A stretch of DNA of 64,000 nt, from the NCBI GenBank assembly GCA_037783545.1, contig JBBELK010000631.1, positions 1 through 64,000 of the forward strand, written 5' to 3'. The stretch comes from Henricia sp. BOLD:AAB3569 (Eukaryota > Echinodermata > Asteroidea > Spinulosida > Echinasteridae). The position numbers were made by a program, and so were the translations under genes. Of this stretch, positions 1 to 64,000 are shown piece by piece. Numbering within the stretch: position 1 is the stretch's first letter; every line of letters begins with the position of its first letter. The notes beneath the pieces were generated by a model that was not told where the DNA came from, did no database searches, and saw only the letters and a program-made list of their open reading frames with translations.

Positions 1-361
1 ACTGCGGCGTCGCCGGGGACCATGTATACTCATCTTTCGGCATCAGAGATCCCTGTGAATCCTTCTCCTGTTTAATTTCATGTCAAAACTTGATCCCAAA
101 TCAGATTATTTTATTTGGTCCTTTAACTTAATGCTTATTTAGCATCCATAAATATCTTATACAGTTTACAATGGCAGGTCATGTGAGTAATGGCCATCGT
201 TTTCGGCTCTTGATCATTATTAGCGTCCAGTTTCCGAGCTGGTCTAAAAAGTACAGTTTGAGACCGCCCATGCACTCACACCTTAAACTTTCGCATTGCC
301 AAAATTTGACATCCACAATAATGAAATATTATGGAAGAAAGAGACGTTACGTAATACGTAC

Positions 362-1471
362 CTAATCCAGTGATGAAAGGTTTTGAAGCATTGAAGAACC
401 AAGAAGAACGGAATCCCAGCAGAATGGCCTGCCAAAGAGGCGTATTACAAGGAGACTACCAGTGGCAGTAAAAACGACCATACACAGAAAGAGAAAAAGA
501 AGGGCCAAGAGCAGCCAGGTACGACGACCCTTCTCAGCGACCTTAAAGATGCCGAGCAAACCATTCCAAATTCCCGACAGAGTTTTAGATGAGCGATTCG
601 CTTCAGTATTACCAGAGCCTTGATCAGATGACTTAACCGAGGGTGCAGTCTCCCGAACCCAGACAATCAGATAGACGAAGACAACCAGTTGGATTGCCAG
701 AGCGAGCCAGAATGGATCAGTATAGACGTCATCTTTGATCCAGTACCCAGCTCCGATGACTGCTATGCTGGAGCCAACGAGAGAGATGGTATACAGCAGG
801 GCAAAGACAGAGGTGCGGTCCTTCTTAGAGGTGGTGTCAGCAATGTAGCTGGAGCATCCGCTGAAGAACAACCCATAACTCCCTGAAAAGCCGACAACGA
901 TGTTTGAGACTACCAAAACGGTTAAGGGCAACTCAAAAAGAGCCACAAAGAGGAATGCGCAGGTGCCGATCAGCATGCCCAAAACGGGCAGCACCAGAGA
1001 CAGTTTCCGCCCGACCCTGTCACTGGCGGCTGCCACAATGAGCGTGACAAACAACGCCGGCAAACCGCCGGCAAAACCAGAAATGACATTGAAACCGTTC
1101 AGTTCAGCCTGTGCAGCCTGTGCAGCCTGTTCGTCTGCCGAAGAAGTATCGTTGATGAGTGACCCTGAGCAAGGTCCCCCCGTGCCTCCGGTTATGTTGT
1201 GATGATCATAAATGACATGACGAACATACTGGATGGACACACTGCCAGTTAACCCCATGCTTATCATGACCAGAAATAGAGCCGGCTCAACGCTAACTTG
1301 TCGCAGCCAAATCATGTTCTTGAAGCAGCGACTTTTCAGTCGAAACAGCCAACTGCTTCTCCTCGATAAAGTGATGTTTGCGTCCTCATCCTCATCCTCG
1401 TGAGGAATCAATTTAGCATCAACCGATGCGGTGTGGTTCGGGAACTCATCACCGAAGACTGGTCCACTCAT
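362..1471 (-). CDS. SLC46-family transporter paralog, first exon only, with apparent frameshift
   Basis: Minus-strand first coding exon, about 369 aa, of a major-facilitator transporter of the SLC46 (proton-coupled folate transporter-like) family, expected in a cell or lysosomal membrane. Seen: an acidic cytosolic N-terminus, the VEPALFLVMISMGLTG first membrane segment, the MFS loop motif SDRVGRK between helices 2 and 3, and several further hydrophobic segments. It closely matches the complete paralog starting at 4650. The donor is at 361 (TTAG|GTACGT), at the same place as the paralog's. Against the paralog one base is missing between 398 and 399, so the frame shifts and the exon's last codon becomes TAG; restoring the length would give the paralog's intron phase 1. 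Either this is a young pseudogene or there is a one-base assembly error. Remaining exons lie left of the window; 1-361 is intron 1. Substrate is not inferred. Confidence 0.85.
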   Translation of the reverse strand: MSGPVFGDEFPNHTASVDAKLIPHEDEDEDANITLSRRSSWLFRLKSRCFKNMIWLRQVSVEPALFLVMISMGLTGSVSIQYVRHVIYDHHNITGGTGGPCSGSLINDTSSADEQAAQAAQAELNGFNVISGFAGGLPALFVTLIVAAASDRVGRKLSLVLPVLGMLIGTCAFLFVALFELPLTVLVVSNIVVGFSGSYGLFFSGCSSYIADTTSKKDRTSVFALLYTISLVGSSIAVIGAGYWIKDDVYTDPFWLALAIQLVVFVYLIVWVRETAPSVKSSDQGSGNTEANRSSKTLSGIWNGLLGIFKVAEKGRRTWLLLALLFLFLCMVVFTATGSLLVIRLFGRPFCWDSVLLGSSMLQNLSSLD

Positions 1472-3324
1472 GTTTGCTCAGGGTTTTAGATTCAGCAAAA
1501 TCGAACATTAACACGCGGTTCTAAACTACCAAAAAATCGTTTTCTGTTCGCCTGGGAAAACCTTTTTCTATAAGCCAGTAATTTCCTCACCGAGGAAGTG
1601 GAGCCCTACAGTACAATATGTTCCCTTTGACAATTTGAGAACAAAGTGTTTTTGCCCGTTGGTTCCAGTCCCCTATAGCTAGCCAACTAAACCGTGTTCC
1701 AAAGTTAACTCGCATGCAGCTAGCTCAGCAGATCATTATAAAAGTACATTTTCGTCCACAAATGTCGAAAGACAATTCAAGCACGGTCTTTGTTAGTTTA
1801 GAAAATGTGAGTGAATCATGCACACAGGTAAATGCACCAGCATTTTTGTTTTGTGAAACACAAGGCGCTGTCAGCATAAAGTCACAAGACCTAAACAGTT
1901 AGAGTTGCTGGTATAAATAATACACTTCGAAGAAAAATATATCAAAATTTGGATTTCAGGATAGAAATTATAATCGATCGAGGTAAGCTGTATAGTTGCA
2001 GCGATGATTTGCATACCAGCACATGTATAAAAATGTGACGCAAGAATTGTTCCAGGACAGATTTATTGCTCACAGCATGCTCACAGTCACATCGACATTT
2101 CTCTAATCGCTGAAATCATAGTATACTAGTAATACTAGGCATGGGGTCGCTTCTCAGCCATCTTTCTGCCACAGGGCCGTACATAGTAAAGTGCACGATA
2201 AAATAATATACATGTACATAAAAGATCTCCCCATAAGAATTGTGGGAATTGTCGGCTACGATGTTTGAATTGATTTTTTAACAAATCTTGAGCCAACGGA
2301 AAGGTCGAATTATTAGTATGATTATGTCTTATTTTGAAACTCTTGAGTAATGAATACTGGTAGGTCCACTGTTTGAGGCAATCTAATTCACAACGACATT
2401 TTTTGAAAATGTCACGAGCTGATACAACGCGTGAGATGATTGGTCGAAACGGCTTCATTAAAAGGTCATGTCTGCCGGGTCAAAACAGCCCGGTCGAACA
2501 GCCTCGCTCAGCTCGATTCACGAGCAAGGTTGGTTGTGGACAACTCGGTGTGGGATCGGGAGCAACGGCCTTGCGACAGGGAATGCTTCTCATCAACATG
2601 CCACCTGAAAATAATTATTATGTTCTCCTTTAATTTGATTTGCAAAATGAAACGGGTTGAGGCAGAAAGTGCAAGTATATACAGGGGTGTTTTGACCCAA
2701 ATCAGAGTCGCCACACCAAGCTAGGACATCATTAAAGGCAGTAGGCCTATACATGATTGGTTTCTCGAAATCAGAAATGTTCACAGATTTACGCCTAACT
2801 TACACAATATAAAAAGTATGATGACTGTAGAAAACGTCCCCTGAAATGGTTTTGTCTAAAGTGCTATAGTCTTTAAGAAATGAGTAAAACAATTAGTTTT
2901 TGTCTCATGAGACGAAAATTCAATTCGCCCCAAAACCATTTCGCCCAAGTGCCATTTCGCCCCCAAACCATGGGTTACCAGTTACAATTGTACGTTGTAT
3001 TTTTTAGTAACACTAACAGGAGCAAAATATTAGTACATAGGCCTACACATCACATACAATTTTGGCTGGCAACCCAGTTTTGCAAATTAATAAAGGAACA
3101 AAATTATGTGCTTAGCAAATTTGTGTGCTAAACAGCGCCATGAAATTTGGCCCAGCTGTGACTATCCATCCATGTGTAATTAAGCGCCATTAAGACTAGC
3201 TGTGGTAGCTGGCAGATCGTTGCGCCGGTCAGCTCATTACTTTTGGCATAGCCGTACCAAGGCATGTTGATAGAGCGCTGACACAAAGCTACGGGTGGAT
3301 TGTAATTTTGTCTTGGTCACTGGT
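1472..3324. other. Gene-free part of the divergent intergenic region
   Basis: Between the two divergent SLC46 starts (1471 minus, 4650 plus). No coding exon seen. Contains a short repeated motif around 2916-2975 (CATTTCGCCC-like units with AAA spacers). Promoters of both transporters are expected somewhere in 1472-4649 but I cannot place a TATA box with confidence. Confidence 0.6.
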
Positions 3325-3443
3325 TTAAAGGTACAGGCTCGTCAGCAATGCGCGCGCGCCAAATTCGTGCCACGAAATACGCAGCTCAATAGCAAAGGCA
3401 CGCATTTGGTGCGCGCTTATTGCTGACGAGCCTGTGCCTTTAA
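3325..3443. mobile_element. Palindromic MITE, family GCTCGTCAGCAATGCGCGC (copy 1)
   Basis: About 119 bp, nearly a perfect hairpin: begins TTAAAGGTACAGGCTCGTC and ends with its inverse GACGAGCCTGTGCCTTTAA. Related copies lie at 34950-35089 and 40268-40373, so it is a dispersed non-autonomous element. No coding capacity. Confidence 0.85.
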
Positions 3444-3771
3444 GACCAGCAGCTATTAAATTCTGTATGTACCATTCTGAATCTGAATTCGCGAGTCGCG
3501 ACGAAATCGAATTTTGCCACCAGCAGGGGCGGCCAGGATTTTTACCAGGGAGGTGTTTTTTCCGGTGCGAGTGCCGATGATGTCGCTCAGCGGGGGGAGG
3601 GGGAGGGGGGTGGGTGGGTGTTGGTTCCAATTTGGAGGGAGGGTAGCCAGTCATATCGGCTTATTGCGGACAGGCGGACGCACAAAATGCATTAAATAAA
3701 AAAATTTAGTCCAAGCAGGGGTGGTTTTTTGACCCCCAAAACGCCCCCTCTGGAATCCCCCCTGACCAGTC

Positions 3772-4080
3772 TAAGGGGCGTTCACACTATCGCGGAAAAA
3801 TCACACTTTCGCGCTGCGCTCACCGCATTGCATGAGTTCCTAATCGCCGATTATTCCAAAATAGAAAATTCCACTCTGTTAACTTGGGGCTTCTCTGATA
3901 CCTCACTGGCTGCGCGTTGGAAAGGTCAGCGCACCGCGGTCAAAGTTCAACACATTTGAACTTTGACCCAGCTCAAAACGTTGTGCGCGTCGCGATAGGC
4001 CGCGCACAAGCGGCAAACCAGTTTGTGTACAAACCAATGGAACAGTGTGATTTTTCCGCGATAGTGTGAACGCGCCTTAA
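3772..4080. mobile_element. MITE with about 32-bp terminal inverted repeats
   Basis: Terminal inverted repeats GCGTTCACACTATCGCGG at the left and its complement at the right continue for about 32 bp with few mismatches. The ~309-bp element has no coding capacity. The ends are flanked by TA, which could be a TA target duplication, but this is not certain. Confidence 0.85.
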
Positions 4081-4649
4081 GCACGACAAAAGAGGGCGCA
4101 CGTGCAAGTCACGAGCGCGTAGGACTTTAAATCACTTCCTTCCTCCATGTGCTAAACTATAACAGTTCTGTGGTTTTTATGTTAGTTTTTAAAAAAACAC
4201 AAATTGCTGGTGGTGGTGCACGGTGCCTACATGCAAAGTACTGTGTGTGCGGTTCAAGTTATACCCACATTTTTTCAAAGGCTTGAAAAGGCATTGTGAC
4301 CAAACTAAATAGGTTTTACAGTCTGAGGTCATTGTGCGGTTTGAGCTGTGTGTGAAGTTTGCAGTGCCGCAGTGTATTACACATTTATGAGGGTAACATC
4401 AGCACAGCGTGGCGGAAGATACTGTGCCAGGGTGTAATTATCAGATTATAGACTTTACTGTGTGCTGTGGAACAGTGTTCAATTTGGTCAAGCCTGGGGT
4501 TCCAAAGTTGTAAGAGAACATGTGTTTCTAAAGACAGGTGGACAGAAATAAAAATGGACTTTGTTAAATTGCCAGATAATCTGATAATCTTCAGTCAAAT
4601 GTCTGTTGTTATTGGCTGCAGCCAGGAGATTAAAGTGACTTGAGCAAAC
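4081..4649 (+). other. Upstream region of the complete SLC46 gene
   Basis: 569 bp between a MITE and the SLC46 ATG. No gene seen. Presumably holds the 5' UTR and promoter; no clear TATA box found. Confidence 0.5.
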
Positions 4650-7600
4650 ATGAATGAACAAATTGAAGATTTGAGAAGTGAAGAGCCCCAAAACCACGAT
4701 ACATCATTGGTTATTAATGCAGATTCGATTTCTTGTGAGGGAGACGTGAACGTTACTTCATCGAGTCGAAGCATGAGTTGGCAGGTTTGGTTAAAAAGTT
4801 TGTGCTTCAACAACATGAATTGGATGCGACGACTAAGCGTTGAACCGGCTTTATTGCTGGTTATGATAAGCATGGGATTGACCGGTGGTGTGTCCATGCA
4901 GTACGTTCGTTATGTCATCTATAGTCACTACAACATAACTGGAGGTTCGAAGGGACCTTGCTCGGGGTCGCACAACAATACCCCTTCAGCGGAAGAGGAG
5001 GCCGCAAAGTCCGAGCTCAACGGTTTCAACGTCATTTCTGGATTCGTTGGCGGTTTACCGGCTCTATTTGTCACCCTTATCGTTTCAGCAGCTAGTGACA
5101 AAATCGGACGCAAACTACCCTTGCTGTTGCCCGTGGTGGGCATGCTGTTTGGGACCTGTGTTTTTCTCCTGGTGGCCATTTTGGAGTTGTCCTTAGTCTT
5201 CTTGCTGGTGTCAAACATCATTGTTAGCTTTTCGGGGAATGCTGCATTGTTCTTCTGCGGGTGTTCCGGCTATATTGCTGATACCACTTCGAAGAATGAT
5301 CGGACTTTTGTGTTTGCTGTGTTGTTTACGACGTCCCTGATTGGAGCGAGCATATCAGGAATTGGGGCGGGCTACTGGATCCGAGATGGTGTCTATACAG
5401 ATCCTTTCTGGCTCGCCCTGGCAATTCAGATTGTTGTCTTGGTTTATATTGTTGTTTGGGTTAGGGAAACCATACCCTCTGCCAAGTCACATGATCAAGG
5501 CTCCGGTAATAGAGAAGCAAATCCATCATCTAAAAAGGTGTCTGGGATTTTGAAGGGTTTTCTGGGGATCTTAAAAGTCGCTGAGAAGGGACGCCGTTTG
5601 TGGCTGGTCTTGGCACTTCTTGTTTTGTTGCTTTCAATGGGTGTTTTCGGTGCAATCAATAGTATTCTCTTTATTCGTCTTCTTTCGGAGCCATTTTGCT
5701 GGGATTCTGTTCTCCTTGGATTCTTTAATGGTTCAAAACCTTTCCTCAATGGTTTAGGTATGTATATTACAAGTCAGAGTATTTTTCTCAGAAATGCATC
5801 ATTTCTAACAAGTGTGGGAAAGAAACCATGCACGGACACCCACTGAGACCCCACGTGCTAAACCTATAGGACAACTCTAAAAAATTATGAGTTTTCCCTG
5901 TGTAAATTCATGACACTTTATCCCCCTAATTTTGTGTTTTTATCATCAAACTAACATTTTTACATAATGCTTTTGGTACACCGAAGCACGACAAAGTTAG
6001 GGTCGACTTACGAGTTGTAAAATTCTGTATTTCTTGGACTCGTGAGTGGTCATGAAACTTTTGTCAAGGGGGCGACCGAGAAAGTTTCCCCGACCGTTTT
6101 GAACCGTTCCATACGGTCGGGGAACTTGTGCCGAGCGATGGCGATTCTCCCCGAGTTATTGCGAGTGTTCAGGACTAACTTACGACCTTCTGACAAGTAA
6201 CATAGGAGGAACTTAAGATCTTGCCGACCAACTCCTGAGGAAATGCCATTTTGACCAATTTTTGTTCGTAAATTACTCAAGTCCCTCGGGATTTCGGTGG
6301 AAAATCCTGGGGGTCCGTGCATGGTTGGGTAATGTACCCTAAGAGTGAATGGAAAGTATTGGAATTAAAGTTTTAAACGAACTTTTGATCTCAAAATACA
6401 TGTAAAGGTAATTCTCCTAATTCTAGTCAATGTATAGAAAAAGTAAATAAATATTTCAGCACCTAATTTGGCAAAATATGAAAAACTCTAGTTTAAACTG
6501 GTTCATTTGGCTCAAATTTTAATATGCAATTGTTAACAAGAAAAGTATTACTTATAAACAACACTACATTTGGACATCATTTAATGTTGTGAATGTTTCT
6601 GGTGGGTCTTTCCATAAGGCTGGGCCAACTTTTGTGACATTTTCATACCAGATATTAAAGCTGTTTCATTGGATAGTTTGGTATTTTTTCCTTATACATC
6701 GAACAAAGATTTGAATGAAATTACCTTCTGGAATCAACAGATCATCCAATTTTAAGATACATGTATATAGGCCTACTTCCCACTTGCACTTTTGTCGAAA
6801 ATGTTGCATTTCTGAGATAAATAAATGATAAAATTACAGCACGAGCGGTCCGTGCGTAAGCACGACAACAGGAGGCGCTGCACGCGCCGCGGAAATGGTT
6901 ATCTTGTGCACTAACTGAATGCAATTTTTAAAGGAGAAAATGTGATTTTTCTACAGAAAAGCAACATTTGCGACAAAAGTGCAAGTGGGAAGTACCGGTA
7001 TATCTTAAAATTAGAGTACCTGTTGATTCCAGGAGGTAAATTCCTTCAAATCTTTGTTCAATGTATACGGAAAAAATACTGATAGTTTAAATTTGTTTTT
7101 GTTCAGTTTTAATATTTACATGTACCTTTGAAGAGCGTGACCAGGGGCCAATTTCATAAAGCTGCTTAGCAGAAAAATTTGCTTAATCAAAAATTTGTTT
7201 GCTTTATAAAAATGGGTTAATAGTCAAAATTGCATGTCAATTTGTGTTTTTCACAAGAATATCTGCTATTCTTGCTAAGAACACAAGTTGACATACAATT
7301 TTGACTATTATCACATTTTTATAAAGCAAACAAATTTTGACTAAGCAGATTTTTCTGCTAATCAGCTTTATGAAATTGGCCCCAGATTACAATTTGAGCC
7401 TCTAATTTTTTCCATGGGTGTTGACATTTTGATACCACATGATTGTGTCATATTTTTCTCATTGCCATTCTGAAATTTCGCGCCCCCAATCCGCATATTT
7501 CCAGGGATCGGATATGATAAAAAATTCACCAATGTTTTGTAAACTAATTTATCTGGTTACATAAGCAATGCACACTGCAAAAACTATTTTAACACCAAAT

Positions 7601-10600
7601 GCTGGTGTTAATTTACACCATTGGTGTTGTCTTATATAGATACCGGGAAATAATCAAATTTAACACAGAGGGTGTTAATTTTAACACCCAAGTTTTTGCA
7701 GTGAAGTGATTACTCCAACCTTTTTGCTTCCACATCCATATAGGAGATTGCAATTTTTTTCTTCCCATGGATAGTTTTTGGAGAGGTATTTTATACGACT
7801 CTTAGGTGAGAACATAATCCATTTTCTGGAAAAATCTGAACACGCTCCTTTAAAAGCACTGAAAGGTTTTTAAATTGTATTTTCAGACAAACTGAGCGAA
7901 AATTTACAGTTGAAACTTGGAAATTTACAGAATTTGTGAATTTTGAATTATCTAAAGGAAATGACCTTCCTAAATGGCAAAATAATTTGTCCTTGGCCTT
8001 TGAATTCATCAATTTCTTGATTAAACTTTTTATCAGGATTAACCCTTGGAGCCCGCTTCCTGACAAAATGCATGAGGGATTATGCCGTTATCCAAATTGG
8101 GCTGCTGTCAACCATTGGTATGCTGGTTCTTATTTGCATCACTACGGAGACTTACGGCATGTTCTTTGGTGAGTTGTGTATAATTATTAAAAAAACAAAA
8201 AATGATAAACAAAAAAGTTTAAAGGGGGTGGTGAGAGCGTGGAAAATAGAAGTAATGAGTCACTTGTTCTCTTTTTATATACATTGTAATTCAAGGGGAA
8301 AAAACTGAAAATACCCAGAAAACAGAAAAAAATACCCAGAAAATCCTGCAAAATGGTTTTATATTACAAAAGTCAGTAAAAGGGCAATTCCAGGAAATTT
8401 TTACTTCATAGACTTTGAGGGCTTGTAATGCTTCACGTATTCAAGTTGTTTGATTTTAAACACATGTTCTTCAAGCATCCTTGATGGAAGTGTAATTCCT
8501 GAAAATCTGATTGTAATGCCATTAATGCTCAATATGCGTGGTACATCCAAAAATATTTGGGGACCCTACACACTTACTAAGAATGGCATTGCAATCACTT
8601 TTTCAGGAATTACACTTCCATCAATGATGCTTAAAAAACATGCGTTTAAAAAATCAAACAACTTGAATATGTGAAGCATTACAAGCTCTCAAAGTCTCTG
8701 TGTAAATTTGAATTTCCGGAATTGCCCAACAATTTTAATCAACTAATACTTAGTGAATTTATTTATATACATGTTTCAATAATTGAATTGAAATTACAAA
8801 GCTTGTTCTAAATACAGTTTTAGGAAATTGCATTACTTGTTTTTAATACCCATTCCCACTGGGGGATTCTCCTTAACCCGCCTCTTGTGGTATCCTCTGA
8901 AAACTGTTTCCTTGTCACCTGCCTGGATTGCGATGTCGTTACATTTATGTAGATTAATATTTTTTTGTATTTTTATAAATTAACTTGATTTTGTAATGTC
9001 TTTTGGGTGGTGTTGTGGACTGTGAAGCGCTTTGAGGTATTTTTACGTAAGGCGCTGTTATAAATATCTCTATTATTATTATTATTATTATTTATTGTGC
9101 AACAGGAAATGGTAGTGTTGCCACTAATGTCTGTTTTTATTTGGTTTGTTCATGTTTTTTTAGTCAATGTGGTTGGTTGTTTTCACGCTTTGCCTTCATC
9201 AATCCTAACAGCGCAGATGTCCAAGATTATTGAGCCAGATCTACAAGGTATTATTTATTTCCAGGTGTATTTCATAAATGGGTCTGTCCACAGTAATGGG
9301 GTACATTTGAAAAACAAGTCAATAATTCCTTTCAGATGTCTTTAGTTTATCTCAGAATTAAAGAAATGTCCTTGTTTTGTTCTCAGGAGATAACATTTGC
9401 CCAAAAAGGTAAGAAATTGCTGCCACAACATACATTTTTGAAAAGCAAGTGTACAAATTTTCCTATTACGTAGGTAACGTGGACAGACAATTTTGTTACA
9501 TTTTTTTCCGTCTTTGTTACATGCGTAATAGGAAAATTTGTGCACGAGGTTTTCACAAATGTATGTTGTAGGACTATTTTTCTTACTGCTTGGTGAAAAA
9601 GTTATTTCCTCAGTTTAGCTTGATAATTTAAAGATAAAATTAAGACATTTGAAGTCAACTGGGACCTAAGATCTTGAATGTTACAGAAATGTACCCCATT
9701 ACTGTGGACAGACCCACATACATAAGACTTTACCCATTCCTATTGGTCAACATTCTCTTGCAACAGTGCCTCTTTAATGCACTCCTCTATTCATGCGTCC
9801 CGAGGCCCTGTTAAAATTGGCTCCATTTAGCTCTGGAAGCAGCGAAAGAAATCTTGTCGCCGCTCTGGGCCAATCAGGACACTTGGCAGTATATTGCGAG
9901 CGTTTAAATACACGCACGCAGATTGTACATGTAAGTTTACACAGTACAGTGTAATACTCAGTTGCGCTGGCCGTATCCGCATTGGTGATTGGCTGCTATT
10001 CAATGCCTACAGGGAATTCCGTTCCATTCACGTTTGTCGTCATGCATCCCAATATTTACTGCGGAGTAAATAAAAACGTTGCCGGAACTTTCGGTAGGAA
10101 GGGATAGTCATGAAGAACAAAAAACCAATCCAATTTTTGGAAAGCATAGAAATTGTTTCTCTTCAGCATAACATGACAAAATGTATTAAATTACATCAAA
10201 ATGACTCATGTGAGCGTTCGCTAATGTAACAGCCGCCTAACTGCACAGAATTGCATGGATTTCCTCGGGGTATTGTAACGGCACTAAGCAGAGTGGAAAT
10301 TCCCCGAGATCTCGGGATGATTAGACAAGAGAACTTACTAAATTTCAACCTGATTTTCATGAAATAAAGACGATTTTTTAGATACCGGTAAGAAGATTCC
10401 CTATCAGGAACCGAGAAAACCTAGATTCTGAGATTGCCTGATTTTTCCCATCCTCTTGCAACAGTGCCCCTTTAACGCACTCCCTAACTCCTGCGTACAG
10501 TGGCCCTGTTGAAAAAGGCCCCATTTCGCGGTGGGACTAGCGACAGAAATCTTGTCGCCTCTGCTGGACCAATCAGGACGCTTGGCAGTGCATTGCAGCA

Positions 10601-12451
10601 TGATTGCAGGCATTCGAATGTAACGCGCGCAGATTGTAAACACTGTGCATGCATGTGATACATGTACTCGGTAATGCTGGCCGTTGTCCGCGTCGACGAT
10701 TGGCTGCTATCTAAAGCATACTGGGGAATCCGTTCCATTACATTCGTCAGCATGCATCCCTGTTATTAATGTGAACAACTGCGGAGTAAATAAGGTTCGT
10801 CGTTTGAAAGTTTGGTAGGAATGGGACAGTCATAAGGAACGGAACCCAATACAATTTCTGGAAAGTATAGAAATCGTTTCTTTTTGGCATAACATGACCG
10901 AATTGATTAAATTACATCAAAATGACTCGGACGTGAGTTGGCTCAAGACAACAGCCGGCTCACTCTACAGATTTGCGTGTTTTTCCTCAGGGTATTGTTA
11001 CGTCGCTTTGCAGAGTGGAAATTCCCTGATATCTCAGGATGGATTTTGCCCAGACTTTTTTTTTCTAGGGATACCATTTACATGTATACTAACAGTGCTG
11101 AAATTAAACATGTACACTGTAGCTGGTGATGGGTTTACATCCCTCCGAGTCTACACCAGGAGTAACTCATCAACTACACGCTGAAATTGGTTTTTATGCC
11201 TTACAGGTGCTCTATTCTCACTGACTGGTACAACAGAAAGTTTGGCCACCCTGTTTGGGCCGTTCCTGATGGGGTTAATTTATCAAGGCACGCTAAACAC
11301 GTTCCCATTGACAGTGTTCATTGTTATGATAGGAATAACGCTCATCACGATGGTTATTGTTGGGTAAGTGAATTAAGAATGTGGCGTATATTTTTGTGTG
11401 GTATTTTTTTATAAGGGTGAATTTACAATGAACCTTTTTTCGTGTAAATTTGACGCAAATTACTTTCAGAAAAGGCTTTGTGGAGGAAATTTGAGCAAAA
11501 TTGGGCACTGGAAAACCACAGAATCAACTTTGGTGTAATGCGTTTGGGGATTTTTTTTTCAGTACATTTTTGTTCCACTCCAAATTCCCTCCATGCCGCT
11601 TTTTCTCAAAACGACGCGTGTCAAATTTGCACGCCAGAATGTTCAGTGTGCAACAGTACAGTGCTACTTGTTTCGGCACAGATTTTTATCTTTGCCACTT
11701 TAAGGGGAGTCCCAAGATCACCTTGGGCCTATAATCTTAACCATGCCTCTCATTGCGCTCAACATTTGTAGTATACTAATTCCTCTTAAACCATCTTGTG
11801 GGGTACCGTGGCTGAGTGGTTAGGGCCATTGACTCGCAATCATGGGTGAAAACTTGGGGTTGCGGGTTCGAATCCGGCTGCGGTACCTGTGCCCTTGGGC
11901 AAGGCACTCAACCACACTTGCTCCATCCTTCGGAAGGATGAAAAGCCGTTGGTCCAATGTGTTAGATAATGGTAACGCACTCTAAAGATCCCAGAGCATT
12001 CTTTCGTAAAGAGCAAGGTGTCTCTGGCCATTTCTAATTCTTCATGGGTTTCCTCACGCTTGCGAGTGACAGTGCAATGAGCACTATTGAGGAGTTTGGT
12101 ATGAATACCAGAACAAAAAAATAATAATAATAATAATAAAGCGGTTTCACGCTGTCACGGGTCACTAAACATCTCCTGTGTTTGTCCTCCAGAAGGGAAG
12201 AGAACAATAGAGCCTCGTGCTTTTCTGCTAACGGCCAAGTGGGTTTCTACACGTGGCTCACGTTGTTCTGTCCCCGATCTGGAGGACAAACACCGGAGCA
12301 TTTAGTGACCCATGACAGCGTGAAACCGCCCTATATTGAATGTTTCAAAATGTCTTCCGTTTGTTGTAGAGTGCTGATGGTTTTAGAGAACCAAAATGAA
12401 CTGGAGTATGAAAAACTGGAAGGGGTGAATGAAGACGAAGGAGATTCTTAA
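4650..12451 (+). CDS. SLC46-family (proton-coupled folate transporter-like) MFS transporter, complete
   Basis: Five coding exons: 4650-5757, 8037-8168, 9164-9247, 11207-11363, 12370-12451; total 1563 nt, 520 aa. All introns are GT-AG and phases agree (1,1,1,2). Seen: acidic cytosolic N-terminus, VEPALLLVMISMGLTG helix 1, a glycosylation-type loop (NITGG), MFS motif SDKIGRK after helix 2 (about residue 150), a long charged central loop (about 280-310), and C-terminal helices in exons 2-4 carrying the family-typical segment SKIIEPDLQGALFS. The acidic tail NEDEGDS follows. Human SLC46 members are about 460 aa, so this one has longer N- and C-termini. Family members carry folates and other organic anions or muropeptides; the substrate here is not known. 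Introns hold many MITEs, a SINE-type tail and two copies of an unnamed repeat. A closely similar paralog lies divergently at 362-1471. Confidence 0.92.
5825..6325. mobile_element. MITE with ACCATGCACGGACACC ends (copy 1)
   Basis: Lies in SLC46 intron 1, 68 bp after the donor. Left end ACCATGCACGGACACC is inverted at the right end (GTCCGTGCATGGT). A shorter related copy is at 44027-44180. Confidence 0.75.
6776..6993. mobile_element. MITE with CTTCCCACTTGCACTTTTGTC ends
   Basis: Ends CTTCCCACTTGCACTTTTG and the inverse, plus further inverted pairing inside (AATGTTGCATTTCT against AGAAAAGCAACATTT). Intronic, no coding capacity. Confidence 0.75.
7144..7383. mobile_element. MITE, GGGGCCAATTTCAT family (copy 1)
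   Basis: About 240 bp, ends GGGGCCAATTTCATAAAGC and its inverse GCTTTATGAAATTGGCCCC, with inner pairing of AAATTTGTTTGCTTTATAAA arms. Copies at 18652-18889 and 20968-21243 show it is a dispersed family. Confidence 0.88.
7572..7703. mobile_element. Small palindromic MITE with CACTGCAAAAACT ends
   Basis: About 132 bp with ends CACTGCAAAAACT and AGTTTTTGCAGTG, and internal repeats of the GGTGTTAA type in both orientations. Lies in SLC46 intron 1. Confidence 0.8.
8382..8727. mobile_element. Long-hairpin MITE in SLC46 intron 2
   Basis: About 346 bp. GGGCAATTCCAGGAAATTT at the left end is inverted at the right end, and pairing continues through CTTGTAATGCTTCA and GGAAGTGTAATTCCTGAAAA to a short loop. 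The whole element could fold back. Confidence 0.88.
8840..9090 (+). repeat. SINE/LINE-type 3' tail with ATT repeat
   Basis: Contains GTGAAGCGCTTTGAGG, then GGCGCTGTTATAAAT and an (ATT)n run ending about 9090. This GCGCTTTGAG...TATAAAT tail is common at 3' ends of marine-invertebrate SINEs and LINEs. The 5' boundary is uncertain. SLC46 exon 3 begins 74 bp downstream. Confidence 0.6.
9279..9716. mobile_element. MITE with TGGGTCTGTCCACAGTAATG ends
   Basis: About 438 bp in SLC46 intron 3. The ends TGGGTCTGTCCACAGTAATG and its inverse extend to about 29 bp. An inner inverted pair flanks CAAATTTTCCTATTACG. Confidence 0.88.
9758..10320 (+). repeat. Unnamed interspersed repeat X, copy 1
   Basis: Begins TTGCAACAGTGCCTCTTTAA and runs about 560 bp. 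A diverged second copy follows at 10448-11045, and a third, interrupted one lies at 53588-54443. Shared marks include CGCACGCAGATTGTA, GATTGGCTGCTAT and GCGGAGTAAATAA. No ORF or terminal repeats were recognised, so the class is unknown. Confidence 0.75.
10448..11045 (+). repeat. Unnamed interspersed repeat X, copy 2
   Basis: Starts TCTTGCAACAGTGCCCCTTTAA and parallels copy 1 through the segment ATCTCAGGATG. It lies in the same SLC46 intron about 690 bp after copy 1, so a tandem duplication of the segment is likely. Confidence 0.75.
11799..12140 (+). mobile_element. tRNA-derived SINE
   Basis: Starts with a tRNA-like head GGGTACCGTGGCTGAGTGGTT (A-box region), followed by B-box GGGTTCGAATCCGG, then a unique body and a (AAT)n tail. 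Related copies: 16115-16702 (plus) and a fragment at 59560-59705 (minus). Inserted in SLC46 intron 4. Confidence 0.9.
12141..12330. mobile_element. MITE with GCGGTTTCACGCTGTC ends
   Basis: About 190 bp hairpin abutting the SINE tail: GCGGTTTCACGCTGTCACGG...CCTCCAG at the left is inverted at the right (CTGGAGGACAAACACC...CGTGAAACCGC). Same broad family as 21818-22007, which shares the GTCCTCCAGAT core. Ends 39 bp before the last SLC46 exon. Confidence 0.88.
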
Positions 12452-15400
12452 GATGATGCAGTCATAATAGATGCAGAATGCGGCACATGTTTAGACACGA
12501 TTGGATTGGGCTCTGTGCATTCAAAAAAGAAAGATGAGTCAGTAACATGTATGACTACCTTCTATGGCAAGGCTGATTTCATCAGACGGATTACACTTAC
12601 ATGTGTATGAGGTCCGGGGTTAAATTTTAGGTAAAAATCTACTAGACAACTGGTCTAGTAACAAACATTTTGTCAGACCACTAAGTATTTTACAAGATTA
12701 TTGGTAAAAATAAGTGTTTTTTTATCAATTAATGTAATTTTCCCCCTTTGCCAACCTTACTAGGGAAGAGGTTAGAAATGTCGTTTTGAAACTCCTTCAA
12801 AATGGCCATTTCCCAAAAAAAAATTTCCAGTTAGTTTTATGCCTGTGGTTTAAATTTCAGTGTATTGATGAAACATTGCAACCATTCTCAGTTTTTTATT
12901 TTAATATCGTTTTAATGAGTTAAAGGCCCAGTGGATCATTTGCAATGACCCCAAAAAGTAATCGACGAGTTTACAGGGGAAAAGTTCTGAAAGTAAAGAT
13001 TTAATTAATAGCAACTATCCATTGAAAGGTTTTCGCTCAAAATGATATAATTTTACCAGAAAATAATCCGTAAAGATGAAATTATTTAGATCGTTTGCAA
13101 ACGATTTACTTATTTTTGGTTCCCATGTACGCGGTCCAAAATGCATGGGCGCTGTGTATTCCGTGTGCGTGTTCCAACGCGATGCATTTTTATGGATCGC
13201 GTGCATGACGCAAGCCACATAGTACCCGATCAACTGAGAACGAATATTTGAAACACCCCGCCAAGACCAGGAAAATGCATATGGATTTTCATGGTTTTTT
13301 TAAACGTGGTACATTTGACAAAGCTGAAATTTCTTCGGATGAGTTTGTTGATGTCTTTCTTTTGATTTATAATGGTTTTATTCGCAGAATCGCTCAAAAA
13401 CAGATCATCTACAGGGCCTTTAAACTTGCTGCAAATTGTAGCTTTTTTAGATTATGGTGTTGTTTTTAATCCTTGTGGGATATTAAAATCGGGTGGCAAT
13501 ATTTTAAAAATGGTAAGCGACAAATAAAATACGGTGGGCCACAGACCTTTTTATATACAGTAGTTTGGACTTTGTACAACACTGGGTCGTTTTTGAGGAA
13601 ATGACCCCACTAAAAATAGGCATTTTATTTTGTTGGTTTAATCATGGAGGAAGGTTTCCTTCCTCCATGGTTTAATATCTATGGTGATTAGACACAATAC
13701 CAAATTTGCTCAGTTGCACATCTATCTAACAATGAGAAACACATTGGGTTCATCGGGAAACCTAAGGGAGTATCTGTATACCACTGTCTTATAGCTCAGC
13801 TGGTAGAGCATCTGTATGATTTTTCTCTCATCCTTTTTTGTTGTTTTATGGTGATTAGCACCATTCCAAAATAGTGTTCATTTTAGCATTGGGGGCATTT
13901 TGTAGTATGGACAGGTGTATTAGAGTCTAACTTCAGTCCCACTATTTTATAAAACATGTAATTGTTTTTCTTCTTTTATTTAACTGTAAAATATAGGTAT
14001 TGTATGTTGTGCTTGTACATTGTGTATAATGTAAGCATTTTATGCACTGTGTTTGCTTACTTTTTAAACAAATTTTTTTTATTAAAAAGGTGAAGGTTTA
14101 CAGTGGAATCAATGTCTGTATGTATGGTCAGTAAAATTTAAATTAATTTCGCTGCGGGGTTGTATATCTGCTGCACCTCCAGTGTGCAACACTGCATTAA
14201 TACAGCGTTTGTCATGTGTTTCCCAAATTGGTATTAGGTACACACAATATTGTGTATTTTACTTTGCTGTTAAAGCCGGGAGGAGCAAGATTTAAAGTTA
14301 CATTGTCCATAGTTATCAGCAATTTAATTGTTTTTTTTTTACAAAAAAAAAGCATCATATTTTGCATTTTGGACATTGGTAACCCTGTGAAAAATGCCAT
14401 TTATATACGGCCATAATTCAAAATATTGACAGTAATTGTTCGTTAACTAAATGTGGTAGATTTTTCTTCTTTGATGTCTCATTTGAAAGCGAACAACTTG
14501 TTTACCAAAAAATATCAATTCGCACCACCTTTTTTTTAGCCTGGGTTTGCGTACATGTATATAGATAGATGCATTTTCCTACACTCAATTTTAATAAAGA
14601 AAAAAATAATGGTAAACAGTACTTGGGGTTTCTTAAAACCAAATTTTATTTACAGTAAACAAAACTTCTTAAGCTATGCACTTAATGATTTCTTTAAAGT
14701 AGTGTATTTTTTTGTAAGAAATAAAAAGCACAAGTATAATTTTACACAAAATATCACTTTGCTGCCAGAAATTCATTAACAATGTGTTGCGCCCTTATGC
14801 TACAACTTGGGTCAAGAGATACATAAACCCATTGCTTTTTTTAAATATATGAAATCCATACATAACATATGATACAATTTTCAAGCTTCTAATAAGTGAT
14901 ACATTAACTTTTTTTTATTATTATAGTGTCCCAGTTACTTACGACACTCTCTGCTTAAAATATGACCACAAATTTTCAGTAATGGACTGTGGCCCGTGAT
15001 TATAGGGGGCAGCATCATTTTCTTCAATATTTTGTTTTCCGATTCCTGAAAAATACAAAAAACCATAAAGGCTTATAATTTGTTCCATGGTATTGTATAG
15101 GAGTTTGGTGTCCCGGGTTACCTACGCCAATGGAAATTGCATTAACCTTGGTGCCATATCTACACACAAACATTAAATTTAAGTGGCATTTGTTCAAATA
15201 AAAATAATTATTTTCTACTGGGAAACCACTTTCAATCTTAAAAAGCATGTCACACTTTTGGACCCCTAATTTTGGGAATTACCCATATACAGTGGCCACA
15301 TATTGAAATTTTAAGAAAGGCTTGAATCGCAAACAAGTTATTGAAAAATGGAGGGAAAAAAGATAAAATTCATCTCAATATGAAGTGCTAATATTGCACA

Positions 15401-16114
15401 AATGTTGATTAATGCGACATATCTAGTTGCAAATAAAATATTCCGACTTGTTTGTGCAAATAATCATTTTGAGAGTGAATAAACAAAACGTGGGCATTTT
15501 GCCAAAAGTTACTCATTCGAATATAATACACACACATGTATTTTGAAAAGACTGCTTGGGTCAATACGCGAGGACACTAGTTTTACAGTGTGACATTCAA
15601 ATATAAGCATAGTTCCGACCGGGAAATTTAAAATATAGCCAATAAACAAAATAGCCATTTTTCCTGTAACACGCACCAACCTAGAAAATCATGCATAATC
15701 TTTATATGTTACATGTAATAAAGAAATATTACGCCTACCTAACAAAACAAATTTGTGAAACCTAATTTTGACCAATCTCAAAGTTGCTCACTTGTTTTTT
15801 AATCCACAATGCCTGGTTTATAAATTCAGACATTCCAAACGAAACCAGTAAATGTACCAACCCACCAAAAATATTTTTTTTATGTAATATAAAACGCAGC
15901 TTTCTTTTTCTTGGCCTATAAGGCTGATAGCCAACGATTTTGTCATTTTGAAGCTAAATACACATTTTTTGCAGCCACACACGTGTACTTTTTATTCAGT
16001 GCTAAATTATAGATTTTTGCTTTTGTCAACCGCTCAACTTTATTTTAAAAAGTAGCCATTTGGCCAGCAACTTACAGCTTGAACTCCAGCCAAATGTGAA
16101 CTATACCCATGTTG
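12452..16114. other. Gene-free AT-rich intergenic stretch
   Basis: No coding exon, SINE or clear inverted-repeat element recognised. It begins with the SLC46 3' UTR. 13795-13815 resembles the 5' half of a tRNA (TAGCTCAGCTGGTAGAGC) but lacks a second half. Confidence 0.6.
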
Positions 16115-16702
16115 TGGGGTACCGTGGCCGAATGGTTTGGGTAACTGACTTGCAACACTCGGGTGAAAACTTGCCTGGGGTTACGGGTTTGATACCCGGC
16201 TGTGGTACCTGTGCCCTTGAGCAAGGCACTTAAACACCCTTGCTCCATCCTTTGGAAGGGATGTAAAGCCGTTGGTCAATTGTTTTGTGTAATGCACTTA
16301 AAAGATCCCAGAGCACTCTTTCATGAAGAGTAAGGGGATTCCCCATTGTCTCTTGCCGCCAGCTGCCAATGGCGCCACCCACCTATGTATATCGATGTTT
16401 AGGTGGAACCTCACCCCCCGGCTGTGGTACCTGTGCCCTTGAGCAAGGCACTCAACCACACTTGCTCCATCCTGTGGAAGGGATGTAAACCCGTTGGTCC
16501 AGTGTGTTAGGTAACAGTAACAAACTTTAAAAATCCCAGAACATTCTTTCGTGAAGAGCAAGGGGTTTCCCTGGTGTCTCTGGCCATTTCTAAATTCTAA
16601 TTCTTCATGGGTTTCCTCTCGCTTACGAGTGACAGTGCAATGGGCACTTTAGAGGAATCCCTGGTATGAATACCAGAATGAAATAATAATAATAATAATA
16701 AC
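16115..16702 (+). mobile_element. tRNA-derived SINE with duplicated body
   Basis: Same family as 11799-12140: head GGGTACCGTGGCCGAATGG, B-box-like GGGTTTGATACCCGG, tail (AAT)n at about 16683-16700. The body from GGCTGTGGTACCTGTGCCC is present twice (from about 16198 and again from about 16420), so the copy is internally duplicated or two SINEs are joined. Confidence 0.85.
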
Positions 16703-17057
16703 ATACTTGTAAGAACTCTGGATGCCGCAATAAGGCGACATTTCAGGAAGACTCTCCCCGGGGACCACAGAAATTTCGGCAAGAGTCACTCAAATTGACA
16801 CCTTATTTTTTTACCCAAAGCTTCCAAAAATGGTTACAGACCTAAGAGAATTGGTTCTAGACCTAATAAAAATGGTTCTCGATTTTAAAAAAAAGGATTT
16901 TTGAACTAAAAAAATGATTTAAAAAAAACCAAATATTTGGGCGACACCGAGCGTATCGCCCTAATATAGCTTTTTTACACACAAATTGTCGCCCTATCCT
17001 AGCATCCATAGTTTTTGTAAGCTTCATGCAATCCAGCCTACGGGCTGCGAAATGAAG

Positions 17058-17063
17058 TTTATT
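17058..17063 (-). terminator. Candidate poly(A) signal for ALKBH3
   Basis: TTTATT on the plus strand, read as AATAAA on the minus strand, 84 bp past the ALKBH3 stop codon. Confidence 0.5.
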
Positions 17064-17146
17064 AAACCCATTAAAAAAAATTAAACTGAGAAAAAGAGTC
17101 TAGTTTGAAAATGCCTTATCTAGGCACGGCAGTGCAAAATGTTGCG

Positions 17147-20100
17147 CTATTTTGGTTGGTACGGCCTGTGAAATCTGTCGTCTGGGTAAATGTTGCGAAA
17201 CGTCAAGTTGATACGCATCTCTTTCTCATGGTACTCCTTCGGAACTTGGTGCTGGAAAACAAATGTGACATCCAATGAATAACTGACATTTATGAAACAT
17301 TTGAAGAGCTTAATCGCTGTATATATCCATTTTTGGCATTTGGAGAAAATGGCCATTTTATATTGCAACTATAAGCATTACACCTAATGGCAAATTTCAA
17401 TAAGTAAAACAGTTTTTGTGGGATATAACACAGTTTGCGGAAGGTATTGTTACGTTATCTCGCTTGCGTGTTAATGTCTCATGCAAAGTTCATCCCCTAA
17501 TCCTACCTGCCAATCATCCTGTGTGTATCCCATCATTAGCAAGAGTGAGCCATTGGTTAAGGGTATCTTCAGCTTATCGCTGTATGAATAATCAAAGTCG
17601 TACGGGTTGCAGTCCTGGACAAGAGAGGGCAAACAGTAAAGATATACATGTAGTCCATTCACTTTACACAGGCTGCAATGTCACCAGCAAGTGCCAATTT
17701 GGGCTGCCACTAGCACTGCACAAATCACAATGAGCAATACCGCCGAATAGACTTGCTACTAGTCCGTGTTTTCACCATGGCCTGCATTCACCAAAACATG
17801 CGTGTGATGTTACGTGCCTCAATATCATTATTCTGCTCTATTTTCTGGGAGGTTGTGGGTTCGAGTCTCACCCAAGCTTAGAAATTGTTACCGTGTGCAT
17901 ACTCTTGCATTACTTTTCAACATAGTCACCCCTAACTTCAACGCACTTGGTGTACCAATGTTCAAGCATTGCTGTCCCATCCTAGTCCTCCAAATACTCC
18001 TTGACAGCATGGATGACTTCATTATTGCTCCCAAAATGGTGACTTCAAAAGTGGGATTTCAGTTTAGGAAACAGATAGAAGTCAGACGGTGCCAGGTCAG
18101 GTGAGTAAGGCCCGCTTCAAACGTCGCGCTTATGCCGTGTCAAATTAAATTCAACTTGATTTTTTAAATTCGACACGGCACAAGCACAACGTTTGAAGCC
18201 ATTTGGCTCGGCAAAATGAATTCGGCACGGCAGAAACATTTAGCTCGACAGGGTCTGCCGTGCTAACTCAATTTAGTGCAGCACTAGCACGGCTCGGCTT
18301 CAAACGTCGTGCTTCTGCCGTGTCGAATTTAATTCCAGTTCGAAGTTGGTCCGCAATTTTGTTCACAACTAGGAATGCGCATGCTCGCAGCAAAAACAAG
18401 TGCAAATATTGTCCATGTGAAGAAAACAGGAGATTTGCAATATTTAATTTGAATGTGGAAACTAAAAGGTTGGTGTAATCACTGCACTGCTTTATGGAAC
18501 CGGATAAATTAGTTTACAAAATATCCTTGAAAATATACGGATAGAAAGTGCAAAATTTAACAATGGTATAAAATGAGAAAAATATGACAAATTATGAGTT
18601 ATAAAAATCTCAACACCCATGGAAAAAATTGGGCGGGTCAAAATGTGATCTGGGGCCAATTTCATCAAGCTGTTTAGCAGGCAAATTTGCTTAATTCAAA
18701 ATTTGTTTGCTTTATAAAAACGGGCAATAGTCAAAATTTATATGTCAACTTGTGTTTTTAGCAAAAATAGCAGAACACCAGTTGTAATACACATTATGTA
18801 AGATTGTGAATGAAAACCCATTTTTATAAAGCAAACGAATTTTGGATAAAGCAAATTGTTCTGCTAAACAGCTTTATAAAATTGGCTCCTGGAAACACTC
18901 CTTTAAGACATGTTAACCTATTTTAAAATTTCAATCCACTCCAAAAAAGATAAAAATTTAAGGTCTACCTTGGGCGGTTTCTTGCGCATTTCAAACATCC
19001 TCGTCTCCCCCAGAGAGAGCGATGCAATTTTAGGCTGGTCTCGCAGTCCGTACTCATCATCGCTATGCCACGCCACTCCATCCTTCCCACTTCGATACTT
19101 GTTGGCCAACACTGAGTTGAACGTCATTGACATTTCCTCTTCAATTTTCTCTTTTAGCTTGGTCAGTGTAGGAGGCCACTGAAAGAACAAAAAGAGATGC
19201 CAGACAAAGTTCAATTGTATTCCTTGTTAAATTTACATTCTGCTGACGTCTCTAGAATTTGTGTACCGTTCAAAAACCTCTAAAAGAATCGGTAGACTAC
19301 CTGCAGCGGCGTAGCTAGGGTTCTCTCCATAGGGGGGCGACTGGGGGAGCTGGACGTGTCTGTGGGAGGGCGGCAGTGTAATACCAAAACATTTCGCTAG
19401 TCCATGCGAGCGCCGGCGTGGGGGTGGGGTTCCTCTGGTGCCCTTTTAACCCCCACCCAGATTTCTTTTTCAATTTTGTACATATTACATTCACGCCATC
19501 GTACTTTACACCAGAGAAACAGCACTTTATACAGTTTTCTTTGGAAACAATTAAAAATTAAACAAAAATAAAATAAAATAAAAAATAAACAATGAAAGTT
19601 CTATGGGGAAAGCCATGCCACGATATTTTTCTCCGTTTGCAAAATTTCCAGTAGGGAGGGCAACTTTTCTTGGGGGGGGAGGGGGCAAAAGGGGCGTGCC
19701 GTAAATAATATTGTGTGCCAATATTTTCTGTTGTTTTTTCTCAAAATGAACAGTAGTAATGTCTTCCTGAACAAATAATCTCTCAAATGCAACAAAGATT
19801 GTGCATGAAGTTATTTAGCATCTCAGTGACTCATCTCAGTGACTCATCTCAGTGACTCTTTTCAGTGACTCTTACATGCATACCTCTTCTTTGGCCTCCA
19901 TTCTCATGCGAGAGTACGCATATGGATGCTCCCCATACCAACACACCATGCGCGGCTCCTTGTATTCTTCTCCTAAATGAGTATACAAACAAAATACTTA
20001 TCAAAACATGCACTAATATACTACGTATACTTAGGCCCCCAAAAAAATGTTTGGTTTCTGGTTTGCGACGTGCGTCGATTTCAAGCATGCACGTCAATCC

Positions 20101-23100
20101 TTTTTTTCCTTCTGCGGCAGCTAAAACAGCGCCCTCTATTGCCGCACCGCCTCACATTTTCTACACTGATCGCCATCCTGTAGACTAAGTAGGGAATGGG
20201 AACAAGTCTATATGTATTTTCCCGGGCAGCTCAACCTCATACTCAGGGCAATAGATTCGGACGATGCTGATATCGAATGAGAACGAATGATAGTGAGTAT
20301 GAGGTTGTTTAATCAGCTGAACTTCGAACAAGCGACTATAGTTGTCTAGAGTCCCTCGAACAACGGAGATAGTCCCTTGAACAACAGGTCATTTCCGTTG
20401 TTCGAGGGACTCTTGTCGACTATAGTCACTTGATCGAACTTGCTCAATGGCAGCTAGTTCCCACATGACACAAGAATGACAATGAAGGAATTGTGATTGT
20501 GAATTAGAGCGTGTCTGAGCTGAGCTGAACACTGAAATGTGCCACTTATTTACGTGTTTGTTTGTGGAGTGAAAACTGTCAGACCATTCGGTTTTAGTTT
20601 ACTAAAAAGCAAAATAGTCAAAAACAGCTGGTCTGTACAATCCAAACTTGGGGGAAGAGGGAGGGAAAAAAAATGCCAGACCAAGAAAAAGGTTCCGTAA
20701 TGAAGGAGTTAGTGTAAGTTTGAAAATACCCACCAGCTCTATTTGTAGTCCACTGCTGTATCCAGTCGATTTCTGTTTGAAGATTAAGGAAGGCTTCATC
20801 TGCTTCCTCCTCACTCAGAAAGTTTGTCTTTAGCATCACTCTGCCGAAGAAAATCAAGATAAATACAGCAAATACAGCAAACCTTTGAATCTTTGTAACA
20901 CTAAAGTCAAGACCAGGCTGTCCAAGATTAGACCAAGACTAAGACTAACAGTCCGAGACCAAGACCAGGGCCCAATTTCATAGAGCTGTTTAAGCGCTAG
21001 CTGAAAACATGTGCTTACTGTAGCAGAAACGTTGTGCTAACGTTAAGGCTATTTCACGGCCGCGGCGTGCTTAAGCATGCGCGCGCTTAGAAACCGCTAT
21101 TGTTGCGTCACTATCTTAAGCAAAATTTAGCTTTGCGGTCAAGGCAGGTTTTCAGTTGCTTACCGTTAACAATGTCTGTGAAGAAGCCTGACGCTCGGTT
21201 AACGGAAAATGGGCTGTTAAACAGCTCTATGAAATTGGGCCCTGGTAGTCTGGGACAAAGACCAGGCAGTCCGAGACCAAGACCAAGACCAGGCAGTCCT
21301 GAAACTCGACCAAAAATGTGAAAATCTGCTCCAGGCCAGCCAATGATGTCAGTTTTATTCAGCGTTTCAATTTGTTTGTAGCTGTGGGAGGATGAGGTTA
21401 ATTTCCTGCACCAATGGGTCATTATGTTTGTTGCATCATTAGATATTGTCAAGAATGTCAGATTAACGTTTCGGCAGAGCGTGAATCGCTGACTTACTCT
21501 GATTTGCCGGAGGGTTCTTTACTGATGACATGCTCACCGTCTTCCCTGGAAAGGTTTCAAAACAGATTAAAAAGAGTCTAGAAACAGTATGTTTTATGTT
21601 GATATTTCACATGTTTTAAATATTTTAAATACAAGTATTTTTTAGGATGTCTTTCATTATTGATAATTATTGCTGGTTCTGATAAAAGCTGTGTTATGCC
21701 CCAACTATGTCAACGGTTTAACTTTATTTTGTTAAGGTTTAAATTTCCTAACAATAAGTTAGAGCTGGTCTAAGTATTGCTGGGAAATATTTTTGGGAAA
21801 GCCTTATAAGTTGGCACAATAGGGCGCTTTCACAGGGGGTCAAAAGGTTACAGGTCACTATTGCTTGTCCTCCAGATTGGGAGAGCTACATGCTTTTCTG
21901 CTAGCAGTCACGAGCATTTACCCACATGGCTCTACTGTTTTCTCCCGATCTGGAGGACAAGCAATAGTGACCCGTGACCTTTTGACCCCCTGTGAAAGCG
22001 CCCTATTGGGTCATAACAAATTTTGTATTTTCTGCATCCATAACGATCAGAATCGCTGGGTATTTCTTGGAATCGCCAAGATAATGGGTATCAATTCTTC
22101 CAAAAGATGGAATTGCAAATTCGATTTCCAACTTGGAATACATTCTAATGGACTCTAGACAGGATTGGCCCAAGCCTAATTTCAACTACACTACCGTACT
22201 CACAATAAGTACATGTAGGGATATCAGTGTGGTTCAGTTTTGAAATTTGTCTTTCAAATGACTGTTTTCACCTGTTCCTGTAACAGGTGTGTCTGTCATA
22301 CAGATACAATTGTCTTATCATATACAAAATCATTCAAGTGGAATGCATACCCTCAATAAAATATCTGTGTACACCCCACAAAGTGTAACTTTTAATATCG
22401 TAAATATTAAATCTTACTCGATCCATTTCGGTTCCGTCGGCATTCGTACATCGACTGGGTGCTCTGGGGCCATGAAGACGACCTCATGCACATCTTGTGG
22501 CTGCTCGAAGTTCCTTTGCTCTGGGAGATACTGTTGTGGAACAGCCTCCTCCAAAAAAGGCGTGCCTTGTTGCGGTTGGACCGTGGGATAGGGCTTGGAT
22601 TGTTCTTGAAAATGAGATCCGCTGCGTGGATTCCTTGCGCCCCAAGCATTGCTTGAAGAATCGGACCTTCCCGTCCCCCTCCCCACGCCCCTTCCAGTGC
22701 CCCTCCCCCTTCCCCTCCCCGAAACATCAGGTGCCCATCCTCCTTGGATTCGTGATGATCGCTTGTTGCTGGTTCCCGCGTGTTTCTGAGGTAAAATTAG
22801 AGACAAAAAATGCACAAACTCTTGTAAATACCTCACCAACCAGCAAGACTACCAGCAAAAAAAGGGATGTTCTTTAAGATTATCATTTGAAGAGCTCTCT
22901 GAATGTGAACTTAGGGTAGTGGCTGATTGCTAAAGGGTAGTGGCTGATTGCTAAAGAGTAGTAGCCATAAGTAAAGGGTACTGGCACCATCACTCTTTTA
23001 CACTTTGCAGAAAACCCTGGCTTTATTTAGTACATGTATGTACTTTCCTTTTCCCAAAAATTCTCAAAACTCTTTACAATTGGGTCATTCCACAGTAAAG

Positions 23101-23792
23101 GGGGCATTTTGGCAACACGGACCATATTTTTTGAGGAAATACCTTTGTCTGGTCTCAACATAAAGGAAATAAGTTTAAGTTGTTCTGAAGAGATAACTTA
23201 GGCCCAAAAACGGTTACAAATAGTGTGACAACATGCCTTTTTTTTGCAAGTTGGCAAGCCCACAGGCTACTAGGGCTACCAAGGTCAATTACAAAAAAAA
23301 CCAGCCCCTCACACCGAAACAAGACCATATTAACCATTCTCTTTATGACACAAGTAGGGTTTGGGGTAAGGGTAACTAGTCTACATCGAGACAACCAAGT
23401 TGCCTCTGCCCCTATTATGTATAAGCAAGCAAGGTAAAGTGCCTTGCTCAAGGGCAGAAGTGTCACAACCTGTCACGGCCAAGATCAGAAACCACATTCC
23501 AGCTATCTGGCATTGGAACTCGAGTTCAGTGCTAAGCTAATCTCACAAAAACAATTTGAAAATTCACAATTCACACTTATTTGTGCGTCTGTTATCTGCT
23601 CTTGAAACTTTATTCTTGTGTCCCGGCGACACACGAACGAGGTTCCGAATATGCCCCAGATCGATGTTTCTCTTGCTGAAAACTTCCGTCGAACAGCCCT
23701 ATCCCAGCTTCATGAGTGCAACTTACCATCTGCCCAGCTTGGCCAGGTACAAATGGTTTTGCGAGTGGATTCAGCTCTCGTTTTGCCTCCAT
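17147..23792 (-). CDS. ALKBH3: ALKBH3, Fe(II)/2-oxoglutarate-dependent alkylation-repair dioxygenase
   Basis: Eight coding exons on the minus strand: 23792-23727, 22785-22418, 21545-21498, 20840-20734, 19972-19884, 19178-18969, 17614-17507, 17251-17147; 1101 nt, 366 aa, all junctions GT-AG and in phase. The family oxidatively removes 1-methyladenine and 3-methylcytosine from single-stranded DNA and RNA. Seen: substrate-lid segment MVCWYGEHPYAYSR (about 206-219), iron ligands H264 and D266 in WHSDDE, H333, and 2-oxoglutarate-binding R345 and R351 in RINLTFR; the H333-R345-R351 spacing matches human H257-R269-R275. The C-terminal HQVPKEYH is family typical. Human ALKBH3 is 286 aa; the extra length is mostly an N-terminal Gly-Arg-rich stretch (about 47-65) and a Gln/Pro-rich region. 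The start chosen is the first in-frame ATG, which gives an exon ending exactly at a GTAAGT donor. Confidence 0.94.
17910..18110 (-). mobile_element. Mariner transposase C-terminal fragment
   Basis: Minus-strand reading frame over 67 codons with typical mariner C-terminus: PYSPDLAPSDFYLFPKLK, then AMLEHWYTKCVE and GDYVEK before the stop. The D of APSDF is the third catalytic Asp of DD34D. Two in-frame stops (after KSHF and after YLED) and loss of the N-terminal two thirds show a dead remnant. Lies in an ALKBH3 intron. Confidence 0.9.
18111..18340. repeat. Inverted-repeat element with GCTTCAAACGTCG arms
   Basis: GCTTCAAACGTCGCGCTTATG at about 18114 is inverted at about 18180-18200, and a further forward copy (GGCTTCAAACGTCG) lies at about 18296. 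Probably a MITE plus a partial second copy; it abuts the mariner fragment. Confidence 0.7.
18652..18889. mobile_element. MITE, GGGGCCAATTTCAT family (copy 2)
   Basis: Same ends and inner arms as the copy at 7144-7383, slightly more diverged. Intronic in ALKBH3, close to the exon 6 donor at 18968. Confidence 0.85.
19815..19870. repeat. Short tandem repeat, about 13-bp unit
   Basis: Four imperfect copies of CATCTCAGTGACT, ending 14 bp from the ALKBH3 exon 5 donor. Confidence 0.85.
20228..20445. repeat. Two adjacent inverted repeats
   Basis: CAACCTCATACTCA pairs with TGAGTATGAGGTTG, and AGTCCCTCGAACAACGGA pairs with TCCGTTGTTCGAGGGACT about 50 bp further on. Likely one or two MITE-type elements in an ALKBH3 intron. 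Confidence 0.7.
20968..21243. mobile_element. MITE, GGGCCCAATTTCAT family (copy 3)
   Basis: Ends GGGCCCAATTTCATAGAGC and GCTCTATGAAATTGGGCCC. It interrupts a GAGACCAAGACCAGG-type repeat present on both sides (20895-20967 and 21244-21305), showing it inserted into that repeat. Confidence 0.85.
21818..22007. mobile_element. MITE with AGGGCGCTTTCACAGGGGG ends
   Basis: About 190 bp hairpin: ends AGGGCGCTTTCACAGGGGG and inverse, and inner CTTGTCCTCCAGAT arms shared with 12141-12330. Confidence 0.88.
23090..23255. repeat. Interspersed repeat Z, copy 1
   Basis: GGGCATTTTGGCAACACGGACC through TTGTTCTGAAGAGATAACTT matches 43118-43266 (copy 2, in DEAF1) closely over about 140 bp. Class unknown. Confidence 0.75.
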
Positions 23793-25135
23793 GGTGTCTG
23801 TCAAATTCTACTGTTCTAGAATTTGAAAAAGAATATTTAAAAAAATTAAAACATTGAATAATAAGGTCTTTTAATTCTTAATCAGAACAGAGATGGTTAA
23901 ATACAGTGAATTTTTGGATATAACAAGGCACTGATCAACAATTCATTTTGGAATCACTTTCCAGACTGTTCCGCTTCACTGATTTACTCCACGTCCAAGA
24001 GAATCTGTTTGGATAAAGTGATTCCCACAGCAGTGCAATGTGTGAACATTTCTGTTTCACTGTACTGTTGCACTGAATCATGGGAGCGTGATGGGAGCTG
24101 GTCACCTTTAGGATAAAGAGGGCGCTATTCACAATCAATGGTCGAGTTCGGCAATCTGTTCTTCAACACAAGTTTTGATAGTAACGACCACTGAGGTATG
24201 TAGAAGGTGTAGAGATTTTGATTTTACCCAAATATTTCAGTTTCCTGTGAAAAAACTTGGTTAAAGATTTCGTTTGGAGCTGCGAACGGGATGGGGGGAG
24301 TCGTGTCGTCACATTGCGGGCGCTGTACCGTAACTATGGTTCATACTCACGTTTCACATCTGTTGTGTTTGCGCACAGTGCATTTTACTATTATTAGTAT
24401 TATTCTTTTAGAAGAAAATTTAAAAAAATAATGACCGTAATGACTTGCAATGATTTGCTCATACCTACTCTCATAGCGATACGTTACCATACCGCCTTAT
24501 TTTGTGATGTTTGTAATTTTTTGTGCAAAACGAATGGAGAAACGCGTTGCCATGCAAGTAGCGTGAACATTTGTCAAAGAAGTGAGCGCGTCCACGCGGA
24601 AACTGACGTCACACTCTGCCAGCGAATACTTTCAGCTATCTGAAAGTATCCCTCCCTGACCGCCTCCCTGACCCTGACCCCACCCTCGCCCCCACCCCTC
24701 CCCCTCCCCCTCCCATGCAAACGTGCGTAAACTAAAGCGACGAGCAGGTCAACAGTCACCATATCATCATTCATGTACCAGCTGGCGAGACGAAACTCGC
24801 AACACCGCTATCCGTACCGTACCGTACCGGAGGAAAGAACAAATTCGTCATATTGGCGACGTCCACCTATAACGTTTAGTCTTACCCGGAATACCCGCTG
24901 AAAGTCAAATGGCTGTGGTTTTAATGACGAAAAACTGCAAAAGTAGTGGCAGTATTTCACGGATTTCACACACCGCACGGGGAAGTCCCTGACTAGACTG
25001 GTTCCCCTGTCCACAATTTTACTTCCCTTTCGTCGTACGTATAGCTAATGCAGCGTAGCGCACATGGACAGGGGACCAGTCTAGTCCCTGACGGCATCGC
25101 AGATCGAGCGCCCTCTGTAGCCAGCCCTTAGCGAT

Positions 25136-25176
25136 CACGTGCATTTCAGCAGAGAGAGACGTATTTTCTCCACGTG
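25136..25176. promoter_or_regulatory. Two CACGTG E-boxes between divergent genes
   Basis: Perfect CACGTG hexamers at 25136-25141 and 25171-25176. bHLH factors bind this site, but function here is only inferred from position between ALKBH3 and GST. Confidence 0.3.
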
Positions 25177-26109
25177 ACTCTGATTTCAGGCACATTCATT
25201 CAGCTAGCACTCGTGGTCGAGTCGTGTCCTACTAAATTTGCGCTTTCCGTGGCCGTGGTAAATTTATCTATCACAAAAAGTACGCTTTACTTCTGATTTT
25301 AAGCCTTAAGGGGTTAAATTACATATACATGCAGATTCATTTATTGATCGCCGTACTTATAATACTCGCTGTAATTGATGATTTAAATATGAGAGAGCCA
25401 CCAGATAGTGATTAAGTTCGCTTTTTGGCAATCCTAGTTCAGCCTTAAGTTCAGGGGTGTTATCATTCTCGTTTTCAAAATTACTTGGTTTTTTTTTGCT
25501 TGTAGTGTACTTTGTCACGTTTGTTGTTCTCCTGAGAAATAATAAATGAAATGAAATGAAATGAAATGAAATCCAGTCATCCAGATTTTAAACTTAACCC
25601 AAGACAAGTTCAAAGTTCGCGCAGCGCAAATTTATTTTGCGGGCGAAATTTGCAGACTGTCTGAACAATATGTTTCTGAGAATATCTTTAAAAATGTAAT
25701 ACTGTTTTATTCCTGATAATACGAAGTTCGGGTTATTCTAACAAGCTAAATCGTATGTTGTCACTTAAGTTAAGCAAATGGCCATGCGCAGTTTTCAATT
25801 TGCGTGCGAAATGTTTGTTCCAATGTCTAGCTTAAAATTTGCACGCGTAGGTTTTAAATCTGCTGGTGCAAGTTCAAAGACTGCTTGAGCATGAAGATTG
25901 CACCCAACAGGGCGATGCAGTGAGGCATAAATGCCTTAAAAAGTGGTAATAATTAAGGGGGCACATGACATGACAGTTACCATGGTTACGGTTTAGGCTA
26001 CTCCAAGTACAACTTGGGGAAAGGAGGAACATCTTTCAAAGCAAAGGAAATGTGCAATATTATAAGTAGCTCATGGCTTCAGAGTTCAGACCTTGTGGGC
26101 AAAACAAAT

Positions 26110-26195
26110 TGTCAAGTACGTATGTACTATTATCACGTACGTACGTATTTATACTATCAAGTACGTACGTATTATTATCACATACGTTCATATTT
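26110..26195. repeat. ACGTACGT-type tandem repeat
   Basis: Four imperfect units of CAAGTACGTACGTATT and CACGTACGTAC type separated by ATTAT. Palindromic ACGTACGT cores. Confidence 0.75.
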
Positions 26196-26562
26196 TTTAA
26201 AAAGCACAATACTTAAATGTCCTCTCTGGGTCTTCGCAGATTGAGACTGGCTGTAAACATTCTGGGTTGATTTAAAGAAAATCCTAAATTTTGTTCACCC
26301 CCAGATTTGAATTTCCCATCAAATCTGCACTTATGATGCTTGATCAACTACCGGCATAGTTTACCTTTATTTTCCTATGTAAACTGTGTAGTTGTACTTG
26401 AACCTCGCTGAAATGTATCTGAACCACACCTTCCGTAGTAAATAATGACCTATATACTTGTCTTGCATTTCCTCAGGTAGATTTCTGTACACTGTGAAAC
26501 TTGTGATTCTCAGCAGAAGAATAATGTCAGCTTTTGTATATTTCTTTGTTCTTTCTTCTCAG

Positions 26563-29500
26563 TGTCAAACTACAAAGTGCTGTACTTCAACATCAAAGGT
26601 ATGTTAGAAACTAGACTGGCGTCATTACATCGGTTTTTGAACTAATTGACTCGGATTTGTGACTTTTGAGACTTGATCTGAGCTGAAGGGAAGTGGACTA
26701 CTTGGACCTGTGAACAGGGCTCCGGATCCTCCGCCCTGTCGCCGTTTCCCACCCAAAATCTGTGGCAAACTCGCAAGAATGAAATTTGTCCCTTGGGTCT
26801 GATATTTGCTCAATAGGTGTATTAAAGGTGCACTCGCCCAAGCGTGAAGAGGATACATCAATCTGATGTCTAGTTTCGGTGAAATCATGGGGCAAAATTT
26901 CAACCCTTCGTGTGATAAAAACAAGGCAGTTTGCTGCAAAATCAAATATGTGCACAAGTGGAGGTCAAGTTTCGGGGGTCAATGCAAGGGCTTCGTTCAA
27001 GCGTGTACTCGAGTATAGACCAATCCGGTAACTAAGGTATTTTTCATGATCATTGGAACATAGGACCATCGGACCTTATCGTCTCTTCTTGTCTGATTAT
27101 AATCTGCAGGCAAGGGACAGTTGATCCGTTTGCTGCTACACGATCAGGGAATCGATTTCACTGATGAAGGCATCGATGGAAAGGATTGGCCTGCCAAAAA
27201 GCCCACCTTGAATTTGGTAAGTGTGGACGAGTTACATGAAACAGGATGATATCATTGGTGCAAACGAGAAAAGCAACTTCTGGTAGGGTGACGCAAGTGA
27301 GGATCTTCTAATGTATTTGTATTCTTTTGCACTTACTGCACTGATACAAAGTAAAATTCTGTAAAGACAGAAACAAGAAAAGGTATAGTCACAATCTAAA
27401 CTATTAAACACTGACAAGTTACTCTGATGGAATATAGAATCGGCAACTAAAATATAGGCATGAAATTAAGGCTTTAAATGAGGAGCAATGACCGGCACTA
27501 AAATACACTGAATTAAACAATCGGATAATTAACAATACAAATATTGTACGAGGCCTATATATATATGAACATATACGTGCTGAACTCAAAATGAATCATC
27601 TTATAATATTGTCAAATTACCTGAAGGTTTTTCCTTCCTAGCACTTGCATCGAAAACAACAGAATTATTAAATACGTAAGGACAAAGAGTTTAAAAACAA
27701 GTTTATACAAAGAATGCAAACGCGTCGCTCACGCACGCTGACGCAGGGCGGCGTCAAGTTTACGCGCCGCTCGCGCACGCTAGCGCAGGGCGGTGCTTTG
27801 GCGCGGCGATCATTTCATTCAAACCAACCATATCAGAAAGCATGCTACGGCTGAGGAGCGTATGTGGCAGGTTGCGGTAAAGATTAATTGCTTATCTAAC
27901 CGCAAACTGATCCCGAGCTCGGGATGGAACCCTCCGCCAACGCGAGACCTATATCTCGGGGTCTGTACGGGGCCAATTTGGTCCCGAGAGCGTTTACACT
28001 CAATTTGTGATCCGGGGCTGATCCCGAGCTCGGTGTTCAACCTTGAGCTCGAGATCAAGTGTAAACAGGGTGAAAGCGTCTCGGGAAAGCACTGAGTGTA
28101 CAGTGTTAATAATTAAGAGTATACAGTGTTAAAAATGGTGGGGTTAAAAATGTGATCTGCAGCCGATTTCACGAACAATTTCTTAGCTTCCATAACTATT
28201 GAAAATGGCATAAGCCCCATAGGCTTGCGTGTAATTATCACAAGAATGTTGCGCAGCTTACGCAATAAAAAGTTGCACAAGCGGGCTTACGCAGTGCATA
28301 AGGATTCGTGAAATCGGCTGCTGGTCATGCTTCATTAACAACGTCAACGATCTGTTATTGATATTGATTGTTATTATATGACTGCATTGTTGAAATCTAT
28401 TATCTTTCAGCCATTTGGGCAAATGCCAGTTTTGTACGATGGGGATTTTGAGCTGGCTCAGACTGGAGCAATTCTTCGTTACTTGAGTCGGAAATATGGT
28501 AAGGTCAACATTTGCAATGATTAGACTTGATATGTATAAAATGAAAGTTTTGCAGACTAGTTTACCAACATTCTTCTTTACATATGTTATACCCTTATTC
28601 CAGGAATCTGTAAAAGGTTTCATCTTGCAAATTATACACTGGTCCTTTAAAGCATCTATAGGAGTAGTAGGCATCCGTCAGTCTCGAGAGGCTTTGGAGT
28701 TGCGCTCTGGCTGGTAGTTCTTGGGCAGCGTCGGGTGTGGCTGTATAGTCCAATCCGGGAATGGCAGTCACTCTCACAGTTGGTGCAGATAAAGGCTGAC
28801 GCTGGTCTGTCTGTCTGGGTCCTGGCCTTTCTCCTCTGTCTCTTCACCTCTGTCTCTTCACCTCGGACTGCTGGTCAAGTGACTCTTCAAAGTTGCTGAG
28901 GCCCTCCCGCACCCTCTCTCTCTCCATGCTGGTCGTTCACAGGCTGTGGCTTCCAAGGTGTCTGTGTCGATGTCAAGGGCCTTCAGGTCTCTCTTACAGA
29001 CGTCCTTGTAGCGCAGGTGAGATCTGCCAGTGGGGCATTTTCCCTGTGCCAGTTCTCCGTAAAGAAGGTCCTTGGGGATCCGGCCACTGTCCATTCGCAC
29101 AACGTGCCCGAGCCAGCGCATGCGTCTTTGTTTTAGCAGGGTGTACGTACATGCTGGGGATTCCAGCTCTCTCTAGGATGGTATTGCTGGAGACTTTGTC
29201 CTGCCAGGTAATACCCAGGATGCGACGGAGGCGTGCAGGGTACGTGCATGACTCACTGCCACACAGGAGGACACCTGCATCTTTGTGTGCTCGATCAGCT
29301 TGCTGTTGTTCCACACTCTTTGTCAGTCTGGACATGGTGGTAGCTGCCTTGCCGATGCGCCTGCTTAGATCGGTGTCGAGAGAGAGAGAATCTGAGGTAC
29401 ACAAAGTCATGGACGACATCCAGCTGGTGGTTTGGATGTTGGGTGAAGAATCCACATCTTGTCCCATGACTTGTGTCTTCTTCAGACTGACGGTGAGTCC

Positions 29501-32500
29501 CAAGTCTCGACAGGCCTCGCTGAATTGGCTCATGAGTCGCTGTGAGCCTTCAGCTGAGTGGGTGGTGACTGCTCCGTCGTCAGCTAAGAGGAAGTCCCGC
29601 AGGCACTTCAGCTGGACTTTGGACTTGGCTCTTAGTCTGGAGAGGTTGAAGAGCTTCCCGTCAGATCTGGTTCAGAGGTAAATGCCCTCTGTGGCAGATC
29701 CAAAGGCATGCTTCAGCAGCACGGCATCTATAAATCTGTTTAAATTTGATTCTTCAGTTTACCATGTCAACTTGAACTTTTTGTCAAGAATTGGTTTATC
29801 TTGAGCAAAGCTGAAACTAAACCTAAATAAAACAAGTCACACACTTTTTGTCTTTCAGATACCTACGGATCTAACGATGTGGAGAAGGCCCTCATCGACA
29901 TGGCATATGATGGCGTGGAGGACTTCTACCAGCGATATATCCACATGGTCTATGGTAACTTTGTAAGTGAACTGTTTGAGTGGATTGTAATTTGTAGGAA
30001 GTTGAAACCAATATTGGCCATTTATGTTTGTCATTGAAATAATTGGACAGTTGAAGACATTTTAAAAAGCTCCAAAACTGATATTAGGCATGAAAAGAAA
30101 ATCAAAACACAGAATATGATGATGCACAAGTATTCCGTCAAAATGTTCTATTCTGCCCTTGTTTGACAAGGTTACACTTCATAGTTTGTGGGCCACATTT
30201 TTATCCTGAAATTCATGACCAGTCTCAAAGCAGTTGTTACTTCCATCAAATGTCAGCCTTTCCACTCTGGCAAGGCAAACTTTGTCCGATGCGGATCTTG
30301 TTTATGTAGGGTGTCTACTGGCAGCTCAAGTTACAGACCAATTATGTAACTTGGGACTCTGTACTGCATTCGTCAACGTACTGTTTGGGTCATTCAGTGC
30401 ACAAACTGTACGTTGCTAAACTTGCTAAAAATGCACCAACTTGTTTGCAGTAAGATTAGTTCAGCTAAACAGTCAGTCCTGCAGTTCGTGCACTGGATGG
30501 CTCTTGCTAATGGTGGATAACAAGTACAAAGGAGTCTCAAGATCAGATGGCTCTTTCTTACCATCACAAACCAAGAAAACTGTTTCCTTCTCTTTGAAAA
30601 ATTGAGTTTCAATAGCGGACTGTATTTCTACCCCGATGAATGCATTGGATGTTGGGTTACCGTTAACGCATTGTCTTGATTGCAAATCTAAAACACACTT
30701 GAACTTGATGTACATGTAATTTCATTTCTTTGTAATGTTTAATATAATGTTTCAATCTGTTCAAGGATGCCGATAAAGACGACTATGTGGCAGACACTCT
30801 TCCCAATGTCACACTTCCAACAATGCAGGTACATTCATTTGTTCTCCTAGTACGGGCTGTTTCATAAAAAGTGTATCTATCCTTGAAAATAAATTCCAAA
30901 AATTGTACTGAATATTTCAGAAATGGAACAAATTCAAGGAAAAACCATTGAATTGTCATTATCAGTGATGGTTAAAAATCACAACTTGGACAAGCATTTC
31001 TATGGTAATACACACACAAATTTGTAAGCCAGATATTCTTCTTCACCCAGTTTTTGGTCAAAATGGCATCACTGCAATTGTCATTCTTTGTGACGTTCGT
31101 ATTCGCTTTTTAGTAGGTAACATTCCTTGTCCTTTGTAGACCAATAGAGCACTGAAGTGAATATGTCATCCGCCTTTGTGTGTTACCAAGGTTCCTGGGT
31201 CTACACTAAATTGACTAAAACCAGTAAACTGTTTCCCTGCACTTTACCAATGGACGTTTCCAGTGAATGTTTAGACCCGATTAGCATGGCAACTGACGTC
31301 ACACTTTAGTAGTCTATAATGCACGAGCTGCACTTGTATATAACAAAGTTTTGTTTTTGGGTACAATTCTCCTTTTTTGCACACGGCTTATTTTTATTTT
31401 GCCTGAGCTGTGACTTTTTGTGAGTCCCATTGGGGGAAGGTCAAACTATTCTCGGTTGTTTTTTTATGTTCTGTGTGAGGGGCCCTCCAAAGTTGTCGGC
31501 ATTTTCACGGTTTTACGGAGCGTAGTATTTTTCAAGACTCCCCCAGTGTTTTCCCAGAAGCTCCAGCTGCCGGCGATTTCACCGGCTACTCTGTCATTTG
31601 CTGCCGGCTACTTTTTTGATTTTACGAAAGTAATCTTGTATATTCCCTGATTAGTATCATAATTACTTTCAAATCTCTTGTGTACACTATCGACAACTCA
31701 TATTTGTTCACCCGTTACTCCAAAATCTCTGGACAACACTGCTCCCCTCCCTTCCCTGAAATACTACTTATCAACTTTTTTTGTCAGTGCCATGAAATGT
31801 CAAAATTTTACAGTGCCTGTAAAGTCCTACGCGGCCCTCAACGCCCTTCCTCTGTTCTGTAGACCCGTGAAAATGTTGACAACTTTGGACGGCCCCTAAT
31901 CGTATTTCTTCTGTTTTCCCCAGAAACTGCTTCAGCGAAATAAGAAAGTTGATGGATTTCTCGTAGGAGACAAGGTATGTTGAAACATTAACTCTAAGGC
32001 TTAGAAGATATATTTTATATTACCTGTCATTTACCAGTGTAGCTGCGACCCTGCAGTACCGTACTACGGAACTCCTTTTTGTGATTTGATCAACGAAATC
32101 AGTCGGAACTCGGCAATCCTTGGTTTGAGATATGGGCCAAAAAATGTTCTTAAAATATCAATGCATAGTTCCGAGATTGCCCAGTTAACCCCGCCCCTTA
32201 GATATTGTTGCTATGTGCTCACAAGCCATCGAAAAAAAATAGTGACACAACGTACAAAGCAACGGGACTCGGCATGGAAAGCACAGATTCATTGGAGAAA
32301 ACTCAAAGGTATTTATGTTTTAGGGTCGACAGTTACCCTCGCACATACTGAGCGAAGGGCTAGTAATGCTGGGATGACGTATATTTCATAAAAAATGCAC
32401 TTTCCTACCTTTGAACAGCGAATCGCCAGACATTTGAAACCAAAATTCACCCGGTCACTGGCGCATACAACATACAAACTGTATGGGCAGAAAATCGCGT

Positions 32501-33615
32501 GATTGTGTGATGATTGCATCACTTTGACCTATGTGGGCGCCGTCTGCTAGCTCTGTTGTGATTGGTCGCGGGTTCGGCTTGATTGACAGGTCGGAACTAT
32601 GCATTCTCGACCAGCGCAGAAGTTTGTTAAATACAGTGAACTTGTGTATAACAAGGCACTGATTTGACCAATCACTTTGGAATCGCTTTCAAGACTTCCC
32701 TTTCAGTGATTTCCTCCAGGTTCTTTTTGAACAAAGTGATTCCCACAGTAAGGAATTGTGACATTTCTCGTTTCTGGGATAATCCCAGAGTTGAGGGCTC
32801 TCAGAAAACCCATTTTCTTTTTAAACTGATTGAACCTGCGAGAGCTGAGTTGACCCGTGGAGCTGAGCATTTCACAAACGGCCCTAAAAGTTGAAACTCA
32901 GGAAGGCACTTCAGGCTCAGTGGTGCACCCTGCCTCGGCGGCTCTTACGGAGGCTGGTGCAGTCGCAACGCCAGAAGAGTTGTTCATACTGACCGATAAA
33001 ATATTACATCTCTAAGACTCTTTGATCTTTTCGTCAAAATATTATTTGCATTACTTTTCTTGAAAACCTGTCTACACTATCAAAATTTTGTCTAACAGAC
33101 ATATTGTTTGACTTTGTCTGAAGACGATCCACACTATTAGACAACTTTTATGATGTTTGATGATTTTGTTCAATCATGTGGCTTCTCAAAGGTCACATGT
33201 TATCAAACTGTCCACTGATTGGCTACTGACTGTCCAGACTCAAGATTGTTGTCTGATTATTTAGTGTGCATGATCAATCGTTTGGCAGACAAGTTTGATC
33301 GTGTCTGACAGTGTCTGATGGCATTTGATGCGTACGGTAGTCCACACTGTCAGATTTTTGTCTGACGGACAAAAAACTGATGATGTAGAGAGCCTTAACA
33401 CTCTTCTGTTTTTTATTCTTTGTCAGATTTCCTTTGCAGACTACCACTTGTTTCAGTTCTTAGACTGCCTGTTGGCGCTCTCCGGGGGTACCTGTCTTGA
33501 AAAGTTCCCAGTCCTTAAGGCGTTTTACGAACGCATTAAGGCGCGTCCCAAGATCAGCGCGTTTTTGGCAAGTGACGTCAATCAAAAACGCACCTACAAC
33601 AACGCAGGTCACTAG
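26563..33615 (+). CDS. Pi-class glutathione S-transferase
   Basis: Seven coding exons recognised: 26563-26598, 27110-27216, 28411-28498, 29859-29962, 30766-30828, 31924-31974, 33427-33615 (638 nt). All introns are GT-AG and in phase. The first begins with TG after the acceptor, so an upstream exon ending in A would give ATG; the product is then 212 aa, against 210 for human GSTP1. It would conjugate glutathione to electrophiles in the cytosol. Seen: catalytic Tyr8 in KVLYFNIKG, the thioredoxin-fold cis-Pro in GQMPVL, glutathione-loop QTGAILRYL, C-terminal helical domain with GVED and KDDYV blocks, and ISFADYHLFQFLD. The usual Ser of the Q-S glutathione motif is Thr here, a conservative change. 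Intron 4 carries a reverse-oriented LINE fragment. Sigma class was considered but the DQG, GVED and KDDYV blocks fit pi class. Confidence 0.9.
28159..28321. mobile_element. MITE with GCAGCCGATTTCACGAA ends
   Basis: About 163 bp, ends GCAGCCGATTTCACGAA and TTCGTGAAATCGGCTGC. Located 89 bp before GST exon 4 (28411). Confidence 0.85.
28655..29735 (-). mobile_element. Degenerate LINE (non-LTR retrotransposon), 3' part
   Basis: Minus strand, in GST intron 4. From 5' to 3' of the element: RT C-terminal segment LFNLSRLRAKSKV and GLTVSLKKTQVM (about 29660-29460), MSRLTKSV, RRILGITWQDKV, RWLGHVVRMDSGRIPKDLLY (29121 downwards), and a C-terminal Cys/His motif FICTNCESDCHSRIGLYSH (about 28790-28740). 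Similar RWLGHV...CHSRIGL ends are frequent in echinoderm and cnidarian LINEs. Frame changes and a stop (in YL*TRSDG) show it is dead; the 5' half with endonuclease is missing. Clade not assigned. Confidence 0.88.
31479..31897. mobile_element. MITE with CCAAAGTTGTC ends (copy 1)
   Basis: Ends GGGGCCCTCCAAAGTTGTC and the inverse (GACAACTTTGGACGGCCCC), about 419 bp, with GTGAAAATGTTGAC continuing the pairing. A shorter copy is at 43478-43687. It ends 26 bp before GST exon 7. Confidence 0.82.
32628..32775 (+). repeat. Interspersed repeat Y, copy 2
   Basis: TTAAATACAGTGAA, ATAACAAGGCACTGAT and AAAGTGATTCCCACAG blocks match 23895-24110 in the same order. Class unknown. Confidence 0.7.
33065..33375. 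repeat. GTCTGACAGTGT-rich repeat next to GST last exon
   Basis: Several direct and inverted copies of TCTACACTATCAAA, CCACACTGTCAGA and TTTGTCTGAC in 310 bp, 50 bp before the last GST exon. Probably a MITE with rearranged ends. Confidence 0.5.
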
Positions 33616-34015
33616 TGGATTGGTGAATTAAAAATGCAGCATTCTTAACATTTTCCTCGAACTAAACTCAAAAGTATTTTTGAAAACTCCCTATTATACA
33701 TGTAGTATTGGTCTAAAGACTAAAAGCGTGTATTTTTGCTTGTATGAGAATTGCTTTATCCTTTCAAGATATTTTTGAAATACGTGTAGCCGAATTTTGT
33801 TGGCCTTTTATTTTTCTGTGTTCCTGGCTGACTTCAGCTGAACTAAAAATCTGAATATTATTTTATCTGAATATATATCTGACTTGTTACTTGTATTAGG
33901 TTTGACATATTTCAACTGCTTGGCAAGGGAACTTGGTATTATTGCCCATTGTTATGGATTATTGCACACAAAAATACATGTACATGTATTCAATTTGAAA
34001 GTACATGTACATATA

Positions 34016-34801
34016 CAGGGTGACCATAGAAGAAAGGAAACTCATCTTTAAATGCTAATTATCAGAAATCTATGCAATATTTCAAAAAGAGGTTTGTATG
34101 TAGGGAAAGTTCAGACTGTCCAATAGACCGTATCGAATAGCTGCCATCTTGTGGGGCACCTTTTGTTACTTAAACTGTTCAACAATGTAAGCACAATATA
34201 TGCAACCATGCATGTCCTCGAGGAACAAATAAACTGTCTCACACGATGGCGACTATTCTATATGGTACCAGGGTCATTATGTAACTGTCGTGCATGACTG
34301 AGCAAACATGGCCATTATGAAAGGTGGCTGAAATCATCACTGTGACAAGTTAGCACTTCACTTGAAAGTGGGATAAGACAATGAAGTAATGAAAGAACAC
34401 ATTTCTTTTGAAACCTTACCTTACAGATAAATTCATGGGTGTGTGCCCCTTGACATACCCATCATTTCTCTCAATACACAGCTGACATCGTCTCCTCGAG
34501 TCTCTGACTGCTCGTCTTATCATTCCATGGTCTTGGCGGAGGTGATTAACAGCAAAAGAAACTTTAAGATGCCCACACATCCATTACCACACAAGAAAAT
34601 AACTTGTCACCGTGATGATTTCACCACCTTTCATAGTGGCCATGTTTGCTCAGTCATGCATGACAGTTACATAATGACCCTGGTACCATTGGACAGAAGA
34701 CAGTCTGGACTTTCCCTACATACACACCTCTTTTTGAAATATTGCACACATTTTTGATAATTTGCATTTAAAGATGGGTTTCCTTTTTTTATGGACACCC
34801 T
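34016..34801. mobile_element. Long-TIR DNA element, about 785 bp
   Basis: Left end AGGGTGACCATAGAAGAAAGG is inverted at the right end (TTTTTATGGACACCCT), and imperfect pairing continues for about 100 bp or more (TTTCAAAAAGAGG, GTAGGGAAAGTTCAGACTGTC). No ORF recognised. A fragment of the same family lies at about 37870-37955. Confidence 0.8.
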
Positions 34802-34949
34802 AGCTGTACTTGAATGAGAAACCAAAAGCATTATTCGTAAAAAATAAAGACCTGAAATAGACCAACGGAACAGTCGGTATGTATTTACACATTGAGAGAA
34901 GACTGCGAGATATTTTGATTAATTTTGACTGAAGCGAAAACAAATTGAT

Positions 34950-35089
34950 TTAAAGGCACAGGCTCGTCAGCAATGCGCGCCCGCCAAATGTGTGCCACGC
35001 AATACGCAGCTCCATAGCAAAGGCATGGAGCTGCGTGTTTCGAGCACGAATTTGGCGGGCGCGCATTGCTGACGAGCCTGTGCCTTTAA
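34950..35089. mobile_element. Palindromic MITE, GCTCGTCAGCAATGCGCGC family (copy 2)
   Basis: Almost perfect hairpin of 140 bp starting TTAAAGGCACAGGCTCGTC. See copy at 3325-3443. Confidence 0.9.
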
Positions 35090-35401
35090 TTATGTATTCA
35101 AGTCTTGTTTCTCTTTTTAGTTTGAAGTGAACTTTTCCTAATGGATGGGAAGGGCACTTGGGAATCCCATGAGCGGATTTGAATTTTTATTTCATTGATT
35201 TGTATGTTTTTGAGAATTAAAGAATAAAAGTTACTAAATTTATTTGTTCTATGAGTATAGCTTGGTTGAAGGCTGAGGTTTCCTTTTAAAAATGTCTTGG
35301 TCCCGGGTGACATTGACATTCACTTTTCAATGGGACGTGGCCCACCATGGGGGCGTGGGTTTGGCCGTCTGTTAGTTGTTGAAAGCCATCAACATGATAC
35401 A

Positions 35402-35438
35402 TGACGTCATACCATATTTATTTGAGCCATTATATATA
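35402..35438 (+). promoter_or_regulatory. CRE and TATA box of the ankyrin-repeat gene
   Basis: TGACGTCA palindrome (full CRE) at 35402-35409 and TATATATA at about 35431-35438, 42 bp before the ATG at 35480. Spacing fits a core promoter with a very short 5' UTR. CREB/ATF regulation is inferred. Confidence 0.55.
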
Positions 35439-35479
35439 GTGCGCCCTCTACAGGTCAGTAATAATACTAGCACGCAAAG

Positions 35480-38400
35480 ATGGCTGCCTCCACGTTGACG
35501 ACGGACTTGGCAACGGCCGCTGCAAGTGGCGATTTAAACGTGAGTAGGCTACTTTGCTTTGCAGCTGTTTCTTTTTCTTCCACAAGCTATATATTCGTTT
35601 AGAACGTCATGCAGATTTTTAGCTTCAAATGAGGGGCGTGTTTTTCCCCCAGCCCAGGTGCGCTGAAAATTTGATTTCTAATTCTATGTGATAAAGTCCC
35701 CACCCATGAATGATGATGGCATGCCACCATTCGGTAAAATGTTGCTTCAATCAGAAAAAAGGGCAGAAAAATTAAAATTAAAAAAAATATTGAATTTCGC
35801 CGAAAGTGATGAGCGCGGGAATGATAATCTAACAATATTTTTGTATGGGGCCTATGGCTATGCCTATGGGGTCAAATTTTTGGTAGCAAAACAGTTCCGT
35901 TTACCGGTCGCCACTTAGGAAAAACTACCATACACAGTTGAGACTCCATGCACTATAACTCTATGGAGCACGACATAAAAAAAACCAAGTGTTTTCAAAG
36001 AAAGATTTGATATTTTCTCATTGCTAAAAGTAAAATCATCGTCATCATCATTTTATTTCCATACTCAATACACAGAATATATATAATAATTTTTTACGGA
36101 ACAAAAGGAAAAAGTATGAGTACAGAGGAAATCCACAGCTGTTTCCTAACCAAATTTTGCCAGCTGCCAGTTTACACGTAATTTGTGGACGAGTACTTCC
36201 CACCTGTCCTTACTGTTCACTTAAGTCAAGTGCAAATGCATTACCATTCGAAGTACTGAACCCGCTTTTAAAGACATGAAAGATATGAGTTTTTTTTTCT
36301 TAACACTTTATACACCCTTTATACCCTACAGCTTGTTCGCTCTCTTGTGGCACAAGGAGCAGATGTCAATCAAAAATCCAGTTATGGCTTCACACCGTTG
36401 TGCAATGCAGCATTCTGGGGATACAGCGACATAGTGGAGTATCTTCTGAAACATGGGTATGTACCATAATACCATATCATCTCAAGATCACCACGGGACA
36501 ATAGTTTGCACCATCACCCTCATGTATATTAACATGTTTTCGTTTGACTCATTCTGCCCCAGAGCTGGAACAGTAGGCTTGTTATTTCTCTGAGGCCAAA
36601 AATTGCAGCCCTACCATCTCAAGATCACCTCTGGACAATATTTTGTACACTCCCCTCAATGACAGCCAATATTTGTATCTGAACAGCTTTTTTCTTTACT
36701 CATTTTACCACAGAGCTAACATGAATAAAAGCAATAGTGGAACAGTAAGCCTGTTATTTCTCTGAGGCCAAAAACAGGGACAATTATTTGCACCCTCATG
36801 TCAATATTTGTATCCTACCAGCATTTTGACTTATATTTCCCTAGAGCTGACGTGAATCAAAGCAACAGTGGGACCTGCTGGACAGCTTGCCACTGTGCCG
36901 CATTCCAAGGGCATGGTAAAGTACTGATGAGGATTATGGAACATAAACCGGATCTCACATTGAGGGACGGCAAAGGAAGGTACACAGCAAAATACAAAAC
37001 AGCTGACAATTGCTAAAAAATAGTCCCTTGATAATTACTCCATCTTCCAAAAATACTATCCATGGGAACAAAACAGGAAGGCGACAATTTCTAATGGGCC
37101 GCTCTCGCAACGATCCACCCGTACCTTGTTACGCCACGGCTGAGGCTATAAGCCAGGCACTCCGTGCTTTCCCATCACAGCCCGTGTACGAACCCGTCAT
37201 GGTTATGGAAGGAATGTACCCAATTGATGTACATCGTGTACGTGCAGGTGCATACACATCCACGTGAACTGTGCGATCCGCATTCGGGTCATGCATGGAG
37301 TGCCTGGCTTATAGCCTCTCCCGTTACGCCACTGTGCTGAGCATGCACCGCCCTCAAGAGATGAACACATTCACCACTTGAGGGTGCTGTTCAAAACAAA
37401 TGCATGCAACTGTAATGGCCGTAATATCGACGCTGCTGCGATAGATTTGCGTGTTAAGTGATCGATATTAGCAAGTGAATCATGTTTAGAGAATTTACAC
37501 CTAATTTTTGAATGAATTGGCTGTACTTTAACAGTGTTTTAGAGGGAAAAATGCCATTGTTGTAATTTATTCCCGTGTCTGGATCTAAAACTTGTGAGGG
37601 CTTGCAGGCCCTTATGATGACCTTTCATTACAGCAAGTATGACCAATACATTTCTTTCAGGACGGCAGTTGATTTTGCATCTGCATTGGAGACTATCTGG
37701 CCATTCTTTGCTGCGGAGGGATGTCGAAGAACACCCAAGGCAAAGCTCATCAAACTTGACATTGTTCAAAAAGTAAGATTTTTTTTTATTGGCACTTACA
37801 AAATTACATGTAAAGAGACCAGTGAAACAGTATCTGCCTTAAATAATTAATTCCCACATGATGCAAGTACAAAATTTGCAACCGTGCATGTCCTCATGTC
37901 CAAAGAAACTGCCCTACAAGATGGCAGCTATTCGATACGGTCTATAGTATGTCGTAACTTTATTCTGTTTTTCAATATTTTACGAAACATTGCAGTTATT
38001 TCCTAGCTGTAGTATGCTGTTGAGATTCTAAATACAATGTAGTGCTTGTGTTGGTATTCATTATTATACATATTGCTTTACAGGTAAAGGACTATGATCC
38101 CCACGTTCCTGAGTCAGACCTGGCCCATTTCTCAAGGCCAGGATCAGCCTATACAATGCGGGCGCAGTCACTCAAAGGAGATGCCAACTCCAGAATGGTA
38201 TGTAGCCGTTTGTCATACAACTGTAGTACAGTCAAATATGCTATTAAGGCCACCTTTGTAAAGTGGCCACACATGTTTGTTTCAAGTCAGTTTGTACACA
38301 ATCATATGGAGGTGGAACCTTGGTATTGTGGCCAGTGGCCATCAGGTACTAGGATCTATGTGTGTACAATCCTTTTGCAGTTAAACCTGGATAGTCTGGC

Positions 38401-39020
38401 CACATACAGCAAATATTGCCTCAATGAGCCAAGCTACTGTGGAAAATTCTATGAGAAGCTTACTTATTTAAGGACTCCTTCCCTGCACGACCGCCATTAC
38501 TGGGGGCCATCCACTGCCATGAACTTGAGGTTCTGTGTTGTTGTTAAAATCAAACAGTGCACAACGCGCCCCATTCGCGTACACATAGGCTTCGCAAGCT
38601 TTCAACAAAAAACGCGCAAAATTGTTCGCAGTGACAACATAATGTAACAGCTTATCATCAACACAAAATGCAGTTCATGGCACTGGATGGCCCCCAGTTA
38701 TGGCGGAAGAACGGAGAAGAGGACTTCAGCTCTCGGATTGGTGTATAGCTATGTACTGCAGTATGTTTGTGTCCCTAAACCTTTCTTGTCAACTCATGAA
38801 GTATAATTTTTGGGTCATTGCAAATGATACATTGGGTCTTAAAATTAAATCTGTGAGATTACAGTGTAGATTGAACTGAAACATGATTTTAGTGTATTCC
38901 TATTTCTTGTTGTTCCAGTCCTACGCAGCCCATGCGGGTGACGTTTTGGCAGAAGAAGATGGGGGTGTGATACGTGATGCAAGGATTCAGGACCCGTCCT
39001 TTAATATATGGAGGAGCTGA
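35480..39020 (+). CDS. Small ankyrin-repeat protein
   Basis: Six coding exons: 35480-35539, 36332-36456, 36845-36979, 37661-37772, 38084-38197, 38919-39020; 648 nt, 215 aa, all GT-AG and in phase. Start ATG in MAASTLTTDLATAAASGDLN, near a TATA box. Seen: about three ankyrin repeats (residues 10-110), with the consensus GADVNQKSSYGFTPLCNAA and HGADVNQSNSGTCWTACHC blocks, then LTLRDGKGRTAVDFA. The C-terminal 100 residues (about 115-215) are not ankyrin-like and end DPSFNIWRS. Ankyrin repeats bind proteins; the partner and role are unknown and I do not recognise the ortholog. AATAAA lies 36 bp past the stop. Intron 2 carries decayed copies of the exon 3 start. Confidence 0.88.
36549..36778 (+). 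repeat. Decayed tandem copies of the ankyrin exon 3 start
   Basis: Two ~80-bp blocks in intron 2 (36549-36605 and 36699-36778) share GTTATTTCTCTGAGGCCAAAA. The second holds an acceptor-like CCACAG followed by a sequence very similar to the first 35 bases of true exon 3 (36845); the first lacks about 27 bp of it. See findings. Confidence 0.8.
37142..37319. mobile_element. MITE with GAGGCTATAAGCCAGGCACTC ends
   Basis: About 178 bp in ankyrin-gene intron 3; GAGGCTATAAGCCAGGCACT at the left is inverted exactly at the right. Confidence 0.88.
38491..38705. mobile_element. MITE with CCGCCATTACTGGGGGCCATC ends
   Basis: About 215 bp in ankyrin-gene intron 5; ends CCGCCATTACTGGGGGCCAT and ATGGCCCCCAGTTATGGCGG. 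Confidence 0.88.
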
Positions 39021-39055
39021 CATAGGTACGGTTTGATAGTACAGTAAATAGACCG

Positions 39056-39061
39056 AATAAA
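39056..39061 (+). terminator. Poly(A) signal of the ankyrin-repeat gene
   Basis: AATAAA 36 bp past the stop codon at 39020. Confidence 0.6.
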
Positions 39062-39385
39062 AAATAACGTCAAAACCACGACGTGCATATGGGATTGTTT
39101 GGAGTGCTCTAATGAAATGGCATGTGGGGTATAGTGTTGGCCTGAGAATTCGACGTTGTAAGCACTTTGCTAAAGTAACATTTTGTTACCAAAATTACTC
39201 TTCAGAGGTTGCTCTATTGCTGGGTGCTAACTGCATCCCACTCAGTCAAAGAGCGCAATCAAAACTACAGTGAGTTCGACGTACTCAACACAAACACAAT
39301 GAGCACTAGTTTGGTGTATGAAGTATGTGAGCACACATAGATGTTAGTTTGTGAAAACAATTAGTCTTCACTGCACTGTGCGTCT

Positions 39386-39541
39386 AAAGCGGGCCTCCCA
39401 CTGTGCGATTTTTGCCACGAATTTTCTACGAATTGGTACGATTACCAGAGACTGTCTATAGACTCTACACACAATCGTACCAAATCGTAGCTAATCGTAC
39501 CTAATTCGTGGCCAAAATCGCACAGTGGGAGGCCCGCTTTA
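39386..39541. mobile_element. MITE with TAAAGCGGGCCTCCCACTGTG ends
   Basis: 156-bp hairpin; TAAAGCGGGCCTCCCACTGT pairs exactly with the right end and pairing continues through GCCACGAATT and AATCGTAC blocks. Confidence 0.9.
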
Positions 39542-41393
39542 CACGACAAAAAAGGCTAAGAGGTATGAGCACAAGCTTTTTAATTTACACAACATATTTT
39601 CTACATGTATATACAGTATTTATTTAACTTAAGCTGTACAAAAGTTAACAATCTATGCACATGTAAAGGTTACGGGTAAGTTATAGGCTTCAAAAAAATG
39701 AAAAATATCAAACTCATTTGTGCAGAGTGGGTCACATTTTATGATTGTACGTCATCTGTAATTAATAATCATTTTAAACATCAAAAACGTTAAAGGTAGT
39801 ATACTTGTTTGGTAAACTATTAAAAAAGTCATGATTTCCACTGGTAATTGAAAGCATAGGTCGAGAAAACTACCTTGTAGAAATTTCAGCCACATACTAT
39901 ATGCAGTAATACTGCAGAAAACCTGAAAAATCAAAGTACGGTTTTTGTGCATAAATGGGGCCAATTCAGACGAAATAATTTCACAGGATGATTACTACCA
40001 TTACCATCTTGATAACAAGTAAGCTTGAAGATAATAATTAAAAAATGTTTTTGGAGGGTAATTACCAAACAAGTAGACTACCTTTAAGGAAGAAAAGATT
40101 TTCAAAAGAGTCAAGGGTAGATAATTTTATGCAAGATACAAACATTTCACTGTACCACTTTACAATTCTGAAATTTGTGTGATGTTGGTGTACACTGTTT
40201 TAAACACAACTATGTAAAACCTTCGATTTGTTTAAATATAAATAAATTATATTTTGCCTGTGGACACTTAAAGGCACAGGCGCGCGCCAAATTCGTGCTG
40301 CAAAGCCATGGAGCTGCGTATTTCTTGGCACGAATTTGGCGTGCGCGCAATGCTCACGAGCCTGTGCCTTTAAAGGATTGTTTGTGTAATGCACGTACAT
40401 ACCTGCCAACCATTCTGATTTAAGAATCCACTCAAAATCGTTTAAATACGTGTACCGTGATTTCACAAATAACTTAAACTGTGCAATGTGTCAATTATTT
40501 CTCCATTTTATTCTTGTGACCTTTCCCAACGTATTTGTCGTTTACGAGCCTACATTTTGCGCATGCATGAACTACACGGCACTATAGTATCTTTGTTGGT
40601 GCCCACTATTATACTTGAGTCAGCACACTCAATATGACGGTCACCAGTGTTGGTTTTCGACGGATGATCCAAAGATACAGGAAGGTGTCCGCTTGCACTA
40701 GTAACTTTGTTAATGCCCACCACCCTTGAATAAACACACTCAAAATGACGGTCACCAGTGGTTTGGTTCGAACGGATGATACACGAAGAGCATCATGCGG
40801 CCCAGCGTGCGCCGCATGTGTTGTGTACATGAAAACGGATGCAGGTCAACTCGACTGTTGCAAGTTTCACTACATTCGATTTTTTGCTCAGCAAGGTTGT
40901 CGGGTATGCATGTACCTTTAAAGAGCCAACTGAAGGAAAAATCCATAATTTTCTGGCAGAAAGCAGTCTATTGTCACATCATTTAAAAAACCTGCCACTT
41001 GACGCCGGAAGACGTGTAAACACATTCTGGCATGTATAGTCACAGGGGTGGTTGACGAGTTAAAATGTCAGCTTTGCCGCTGCCTTCCAGGGTTGACGTG
41101 TAAACATGCCTATTGTCCACCATTCACTTGTACACACCGTGTTTTGAACTTAACGGCTGTGGACGGCCTGTCAATGTAGCCAATCTTGCTTCGTGGCGGC
41201 CGCCTCGGGGTGTTGCAAAGTAAGATCTTTTTTAGTGAGATGAATGTAGAAATGACTCAAGAGTCGGTATTTGTGGTGCTTGACCTGGTCTAAACTTTTG
41301 GCCAATCACATTTGCCTTTAAAAAAATTTGACAATCCTGGCGTCAACTGGTTGACATGGCTGCTGTTGCAAAGGGTCTATATGTCGCTCGTAC
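39542..41393. other. Intergenic region between ankyrin gene and DEAF1 (convergent)
   Basis: No coding exon seen. Contains a hairpin MITE (40268-40373) and a tandem duplication around 40603-40783 (CTCAATATGACGGTCACCAG and CTCAAAATGACGGTCACCAG units with CGGATGAT). DEAF1 3' UTR should occupy the right part. Confidence 0.6.
40268..40373. mobile_element. Palindromic MITE, GCTCGTCAGCAATGCGCGC family (copy 3)
   Basis: 106 bp; begins TTAAAGGCACAGG and ends GAGCCTGTGCCTTTAA. Shorter than the other two copies on the left arm. Confidence 0.85.
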
Positions 41394-42536
41394 CTAGTCA
41401 TCAGAATCCTTTTTCTTGTCGGTATCTGTATCTCCCTCTTCATTATCCTGCTGTTGATCCATGGCATTGGGTGACATCTGGCCACAGCTATGCTGGTGTG
41501 TAGCCCAGTCCTTGCGTTGGCAGAAACTGCTGCAGTAAGACACAACGTGACACCCCATGCACTCATTAAGGGCTTCACGACCGCAGTTTACACAAGCCTG
41601 ACACACAGAGAAAGATATGATTACTCAAACGAAAATGTCACTTTTTAGCAAGGTTTGTAGTCAAGTCCATCACATGTCCTCACAAGTCCACCACAAGTCC
41701 CCGGATCTTAATTCAAGTCACAAACTATTCAAATGAACTCCAACAAAGGCATTCTTGTGTGCGTGTTCATCCTTTGCTTCTTGTTACTGGACTTGTCCAT
41801 CGAATATTCGAATAGCATTTTACCGGATCAAATATTCGGTATGTGCTTTTCCATGCCGAAACAGCTGCTTTAATGTCACATTTGCATCCAGTGTACAAGA
41901 TACCACACATTGAACACAACGTCTATGATTAGAGCCAACGATAATTTTTACAAAAACTCTTCTGGCGAGAGACCTAATACAAGTTATAACACAAAGCCCA
42001 TACATGTAGTTTGAGCAAAGATAAATTTTTTTGCAAAAACTGAAAGGGCAAGATAATTTCACAGCAGAGTTTGTGTAAAAATTTCATGCATAGAATATTT
42101 GATCGAAAATAAAACCAGATTTTCGAATAGTAAATTATTCGAAAATGCATAGGCCTATTGGACTTGCCCTTAGACTTCCCGGCATTCCTTGGTAAGATCA
42201 TGAGATCAGAAATTTATCCCGGTTTGGAGCAAAAACCGTGGTCGACTGTAGCGGAGGGACACCAGGACGCAAAACGGGGAACATTTGACCTGGGTCTAAC
42301 CTTGATGAGTTGTGTAGTCTTGGCATTAGCCACAGCCTCTATTTTCTCAGCCCTAGCTTGAGCCAAAGCCTGTGCCACGGCGCTGTCTTTCTCTGCTCTG
42401 GCTTCCATGACAGCTCGTGAATACTGCACCTGTGACTCAAAGCGAGCCTGTGATAATGACTGAAAGAGTACAAAATGAATAGGAGTTAAGAATCTTCACA
42501 TTATCTCTATAGTGTATTTGCATGGGCAGCCATGAC

Positions 42537-42568
<32 letters not shown>

Positions 42569-45500
42569 CACATTGTCACTGTGCGTCATGCATAGGTAGG
42601 CACTTTGAGGATCTATTGTCACATCATTTAAATATGAAAACCTGCCCCCTGTCATGGCCGCCGGTGCAAAGTGTCCGTAATGCACTTATCAACTGTCCCA
42701 CCCCCTCCTCTCCACTATAATAAATGATGATCAATCTAGAAATGCATTTGGAGCACCATTGTTAGATCAACTTAGAGAAAAATACCACTTGTAAAAATAC
42801 ATTTCATTTACTGACCAACTCATTGCTTATGAACCTATTCGAATATGTGTGAATACAAAAATAATTATTTGAATATTTGGTGTTCGATCAAAGCCTTATT
42901 TACAGTGTGAAAAAAAAAACAAAGGTTAAACACTACAGCATGTAAATACCTCTTTCTTGTCAGCTTCATACATAATCTTAGCATGCAACAGGGCGCTTTC
43001 CCTGCTAGCTATAGATTGTGCTTTAGCTTGTTCTATCATGGTCTTAAGCTGCTGCACGCTTGACGCTAGCTGGTTGGCCATCTGGAATTCAAACAAATAA
43101 GACACGAGTCTTACCACGGTAAAGAGGGCATTTTGGCAACACAGACCATATTTTCCAGAAAATACCTTTGTCTGGTCTCAAAATAAAATAAATAAGTTTC
43201 AGTTGTTCTGAAGAGATAACTTAGGCCCAAAAAGGGTTACAAATAGTGTGACAACATGCCTTTCTAAAAACCCTGCATACAAAATTTCCAATATACGCTC
43301 GTAACCGGGACGGCCTAAAATGTAACACAGGCAGGTACAGTCAGCCTTAAAAGAAGAGGTGTTACTGAACAATAAAATATGTTGCATCTCTTAGTCTCCT
43401 TGATCTTTTGGTCAAATATAATTTGCATCTATGTTTTTTGAAGCATAAATAAAATGATGTACATGTTGTACATCCAAGGGGATGTCCAAAGTTGTCAACA
43501 TTTTCACAGTTCTACAGAGGGTAGTATTTTTCAAGACCCCCTTCCTCCCCCTGAAATACTATCAACATTTTTCTGTCAGTACCATGAAGTGTCAACATTT
43601 TACAATACATGTAAAGTTCTAAGTGGCCTTCACTCCCTTCCTACACTTTGCAAAACCGTGAAAATGTTGACAACTTTGGACGGCCCTGAAGCAACGTACC
43701 TCTTCTAGTTGCCACCAGTTCTGTTGTTCAAGATCGCTAGAACTGGAAGCTTTGGGTGTGCTCGGTGGCATAGTGAATACTAGGTTTGTACTGTTGACAT
43801 CCAGCTGGCTGGCTGCTGTACTGTCAAGGCTGATGGAACGTGCTTCGTCAGGTGCTGTTAAAATGGACAAGTTAAATACATTTGACTCTTGTTGATCGAG
43901 ATATTTTCCTCCAAATACTTTTATCTTCTCTCAAAATAGAAGAAATTATCATTTCTGGCAACTAACTTGTTCTGGGAAGATAACCGACAACACGTAGTCT
44001 GACAACATACCAGAAAGATTACCATGCACAGACACCTACTGAGACCCCATGCGCTGACAAATTATAAGTTTTTCCTCAGTAAATTCATGACACTTTTTCC
44101 CTCTTAATTTAATAATTATACATTTTTACATGATTTAGATGTCATAACAAGAAAAATCCTGGGTGTCTGTGCATGGTAACTAATGTACCACAACATACCT
44201 TTCTAAAACCTCCCTGTACACATTTTCCATGTAACTTACATATTAACTGGACAGACCAAAATGTTCCACAAGTTTCTGTCTTTGTTACTCAATGGCCATG
44301 GTAAATTTGTAAGAGAGATTTTTACAAAGGTATGTGGTCAGATTCTTTGTTACCCATTTATAGCTTAAGTTATCATCTTGGGACAGGTTCAAGTTTTCTC
44401 TTCTATTTTGAGAGAAGAGATGAAAGCATTTGTAGGAAAAAGTTGATTGCCAAAAATGTATTTTTACAGCTAAAATGGCGGTCATCTTAGATTGTTCACT
44501 TTTCCAGCCCAGGCATCCTGGATTTCACATTTTGGAAGGACAGTATCGTCAGTGAACACATTTTTAAAAATGAAAAATTGGTAACGTGTTTACCATCCTT
44601 AAGCTTCATCTTCCTCCTCAGTGTTGGAGTCGGTGGAAGGCTGTCACTTTCATTCCTCTTGCGTCTCTTGTAAGGAACAAAGAGTCGGACTGGGCCCGAC
44701 TGGGGCGTCTCCTGCTACCAACCAAATGAAAGGATTACATCAGAAATTGAAATGATAAACAAAATGTATGTAGGAACACAGTATGTTGTGACTTTTCTCG
44801 AATTTACTTGAAAGACTGGGATTTAGAGAATGATTACCCTCAGAATATAAACAGTATATGGCCTTGTGAATCAAACATCACCTTCACCTGTTCAGTGTCA
44901 GTATCATATACATGTGTATTGGCAAAGCATCCCTGGGGAAACATCACACCTACTTCTTGTACATCTCATCCATGAGCGGGCCATGTCAAGTTATATGTTG
45001 ATAGAACCCAAAATATGACAGGAACCATCTGATAAAGTATGGCAAGTGTTAAATGCAAGTGTGACATTTTGAGTTGTTTTGATTAATTTATTGGAACTTT
45101 GCTTAAAATGTAATTTTAACTGATAGAGTACAGGTTCTACAGGATGGGTAAAAAAAAATCAGCCTTTCCAGAAAAGAACTGGTCAGAAAGACTTGTGAAA
45201 AGAATGTACAAGTCGGACTGTTACATAAGCCCTCTTGCACTAAACCTATATTACACAAAAAAATGTCATTAGATTTGCAAATAGTGAGGTCTGTGTACTA
45301 AATTTTTACCACACTGTTGAAAAATGCCTTGGTGTGCTCCATACATCGTTAAACAATTTTTTAAATCAAAACTAAGATACCAAGACACGTGTAACTGTTT
45401 GTAAATTATTTTAAATATTTTAAATGGGGTGATCTGATGATTGTGAATTAGGGAGGGGGGAAGGGGGTGGGAGGGGAAGGGGGTGGGAGGGGGAAGGGGG

Positions 45501-46680
45501 GTATGTGAGAGGCGTGTAAGTGAGGAGTCTGGAGCCCATCGTACCACTGTTTCATCATTACAACATGCACCACACGTGCATGAGGCAGCATGAGGAATCA
45601 GGATTCCATCCTCAATCAGGCAATTCAAGGTGCGTCCGCCGTATCGAATGCTCCTCTTCCAATCTTTGCTGTTGCCTCGTCCGCAGTAGCTTTCAAACTC
45701 GGATGGAGTGTACCAGTTGTCTTGGTATTTAATGCACCGCCCTTTTCCTCCTGGGGAAAAAAAATAATAAATTGTTTGAGTGTAACATTAAAAAATAGCT
45801 TTTTTTATCAAATTGTTCTTTTCGGCATAATTCCATTCACTGATCCGTGATCGCCACGGAGATGCCGTTTGCATATTCTATGGAACATGGAAGAGAAAGT
45901 TTACATATTTTGAAAGAGCCTGTTGAATGTTTGTCACTCTTAAATATTAACACTTTTTGGCGTTTACCGAGTCATATTAAGGAAAATTAGTGGCAACTTG
46001 CAAGGCAACCAGTAAACGGAATTATTTACAATCTTTCTTTTAGTCAATACATTAGTCAATACATTTGTTCATTGTATTCTTTTGATTACATTTTTGATAC
46101 GCTAAATTATGTTTAAATTCTCAAGAACTTTCCAAAAGCAGACATAGAATCTCACAAAGTGGCAGTTTTTATCTGCAGAATTCTTACCAGATCCAAGTTT
46201 GGATTTATGCAACTCGGCACTGACATTTTTGCAGCGTATTGGCAGAACGCCGTTGGGCGAATGCAGCAGCTCATCCCAGCTGTAATGCTGCCGTTTATCG
46301 CCGGACGGAGTCCCGGGAGTGCATGGAGTCGCCGGTGATTTCAACCCGTCTACCAAGTGAGCGTGCGAGTCTTGCTGAACGATGGCCACCAAGCGCGTTG
46401 TCCGTCCACCTTCACCGGGCACCGTCGTCAAAATACCCACCGGATGCACGGGATGAGGATGGAAAACCTCGTCAGCTACGGAAGAAGCACCGATTTCTTC
46501 GTCTTGTCCGTCAGCGCTGTTTTCGTTGGAGTTGTCCGTTCCTGATCCTGATCCTGCGTTGAAGGCCGAGTCATCGGCTGAATTCGGCAACTCCTCGGAG
46601 ACGGTGTGAATGTCGATATTTCCTGCTTCGGCAATTCCGACGGGGACTTCAGTCACTTCGCATGCTTCCGCTTTTTCCAT
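41394..46680 (-). CDS. DEAF1: DEAF1 transcription factor
   Basis: Seven coding exons on the minus strand: 46680-46188, 45750-45545, 44714-44594, 43854-43700, 43081-42950, 42459-42301, 41597-41394; 1470 nt, 489 aa. Junctions are GT-AG and in phase (the exon 2 donor could instead be at 45548). DEAF1 is a nuclear DNA-binding transcription regulator. Seen: acidic/Ser-rich N-terminus, conserved [19 protein letters not shown] leading into a SAND domain (about 155-235) with the DNA-binding KDWK at 193-196, nuclear signal KRRKR at 249-253, Ser/Thr/Pro region, helix [13 protein letters not shown] (about 335-347), an Ala/Glu-rich helical exon 370-422, and a C-terminal MYND zinc finger with C424, C427, C435, C438, C444, C448, H456 and C460. 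Human DEAF1 is 565 aa with a longer N-terminus. The start is the first good ATG (MEKAEACE); an upstream in-frame reading without ATG exists. Confidence 0.95.
42526..42662. mobile_element. MITE with an expanded poly-G end
   Basis: GGCAGCCATGACGGGGG at the left and its inverse CCCCCTGTCATGGCCGCC at the right. At the left the G run (42537-42564) has grown to 28 bases. In DEAF1 intron 5. Confidence 0.8.
42537..42564 (+). repeat. Poly-G run of 28
   Basis: Uninterrupted G on the plus strand (C on the DEAF1 sense strand). Length may be polymorphic or imprecise in the assembly. Confidence 0.9.
43118..43266. repeat. Interspersed repeat Z, copy 2
   Basis: Matches 23090-23255 (GGGCATTTTGGCAACAC to GTGACAACATGCC). 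In DEAF1 intron 4. Confidence 0.75.
43478..43687. mobile_element. MITE with CCAAAGTTGTC ends (copy 2)
   Basis: GTCCAAAGTTGTCAACATTTTC at the left and its inverse at the right; shorter relative of 31479-31897. Ends 13 bp beyond the DEAF1 exon 4 donor. Confidence 0.82.
44027..44180. mobile_element. MITE with ACCATGCACAGACACC ends (copy 2)
   Basis: Ends ACCATGCACAGACACC and GTGTCTGTGCATGGT; related to 5825-6325 with the middle missing. In DEAF1 intron 3. Confidence 0.8.
45452..45503 (+). repeat. G-rich minisatellite beside a DEAF1 splice donor
   Basis: Repeats of GGGAGGGGGAAGGGGGT about 40 bp downstream (in the sense of DEAF1) of the exon 2 donor; the pre-mRNA is C-rich here. Confidence 0.85.
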
Positions 46681-47199
46681 GTTTGCCAGCAACCTTCTAC
46701 TTTGCCTCCTTTTCAAGCAAGGGAAATTGTCAATGAGTCTCTCAGCCTCAATTAACAATGCAAAAAAGTAAAATTAAATGGTACAAATAAAGTGTAATAT
46801 TGCAGCTTAAAAATCGGTGAAACTCGACACAGTTTCGTCAAAATGGCCGAATGTGCATCACCAATCTAAAGCTGGCCGCATTTCGGGCCCGATTTTCCCA
46901 GCCTCACTTTTCAGCCTCATTTTTTCCTCAGCATCGATTTTCAGCCTCAGTTTTGCACAGTCGACTTTCTACAAGAAAACATGCACTGCAGGATGGCGAA
47001 AAAGTGAACAAGAATTGCCAGGAAACTGTTTATTTGCAGAACGAATTTTCGTTAATCGAACACAAATTACGAACATTTTTAATTTACATCTAAAATAGAG
47101 ATAACAATGTTTGCATTGGTACGATGGACTTCATTAATAATGTTTACATTAATTTAATACGCTTACATTTTTCACTAAGTATGCATGAAATAGTGTAAT
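46681..47199. other. DEAF1 upstream region
   Basis: About 520 bp between the DEAF1 ATG and the first repeat unit of the tandem array. Contains five imperfect TTTTCAGCCTCA units at 46895-46953. The DEAF1 promoter and 5' UTR must lie here or within the array; no TATA box identified. Confidence 0.55.
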
Positions 47200-50100
47200 A
47201 TTGTTTTGTTTTTTTAAAACAAAAGCCACTTTCAGAGAAGGTGTACCTAACACGTGCGTAAAATATTACATTTTTAGTACATAAAAACGAAGAACACATC
47301 GGTACGCACACTTAATTTTTTTATGCCGGCTTCAGCCCGTCACTAATTGATGCCTAATTAGGGCATTAAAGGTCACTATCATCACGTCTCGAATACGTCC
47401 ATTTATAGCGCAATGGGTCTCTTTCTAGAAAAGTGTACCTCACATGTTGTTGATATTGTGCATTTGTATTACGCAAACATGGAGAACACATCGGTGGGCA
47501 CACTTAATTTTTGTGCCGGCTTCAGCCCGTCACTAATTGATGCTTAATTAGGGCCTTAAATGTTCACCATCATCATGTCTAGAATACGTACATTTATAGC
47601 GCAATGGGTCTCTTTCTAAAAAGGTGTACCTCACATGTTGTCGTTATTGTTCATTTTTATGACGCAAACAAGGAGAACACATCGTTGGGCACACTTAATT
47701 TTTGTGCCGGCTTCAGCCCGTCACTAATTGATGCCTAATTAGGGCATTAAAGGTTCACCATCATCACGTCTCGAACAGGTCCATTTATAGCGCAATGGGT
47801 CTCTTTCTAGAAAAGTGTACCTCACATGTTGTTGATATTGTGCATTTTTATTACGCAATCACGGAGAACACATCGGTGGGCACACTTTATTTTTGTGCCG
47901 GCTTCAGCCCGTCACTAATTGATGATTAATTAGGGCCTTAAAGGTTCACCATCATCACGTCTAGAATACGTACATTTATAGCGCAATGGGTCTCTTTCTA
48001 GAAAAGTGTACCTCACATGTTGTTGATATTGTGCATTTTTATGACCCAAACATGGAGAACACATCGGTGGGCACACTTAATTTTTGTGCCGGCTTCAGCC
48101 CGTCACTAATTGATGCTTAATTAGGGCCTTAAATGTTCACCATCATCACGTCTAGAATACGTACATTCATAGCGCAATGGGTCTCTTTCTAAAAAGGTGT
48201 ACCTCACATGTTGTCGTTATTGTTCATTTTTATTACGCAAACAAGGAGAACACATCGGTGGGCACACTTAATTTTTGTGCCGGCTTCAGCCCGTCACTAA
48301 TTGATGCCTAATTAGGGCATTAAAGGTTCACCATCATCACGTCTCGAACAGGTCCATTTATAGCGCAATGGGTCTCTTTCTAGAAAAGTGTACCTCACAT
48401 GTTGTTGATATTGTGCATTTTTATGACCCAAACATGGAGAACACATCGGTGAGCACACTTAATTTTTGTGCCGGCTTCAGCCCGTCACTAATTGATGCTT
48501 AATTAGGGCCTTAAAGGTTCACCATCATCACGTCTAGATTACGTACATTCATAGCGCAATGGGTCTCTTTCTAAAAAGGTGTACCTCACATGTTGTCGTT
48601 ATTGTTCATTTTTATTACGCAAACAAGGAGAACACATCGGTGGGCACACTTAATTTTTGTGCCGGCTTCAGCCCGTCACTAATTGATGCTTAATTAGGGC
48701 CTTAAAGGTTCACCATCATCACGTCTAGATTACGTACATTCATAGCGCAATGGGTCTCTTTCTAAAAAGGTGTACCTCACATGTTGTCGTTGGTGTTCAT
48801 TTTTATGACCCAAACATGGAGAACACATCGGTGGGCACACTTAATTTTTGTGCCGGCTTCAGCCCGTCACTAATTGATGCCTAATTAGGGCATTAAAGGT
48901 TCACCATAATCACGTTTCGAATACGCACATTTATAGCGCAATAGGTCTCTTTCTAAAAATGTGTACCTCACATGTTGTCGTTTTTGTTCATTTTTATTAC
49001 GCAAACAAGGAGAACACATCGGTGGGCACACTTAATTTTTGTGCCGGCTTCAGCCCGTCACTAATTGATGCCTAATTAGGGCATTAAAGGTTCACCATAA
49101 TCACGTGTGGAATAGGTACATTTATAGCGCAATGGGTCTCTTTCTAGAAAAGTGTACCTCACATGTTGTTGATATTGTGCATTTTTATGACCCAAACATG
49201 GAGAACACATCGGTGGGCACACTTAATTTTGGTGCCGGCTTCAGCCCGTCACTAATTGATGCTTAATTAGGGCCTTAAATGTTCACCATCATCACGTCTA
49301 GAATACGTACATTCATAGCGCAATGGGTCTCTTTCTAAAAAGGTGTACCTCACATGTTGTCGTTATTGTTCATTTTTATTACGCAAACAAGGAGAACACA
49401 TCGGTGGGCACACTTAATTTTTGTGCCGGCTTCAGCCCGTCACTAATTGATGCCTAATTAGGGCATTAAAGGTTCACCATCATCACGTCTCGAACAGGTC
49501 CATTTATAGCGCAATGGGTCTCTTTCTAGAAAAGTGTACCTCACATGTTGTTGATATTGTGCATTTTTATTACGCAAACACGGAGAACACATCGGTGGGC
49601 ACACTTTATTTTTGTGCCGGCTTCAGCCCGTCACTAATTGATGCTTAATTAGGGCCTTAAATGTTCACCATCATCACGTCTAGAATACGTACATTTATAG
49701 CGCAATGGGTCTCTTTCTAAAAAGGTGTACCTCACATGTTGTCGTTATTGTTCATTTTTATTACGCAAACAAGGAGAACACATCGGTGGGCACACTTAAT
49801 TTTTGTGCCGGCTTCAGCCCGTCACTAATTGATGCCTAATTAGGGCATTAAAGGTTCACCATCATCACGTCTAGAATACGTACATTTATAGCGCAATGGG
49901 TCTCTTTCTAGAAAAGTGTACCTCACATGTTGTTGATATTGTGCATTTTTATGACCCAAACATGGAGAACACATCGGTGGGCACACTTAATTTTTGTGCC
50001 GGCTTCAGCCCGTCACTAATTGATGCTTAATTAGGGCCTTAAAGGTTCACCATCATCACGTCTAGAATACGTACATTCATAGCGCAATGGTCTCTTTCTA

Positions 50101-51370
50101 AAAAGGTGTACCTCACATGTTGTCGTTGGTGTTCATTTTTATTACGCAAACATGGGGAACACATCGGTGGGCACACTTAATATTTGTGCCGGCTTCAGCC
50201 CGTCACTAATTGATGCTTAATTAGGGCCTTAAAGGTTCACCATCATCACGTCTCGAATACGTACATTTATAGCGCAATGGGTCTCTTTCTAAAAAGGTGT
50301 ACCTCACATGTTGTCGTTATTGTTCATTTTTATTACGCAAACAAGGAGAACACATCGGTGGGCACACTTAATTTTTGTGCCGGCTTCAGCCCGTCACTAA
50401 TTGATGCCTAATTAGGGCATTAAAGGTTCACCATCATCACGTCTAGAATACGTACATTTATAGCGCAATGGGTCTCTTTCTAGAAAAGTGTACCTCACAT
50501 GTTGTTGATATTGTGCATTTTTATGACCCAAACATGGAGAACACATCGGTGGGCACACTTAATTTTTGTGCCGGCTTCAGCCCGTCACTAATTGATGCTT
50601 AATTAGGGCCTTAAAGGTTCACCATCATCACGTCTAGATTACGTACATTCATAGCGCAATGGTCTCTTTCTAAAAAGGTGTACCTCACATGTTGTCGTTG
50701 GTGTTCATTTTTATTACGCAAACATGGGGAACACATCGGTGGGCACACTTAATATTTGTGCCGGCTTCAGCCCGTCACTAATTGATGCTTAATTAGGGCC
50801 TTAAAGGTTCACCATCATCACGTCTCGAATACGTACATTTATAGCGCAATGGGTCTCTTTCTATAAAAAGGTGTACCTCACATGTTGTCGTTATTGTTCA
50901 TTTTTATTACGCAAACAAGGAGAACACATCGGTGGGCACACTTAATTTTTGTGCCGGCTTCAGCCCGTCAGTAATTGATGCCTAATTAGGGCATTAAATG
51001 TTCACCATCATCACGTCTCGAACAGGTCCATTTATAGCGCAATGGGTCTCTTTCTAGAAAAGTGTACCTCACATGTTGTCGTTATTGTGCATTTTTATGA
51101 CCCAAACATGGAGAACACATCGGTGGGCACACTTAATTTTTGTGCCGGCTTCAGCCCGTCACTAATTGATGCCTAGTTAGGGCATTAAAGGTTCACCATC
51201 ATCACGTACATTTACAGCGCAATGGGTCTCTTTCTATAAAAGTGTACCTCACATGTTGTTGATATTGTTCATTTTTATTACGCAAACAAGGAGAACACAT
51301 CGGTGGGCACACTTAATTTTTGTGCCGGCTTCAGCCCGTCACTAATTGATGCCTAATTAGGGCATTAAAG
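47200..51370 (+). repeat. Left arm: tandem array, about 22 x 190 bp
   Basis: Core GCCGGCTTCAGCCCGTCACT recurs at 47329, 47519, 47710, 47901 and so on to 51326, spacing 190-191 bp. The first unit (about 47200-47340) is diverged; a decayed unit trails to about 51640. Two subtypes alternate: one with TTGTTGATATTGTGC and CTAGAAAAGTG, one with TTGTCGTTATTGTTC and CTAAAAAGGTG. No ORF persists across units. Confidence 0.95.
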
Positions 51371-52586
51371 GTGTCCATCTGTACTTTCCGTTAAAAGTGT
51401 AATTGCTTTGTGCGTTGTGTGTCGCCATTTTGGCGATATCGTGTGAGCCATACCAACAATATCCAAGGGGGCAATGCTAATTAGGTAAACTCGGAACTAT
51501 GCATTGATGCCTAATTAGAGCATTTAAAGTACACCATCATCGAGCAATTAAGTGTAATGAGAAAACGTTCATTTATAGCGGGCAAGTTGTATGTGCAGGG
51601 AGACCGAGATGTGCTTTAAATCGCCATTTTTATGACGATAGGCCTATACTACTAGTATCGAAGAGGCACATATATAGGGAGCGGACGGTTGAGCACAATA
51701 AAGTTATGAGTCAAGGAGACGGAACGTTAAAATGTGAATACAATATGTTTCTTATCAGAATATCCGGCAATAAAAGGAAAAAATTCTTCGCGGATGTCCT
51801 ACAAATCATCTGTTTTTTATTGTTTTCCTTTAGATTATAACCGATAGCTTATTTAATACACGTAGTAAGCTATCTATTCCAATATGATTTGTTTCTCCAA
51901 AATCCGCGTTCAATCTGAACGAAAGAAAAATCCTTTTTTTTCCATTAAGAACCTGAATATTCCACCATACCCACTCAAAATATATAAAAATTCTGATATG
52001 AAGTAATATAACAATTATGGTGATACATTGTATGGATTTTTTTTCAATGGATTTTCCATAACATCGAAAACATTTACAAAAAACAAACAAACAAACAATA
52101 TAGTCAGTTCCGAATTTGCAAAAATCATAATAATTTAAAAAAAACACAAGTCAACAATATAAATGCAACTTTTTAGGTTTTTCGGTCAGTGTTTATTAAA
52201 AACCAAGACAGGCATGAAGCAAAGATTTCCGAACATAAATACAAGCTACATGTACATATAATAAGGAATGTCGAAAAAGACACACTCCATTACCAGAACA
52301 GCGCAACGTGCTCTATTACTATTACATGTACCACAATAGTGGACCATTACTCCGTTTCTGCTCAGTTTTTAAATCTCATCTGTTAGTGTTATGTCTATAT
52401 GCACGCTCGAGATTATGTGCCGTCGTCGGATTGAATGTTACTCTGTAATGGTTTTATATACTGAAAATCACAGATCAGAAAGCTCAGAGTTTTGTATAAA
52501 AAGCAGTTAATGTCCTATACTTTATGGAGTAGCTGCCAAAGGGCAGTTCCTTTGTTCCGTGACGACACAGAGTTGCACATTTTGTG

Positions 52587-52958
52587 CTCGTCTACACTGG
52601 CAAACATTTCACATAAAACATGACCAAACATAAAGTAAAGTTTACAAATGTGGACGGCACATAAAACATAAGCGCAGCAAACACAATACAAGCAAACTTT
52701 ACCAAACTGTGTTTGCCGGTTTTTGGAAATGCACCTACTGTAAAACACTTCATTTGCTCATGTTTTATTTCTGAACCTATCAGGAACCAGTTTCAGGTCA
52801 TGTGATTAGAGCCAGTTAATCATAATCACATGATTGTTCCAGAAGTTTGCTTCTGTTTGCCAATGTACGCACATATAACAACATCAGCAAGCGCAAACAA
52901 GCTTGTTTGGTGATGTTTGCAAACATAATGTTTGAAAGTGTTTGCCAGTGTAGACGAG
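52587..52958. mobile_element. MITE with CTCGTCTACACTGGCAAAC ends
   Basis: About 372 bp; ends CTCGTCTACACTGGCAAAC and GTTTGCCAGTGTAGACGAG, with AAACAT-rich inner arms. Nested in the giant element. Confidence 0.9.
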
Positions 52959-53587
52959 GTACATTTTAACAAAAACCCATTGAAATATCTAAAGTTGCTA
53001 ACAAGATATTCGATATAGCTATTCGATATAGGCATGTAGGCCTACGGTCTATTGTTCTGCAAGAGCGTTTGATAATGGATCCGAGGCGGAAACAAAACAT
53101 TTTTCCGTTCAATAATGAATTTGTACTTAGTCATATTATGTAATGATTCGTATTGAAATGTGGACATCATCTGGGTCATGGAAGACAATGTTATTTGTTT
53201 TGTTTTGTTCGAATTTAAATAGGCCGAATGGCAAATGATAAACTTACAAAGCCTGTGTGGCATGGGTTCATGCATATTTGGGGTAATCCACAATGGGGAT
53301 GTTTTGTGAATTCGACGTGGTTGGCGCTCCCCTACCCCATACATATCGTTTATCGAAAATCAAAAGGTCTTCGGTGTTAAATAAAGTGCATCTCAATAAT
53401 TTGAAATGCGAGACATATTTTACATAGGAATGTAAAAGTTGTAAACCTGTATATAATGAGCTGCGCTTCAGACAGGAAATACATGTACTTCAATCCCATC
53501 CATTTTCGCGCAGATAGGCGTTAGTTACGTGATCTCGCTTGCGGGCTAATAACACTATATAAGCATGTTTGAAATCATCCTCTTAAA

Positions 53588-54443
53588 ACAGTGCCCATTT
53601 AACGCAATTCCCGATCGTGTGTATCGAAGCCCTGTTGAAACCGGCCCCATTTCGCTGGGGAACAAGCGAAAGAAGTATGCCGGACCAACTTATACGCTTG
53701 GTAGTGCATTGCAGATGCGCGCAGATTGTAAACAACGCCCATGCATGTGATACATGTACACGAGGGGCGTGCGAAATGCTGACACCGGGTAACACACGTT
53801 GCACCGGACCGTTCTTTTAGCCATCACGTGCTGCACGAGTCTGCCCCGGTGGCAGCCACCACTGCCCGAGCTCGCGGGCGGATCTGTGGTGTAAAGCAAG
53901 GTGTAATGACGTCACCTAGTAACCATGGTAACCATTTCGAGTAGTAAAACATGGCGGACAGTTTGGAATCGTGACGTGAGTACGAAGAAAAACACATATT
54001 TACGACACAAAATAGGAGGGGCTGTAAATACATTTTGCTGAATCAGTACCCGGTAGATGTCTGTAGCTGTGTTTGGCATTGACAAACTATTTTTGCGTGG
54101 CGCCGGCTTCAATTTTCATCCTGAGTCAAATGATAACGGCGTTTATAAGGCCCCACCCGGCAACAACCTTTGACCACGTGTTCCCAGAATTTCAAGCGAG
54201 ACCCTGTGTCGTTCGTTTTGCATCTTCTGGGGGCTCCCCCGGTGTAAAACCCCTGTTACCCGGTGTAAGCGTCTCGAACGCCCTATAAGGGTGGCCGTTG
54301 TCCGCGTCGGCGATTTGGTTGCTATTTAAAGCATACTGGAGAATCCGTTCCATTACATTCGTTAGCATGCATCCCTACTATTAATTTTTAAAAAAATCGG
54401 AGTAAATTAAGATCCTCGCCGGAAATTCTGGTACGAATGGGAC
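53588..54443 (+). repeat. Repeat X, copy 3, split by a nested element
   Basis: 53588-53760 matches the first third of repeat X (CAGTGCCCATTTAACGCA to GATACATGTAC) and 54288-54443 the next part (TGGCCGTTGTCCGCGTCG to GTACGAATGGGA). In copy 2 (10448-11045) these parts are adjacent, so 53761-54287 is an insertion. Confidence 0.82.
53762..54285. mobile_element. Non-autonomous DNA element inserted in repeat X
   Basis: About 524 bp with roughly 32-bp imperfect terminal inverted repeats: ACACCGGGTAACA near the left end and TGTTACCCGGTGT near the right, outer ends GGGGCGT and ACGCCCT-like. No transposase seen. Confidence 0.78.
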
Positions 54444-54498
54444 CAGAGGCGGATCCAGGGGGAGCGTGGGGGCGCACGCATCCCCACCTCCCTTTAAA

Positions 54499-54530
<32 letters not shown>

Positions 54531-54671
54531 ATTCTTAAGAACTGTTCCGGCGTGATCACATCTTGTTCCCAAATAGAGTCAATTTCGCAAAATGTCGGCG
54601 AAAAAGCAATGTCCCTGCGCAAACACCAAATTATGATGTACCTGAGTTATCAAGCTCGCTACCTCTTCAAA

Positions 54672-57600
54672 CTATTGCTGATAGGAACGGAAAAGTCTCA
54701 GAAGTTCAGGATCTATAATCCTGGATCTTTTTACGAGTTGTGTAGCAATGTACAATCTCAATTTGTCTGCGCTATCACACGGTTTGATCTCCTTCTTTGG
54801 GAAGCAAATCTGTTCTGCAAATAAGCAACAGAAAACTCCACAGCTTGCTGAATCCTCTTGCTGCGCACACTTTTCTTGAACAATTGGAAGTTTTTCCCAG
54901 TTTTCAAATACTGGAGGCATACGGCTCCAATATCTGTTAGTCGTGCCATTTCGGAAGAATTCGTAAAATATGTTCCCGTAGCGCATCATTTTTTGCCTGT
55001 TGTCACGCTTGCAGCTGAAAGAATCGAAACAGGAAATATGTTTCTGAACATTATCAAAAACATACAGCTCGAAATGTCTATTTTGAAGAAGTGGAAATAA
55101 CATCACATCAAAAAAATTACTACCGTCTGATACTTTTTTGGTTACGGCGCGAAATGTATGTGGAGTAAACTCCTCATTGAGAATCTTTCTTGTTTCGTTG
55201 CAGTCCATGGTCCCAATTAATCTATGTTCATTTCCTTTGGTGGATTCGTTACACACTTGACTTATATAAAAATCAACAACAACATCGCTTAACCAACCAG
55301 GCTGATAATTTTCGTAGACATTTTTCAATCTTTTGCACACTGATGGTTTGGGATTAGCGTCAATTGTGGCAAGATCGTGAAACGAAAGAAAATGCTTGGT
55401 ATTTTCATCTCGTAGTGACACAGAATGCATGTTCTTTCCATCGAGTGACTGCCACACCAGACGAACGAATTTTTCATCTGCCTCATTTACCACAAAGCAA
55501 CTGTCATTTTGATTTTCATTCAGATCTACTGCTGACTTTGAATAAAAAAACAAGTACCCAGCTTCTGTAACGTCTTTGGTGAAACGATGAACGGTGACAT
55601 CATTGACTACGTGGTCATCAAACTCCACAAACGACGTACCAGAAGCGTTTCGCACAAATGTACGGTAATGCCCACTTTGCAATGACTTTCCGTCGTGGAC
55701 GACGACTGTCCTTAGTTCGTAAACTGCTGGCGTTTTGTTTAAGCAAAACCGAGACAAGTCTAATATCATAGATGGGGATACATTCGCAGTTATCTTTTCT
55801 CGCCTGCCATCAACAATGCGGAAACGTAATAGTTGAAGCACCAGTAACGCCGGACAATTGACAATTCGAGAAACGATCATTTTCTTAACTCCCTTTTGTT
55901 TGCATCCGTCACAGTCTACGCCTGCTACTATCTCGTCTTCTAAAAACGTGTACAGACAGTTCACAAGATTGTTCTTTTGCGCTGGCACAGGTAAAGTACA
56001 CGATGTGGTATTCTCCACTTCCTTGCATGCCGTACAATCAATGCACATAACTGACTTGCTTATTTCTATCTCATTAGTCAGATATGACTCCCTTAAGAAG
56101 GGCACAACAATTTGTGTGTAAAATTCGGTAGCGTCCTGTTGCTCATTACATCTGAAATTTACTTGTGCGGCGCATTCTTCAATGATAGCCTTTACGGAGT
56201 GGAATGACACTGGCTGTTTAATGTCTGCCGATAGCATGTGGAAAAGTTCAATTAACTTCCGCCAAATAAAGAACTCGCTGCCTTGGAATTTTTCAAGTGA
56301 AAGATTGGCTGCGCGAATAAACGGCTTCACTGCTTGGATTGTAGCTATCCACCAGCAGGAAACGCTATTATTCGAAATCCCTCTGGGCCTGTTGGAATTT
56401 TTGTCACCGGTAGTTGTCAGGGTTTCTTTTTTCTTGGTATCGTTTATGCCTTTTTTCCGGTGTGGTGAAATTTGTGTGTCTTCGGCAACATCTGACTCAG
56501 AACTGATATGTTTTTGTTTCTTCTGACGTTTATTTGTTACTGTATCTTTGAATTGTAGTGCTGTAGAAGGTGGCGTTAGATACACGCCTTTTCGATTAGG
56601 GGTACTTGAACGGACACGTTTAGACCATTTCTCTTTCGATAGTTTTAACGATCTTGGGTGGATTGTCCTACGTGATGTGCAAAACGCCTCACAAAATTCT
56701 CTTTGCAAAGGCAACATGTCCCTTTCATAAATTAAAACGAAATCACTGACTTTGCTACATCGCGTGGAATTCAACTTTGCACGTTTAACCTCCTGCATAC
56801 TTTTTTCGATTACCCCCTGAGTACGATTGTCTGAGGTTATGTTCTGGAATGTAGAACTTTTTATCTTATTGTACTTTGTTGAAAATGATTCGTATGCATT
56901 AGATGTTCCATGCCTGCCTATATCGTGAAGTAGCAGTCCGGACCAAAGTGGAATATTCGGCAAAATGAAATCTAGTAGATGATTAATGAAATCTATTCCA
57001 TAATATGGATTTTTGTTCATTGTTACTGGTTTATTTGGGTCGTTTTCTTTTGTTAGCAGATTGATGGTATGCTCAGCTGTTCTCTTAAAATGAGCCCGAA
57101 ACGGGGAATTTGGCGATTTTTTTACGTAATCGTCCTCAGATATATTGAACTGACAGAAATCATTGTCGTTCAACATTGATTGGGTTTCTGGCAGCAACAC
57201 GTCATTTTCTTCATCCCCATATTTGCCTATTAAGCTTTCCTCATCGTTCTGCTCAATTTTAGATTTTAAGTTGTGATAATTTGCTTTGACATTAATGGAC
57301 ATGAATTTGCTGTGAGTTAAGACTACTATAGATTGGACTGTATCGTTGATATCTTCAAAATCGGTAGACTGGAGAAGAAGCCCGATCCAGTACATGGCGT
57401 CCCTAAAGTTATTTTTGTAATACTTTCTGCATATCTTTGAAGCATTTTTCATGAAATGGCTCGCACATGTATGGATCAAGGTCTTCTTCAAATCTTCTGT
57501 TTTGGCAACCCCAGTCACGATTCTGTAGCAACGACTGAAGTACTCTTGGACAGTTTCACAGTTAAAGGCTTTTAAAACTGCTAGGAGTAGTGTTGGACTT

Positions 57601-58727
57601 CCATCGATCATTACCATTATGGGAGGGGTGACACCGTGGTGGCCATAAAGACTCTGCTCGGAATGAAGGAAGCATTGTAAGAAATAACTAACGAGGACGG
57701 CGTTATGATCTACAGTCAATAGTGATGCAAGAACGAAAGGGGGAGAACCTTTTATGGGATGTCTGATAACTAAGTCGTACAATTGGTACTTTTTTGAACC
57801 AGAAAACTGTGAGTTGTTACATATTATGGACCCGGTAGCGTCTAAATAAATTATATCCCTTGACGAAATGTGATGATACACCTTAACTGAATCTTGCGAA
57901 TATAATATAACGTACGCAGGAGAGAGACTCACCTGCCGCAATATTCCTGGAATTCTTTTATTTGCGTCTGACTGTCGCCTAACAATATTTAGAAGTGTGC
58001 TTAATTCGCTTTCCTGTGACAATTTATGCCCTTCGCATGAGATTGTATGTAGTACCTCCTTTCTTGGTGCCTCGTCACGACAACCTGACATAAATACTTC
58101 ATCGTTTATTTTTTTCAGGTTATCCAAATGTTCTCTTCTTGTTTTTTTATATTTTAGCACTTTTCGGAGGGCTTCTCTTTGTGTATTTCGTACAAATCGT
58201 GCTCGCCGTTCACTTTTCTTGTGTTTTACCTTCCCTGTAAAGGAAACACGCGCCTTCAACTCACTTTCGTTTTTGATAAGTATTTGAAATTTCACAGTGC
58301 AATCGCTGAAATTGCAGTACCCAGACGAACGGAAAGCTGTTCGTGACCGACCTCGCGATTTACTCGAAACGTAATGTCGTCTAAACTGAAAGGAGCAGTA
58401 AGGATGTAATTGTTTTAGACCCTTCACGAACACGTGAATCCAGCGTTTGGGAAACGAAGTACCATTTTGTTGTTTCTTAAGTGACATCCATTCAGATTTA
58501 TCTATGAAAAAGTAACATCTTTTTTTCGGGGGTAACTGCACTGTCCAGCAGGTTTTGCTTTGGGTTACTTCACCATCTTTTTCAGTGCACATGTCATCCC
58601 TAACACTGCGAGGCAAAATGTCGTCAGTACCTTCGTTGGAATTATCAGCCTTAGAACTGTTATTTTCGACCTGGTTTTTGACTACATCACGGTTTAACTG
58701 CGCGTGTTCACATGGGTTCTCAATCAC
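54672..58727 (-). CDS. Mutator/NOF-like transposase fused to USP and Ulp1-type protease domains
   Basis: One uninterrupted reading frame, 1351 codons if read from GTG at 58727; first ATG is codon 46 (58592), and the frame is open upstream to about 58853, so a spliced 5' exon is possible. Domains (numbering from 58727): Cys/His DNA-binding-like segment 130-180 (YCNFSDC, then KVKHKK); RNase H-fold DDE transposase about 280-630 with D296 (YLDATGS), D375 (MIDGSP), C421/H424 (CASHFMKN) and E613 (TSNAYESF), the Mutator-superfamily pattern; basic linker 690-770 (likely nuclear signal); C19 ubiquitin-specific protease 780-1065 with C791 (NNSVSCWW), QQDA 863-866, zinc ligands C895, C898, C939, C942, H1020 (SGHY), D1037/D1038; C48 Ulp1-like domain about 1140-1320 with H1218 (RHFELYVFD), D1235, Q1290 and C1296 (SCGVFCC). 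H-to-D spacing of 17 and Q-to-C of 6 match yeast Ulp1. It would cut and move the element and perhaps strip ubiquitin or SUMO from nuclear proteins; that role is inferred. Confidence 0.9.
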   Translation of the reverse strand: MIENPCEHAQLNRDVVKNQVENNSSKADNSNEGTDDILPRSVRDDMCTEKDGEVTQSKTCWTVQLPPKKRCYFFIDKSEWMSLKKQQNGTSFPKRWIHVFVKGLKQLHPYCSFQFRRHYVSSKSRGRSRTAFRSSGYCNFSDCTVKFQILIKNESELKARVSFTGKVKHKKSERRARFVRNTQREALRKVLKYKKTRREHLDNLKKINDEVFMSGCRDEAPRKEVLHTISCEGHKLSQESELSTLLNIVRRQSDANKRIPGILRQVSLSPAYVILYSQDSVKVYHHISSRDIIYLDATGSIICNNSQFSGSKKYQLYDLVIRHPIKGSPPFVLASLLTVDHNAVLVSYFLQCFLHSEQSLYGHHGVTPPIMVMIDGSPTLLLAVLKAFNCETVQEYFSRCYRIVTGVAKTEDLKKTLIHTCASHFMKNASKICRKYYKNNFRDAMYWIGLLLQSTDFEDINDTVQSIVVLTHSKFMSINVKANYHNLKSKIEQNDEESLIGKYGDEENDVLLPETQSMLNDNDFCQFNISEDDYVKKSPNSPFRAHFKRTAEHTINLLTKENDPNKPVTMNKNPYYGIDFINHLLDFILPNIPLWSGLLLHDIGRHGTSNAYESFSTKYNKIKSSTFQNITSDNRTQGVIEKSMQEVKRAKLNSTRCSKVSDFVLIYERDMLPLQREFCEAFCTSRRTIHPRSLKLSKEKWSKRVRSSTPNRKGVYLTPPSTALQFKDTVTNKRQKKQKHISSESDVAEDTQISPHRKKGINDTKKKETLTTTGDKNSNRPRGISNNSVSCWWIATIQAVKPFIRAANLSLEKFQGSEFFIWRKLIELFHMLSADIKQPVSFHSVKAIIEECAAQVNFRCNEQQDATEFYTQIVVPFLRESYLTNEIEISKSVMCIDCTACKEVENTTSCTLPVPAQKNNLVNCLYTFLEDEIVAGVDCDGCKQKGVKKMIVSRIVNCPALLVLQLLRFRIVDGRREKITANVSPSMILDLSRFCLNKTPAVYELRTVVVHDGKSLQSGHYRTFVRNASGTSFVEFDDHVVNDVTVHRFTKDVTEAGYLFFYSKSAVDLNENQNDSCFVVNEADEKFVRLVWQSLDGKNMHSVSLRDENTKHFLSFHDLATIDANPKPSVCKRLKNVYENYQPGWLSDVVVDFYISQVCNESTKGNEHRLIGTMDCNETRKILNEEFTPHTFRAVTKKVSDGSNFFDVMLFPLLQNRHFELYVFDNVQKHISCFDSFSCKRDNRQKMMRYGNIFYEFFRNGTTNRYWSRMPPVFENWEKLPIVQEKCAQQEDSASCGVFCCLFAEQICFPKKEIKPCDSADKLRLYIATQLVKRSRIIDPELLRLFRSYQQ

Positions 58728-58853
58728 ACCGGACGAAATAGGGATTTCAGGAAGGCGGGAAGAGGAGGTCGCGCTACAGTCGTAGTTTGGTTGTACATTT
58801 GTTCCGAATTGGTCACTTGAAATTGAATTGTTCTCAGATGCGGTAGGTAGGTG

Positions 58854-60074
58854 TCAGCAATTTTTTGACCTGGCCGAAACCCCAGAGGTTTGTGTCTGTG
58901 ACAACCCAGTTGTTCCAGTTTTACTTGCACTTTATGTTATAGGGAAACTTGTTACAATCCGTATGGCATGGCAACATCATAGACTAAACATTACCTTTAA
59001 AAAATGACCATGGGCATCAAATAGAATGTTTATTAATGTTTTTAAAAATTATTATTCTGATCTGTTCTTCTACCAGGGAGAGCTATCATTGACATAAACT
59101 TGCGGTCTTCCATGGAGCCATGGGAAATAGGCCTATACAATTAAAATAAATGAAACATAATTAACATCTCAAATATAGGCCCTACTACTAGGAAAATAAA
59201 ATGTACACTAAACATGATAAAATGACGGAACGTGAACAGAGAGATTAAAACATTAACACACAGGGGGGAAATTTCTCGTATTCGAAATTATCGATAACTT
59301 TCGCAATCGTTGGGGCATCTGCATCATATGACATCACACTTTTACCTGCAGCTGAGATTGCAAAATTGTCCGGGGCACTTAAAGTTACACTGTAATTATT
59401 ATATTTCTATAGCGCACATTCCATATGGGCATGTTCACATGCGCTGTACATTGTTATGAGTTTACAGAAGCTTACAAGTATTATCCACCTAAACATCGAG
59501 TTACATAGGGGATTCACCTTTCACTCTTCAAGAAAGAGTGCCTCTGGTAATTTTGAAGTGCGTTATTTAACACACTGAACCAACGGCTTTACATCTCTTC
59601 CGAAGGATGGAGCAATTGTCGTAAGATACCTTACTCAAGGGCACAGATACCACGGTCAGGTATCGATCCCGAAACCCCAAGTTTTTACTCGGGTATTGCG
59701 AGTCGACAAAATATTTTAGCTTAGCGCATAGCTGAAACCAGAATAAAACGTCGACATTTCCAAGTATAAGCACATGGCAGATCTCCGCAAAAAAACCCCG
59801 ACAACCCGAGGAATTTTTCCACCCGACACCCGAGTACCTACTTCACCACTCAATCATCGCAATCACAAGTACACAAAAGAGACGCCCTTAACATAAACCA
59901 TCTTGACGTAACGCTCCCCGACCCCGGAAAGTTAGATATGCCCATGAGATGAAGCTCATAGCTCGTACAATCAATCACTTGTAGGGTATACATTATACAG
60001 ACATACTTTTAGACATACTTTTACAGACATACTCTTGCGGACAATAAATATTCTCTAATGCAAATTCAATTTTC
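58854..60074. other. Inner right part of the giant element, 5' of the transposase ORF
   Basis: No coding exon recognised, though a short 5' exon and the promoter of the minus-strand ORF are expected here. Contains a reverse SINE fragment (59560-59705). Confidence 0.55.
59560..59705 (-). mobile_element. tRNA-derived SINE fragment
   Basis: Minus strand: CTCGCAATACCCGAGTAAAAACTTGG-like head, GATACC with B-box remains (GGGATCGATACC), CCTTGAGTAAGG, and ATCCTTCGGAAG body, matching 11799-12140. 3' tail unclear. Confidence 0.78.
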
Positions 60075-63000
60075 TACAAAGGGACCAATGCGCTGGAAAT
60101 GGACGTAATCCAGACGTAATAATGGAGAACCTTTCAGGCCCTAATTAGGCATCAATTAGTGACGGGCTGAAGCCGGCACAAAAATTAAGTGTGCCCACCG
60201 ATGTGTTCCCCATGTTTGCGTAATAAAAATGCACAATATCAACAACATGTGAGGTACACTTTTATAGAAAGAGACCCATTGCGCTATAAATGGACGTATT
60301 CGAGACGTGATGATGATGACCTTTAATGCCCTAATTAGGCATCAATTAGTGACGGGCTGAAGCCGGCACAAAAATTAAGTGTGCCCACCGATGTGTTCTC
60401 CTTGTTTGCGTAATAAAAATGAACAATAACGACAACATGTGAGGTAAACCTTTTTAGAAAGATACCTATTGCGCTATAAATGTACGTATTCTAGACGTGA
60501 TGATGGTGAACATTTAAGGCCCTAATAAAGCATCAATTAGTGACGGGCTGAAGCCGGCACAAAAATTAAGTGTGCCCACCGATGTGTTCTCCGTGTTTGC
60601 GTAATAAAAATGCACAATATCAACAACATGTGAGGTACACTTTTCTAGAAAGAGACCCATTGCGCTATAAATGGACCTGTTCGAGACGTGATGATGGTGA
60701 ACCTTTAATGCCCTAATTAGGCATCAATTAGTGACGGGCTGAAGCCGGCACAAAAAATAAGTGTGCCCACCGATGTGTTCTCCATGTTTGGGTAATAAAA
60801 ATGCACAATATCAACAACATGTGAGGTACACTTTTATAGAAAGACACCCATTGCGCTATAAATGGACGTATTCGAGACGTGATGATGATGACCTTTAATG
60901 CCCTAATTAAGCATCAATTAGTGACGGGCTGAAGCCGGCACAAAAATTAAGTGTGCCCACCGATGTGTTCTCCATGTTTGCGTAATAAAAATGCACAATA
61001 TCAACAACATGTGAGGTACACTTTTATAGAAAGAGACCATTGCGCTATAAATGTACGTAATGGAGACGTGATGATGGTGAATCTTTAAGGCCCTACTTAG
61101 GCATCAATTAGTGCCGGGCTGAAGCCGGCACAAAAATTAAGTGTGCCCACCGATGTGTTCTCCTTGTTTGCGTAATAAAAATGAACAATAACGACAACAT
61201 GTGAGGTACACCTTTTTAGAAACAGACCTATTGCGCTATAAATGTACGTAATCTAGACGTGATGATGGTACCTTTAAGGCCCTAATTAAGCATCAATTAG
61301 TGACGGGCTGAAGCCGGCACAAAAATAAGTGTGCCCACCGATGTGTTCTCCATGTTTGGGTAATAAAAATGCACAATATCAACAACATGTGAGGTACACT
61401 TTTATAGAAAGACACCCATTGCGCTATAAATGGACGTATTCGAGACGTGATGATGATGACCTTTAATGCCCTAATTAGGCATCAATTAGTGACGGGCTGA
61501 AGCCGGCACAAAAAATAAGTGTGCCCACCGATGTGTTCTCCATGTTTGGGTAATAAAAATGCACAATATCAACAACATGTGAGGTACACTTTTATAGAAA
61601 GACACCCATTGCGCTATAAATGGACGTATTCGAGACGTGATGATGATGACCTTTAATGCCCTAATTAAGCATCAATTAGTGACGGGCTGAAGCAGGCACA
61701 AAAATTAAGTGTGCCCACCGATGTGTTCTCCATGTTTGCGTAATAAAAATGCACAATATCAACAACATGTGAGGTACACTTTTATAGAAAGAGACCTATT
61801 GCGCTATAAATGTACGTATTCTAGACGTGATGATGGTGACCTTTAAGGCCCTAATTAAGCATCAATTAGTGACGGGCTGAAGCCGGCACAAAAATTAAGT
61901 GTGCTCACCGATGTGTTCTCCATGTTTGGGTAATAAAAATGCACAATATCAACAACATGTGAGGTACACTTTTATAGAAAGACACCCATTGCGCTATAAA
62001 TGGACGTATTCGAGACGTGATGATGATGACCTTTAATGCCCTAATTAAGCATCAATTAGTGACGGGCTGAAGCCGGCACAAAAATTAAGTGTGCCCACCG
62101 ATGTGTTCTCCATGTTTGCGTAATAAAAATGCACAATATCAACAACATGTGAGGTACACTTTTATAGAAAGAGACCTATTGCGCTAGAAATGGACCTGTT
62201 CGAGACGTGATGATGGTGAACCTTTAATGCCCTAATTAGGCATCAATTAGTGACGGGCTGAAGCCGGCACAAAAATTAAGTGTGCCCACCGATGTGTTCT
62301 CCATGTTTGGGTCATAAAAATGCACAATATCAACAACATGTGAGGTACACTTTTCTAGAAAGAGACCCATTGCGCTATAAATGTACGTATTCTAGACGTG
62401 ATGATGGTGAACCTTTAAGGCCCTAATTAATCATCAATTAGTGACGGGCTGAAGCCGGCACAAAAATAAAGTGTGCCCACCGATGTGTTCTCCGTGATTG
62501 CGTAATAAAAATGCACAATATCAACAACATGTGAGGTACACTTTTATAGAAAGACACCCATTGCGCTATAAATGGACGTAATCGAGACGTGATGATGATG
62601 ACCTTTAATGCCCTAATTAAGCATCAATTAGTGACGGGCTGAAGCAGGCACAAAAATTAAGTGTGCCCACCGATGTGTTCTCCATGTTTGCGTAATAAAA
62701 ATGCACAATATCAACAACATGTGAGGTACACTTTTATAGAAAGAGACCTATTGCGCTATAAATGTACGTATTCTAGACGTGATGATGGTGACCTTTAAGG
62801 CCCTAATTAAGCATCAATTAGTGACGGGCTGAAGCCGGCACAAAAATTAAGTGTGCTCACCGATGTGTTCTCCATGTTTGGGTAATAAAAATGCACAATA
62901 TCAACAACATGTGAGGTACACTTTTATAGAAAGACACCCATTGCGCTATAAATGGACGTATTCGAGACGTGATGATGATGACCTTTAATGCCCTAATTAA

Positions 63001-64000
63001 GCATCAATTAGTGACGGGCTGAAGCCGGCACAAAAATTAAGTGTGCCCACCGATGTGTTCTCCATGTTTGCGTAATAAAAATGCACAATATCAACAACAT
63101 GTGAGGTACACTTTTATAGAAAGAGACCTATTGCGCTAGAAATGGACCTGTTCGAGACGTGATGATGGTGAACCTTTAATGCCCTAATTAGGCATCAATT
63201 AGTGACGGGCTGAAGCCGGCACAAAAATTAAGTGTGCCCACCGATGTGTTCTCCATGTTTGGGTCATAAAAATGCACAATATCAACAACATGTGAGGTAC
63301 ACTTTTCTAGAAAGAGACCCATTGCGCTATAAATGTACGTAATCTAGACGTGATGATGGTGAACCTTTAAGGCCCTAATTAAGCATCAATTAGTGACGGG
63401 CTGAACACAAAAATAAAGTGTGCCCACCGATGTGTTCTCCGTGATTGCGTAATAAAAATGCACAATATCAACAACATGTGAGGTACACTTTTCTAGAAAG
63501 AGACCATTGCGCTATAAATGTACGTAATGGAGACGTGATGATGGTGAATCTTTAAGGCCCGAATTAGGCATCAATTAGTGACGGGCTGAAGCCGGCACAA
63601 AAATTAAGTGTGCCCACCGATGTGTTCTCCTTGTTTGCGTAATAAAAATGAACAATAACGACAACATGTGAGGTACACCTTTTTAGAAACAGACCTATTG
63701 CGCTATAAATGTACGTATTCTAGACGTGATGATGGTACCTTTAAGGCCCTAATTAAGCATCAATTAGTGACGGGCTGAAGCCGGCACAAAAAATAAGTGT
63801 GCCCACCGATGTGTTCTCCATGTTTGGGTAATAAAAATGCACAATATCAACAACATGTGAGGTACACTTTTATAGAAAGACACCCATTGCGCTGTAAATG
63901 TACGTGATGATGGTGAATCTTTCAGGCCCTAATTAAGCATCAATTAGTGACGGGCTGAAGCCGGCACAAAAATTAAGTGTGCCCACCGATGTGTTCTCCA
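60075..64000 (-). repeat. Right arm: inverted tandem array, about 21 x 190 bp, runs off the window
   Basis: Reverse complement of the left-arm unit; AGTGACGGGCTGAAGCCGGC recurs every ~190 bp from 60158 to 63946. Shares the left arm's two subtypes and some private variants. Contains a ~950-bp (5-unit) internal duplication: AGCAGGCAC at 61692 and 62643, GCGCTAGAAATGGACC at 62181 and 63132. Confidence 0.95.

Follow-up and report, generated by a model that had tools for sequence, protein, structure and literature searches.

A stretch of 64,000 nucleotides of Henricia sp. DNA (contig JBBELK010000631.1, positions 1 to 64,000; hereafter, the window) contains what we interpret, with a probability of roughly 60%, as one foldback-type transposon of at least 16.8 kb that is probably autonomous. 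Each of its arms is built from around 20 units of 190 bp, and the open reading frame (ORF) between them encodes a probable DDE transposase that is followed, in the same frame, by a USP domain and an Ulp1-type SUMO protease domain, two predicted isopeptidases that would strip ubiquitin and SUMO. The features are collected in Table 1.

Table 1. Features of the putative element, in window coordinates
Feature	Position	Strand	Basis or remark
Left satellite arm, 190/191-bp tandem units	47225..51372	+	TRF 21.5 copies; 21 anchor-to-anchor units
Degenerate satellite remnant just inside left arm	51497..51580	+	nhmmer E=1.8e-9
Interior downstream of ORF	51581..54671	-	Two interspersed-repeat pieces, 53576-53762 and 54286-54443
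ORF, 1351 codons: probable transposase, USP, and Ulp1	54672..58727	-	GTG start; first in-frame ATG 58592
Ulp1/SENP C48 domain, residues 1141-1313	54789..55307	-	Pfam Peptidase_C48 and SENP1 alignment
USP/C19 deubiquitinase domain, residues 783-1062	55542..56381	-	Pfam UCH and catalytic boxes
Probable DDE transposase core, residues 292-620	56868..57854	-	Motif only
Basic N-terminal region, residues 60-180 (C138-x4-C143 and H169)	58188..58550	-	Motif and composition
Interior upstream of ORF	58728..60065	-	Interspersed repeat copy at 59508-59704
Right satellite arm, left-arm unit inverted	60066..64000	-	TRF 20.8 copies to window end; 20 anchor-to-anchor units

The long open reading frame

The original prediction described a single unbroken frame of about 1351 codons, which was confirmed and lies on the minus strand. 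The frame stays open for 42 more codons upstream of the GTG, as far as a TGA at 58854-58856, and is the longest stop-to-stop frame in the window (1393 codons versus 400 for the next). Under independent bases with the composition found here, 1351 open codons would arise by chance with a probability of approximately 7e-38. GTG is unlikely to act as a start codon in a eukaryote; when translation is counted from the first in-frame ATG (residue 46), all domains are retained. Neither AATAAA nor ATTAAA occurs within 1.67 kb downstream of the stop codon. A scan for bacterial promoters and terminators upstream of the ORF returned values close to the means of shuffled sequences, which is meaningless for a eukaryote.

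It is highly improbable that the ORF results from separate genes having been merged into one model or from faulty assembly. Although the absent early ATG suggests an unrecognized upstream exon or start, and the ORF is known from DNA alone, one open frame without any N or stop codon spans all three parts, and two homology-supported domains would not be placed in such a frame by chance.

The two isopeptidase domains

All ten catalytic residues that had been named for the three parts of the protein were found in place in the translation. For the C19 set with its zinc ribbon cysteines, the Pfam family UCH matched residues 783-1062 on positions 2-254 of its 254-position profile (E=1.1e-25), and the typical USP boxes could be located, i.e., the Cys box with C791, a QQD box, two CxxC pairs (at 895 and 939), H1020, and D1037. 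The PDB entries of USP2, USP8, and USP36 were matched over about residues 889-1063. The alignment with USP8 covers the His and Asp boxes, whereas the Cys box is reached by the Pfam match alone, as the PDB alignments begin around residue 889. The assignment of a USP/C19 domain is thus supported, with deubiquitinase activity being predicted from sequence.

The C48 set was also borne out. Within the segment 1066-1351, Peptidase_C48 was matched with E=7.7e-7 and a score of 29.6 bits, above its cut-off of 20.7 (E=2.5e-5 when the whole protein was scanned), and the match covers residues 1183-1313 on positions 60-188 of the 217-position profile. The domain contains a WLSD box as well as H1218, D1235, Q1290, and C1296, and SENP1 from the PDB (E=4.3e-4, residues 1142-1308) aligns with the His, Asp, Gln, and Cys in register. 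These matches support an Ulp1/SENP-type domain, and an additional match to Peptidase_C5 is probably explained by the relationship between C48 and adenain. Whether SUMO, NEDD8, or ubiquitin is the substrate cannot be read from a sequence match, so that the role as SUMO protease is a predicted one.

The probable transposase

The N-terminal half carries the residues expected of a DDE core in the order D-D-CxxH-E, namely D296 (YLDATGS), D375 (MIDGS), C421-x2-H424 (CASH), and E613 (SNAYESF). The triad that had been claimed as Mutator-like is therefore present, but its Mutator identity was not matched in either database: Pfam returned no transposase family for residues 225-690 (E<=10 asked, where HMMER filters may hide weak matches) or for the whole ORF (E<=1 asked), and no PDB chain was matched by residues 225-690 at E<=10. 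Of the Pfam families that were anticipated, UCH and Peptidase_C48 were thus recovered and a MULE-type transposase was not. The Mutator assignment is not confirmed and derives from motif and architecture. A structure model computed without an alignment was uninformative for residues 225-690 (mean pLDDT 34.7); as the segment 1080-1351 was modeled equally poorly (mean pLDDT 36.1) although the Pfam-supported C48 domain lies there, the low value says nothing on the transposase fold. In the N-terminal region, where no Pfam family exceeded its cut-off, residues 60-180 may tentatively be regarded as a possible zinc-finger DNA-binding region. Sub-threshold matches to Methyltransf_29 (E=0.016, the sole match listed for residues 225-690), Ofd1_CTDD (E=0.012 for the whole ORF and 0.0009 for residues 1-224, still below the cut-off), and RiPP_SkfA were judged to be due to chance.

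The transposase part could also come from a different DDE superfamily, be it hAT, P, a KDZ-like one, or one not yet described, with the element otherwise being as proposed, which we regard as possible but clearly less probable than not. Motifs of the CxxH type are shared by several DDE superfamilies, and the MULE profile remained unmatched. The 237 residues between D375 and E613 exceed the largest D-to-E spacing in a survey of arthropod MULE families (120-214), whereas the 78 residues between D296 and D375 fall within the surveyed D-to-D span (60-76, and 84 in Ghost), the survey counts including alignment gaps (PMC13359780). Galileo is described as an element with foldback-like arms within the P superfamily (PMC4079207, PMC3688188); on the other hand, foldback elements seem to be mostly Mutator relatives (PMC4079207), and Pfam offers no alternative transposase family either.

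The inverted satellite arms

A feature absent from the original prediction is that the ORF is flanked by two inverted satellite arrays with units of approximately 190 bp. The left arm measures 4148 bp, and the right arm, which runs off the window, at least 3935 bp. Mean unit identity is 0.935 within the left arm, 0.928 within the right arm, and 0.923 between the arms, with one unit (L04 on the left, R09 on the right) being identical in both. A profile of the unit gave 46 matches in the window, all of them in the arms or at their edges. Conservation in 40 or more of the 41 units marks four stretches of 10-24 bp as candidate binding sites. Neither of two short interior ORFs (51830-52147 and 53042-53344) matched a Pfam family, and a search of the window against Rfam gave nothing at gathering scores.

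Together, arms and ORF have the shape expected of a giant foldback-type element, and the inverted arms raise the likelihood of a mobile element well above what the ORF alone would suggest. The element's right end would lie beyond position 64000, which places any target-site duplication (8-11 bp in MULEs; PMC6446971 Table 1) outside the window as well. Other repeats were found inside the element, and this copy need therefore not be recent. These other repeats, the right end past the window, and the lack of a second copy of the ORF within the 64 kb would also suit a gene of the host, or a transposase that has been domesticated, lying by accident between satellite blocks, the arrays and the ORF not moving together. 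We consider this quite unlikely, as the arms are inverted, similar in their visible sizes, and share an identical unit, while the window contains no units elsewhere, as expected for the two ends of one element.

Proposed mechanism and significance

In the proposed transposon, the basic N-terminal region would bind the conserved boxes of the repeat units, so that many copies of the transposase could assemble on each arm, and the DDE core would cut the outer ends of the element. The two fused isopeptidases might then free the transposase, or the proteins bound near it, of SUMO and ubiquitin. As a result, the proteasome would clear the transposase-DNA complex more slowly, and SUMO-dependent silencing would weaken. 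We infer, in line with the original prediction, that the USP and Ulp1 domains could shield the transposase or its chromatin from both modifiers. Mixed SUMO-ubiquitin chains are the product of SUMO-targeted ubiquitin ligases, and it is the removal of such chains that would require a protein with both enzymes. A more specific and rather doubtful version is that the transposase contains a two-step eraser of these mixed chains, which would prevent the host's SUMO-targeted ubiquitin ligases from extracting it from DNA and from silencing the element; the satellite arms, by loading many copies, would locally deplete SUMO and ubiquitin.

Alternatively, the protease domains may be inactive, or they may be captured passengers that contribute nothing to transposition, as transposons can carry captured pieces of host genes (reported for plants in PMC13317346). 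This appears somewhat unlikely: both domains have full catalytic sets in frame with the rest of the protein, and Ulp1, OTU, and VTD domains recur in transposons of different kinds, suggesting a shared benefit.

Why proteases for ubiquitin and SUMO turn up again and again in transposons of various kinds is not settled in the literature examined. A protein that combines both types with a probable transposase makes this question testable in a single construct. A transposase with two tag removers could help an element to escape host control, and an element of the foldback type whose ORF is long and intact and whose satellite arms are very large is useful for studying the origin of such arms and transposase binding per repeat.

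Comparison with known systems

Scans of viral contigs with the whole ORF, residues 210-638, a two-motif pattern, and residues 777-1064 yielded no relative; three stretches in one scan and one in another matched a pattern, but none of them encodes a relative. One scan of genome contigs likewise gave three matching stretches and no relative, and tblastn of residues 225-690 against phages and plasmids gave no match. The collections searched consist of virus, plasmid, and prokaryote DNA, in which the absence of an animal transposon says little.

As had been stated for some plant MULEs, Ulp1 domains are indeed found in MULEs of plants (KIU/VANDAL), hydra, and lancelet, and an OTU domain in MuDR-6_HM (PMC2836005, PMC6446971 Table 1, PMC13317346). 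These elements resemble the one described here in encoding a SUMO-protease-like or deubiquitinase-like domain. Unlike them, the Henricia ORF has two isopeptidases after one probable transposase in frame, lacks a match to a MULE profile, and lies between satellite arms of approximately 4 kb. In Arabidopsis KIU, the Ulp1 domain is encoded by a separate gene (PMC13317346) rather than in the same frame. Ginger1 has a transposase with a C-terminal Ulp1 or OTU domain, as in the ORF here, but the transposase is Gypsy-integrase-like, the TIRs measure 44-270 bp, and each family tabulated has one protease type (PMC2836005). A transposase with a C19 domain has been reported as well, in the Trichomonas vaginalis protein XP_001314237.1; its Transposase_11 is of another family, and Ulp1 is not mentioned for that protein where PMC2836005 names it. 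Two deubiquitinase types per transposon are known from Helitrons, where 121 VTD-containing elements also hold OTU (PMC9741609), but these use a rolling-circle RepHel instead of a DDE transposase and pair VTD with OTU, not USP with Ulp1.

Regarding the arms, Tetris, Tm1, and Galileo (foldback or foldback-like) also have long inverted arms with tandem repeats (PMC4079207, PMC3169594, PMC3688188), the units of Tetris being approximately 220 bp long versus 190 bp here. In contrast to these elements, each arm here extends over about 4 kb with around 20 units, and the protein has two isopeptidases. Rehavkus, a MULE relative, combines long TIRs with a minisatellite (PMC6446971 section 8), which precedes the 3' TIR, whereas here the satellite forms two inverted arms; the PHD finger of Rehavkus did not appear when the whole ORF was scanned against Pfam (E<=1 asked).

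The claim of an undescribed combination can therefore be upheld in a narrowed form. Transposons with Ulp1, OTU, C19, or two deubiquitinases are in print, and USP plus Ulp1 behind one transposase was not found among the papers listed by the literature searches; what would set the Henricia element apart is this exact pair behind one probable transposase.

A reading frame combining a probable transposase with two isopeptidase domains

The open reading frame (ORF) of the element runs for 1351 codons, counted from a GTG, without an internal stop, as claimed by the original prediction, in a window that contains no N bases. The frame extends 42 codons further upstream, to a stop at 58854-58856, and its 1393 codons from stop to stop make it the longest of the window (runner-up, 400). 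As residue 46 (58592) supplies the earliest in-frame ATG, a eukaryotic product would either start there (1306 aa) or include an upstream exon. All 10 residues named beforehand are present, that is, D296, D375, and E613 for the transposase; C791, H1020, and D1037 for the C19 domain; and H1218, D1235, Q1290, and C1296 for the C48 domain.

The C19 domain (USP type) is supported by its three residues and by the Pfam UCH profile, whose positions 2-254 (of 254) align with residues 783-1062 (E=1.1e-25). Using phmmer against the PDB, the segment 777-1064 matched USP2, USP8, USP36, and others (best E=9.5e-12), and the GHY and FDD boxes are in register with USP8; these alignments begin near residue 889, the cysteine box being covered by the Pfam match alone. 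As for the predicted zinc ribbon cysteines, two CxxC pairs are indeed present (at 895 and 939), at the zinc-ribbon position of USPs. The C48 domain (Ulp1/SENP type) is likewise borne out: Peptidase_C48 matches the whole protein with E=2.5e-5 and the segment 1066-1351 with E=7.7e-7 (29.6 bits, cut-off 20.7), and the SENP1 alignment (E=4.3e-4) places WLSD opposite WLND and also lines up the histidine, aspartate, and Q-x5-C box. Judged from their sequences, both domains look catalytically complete.

The N-terminal half is probably a DDE transposase. Its motifs follow the order D296, D375, C421-x2-H424 (the CASH motif begins at C421), and E613 within SNAYESF, an order that resembles a MULE core. 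The D-to-D gap of 78 residues fits an arthropod MULE survey, which gives 60-76 for the families and 84 for Ghost, whereas the D-to-E gap of 237 exceeds the maximum of 214 given there (PMC13359780). Residues 225-690 matched no transposase family in Pfam and no PDB chain (both E<=10); a single match to Methyltransf_29 was sub-threshold (E=0.016). AlphaFold2 without an alignment gave a mean pLDDT of 34.7 for this region, and since the C48 region fared no better (36.1), neither value counts. The proposed HMM search of the translated ORF thus recovered UCH and Peptidase_C48 but no transposase family, and of the predicted Mutator-like triad the residues and CASH stand, without profile or structural match and with an overlong D-E gap. 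As motif and context are what carries it, we label this part MULE-like, short of assignment as a MULE. The analysis rests on a single copy; searches of viral contigs, genome contigs, phages, and plasmids found no relative.

Inverted satellite arms

The ORF is flanked by two arrays of a common 190/191-bp unit in opposite orientations (21 units on the left and, to the window end, 20 on the right, counted anchor to anchor). Units of the left arm share a mean pairwise identity of 0.935 and those of the right arm 0.928, with 0.923 for left-right comparisons; in one such left-right pair the two units are identical. Four stretches, 10 to 24 bp long, are each invariant in 40 or more of the 41 units. 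A profile search of the window gave 46 matches, none away from the arms and their edges. Such an arrangement is characteristic of a foldback-type element, here at least 16.8 kb long (47225 to past 64000), a lower bound as the outer right end lies beyond the window. The innermost left and the outermost visible right unit, both 180 bp, are mutual best matches (0.944).

Copies or pieces of interspersed repeats lie inside the element at four places; therefore, this copy is either old enough to have been struck by other elements or carries their repeats along.

Features of the element and of the surrounding window
Feature	Position	Strand or orientation	Remarks
Element ORF	54672-58727	-	
Left arm	47225-51372	opposite to right arm	190/191-bp units
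Right arm	60066 to window end	opposite to left arm	190/191-bp units
Innermost left unit	51140-51320		
Outermost visible right unit	63789-63969		
130-bp stretch	51377-51508		just inside left arm, between two satellite pieces of the element; 74% identical to 32157-32288, 19 kb off
Short interspersed repeat	11831-12013, 16147-16344, 16424-16558, 59508-59704		SINE-like by impression only; last copy inside element, upstream of ORF
Second repeat family	9751-11041; pieces 53576-53762, 54286-54443		pieces inside element, downstream of ORF
ORF with weak SAND match	46102-46758	-	weak SAND match, E=0.0035, below Pfam cut-off
MFS transporter ORFs	362-1471; 4650-5846	-; +	Pfam MFS_1; inverted pair, 75% identity over ~1 kb
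Reverse transcriptase-like ORF	28994-29533	-	resembles end of non-LTR retrotransposon enzyme by impression; no Pfam match

The ORF with the weak SAND match, which shares its strand with the ORF of the element, is perhaps a first coding exon of a DEAF1-like gene; a candidate start codon near 46680 (hand-counted) would be ~0.55 kb away from the left arm's outer end.

Proposed mechanism

The N-terminal region is basic (K or R at 19 of 50 residues, 151-200) and contains C138-x4-C143. This region may bind the repeat units of the arms, after which the DDE core would cut the outer ends of the element, and the attached USP and Ulp1 domains could act on modified proteins nearby, foremost the transposase itself. 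Joint removal of ubiquitin and SUMO would apply to the pathway of mixed SUMO-ubiquitin chains, and one might guess that both activities in a single chain suit such substrates. SUMO is described as favoring chromatin silencing in yeast as well as in plants and animals (PMC8131101), and helitron deubiquitinases are suggested to stop the degradation of proteins required for transposition (PMC9741609).

Comparison with known systems

Transposons carrying such proteases are already known. One paper reports that Ulp1 occurs in Mutator elements from hydra, lancelet, and plants, that Ginger1 has either Ulp1 or OTU, and that a T. vaginalis protein combines Transposase_11 with Peptidase C19; it proposes that ubiquitin and SUMO pathways participate in transposition (PMC2836005). 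Other papers list an ovarian-tumour (OTU) domain for MuDR-6_HM (PMC6446971) and C48 peptidases for Cryptons (PMC3212892). Ulp1 is also described in plant non-TIR MULEs, some of which reduce DNA methylation of their own kind (PMC13317346). The consulted portions of PMC8277862 and PMC6431247 contain no closer system.

The arms recall those of Tetris, described as containing ~220-bp repeats (PMC4079207). The T. vaginalis protein is described as joining a transposase to C19, whereas this ORF adds Ulp1 to a probable transposase and USP, and 121 Helitrons pair VTD with OTU (PMC9741609), whereas the pair here is USP and Ulp1. The original prediction held the combination to be undescribed; USP and Ulp1 jointly behind one transposase indeed appear nowhere among the matches listed from the open-licence literature, Repbase lying outside that coverage, but single proteases on transposases and paired VTD and OTU have been published.
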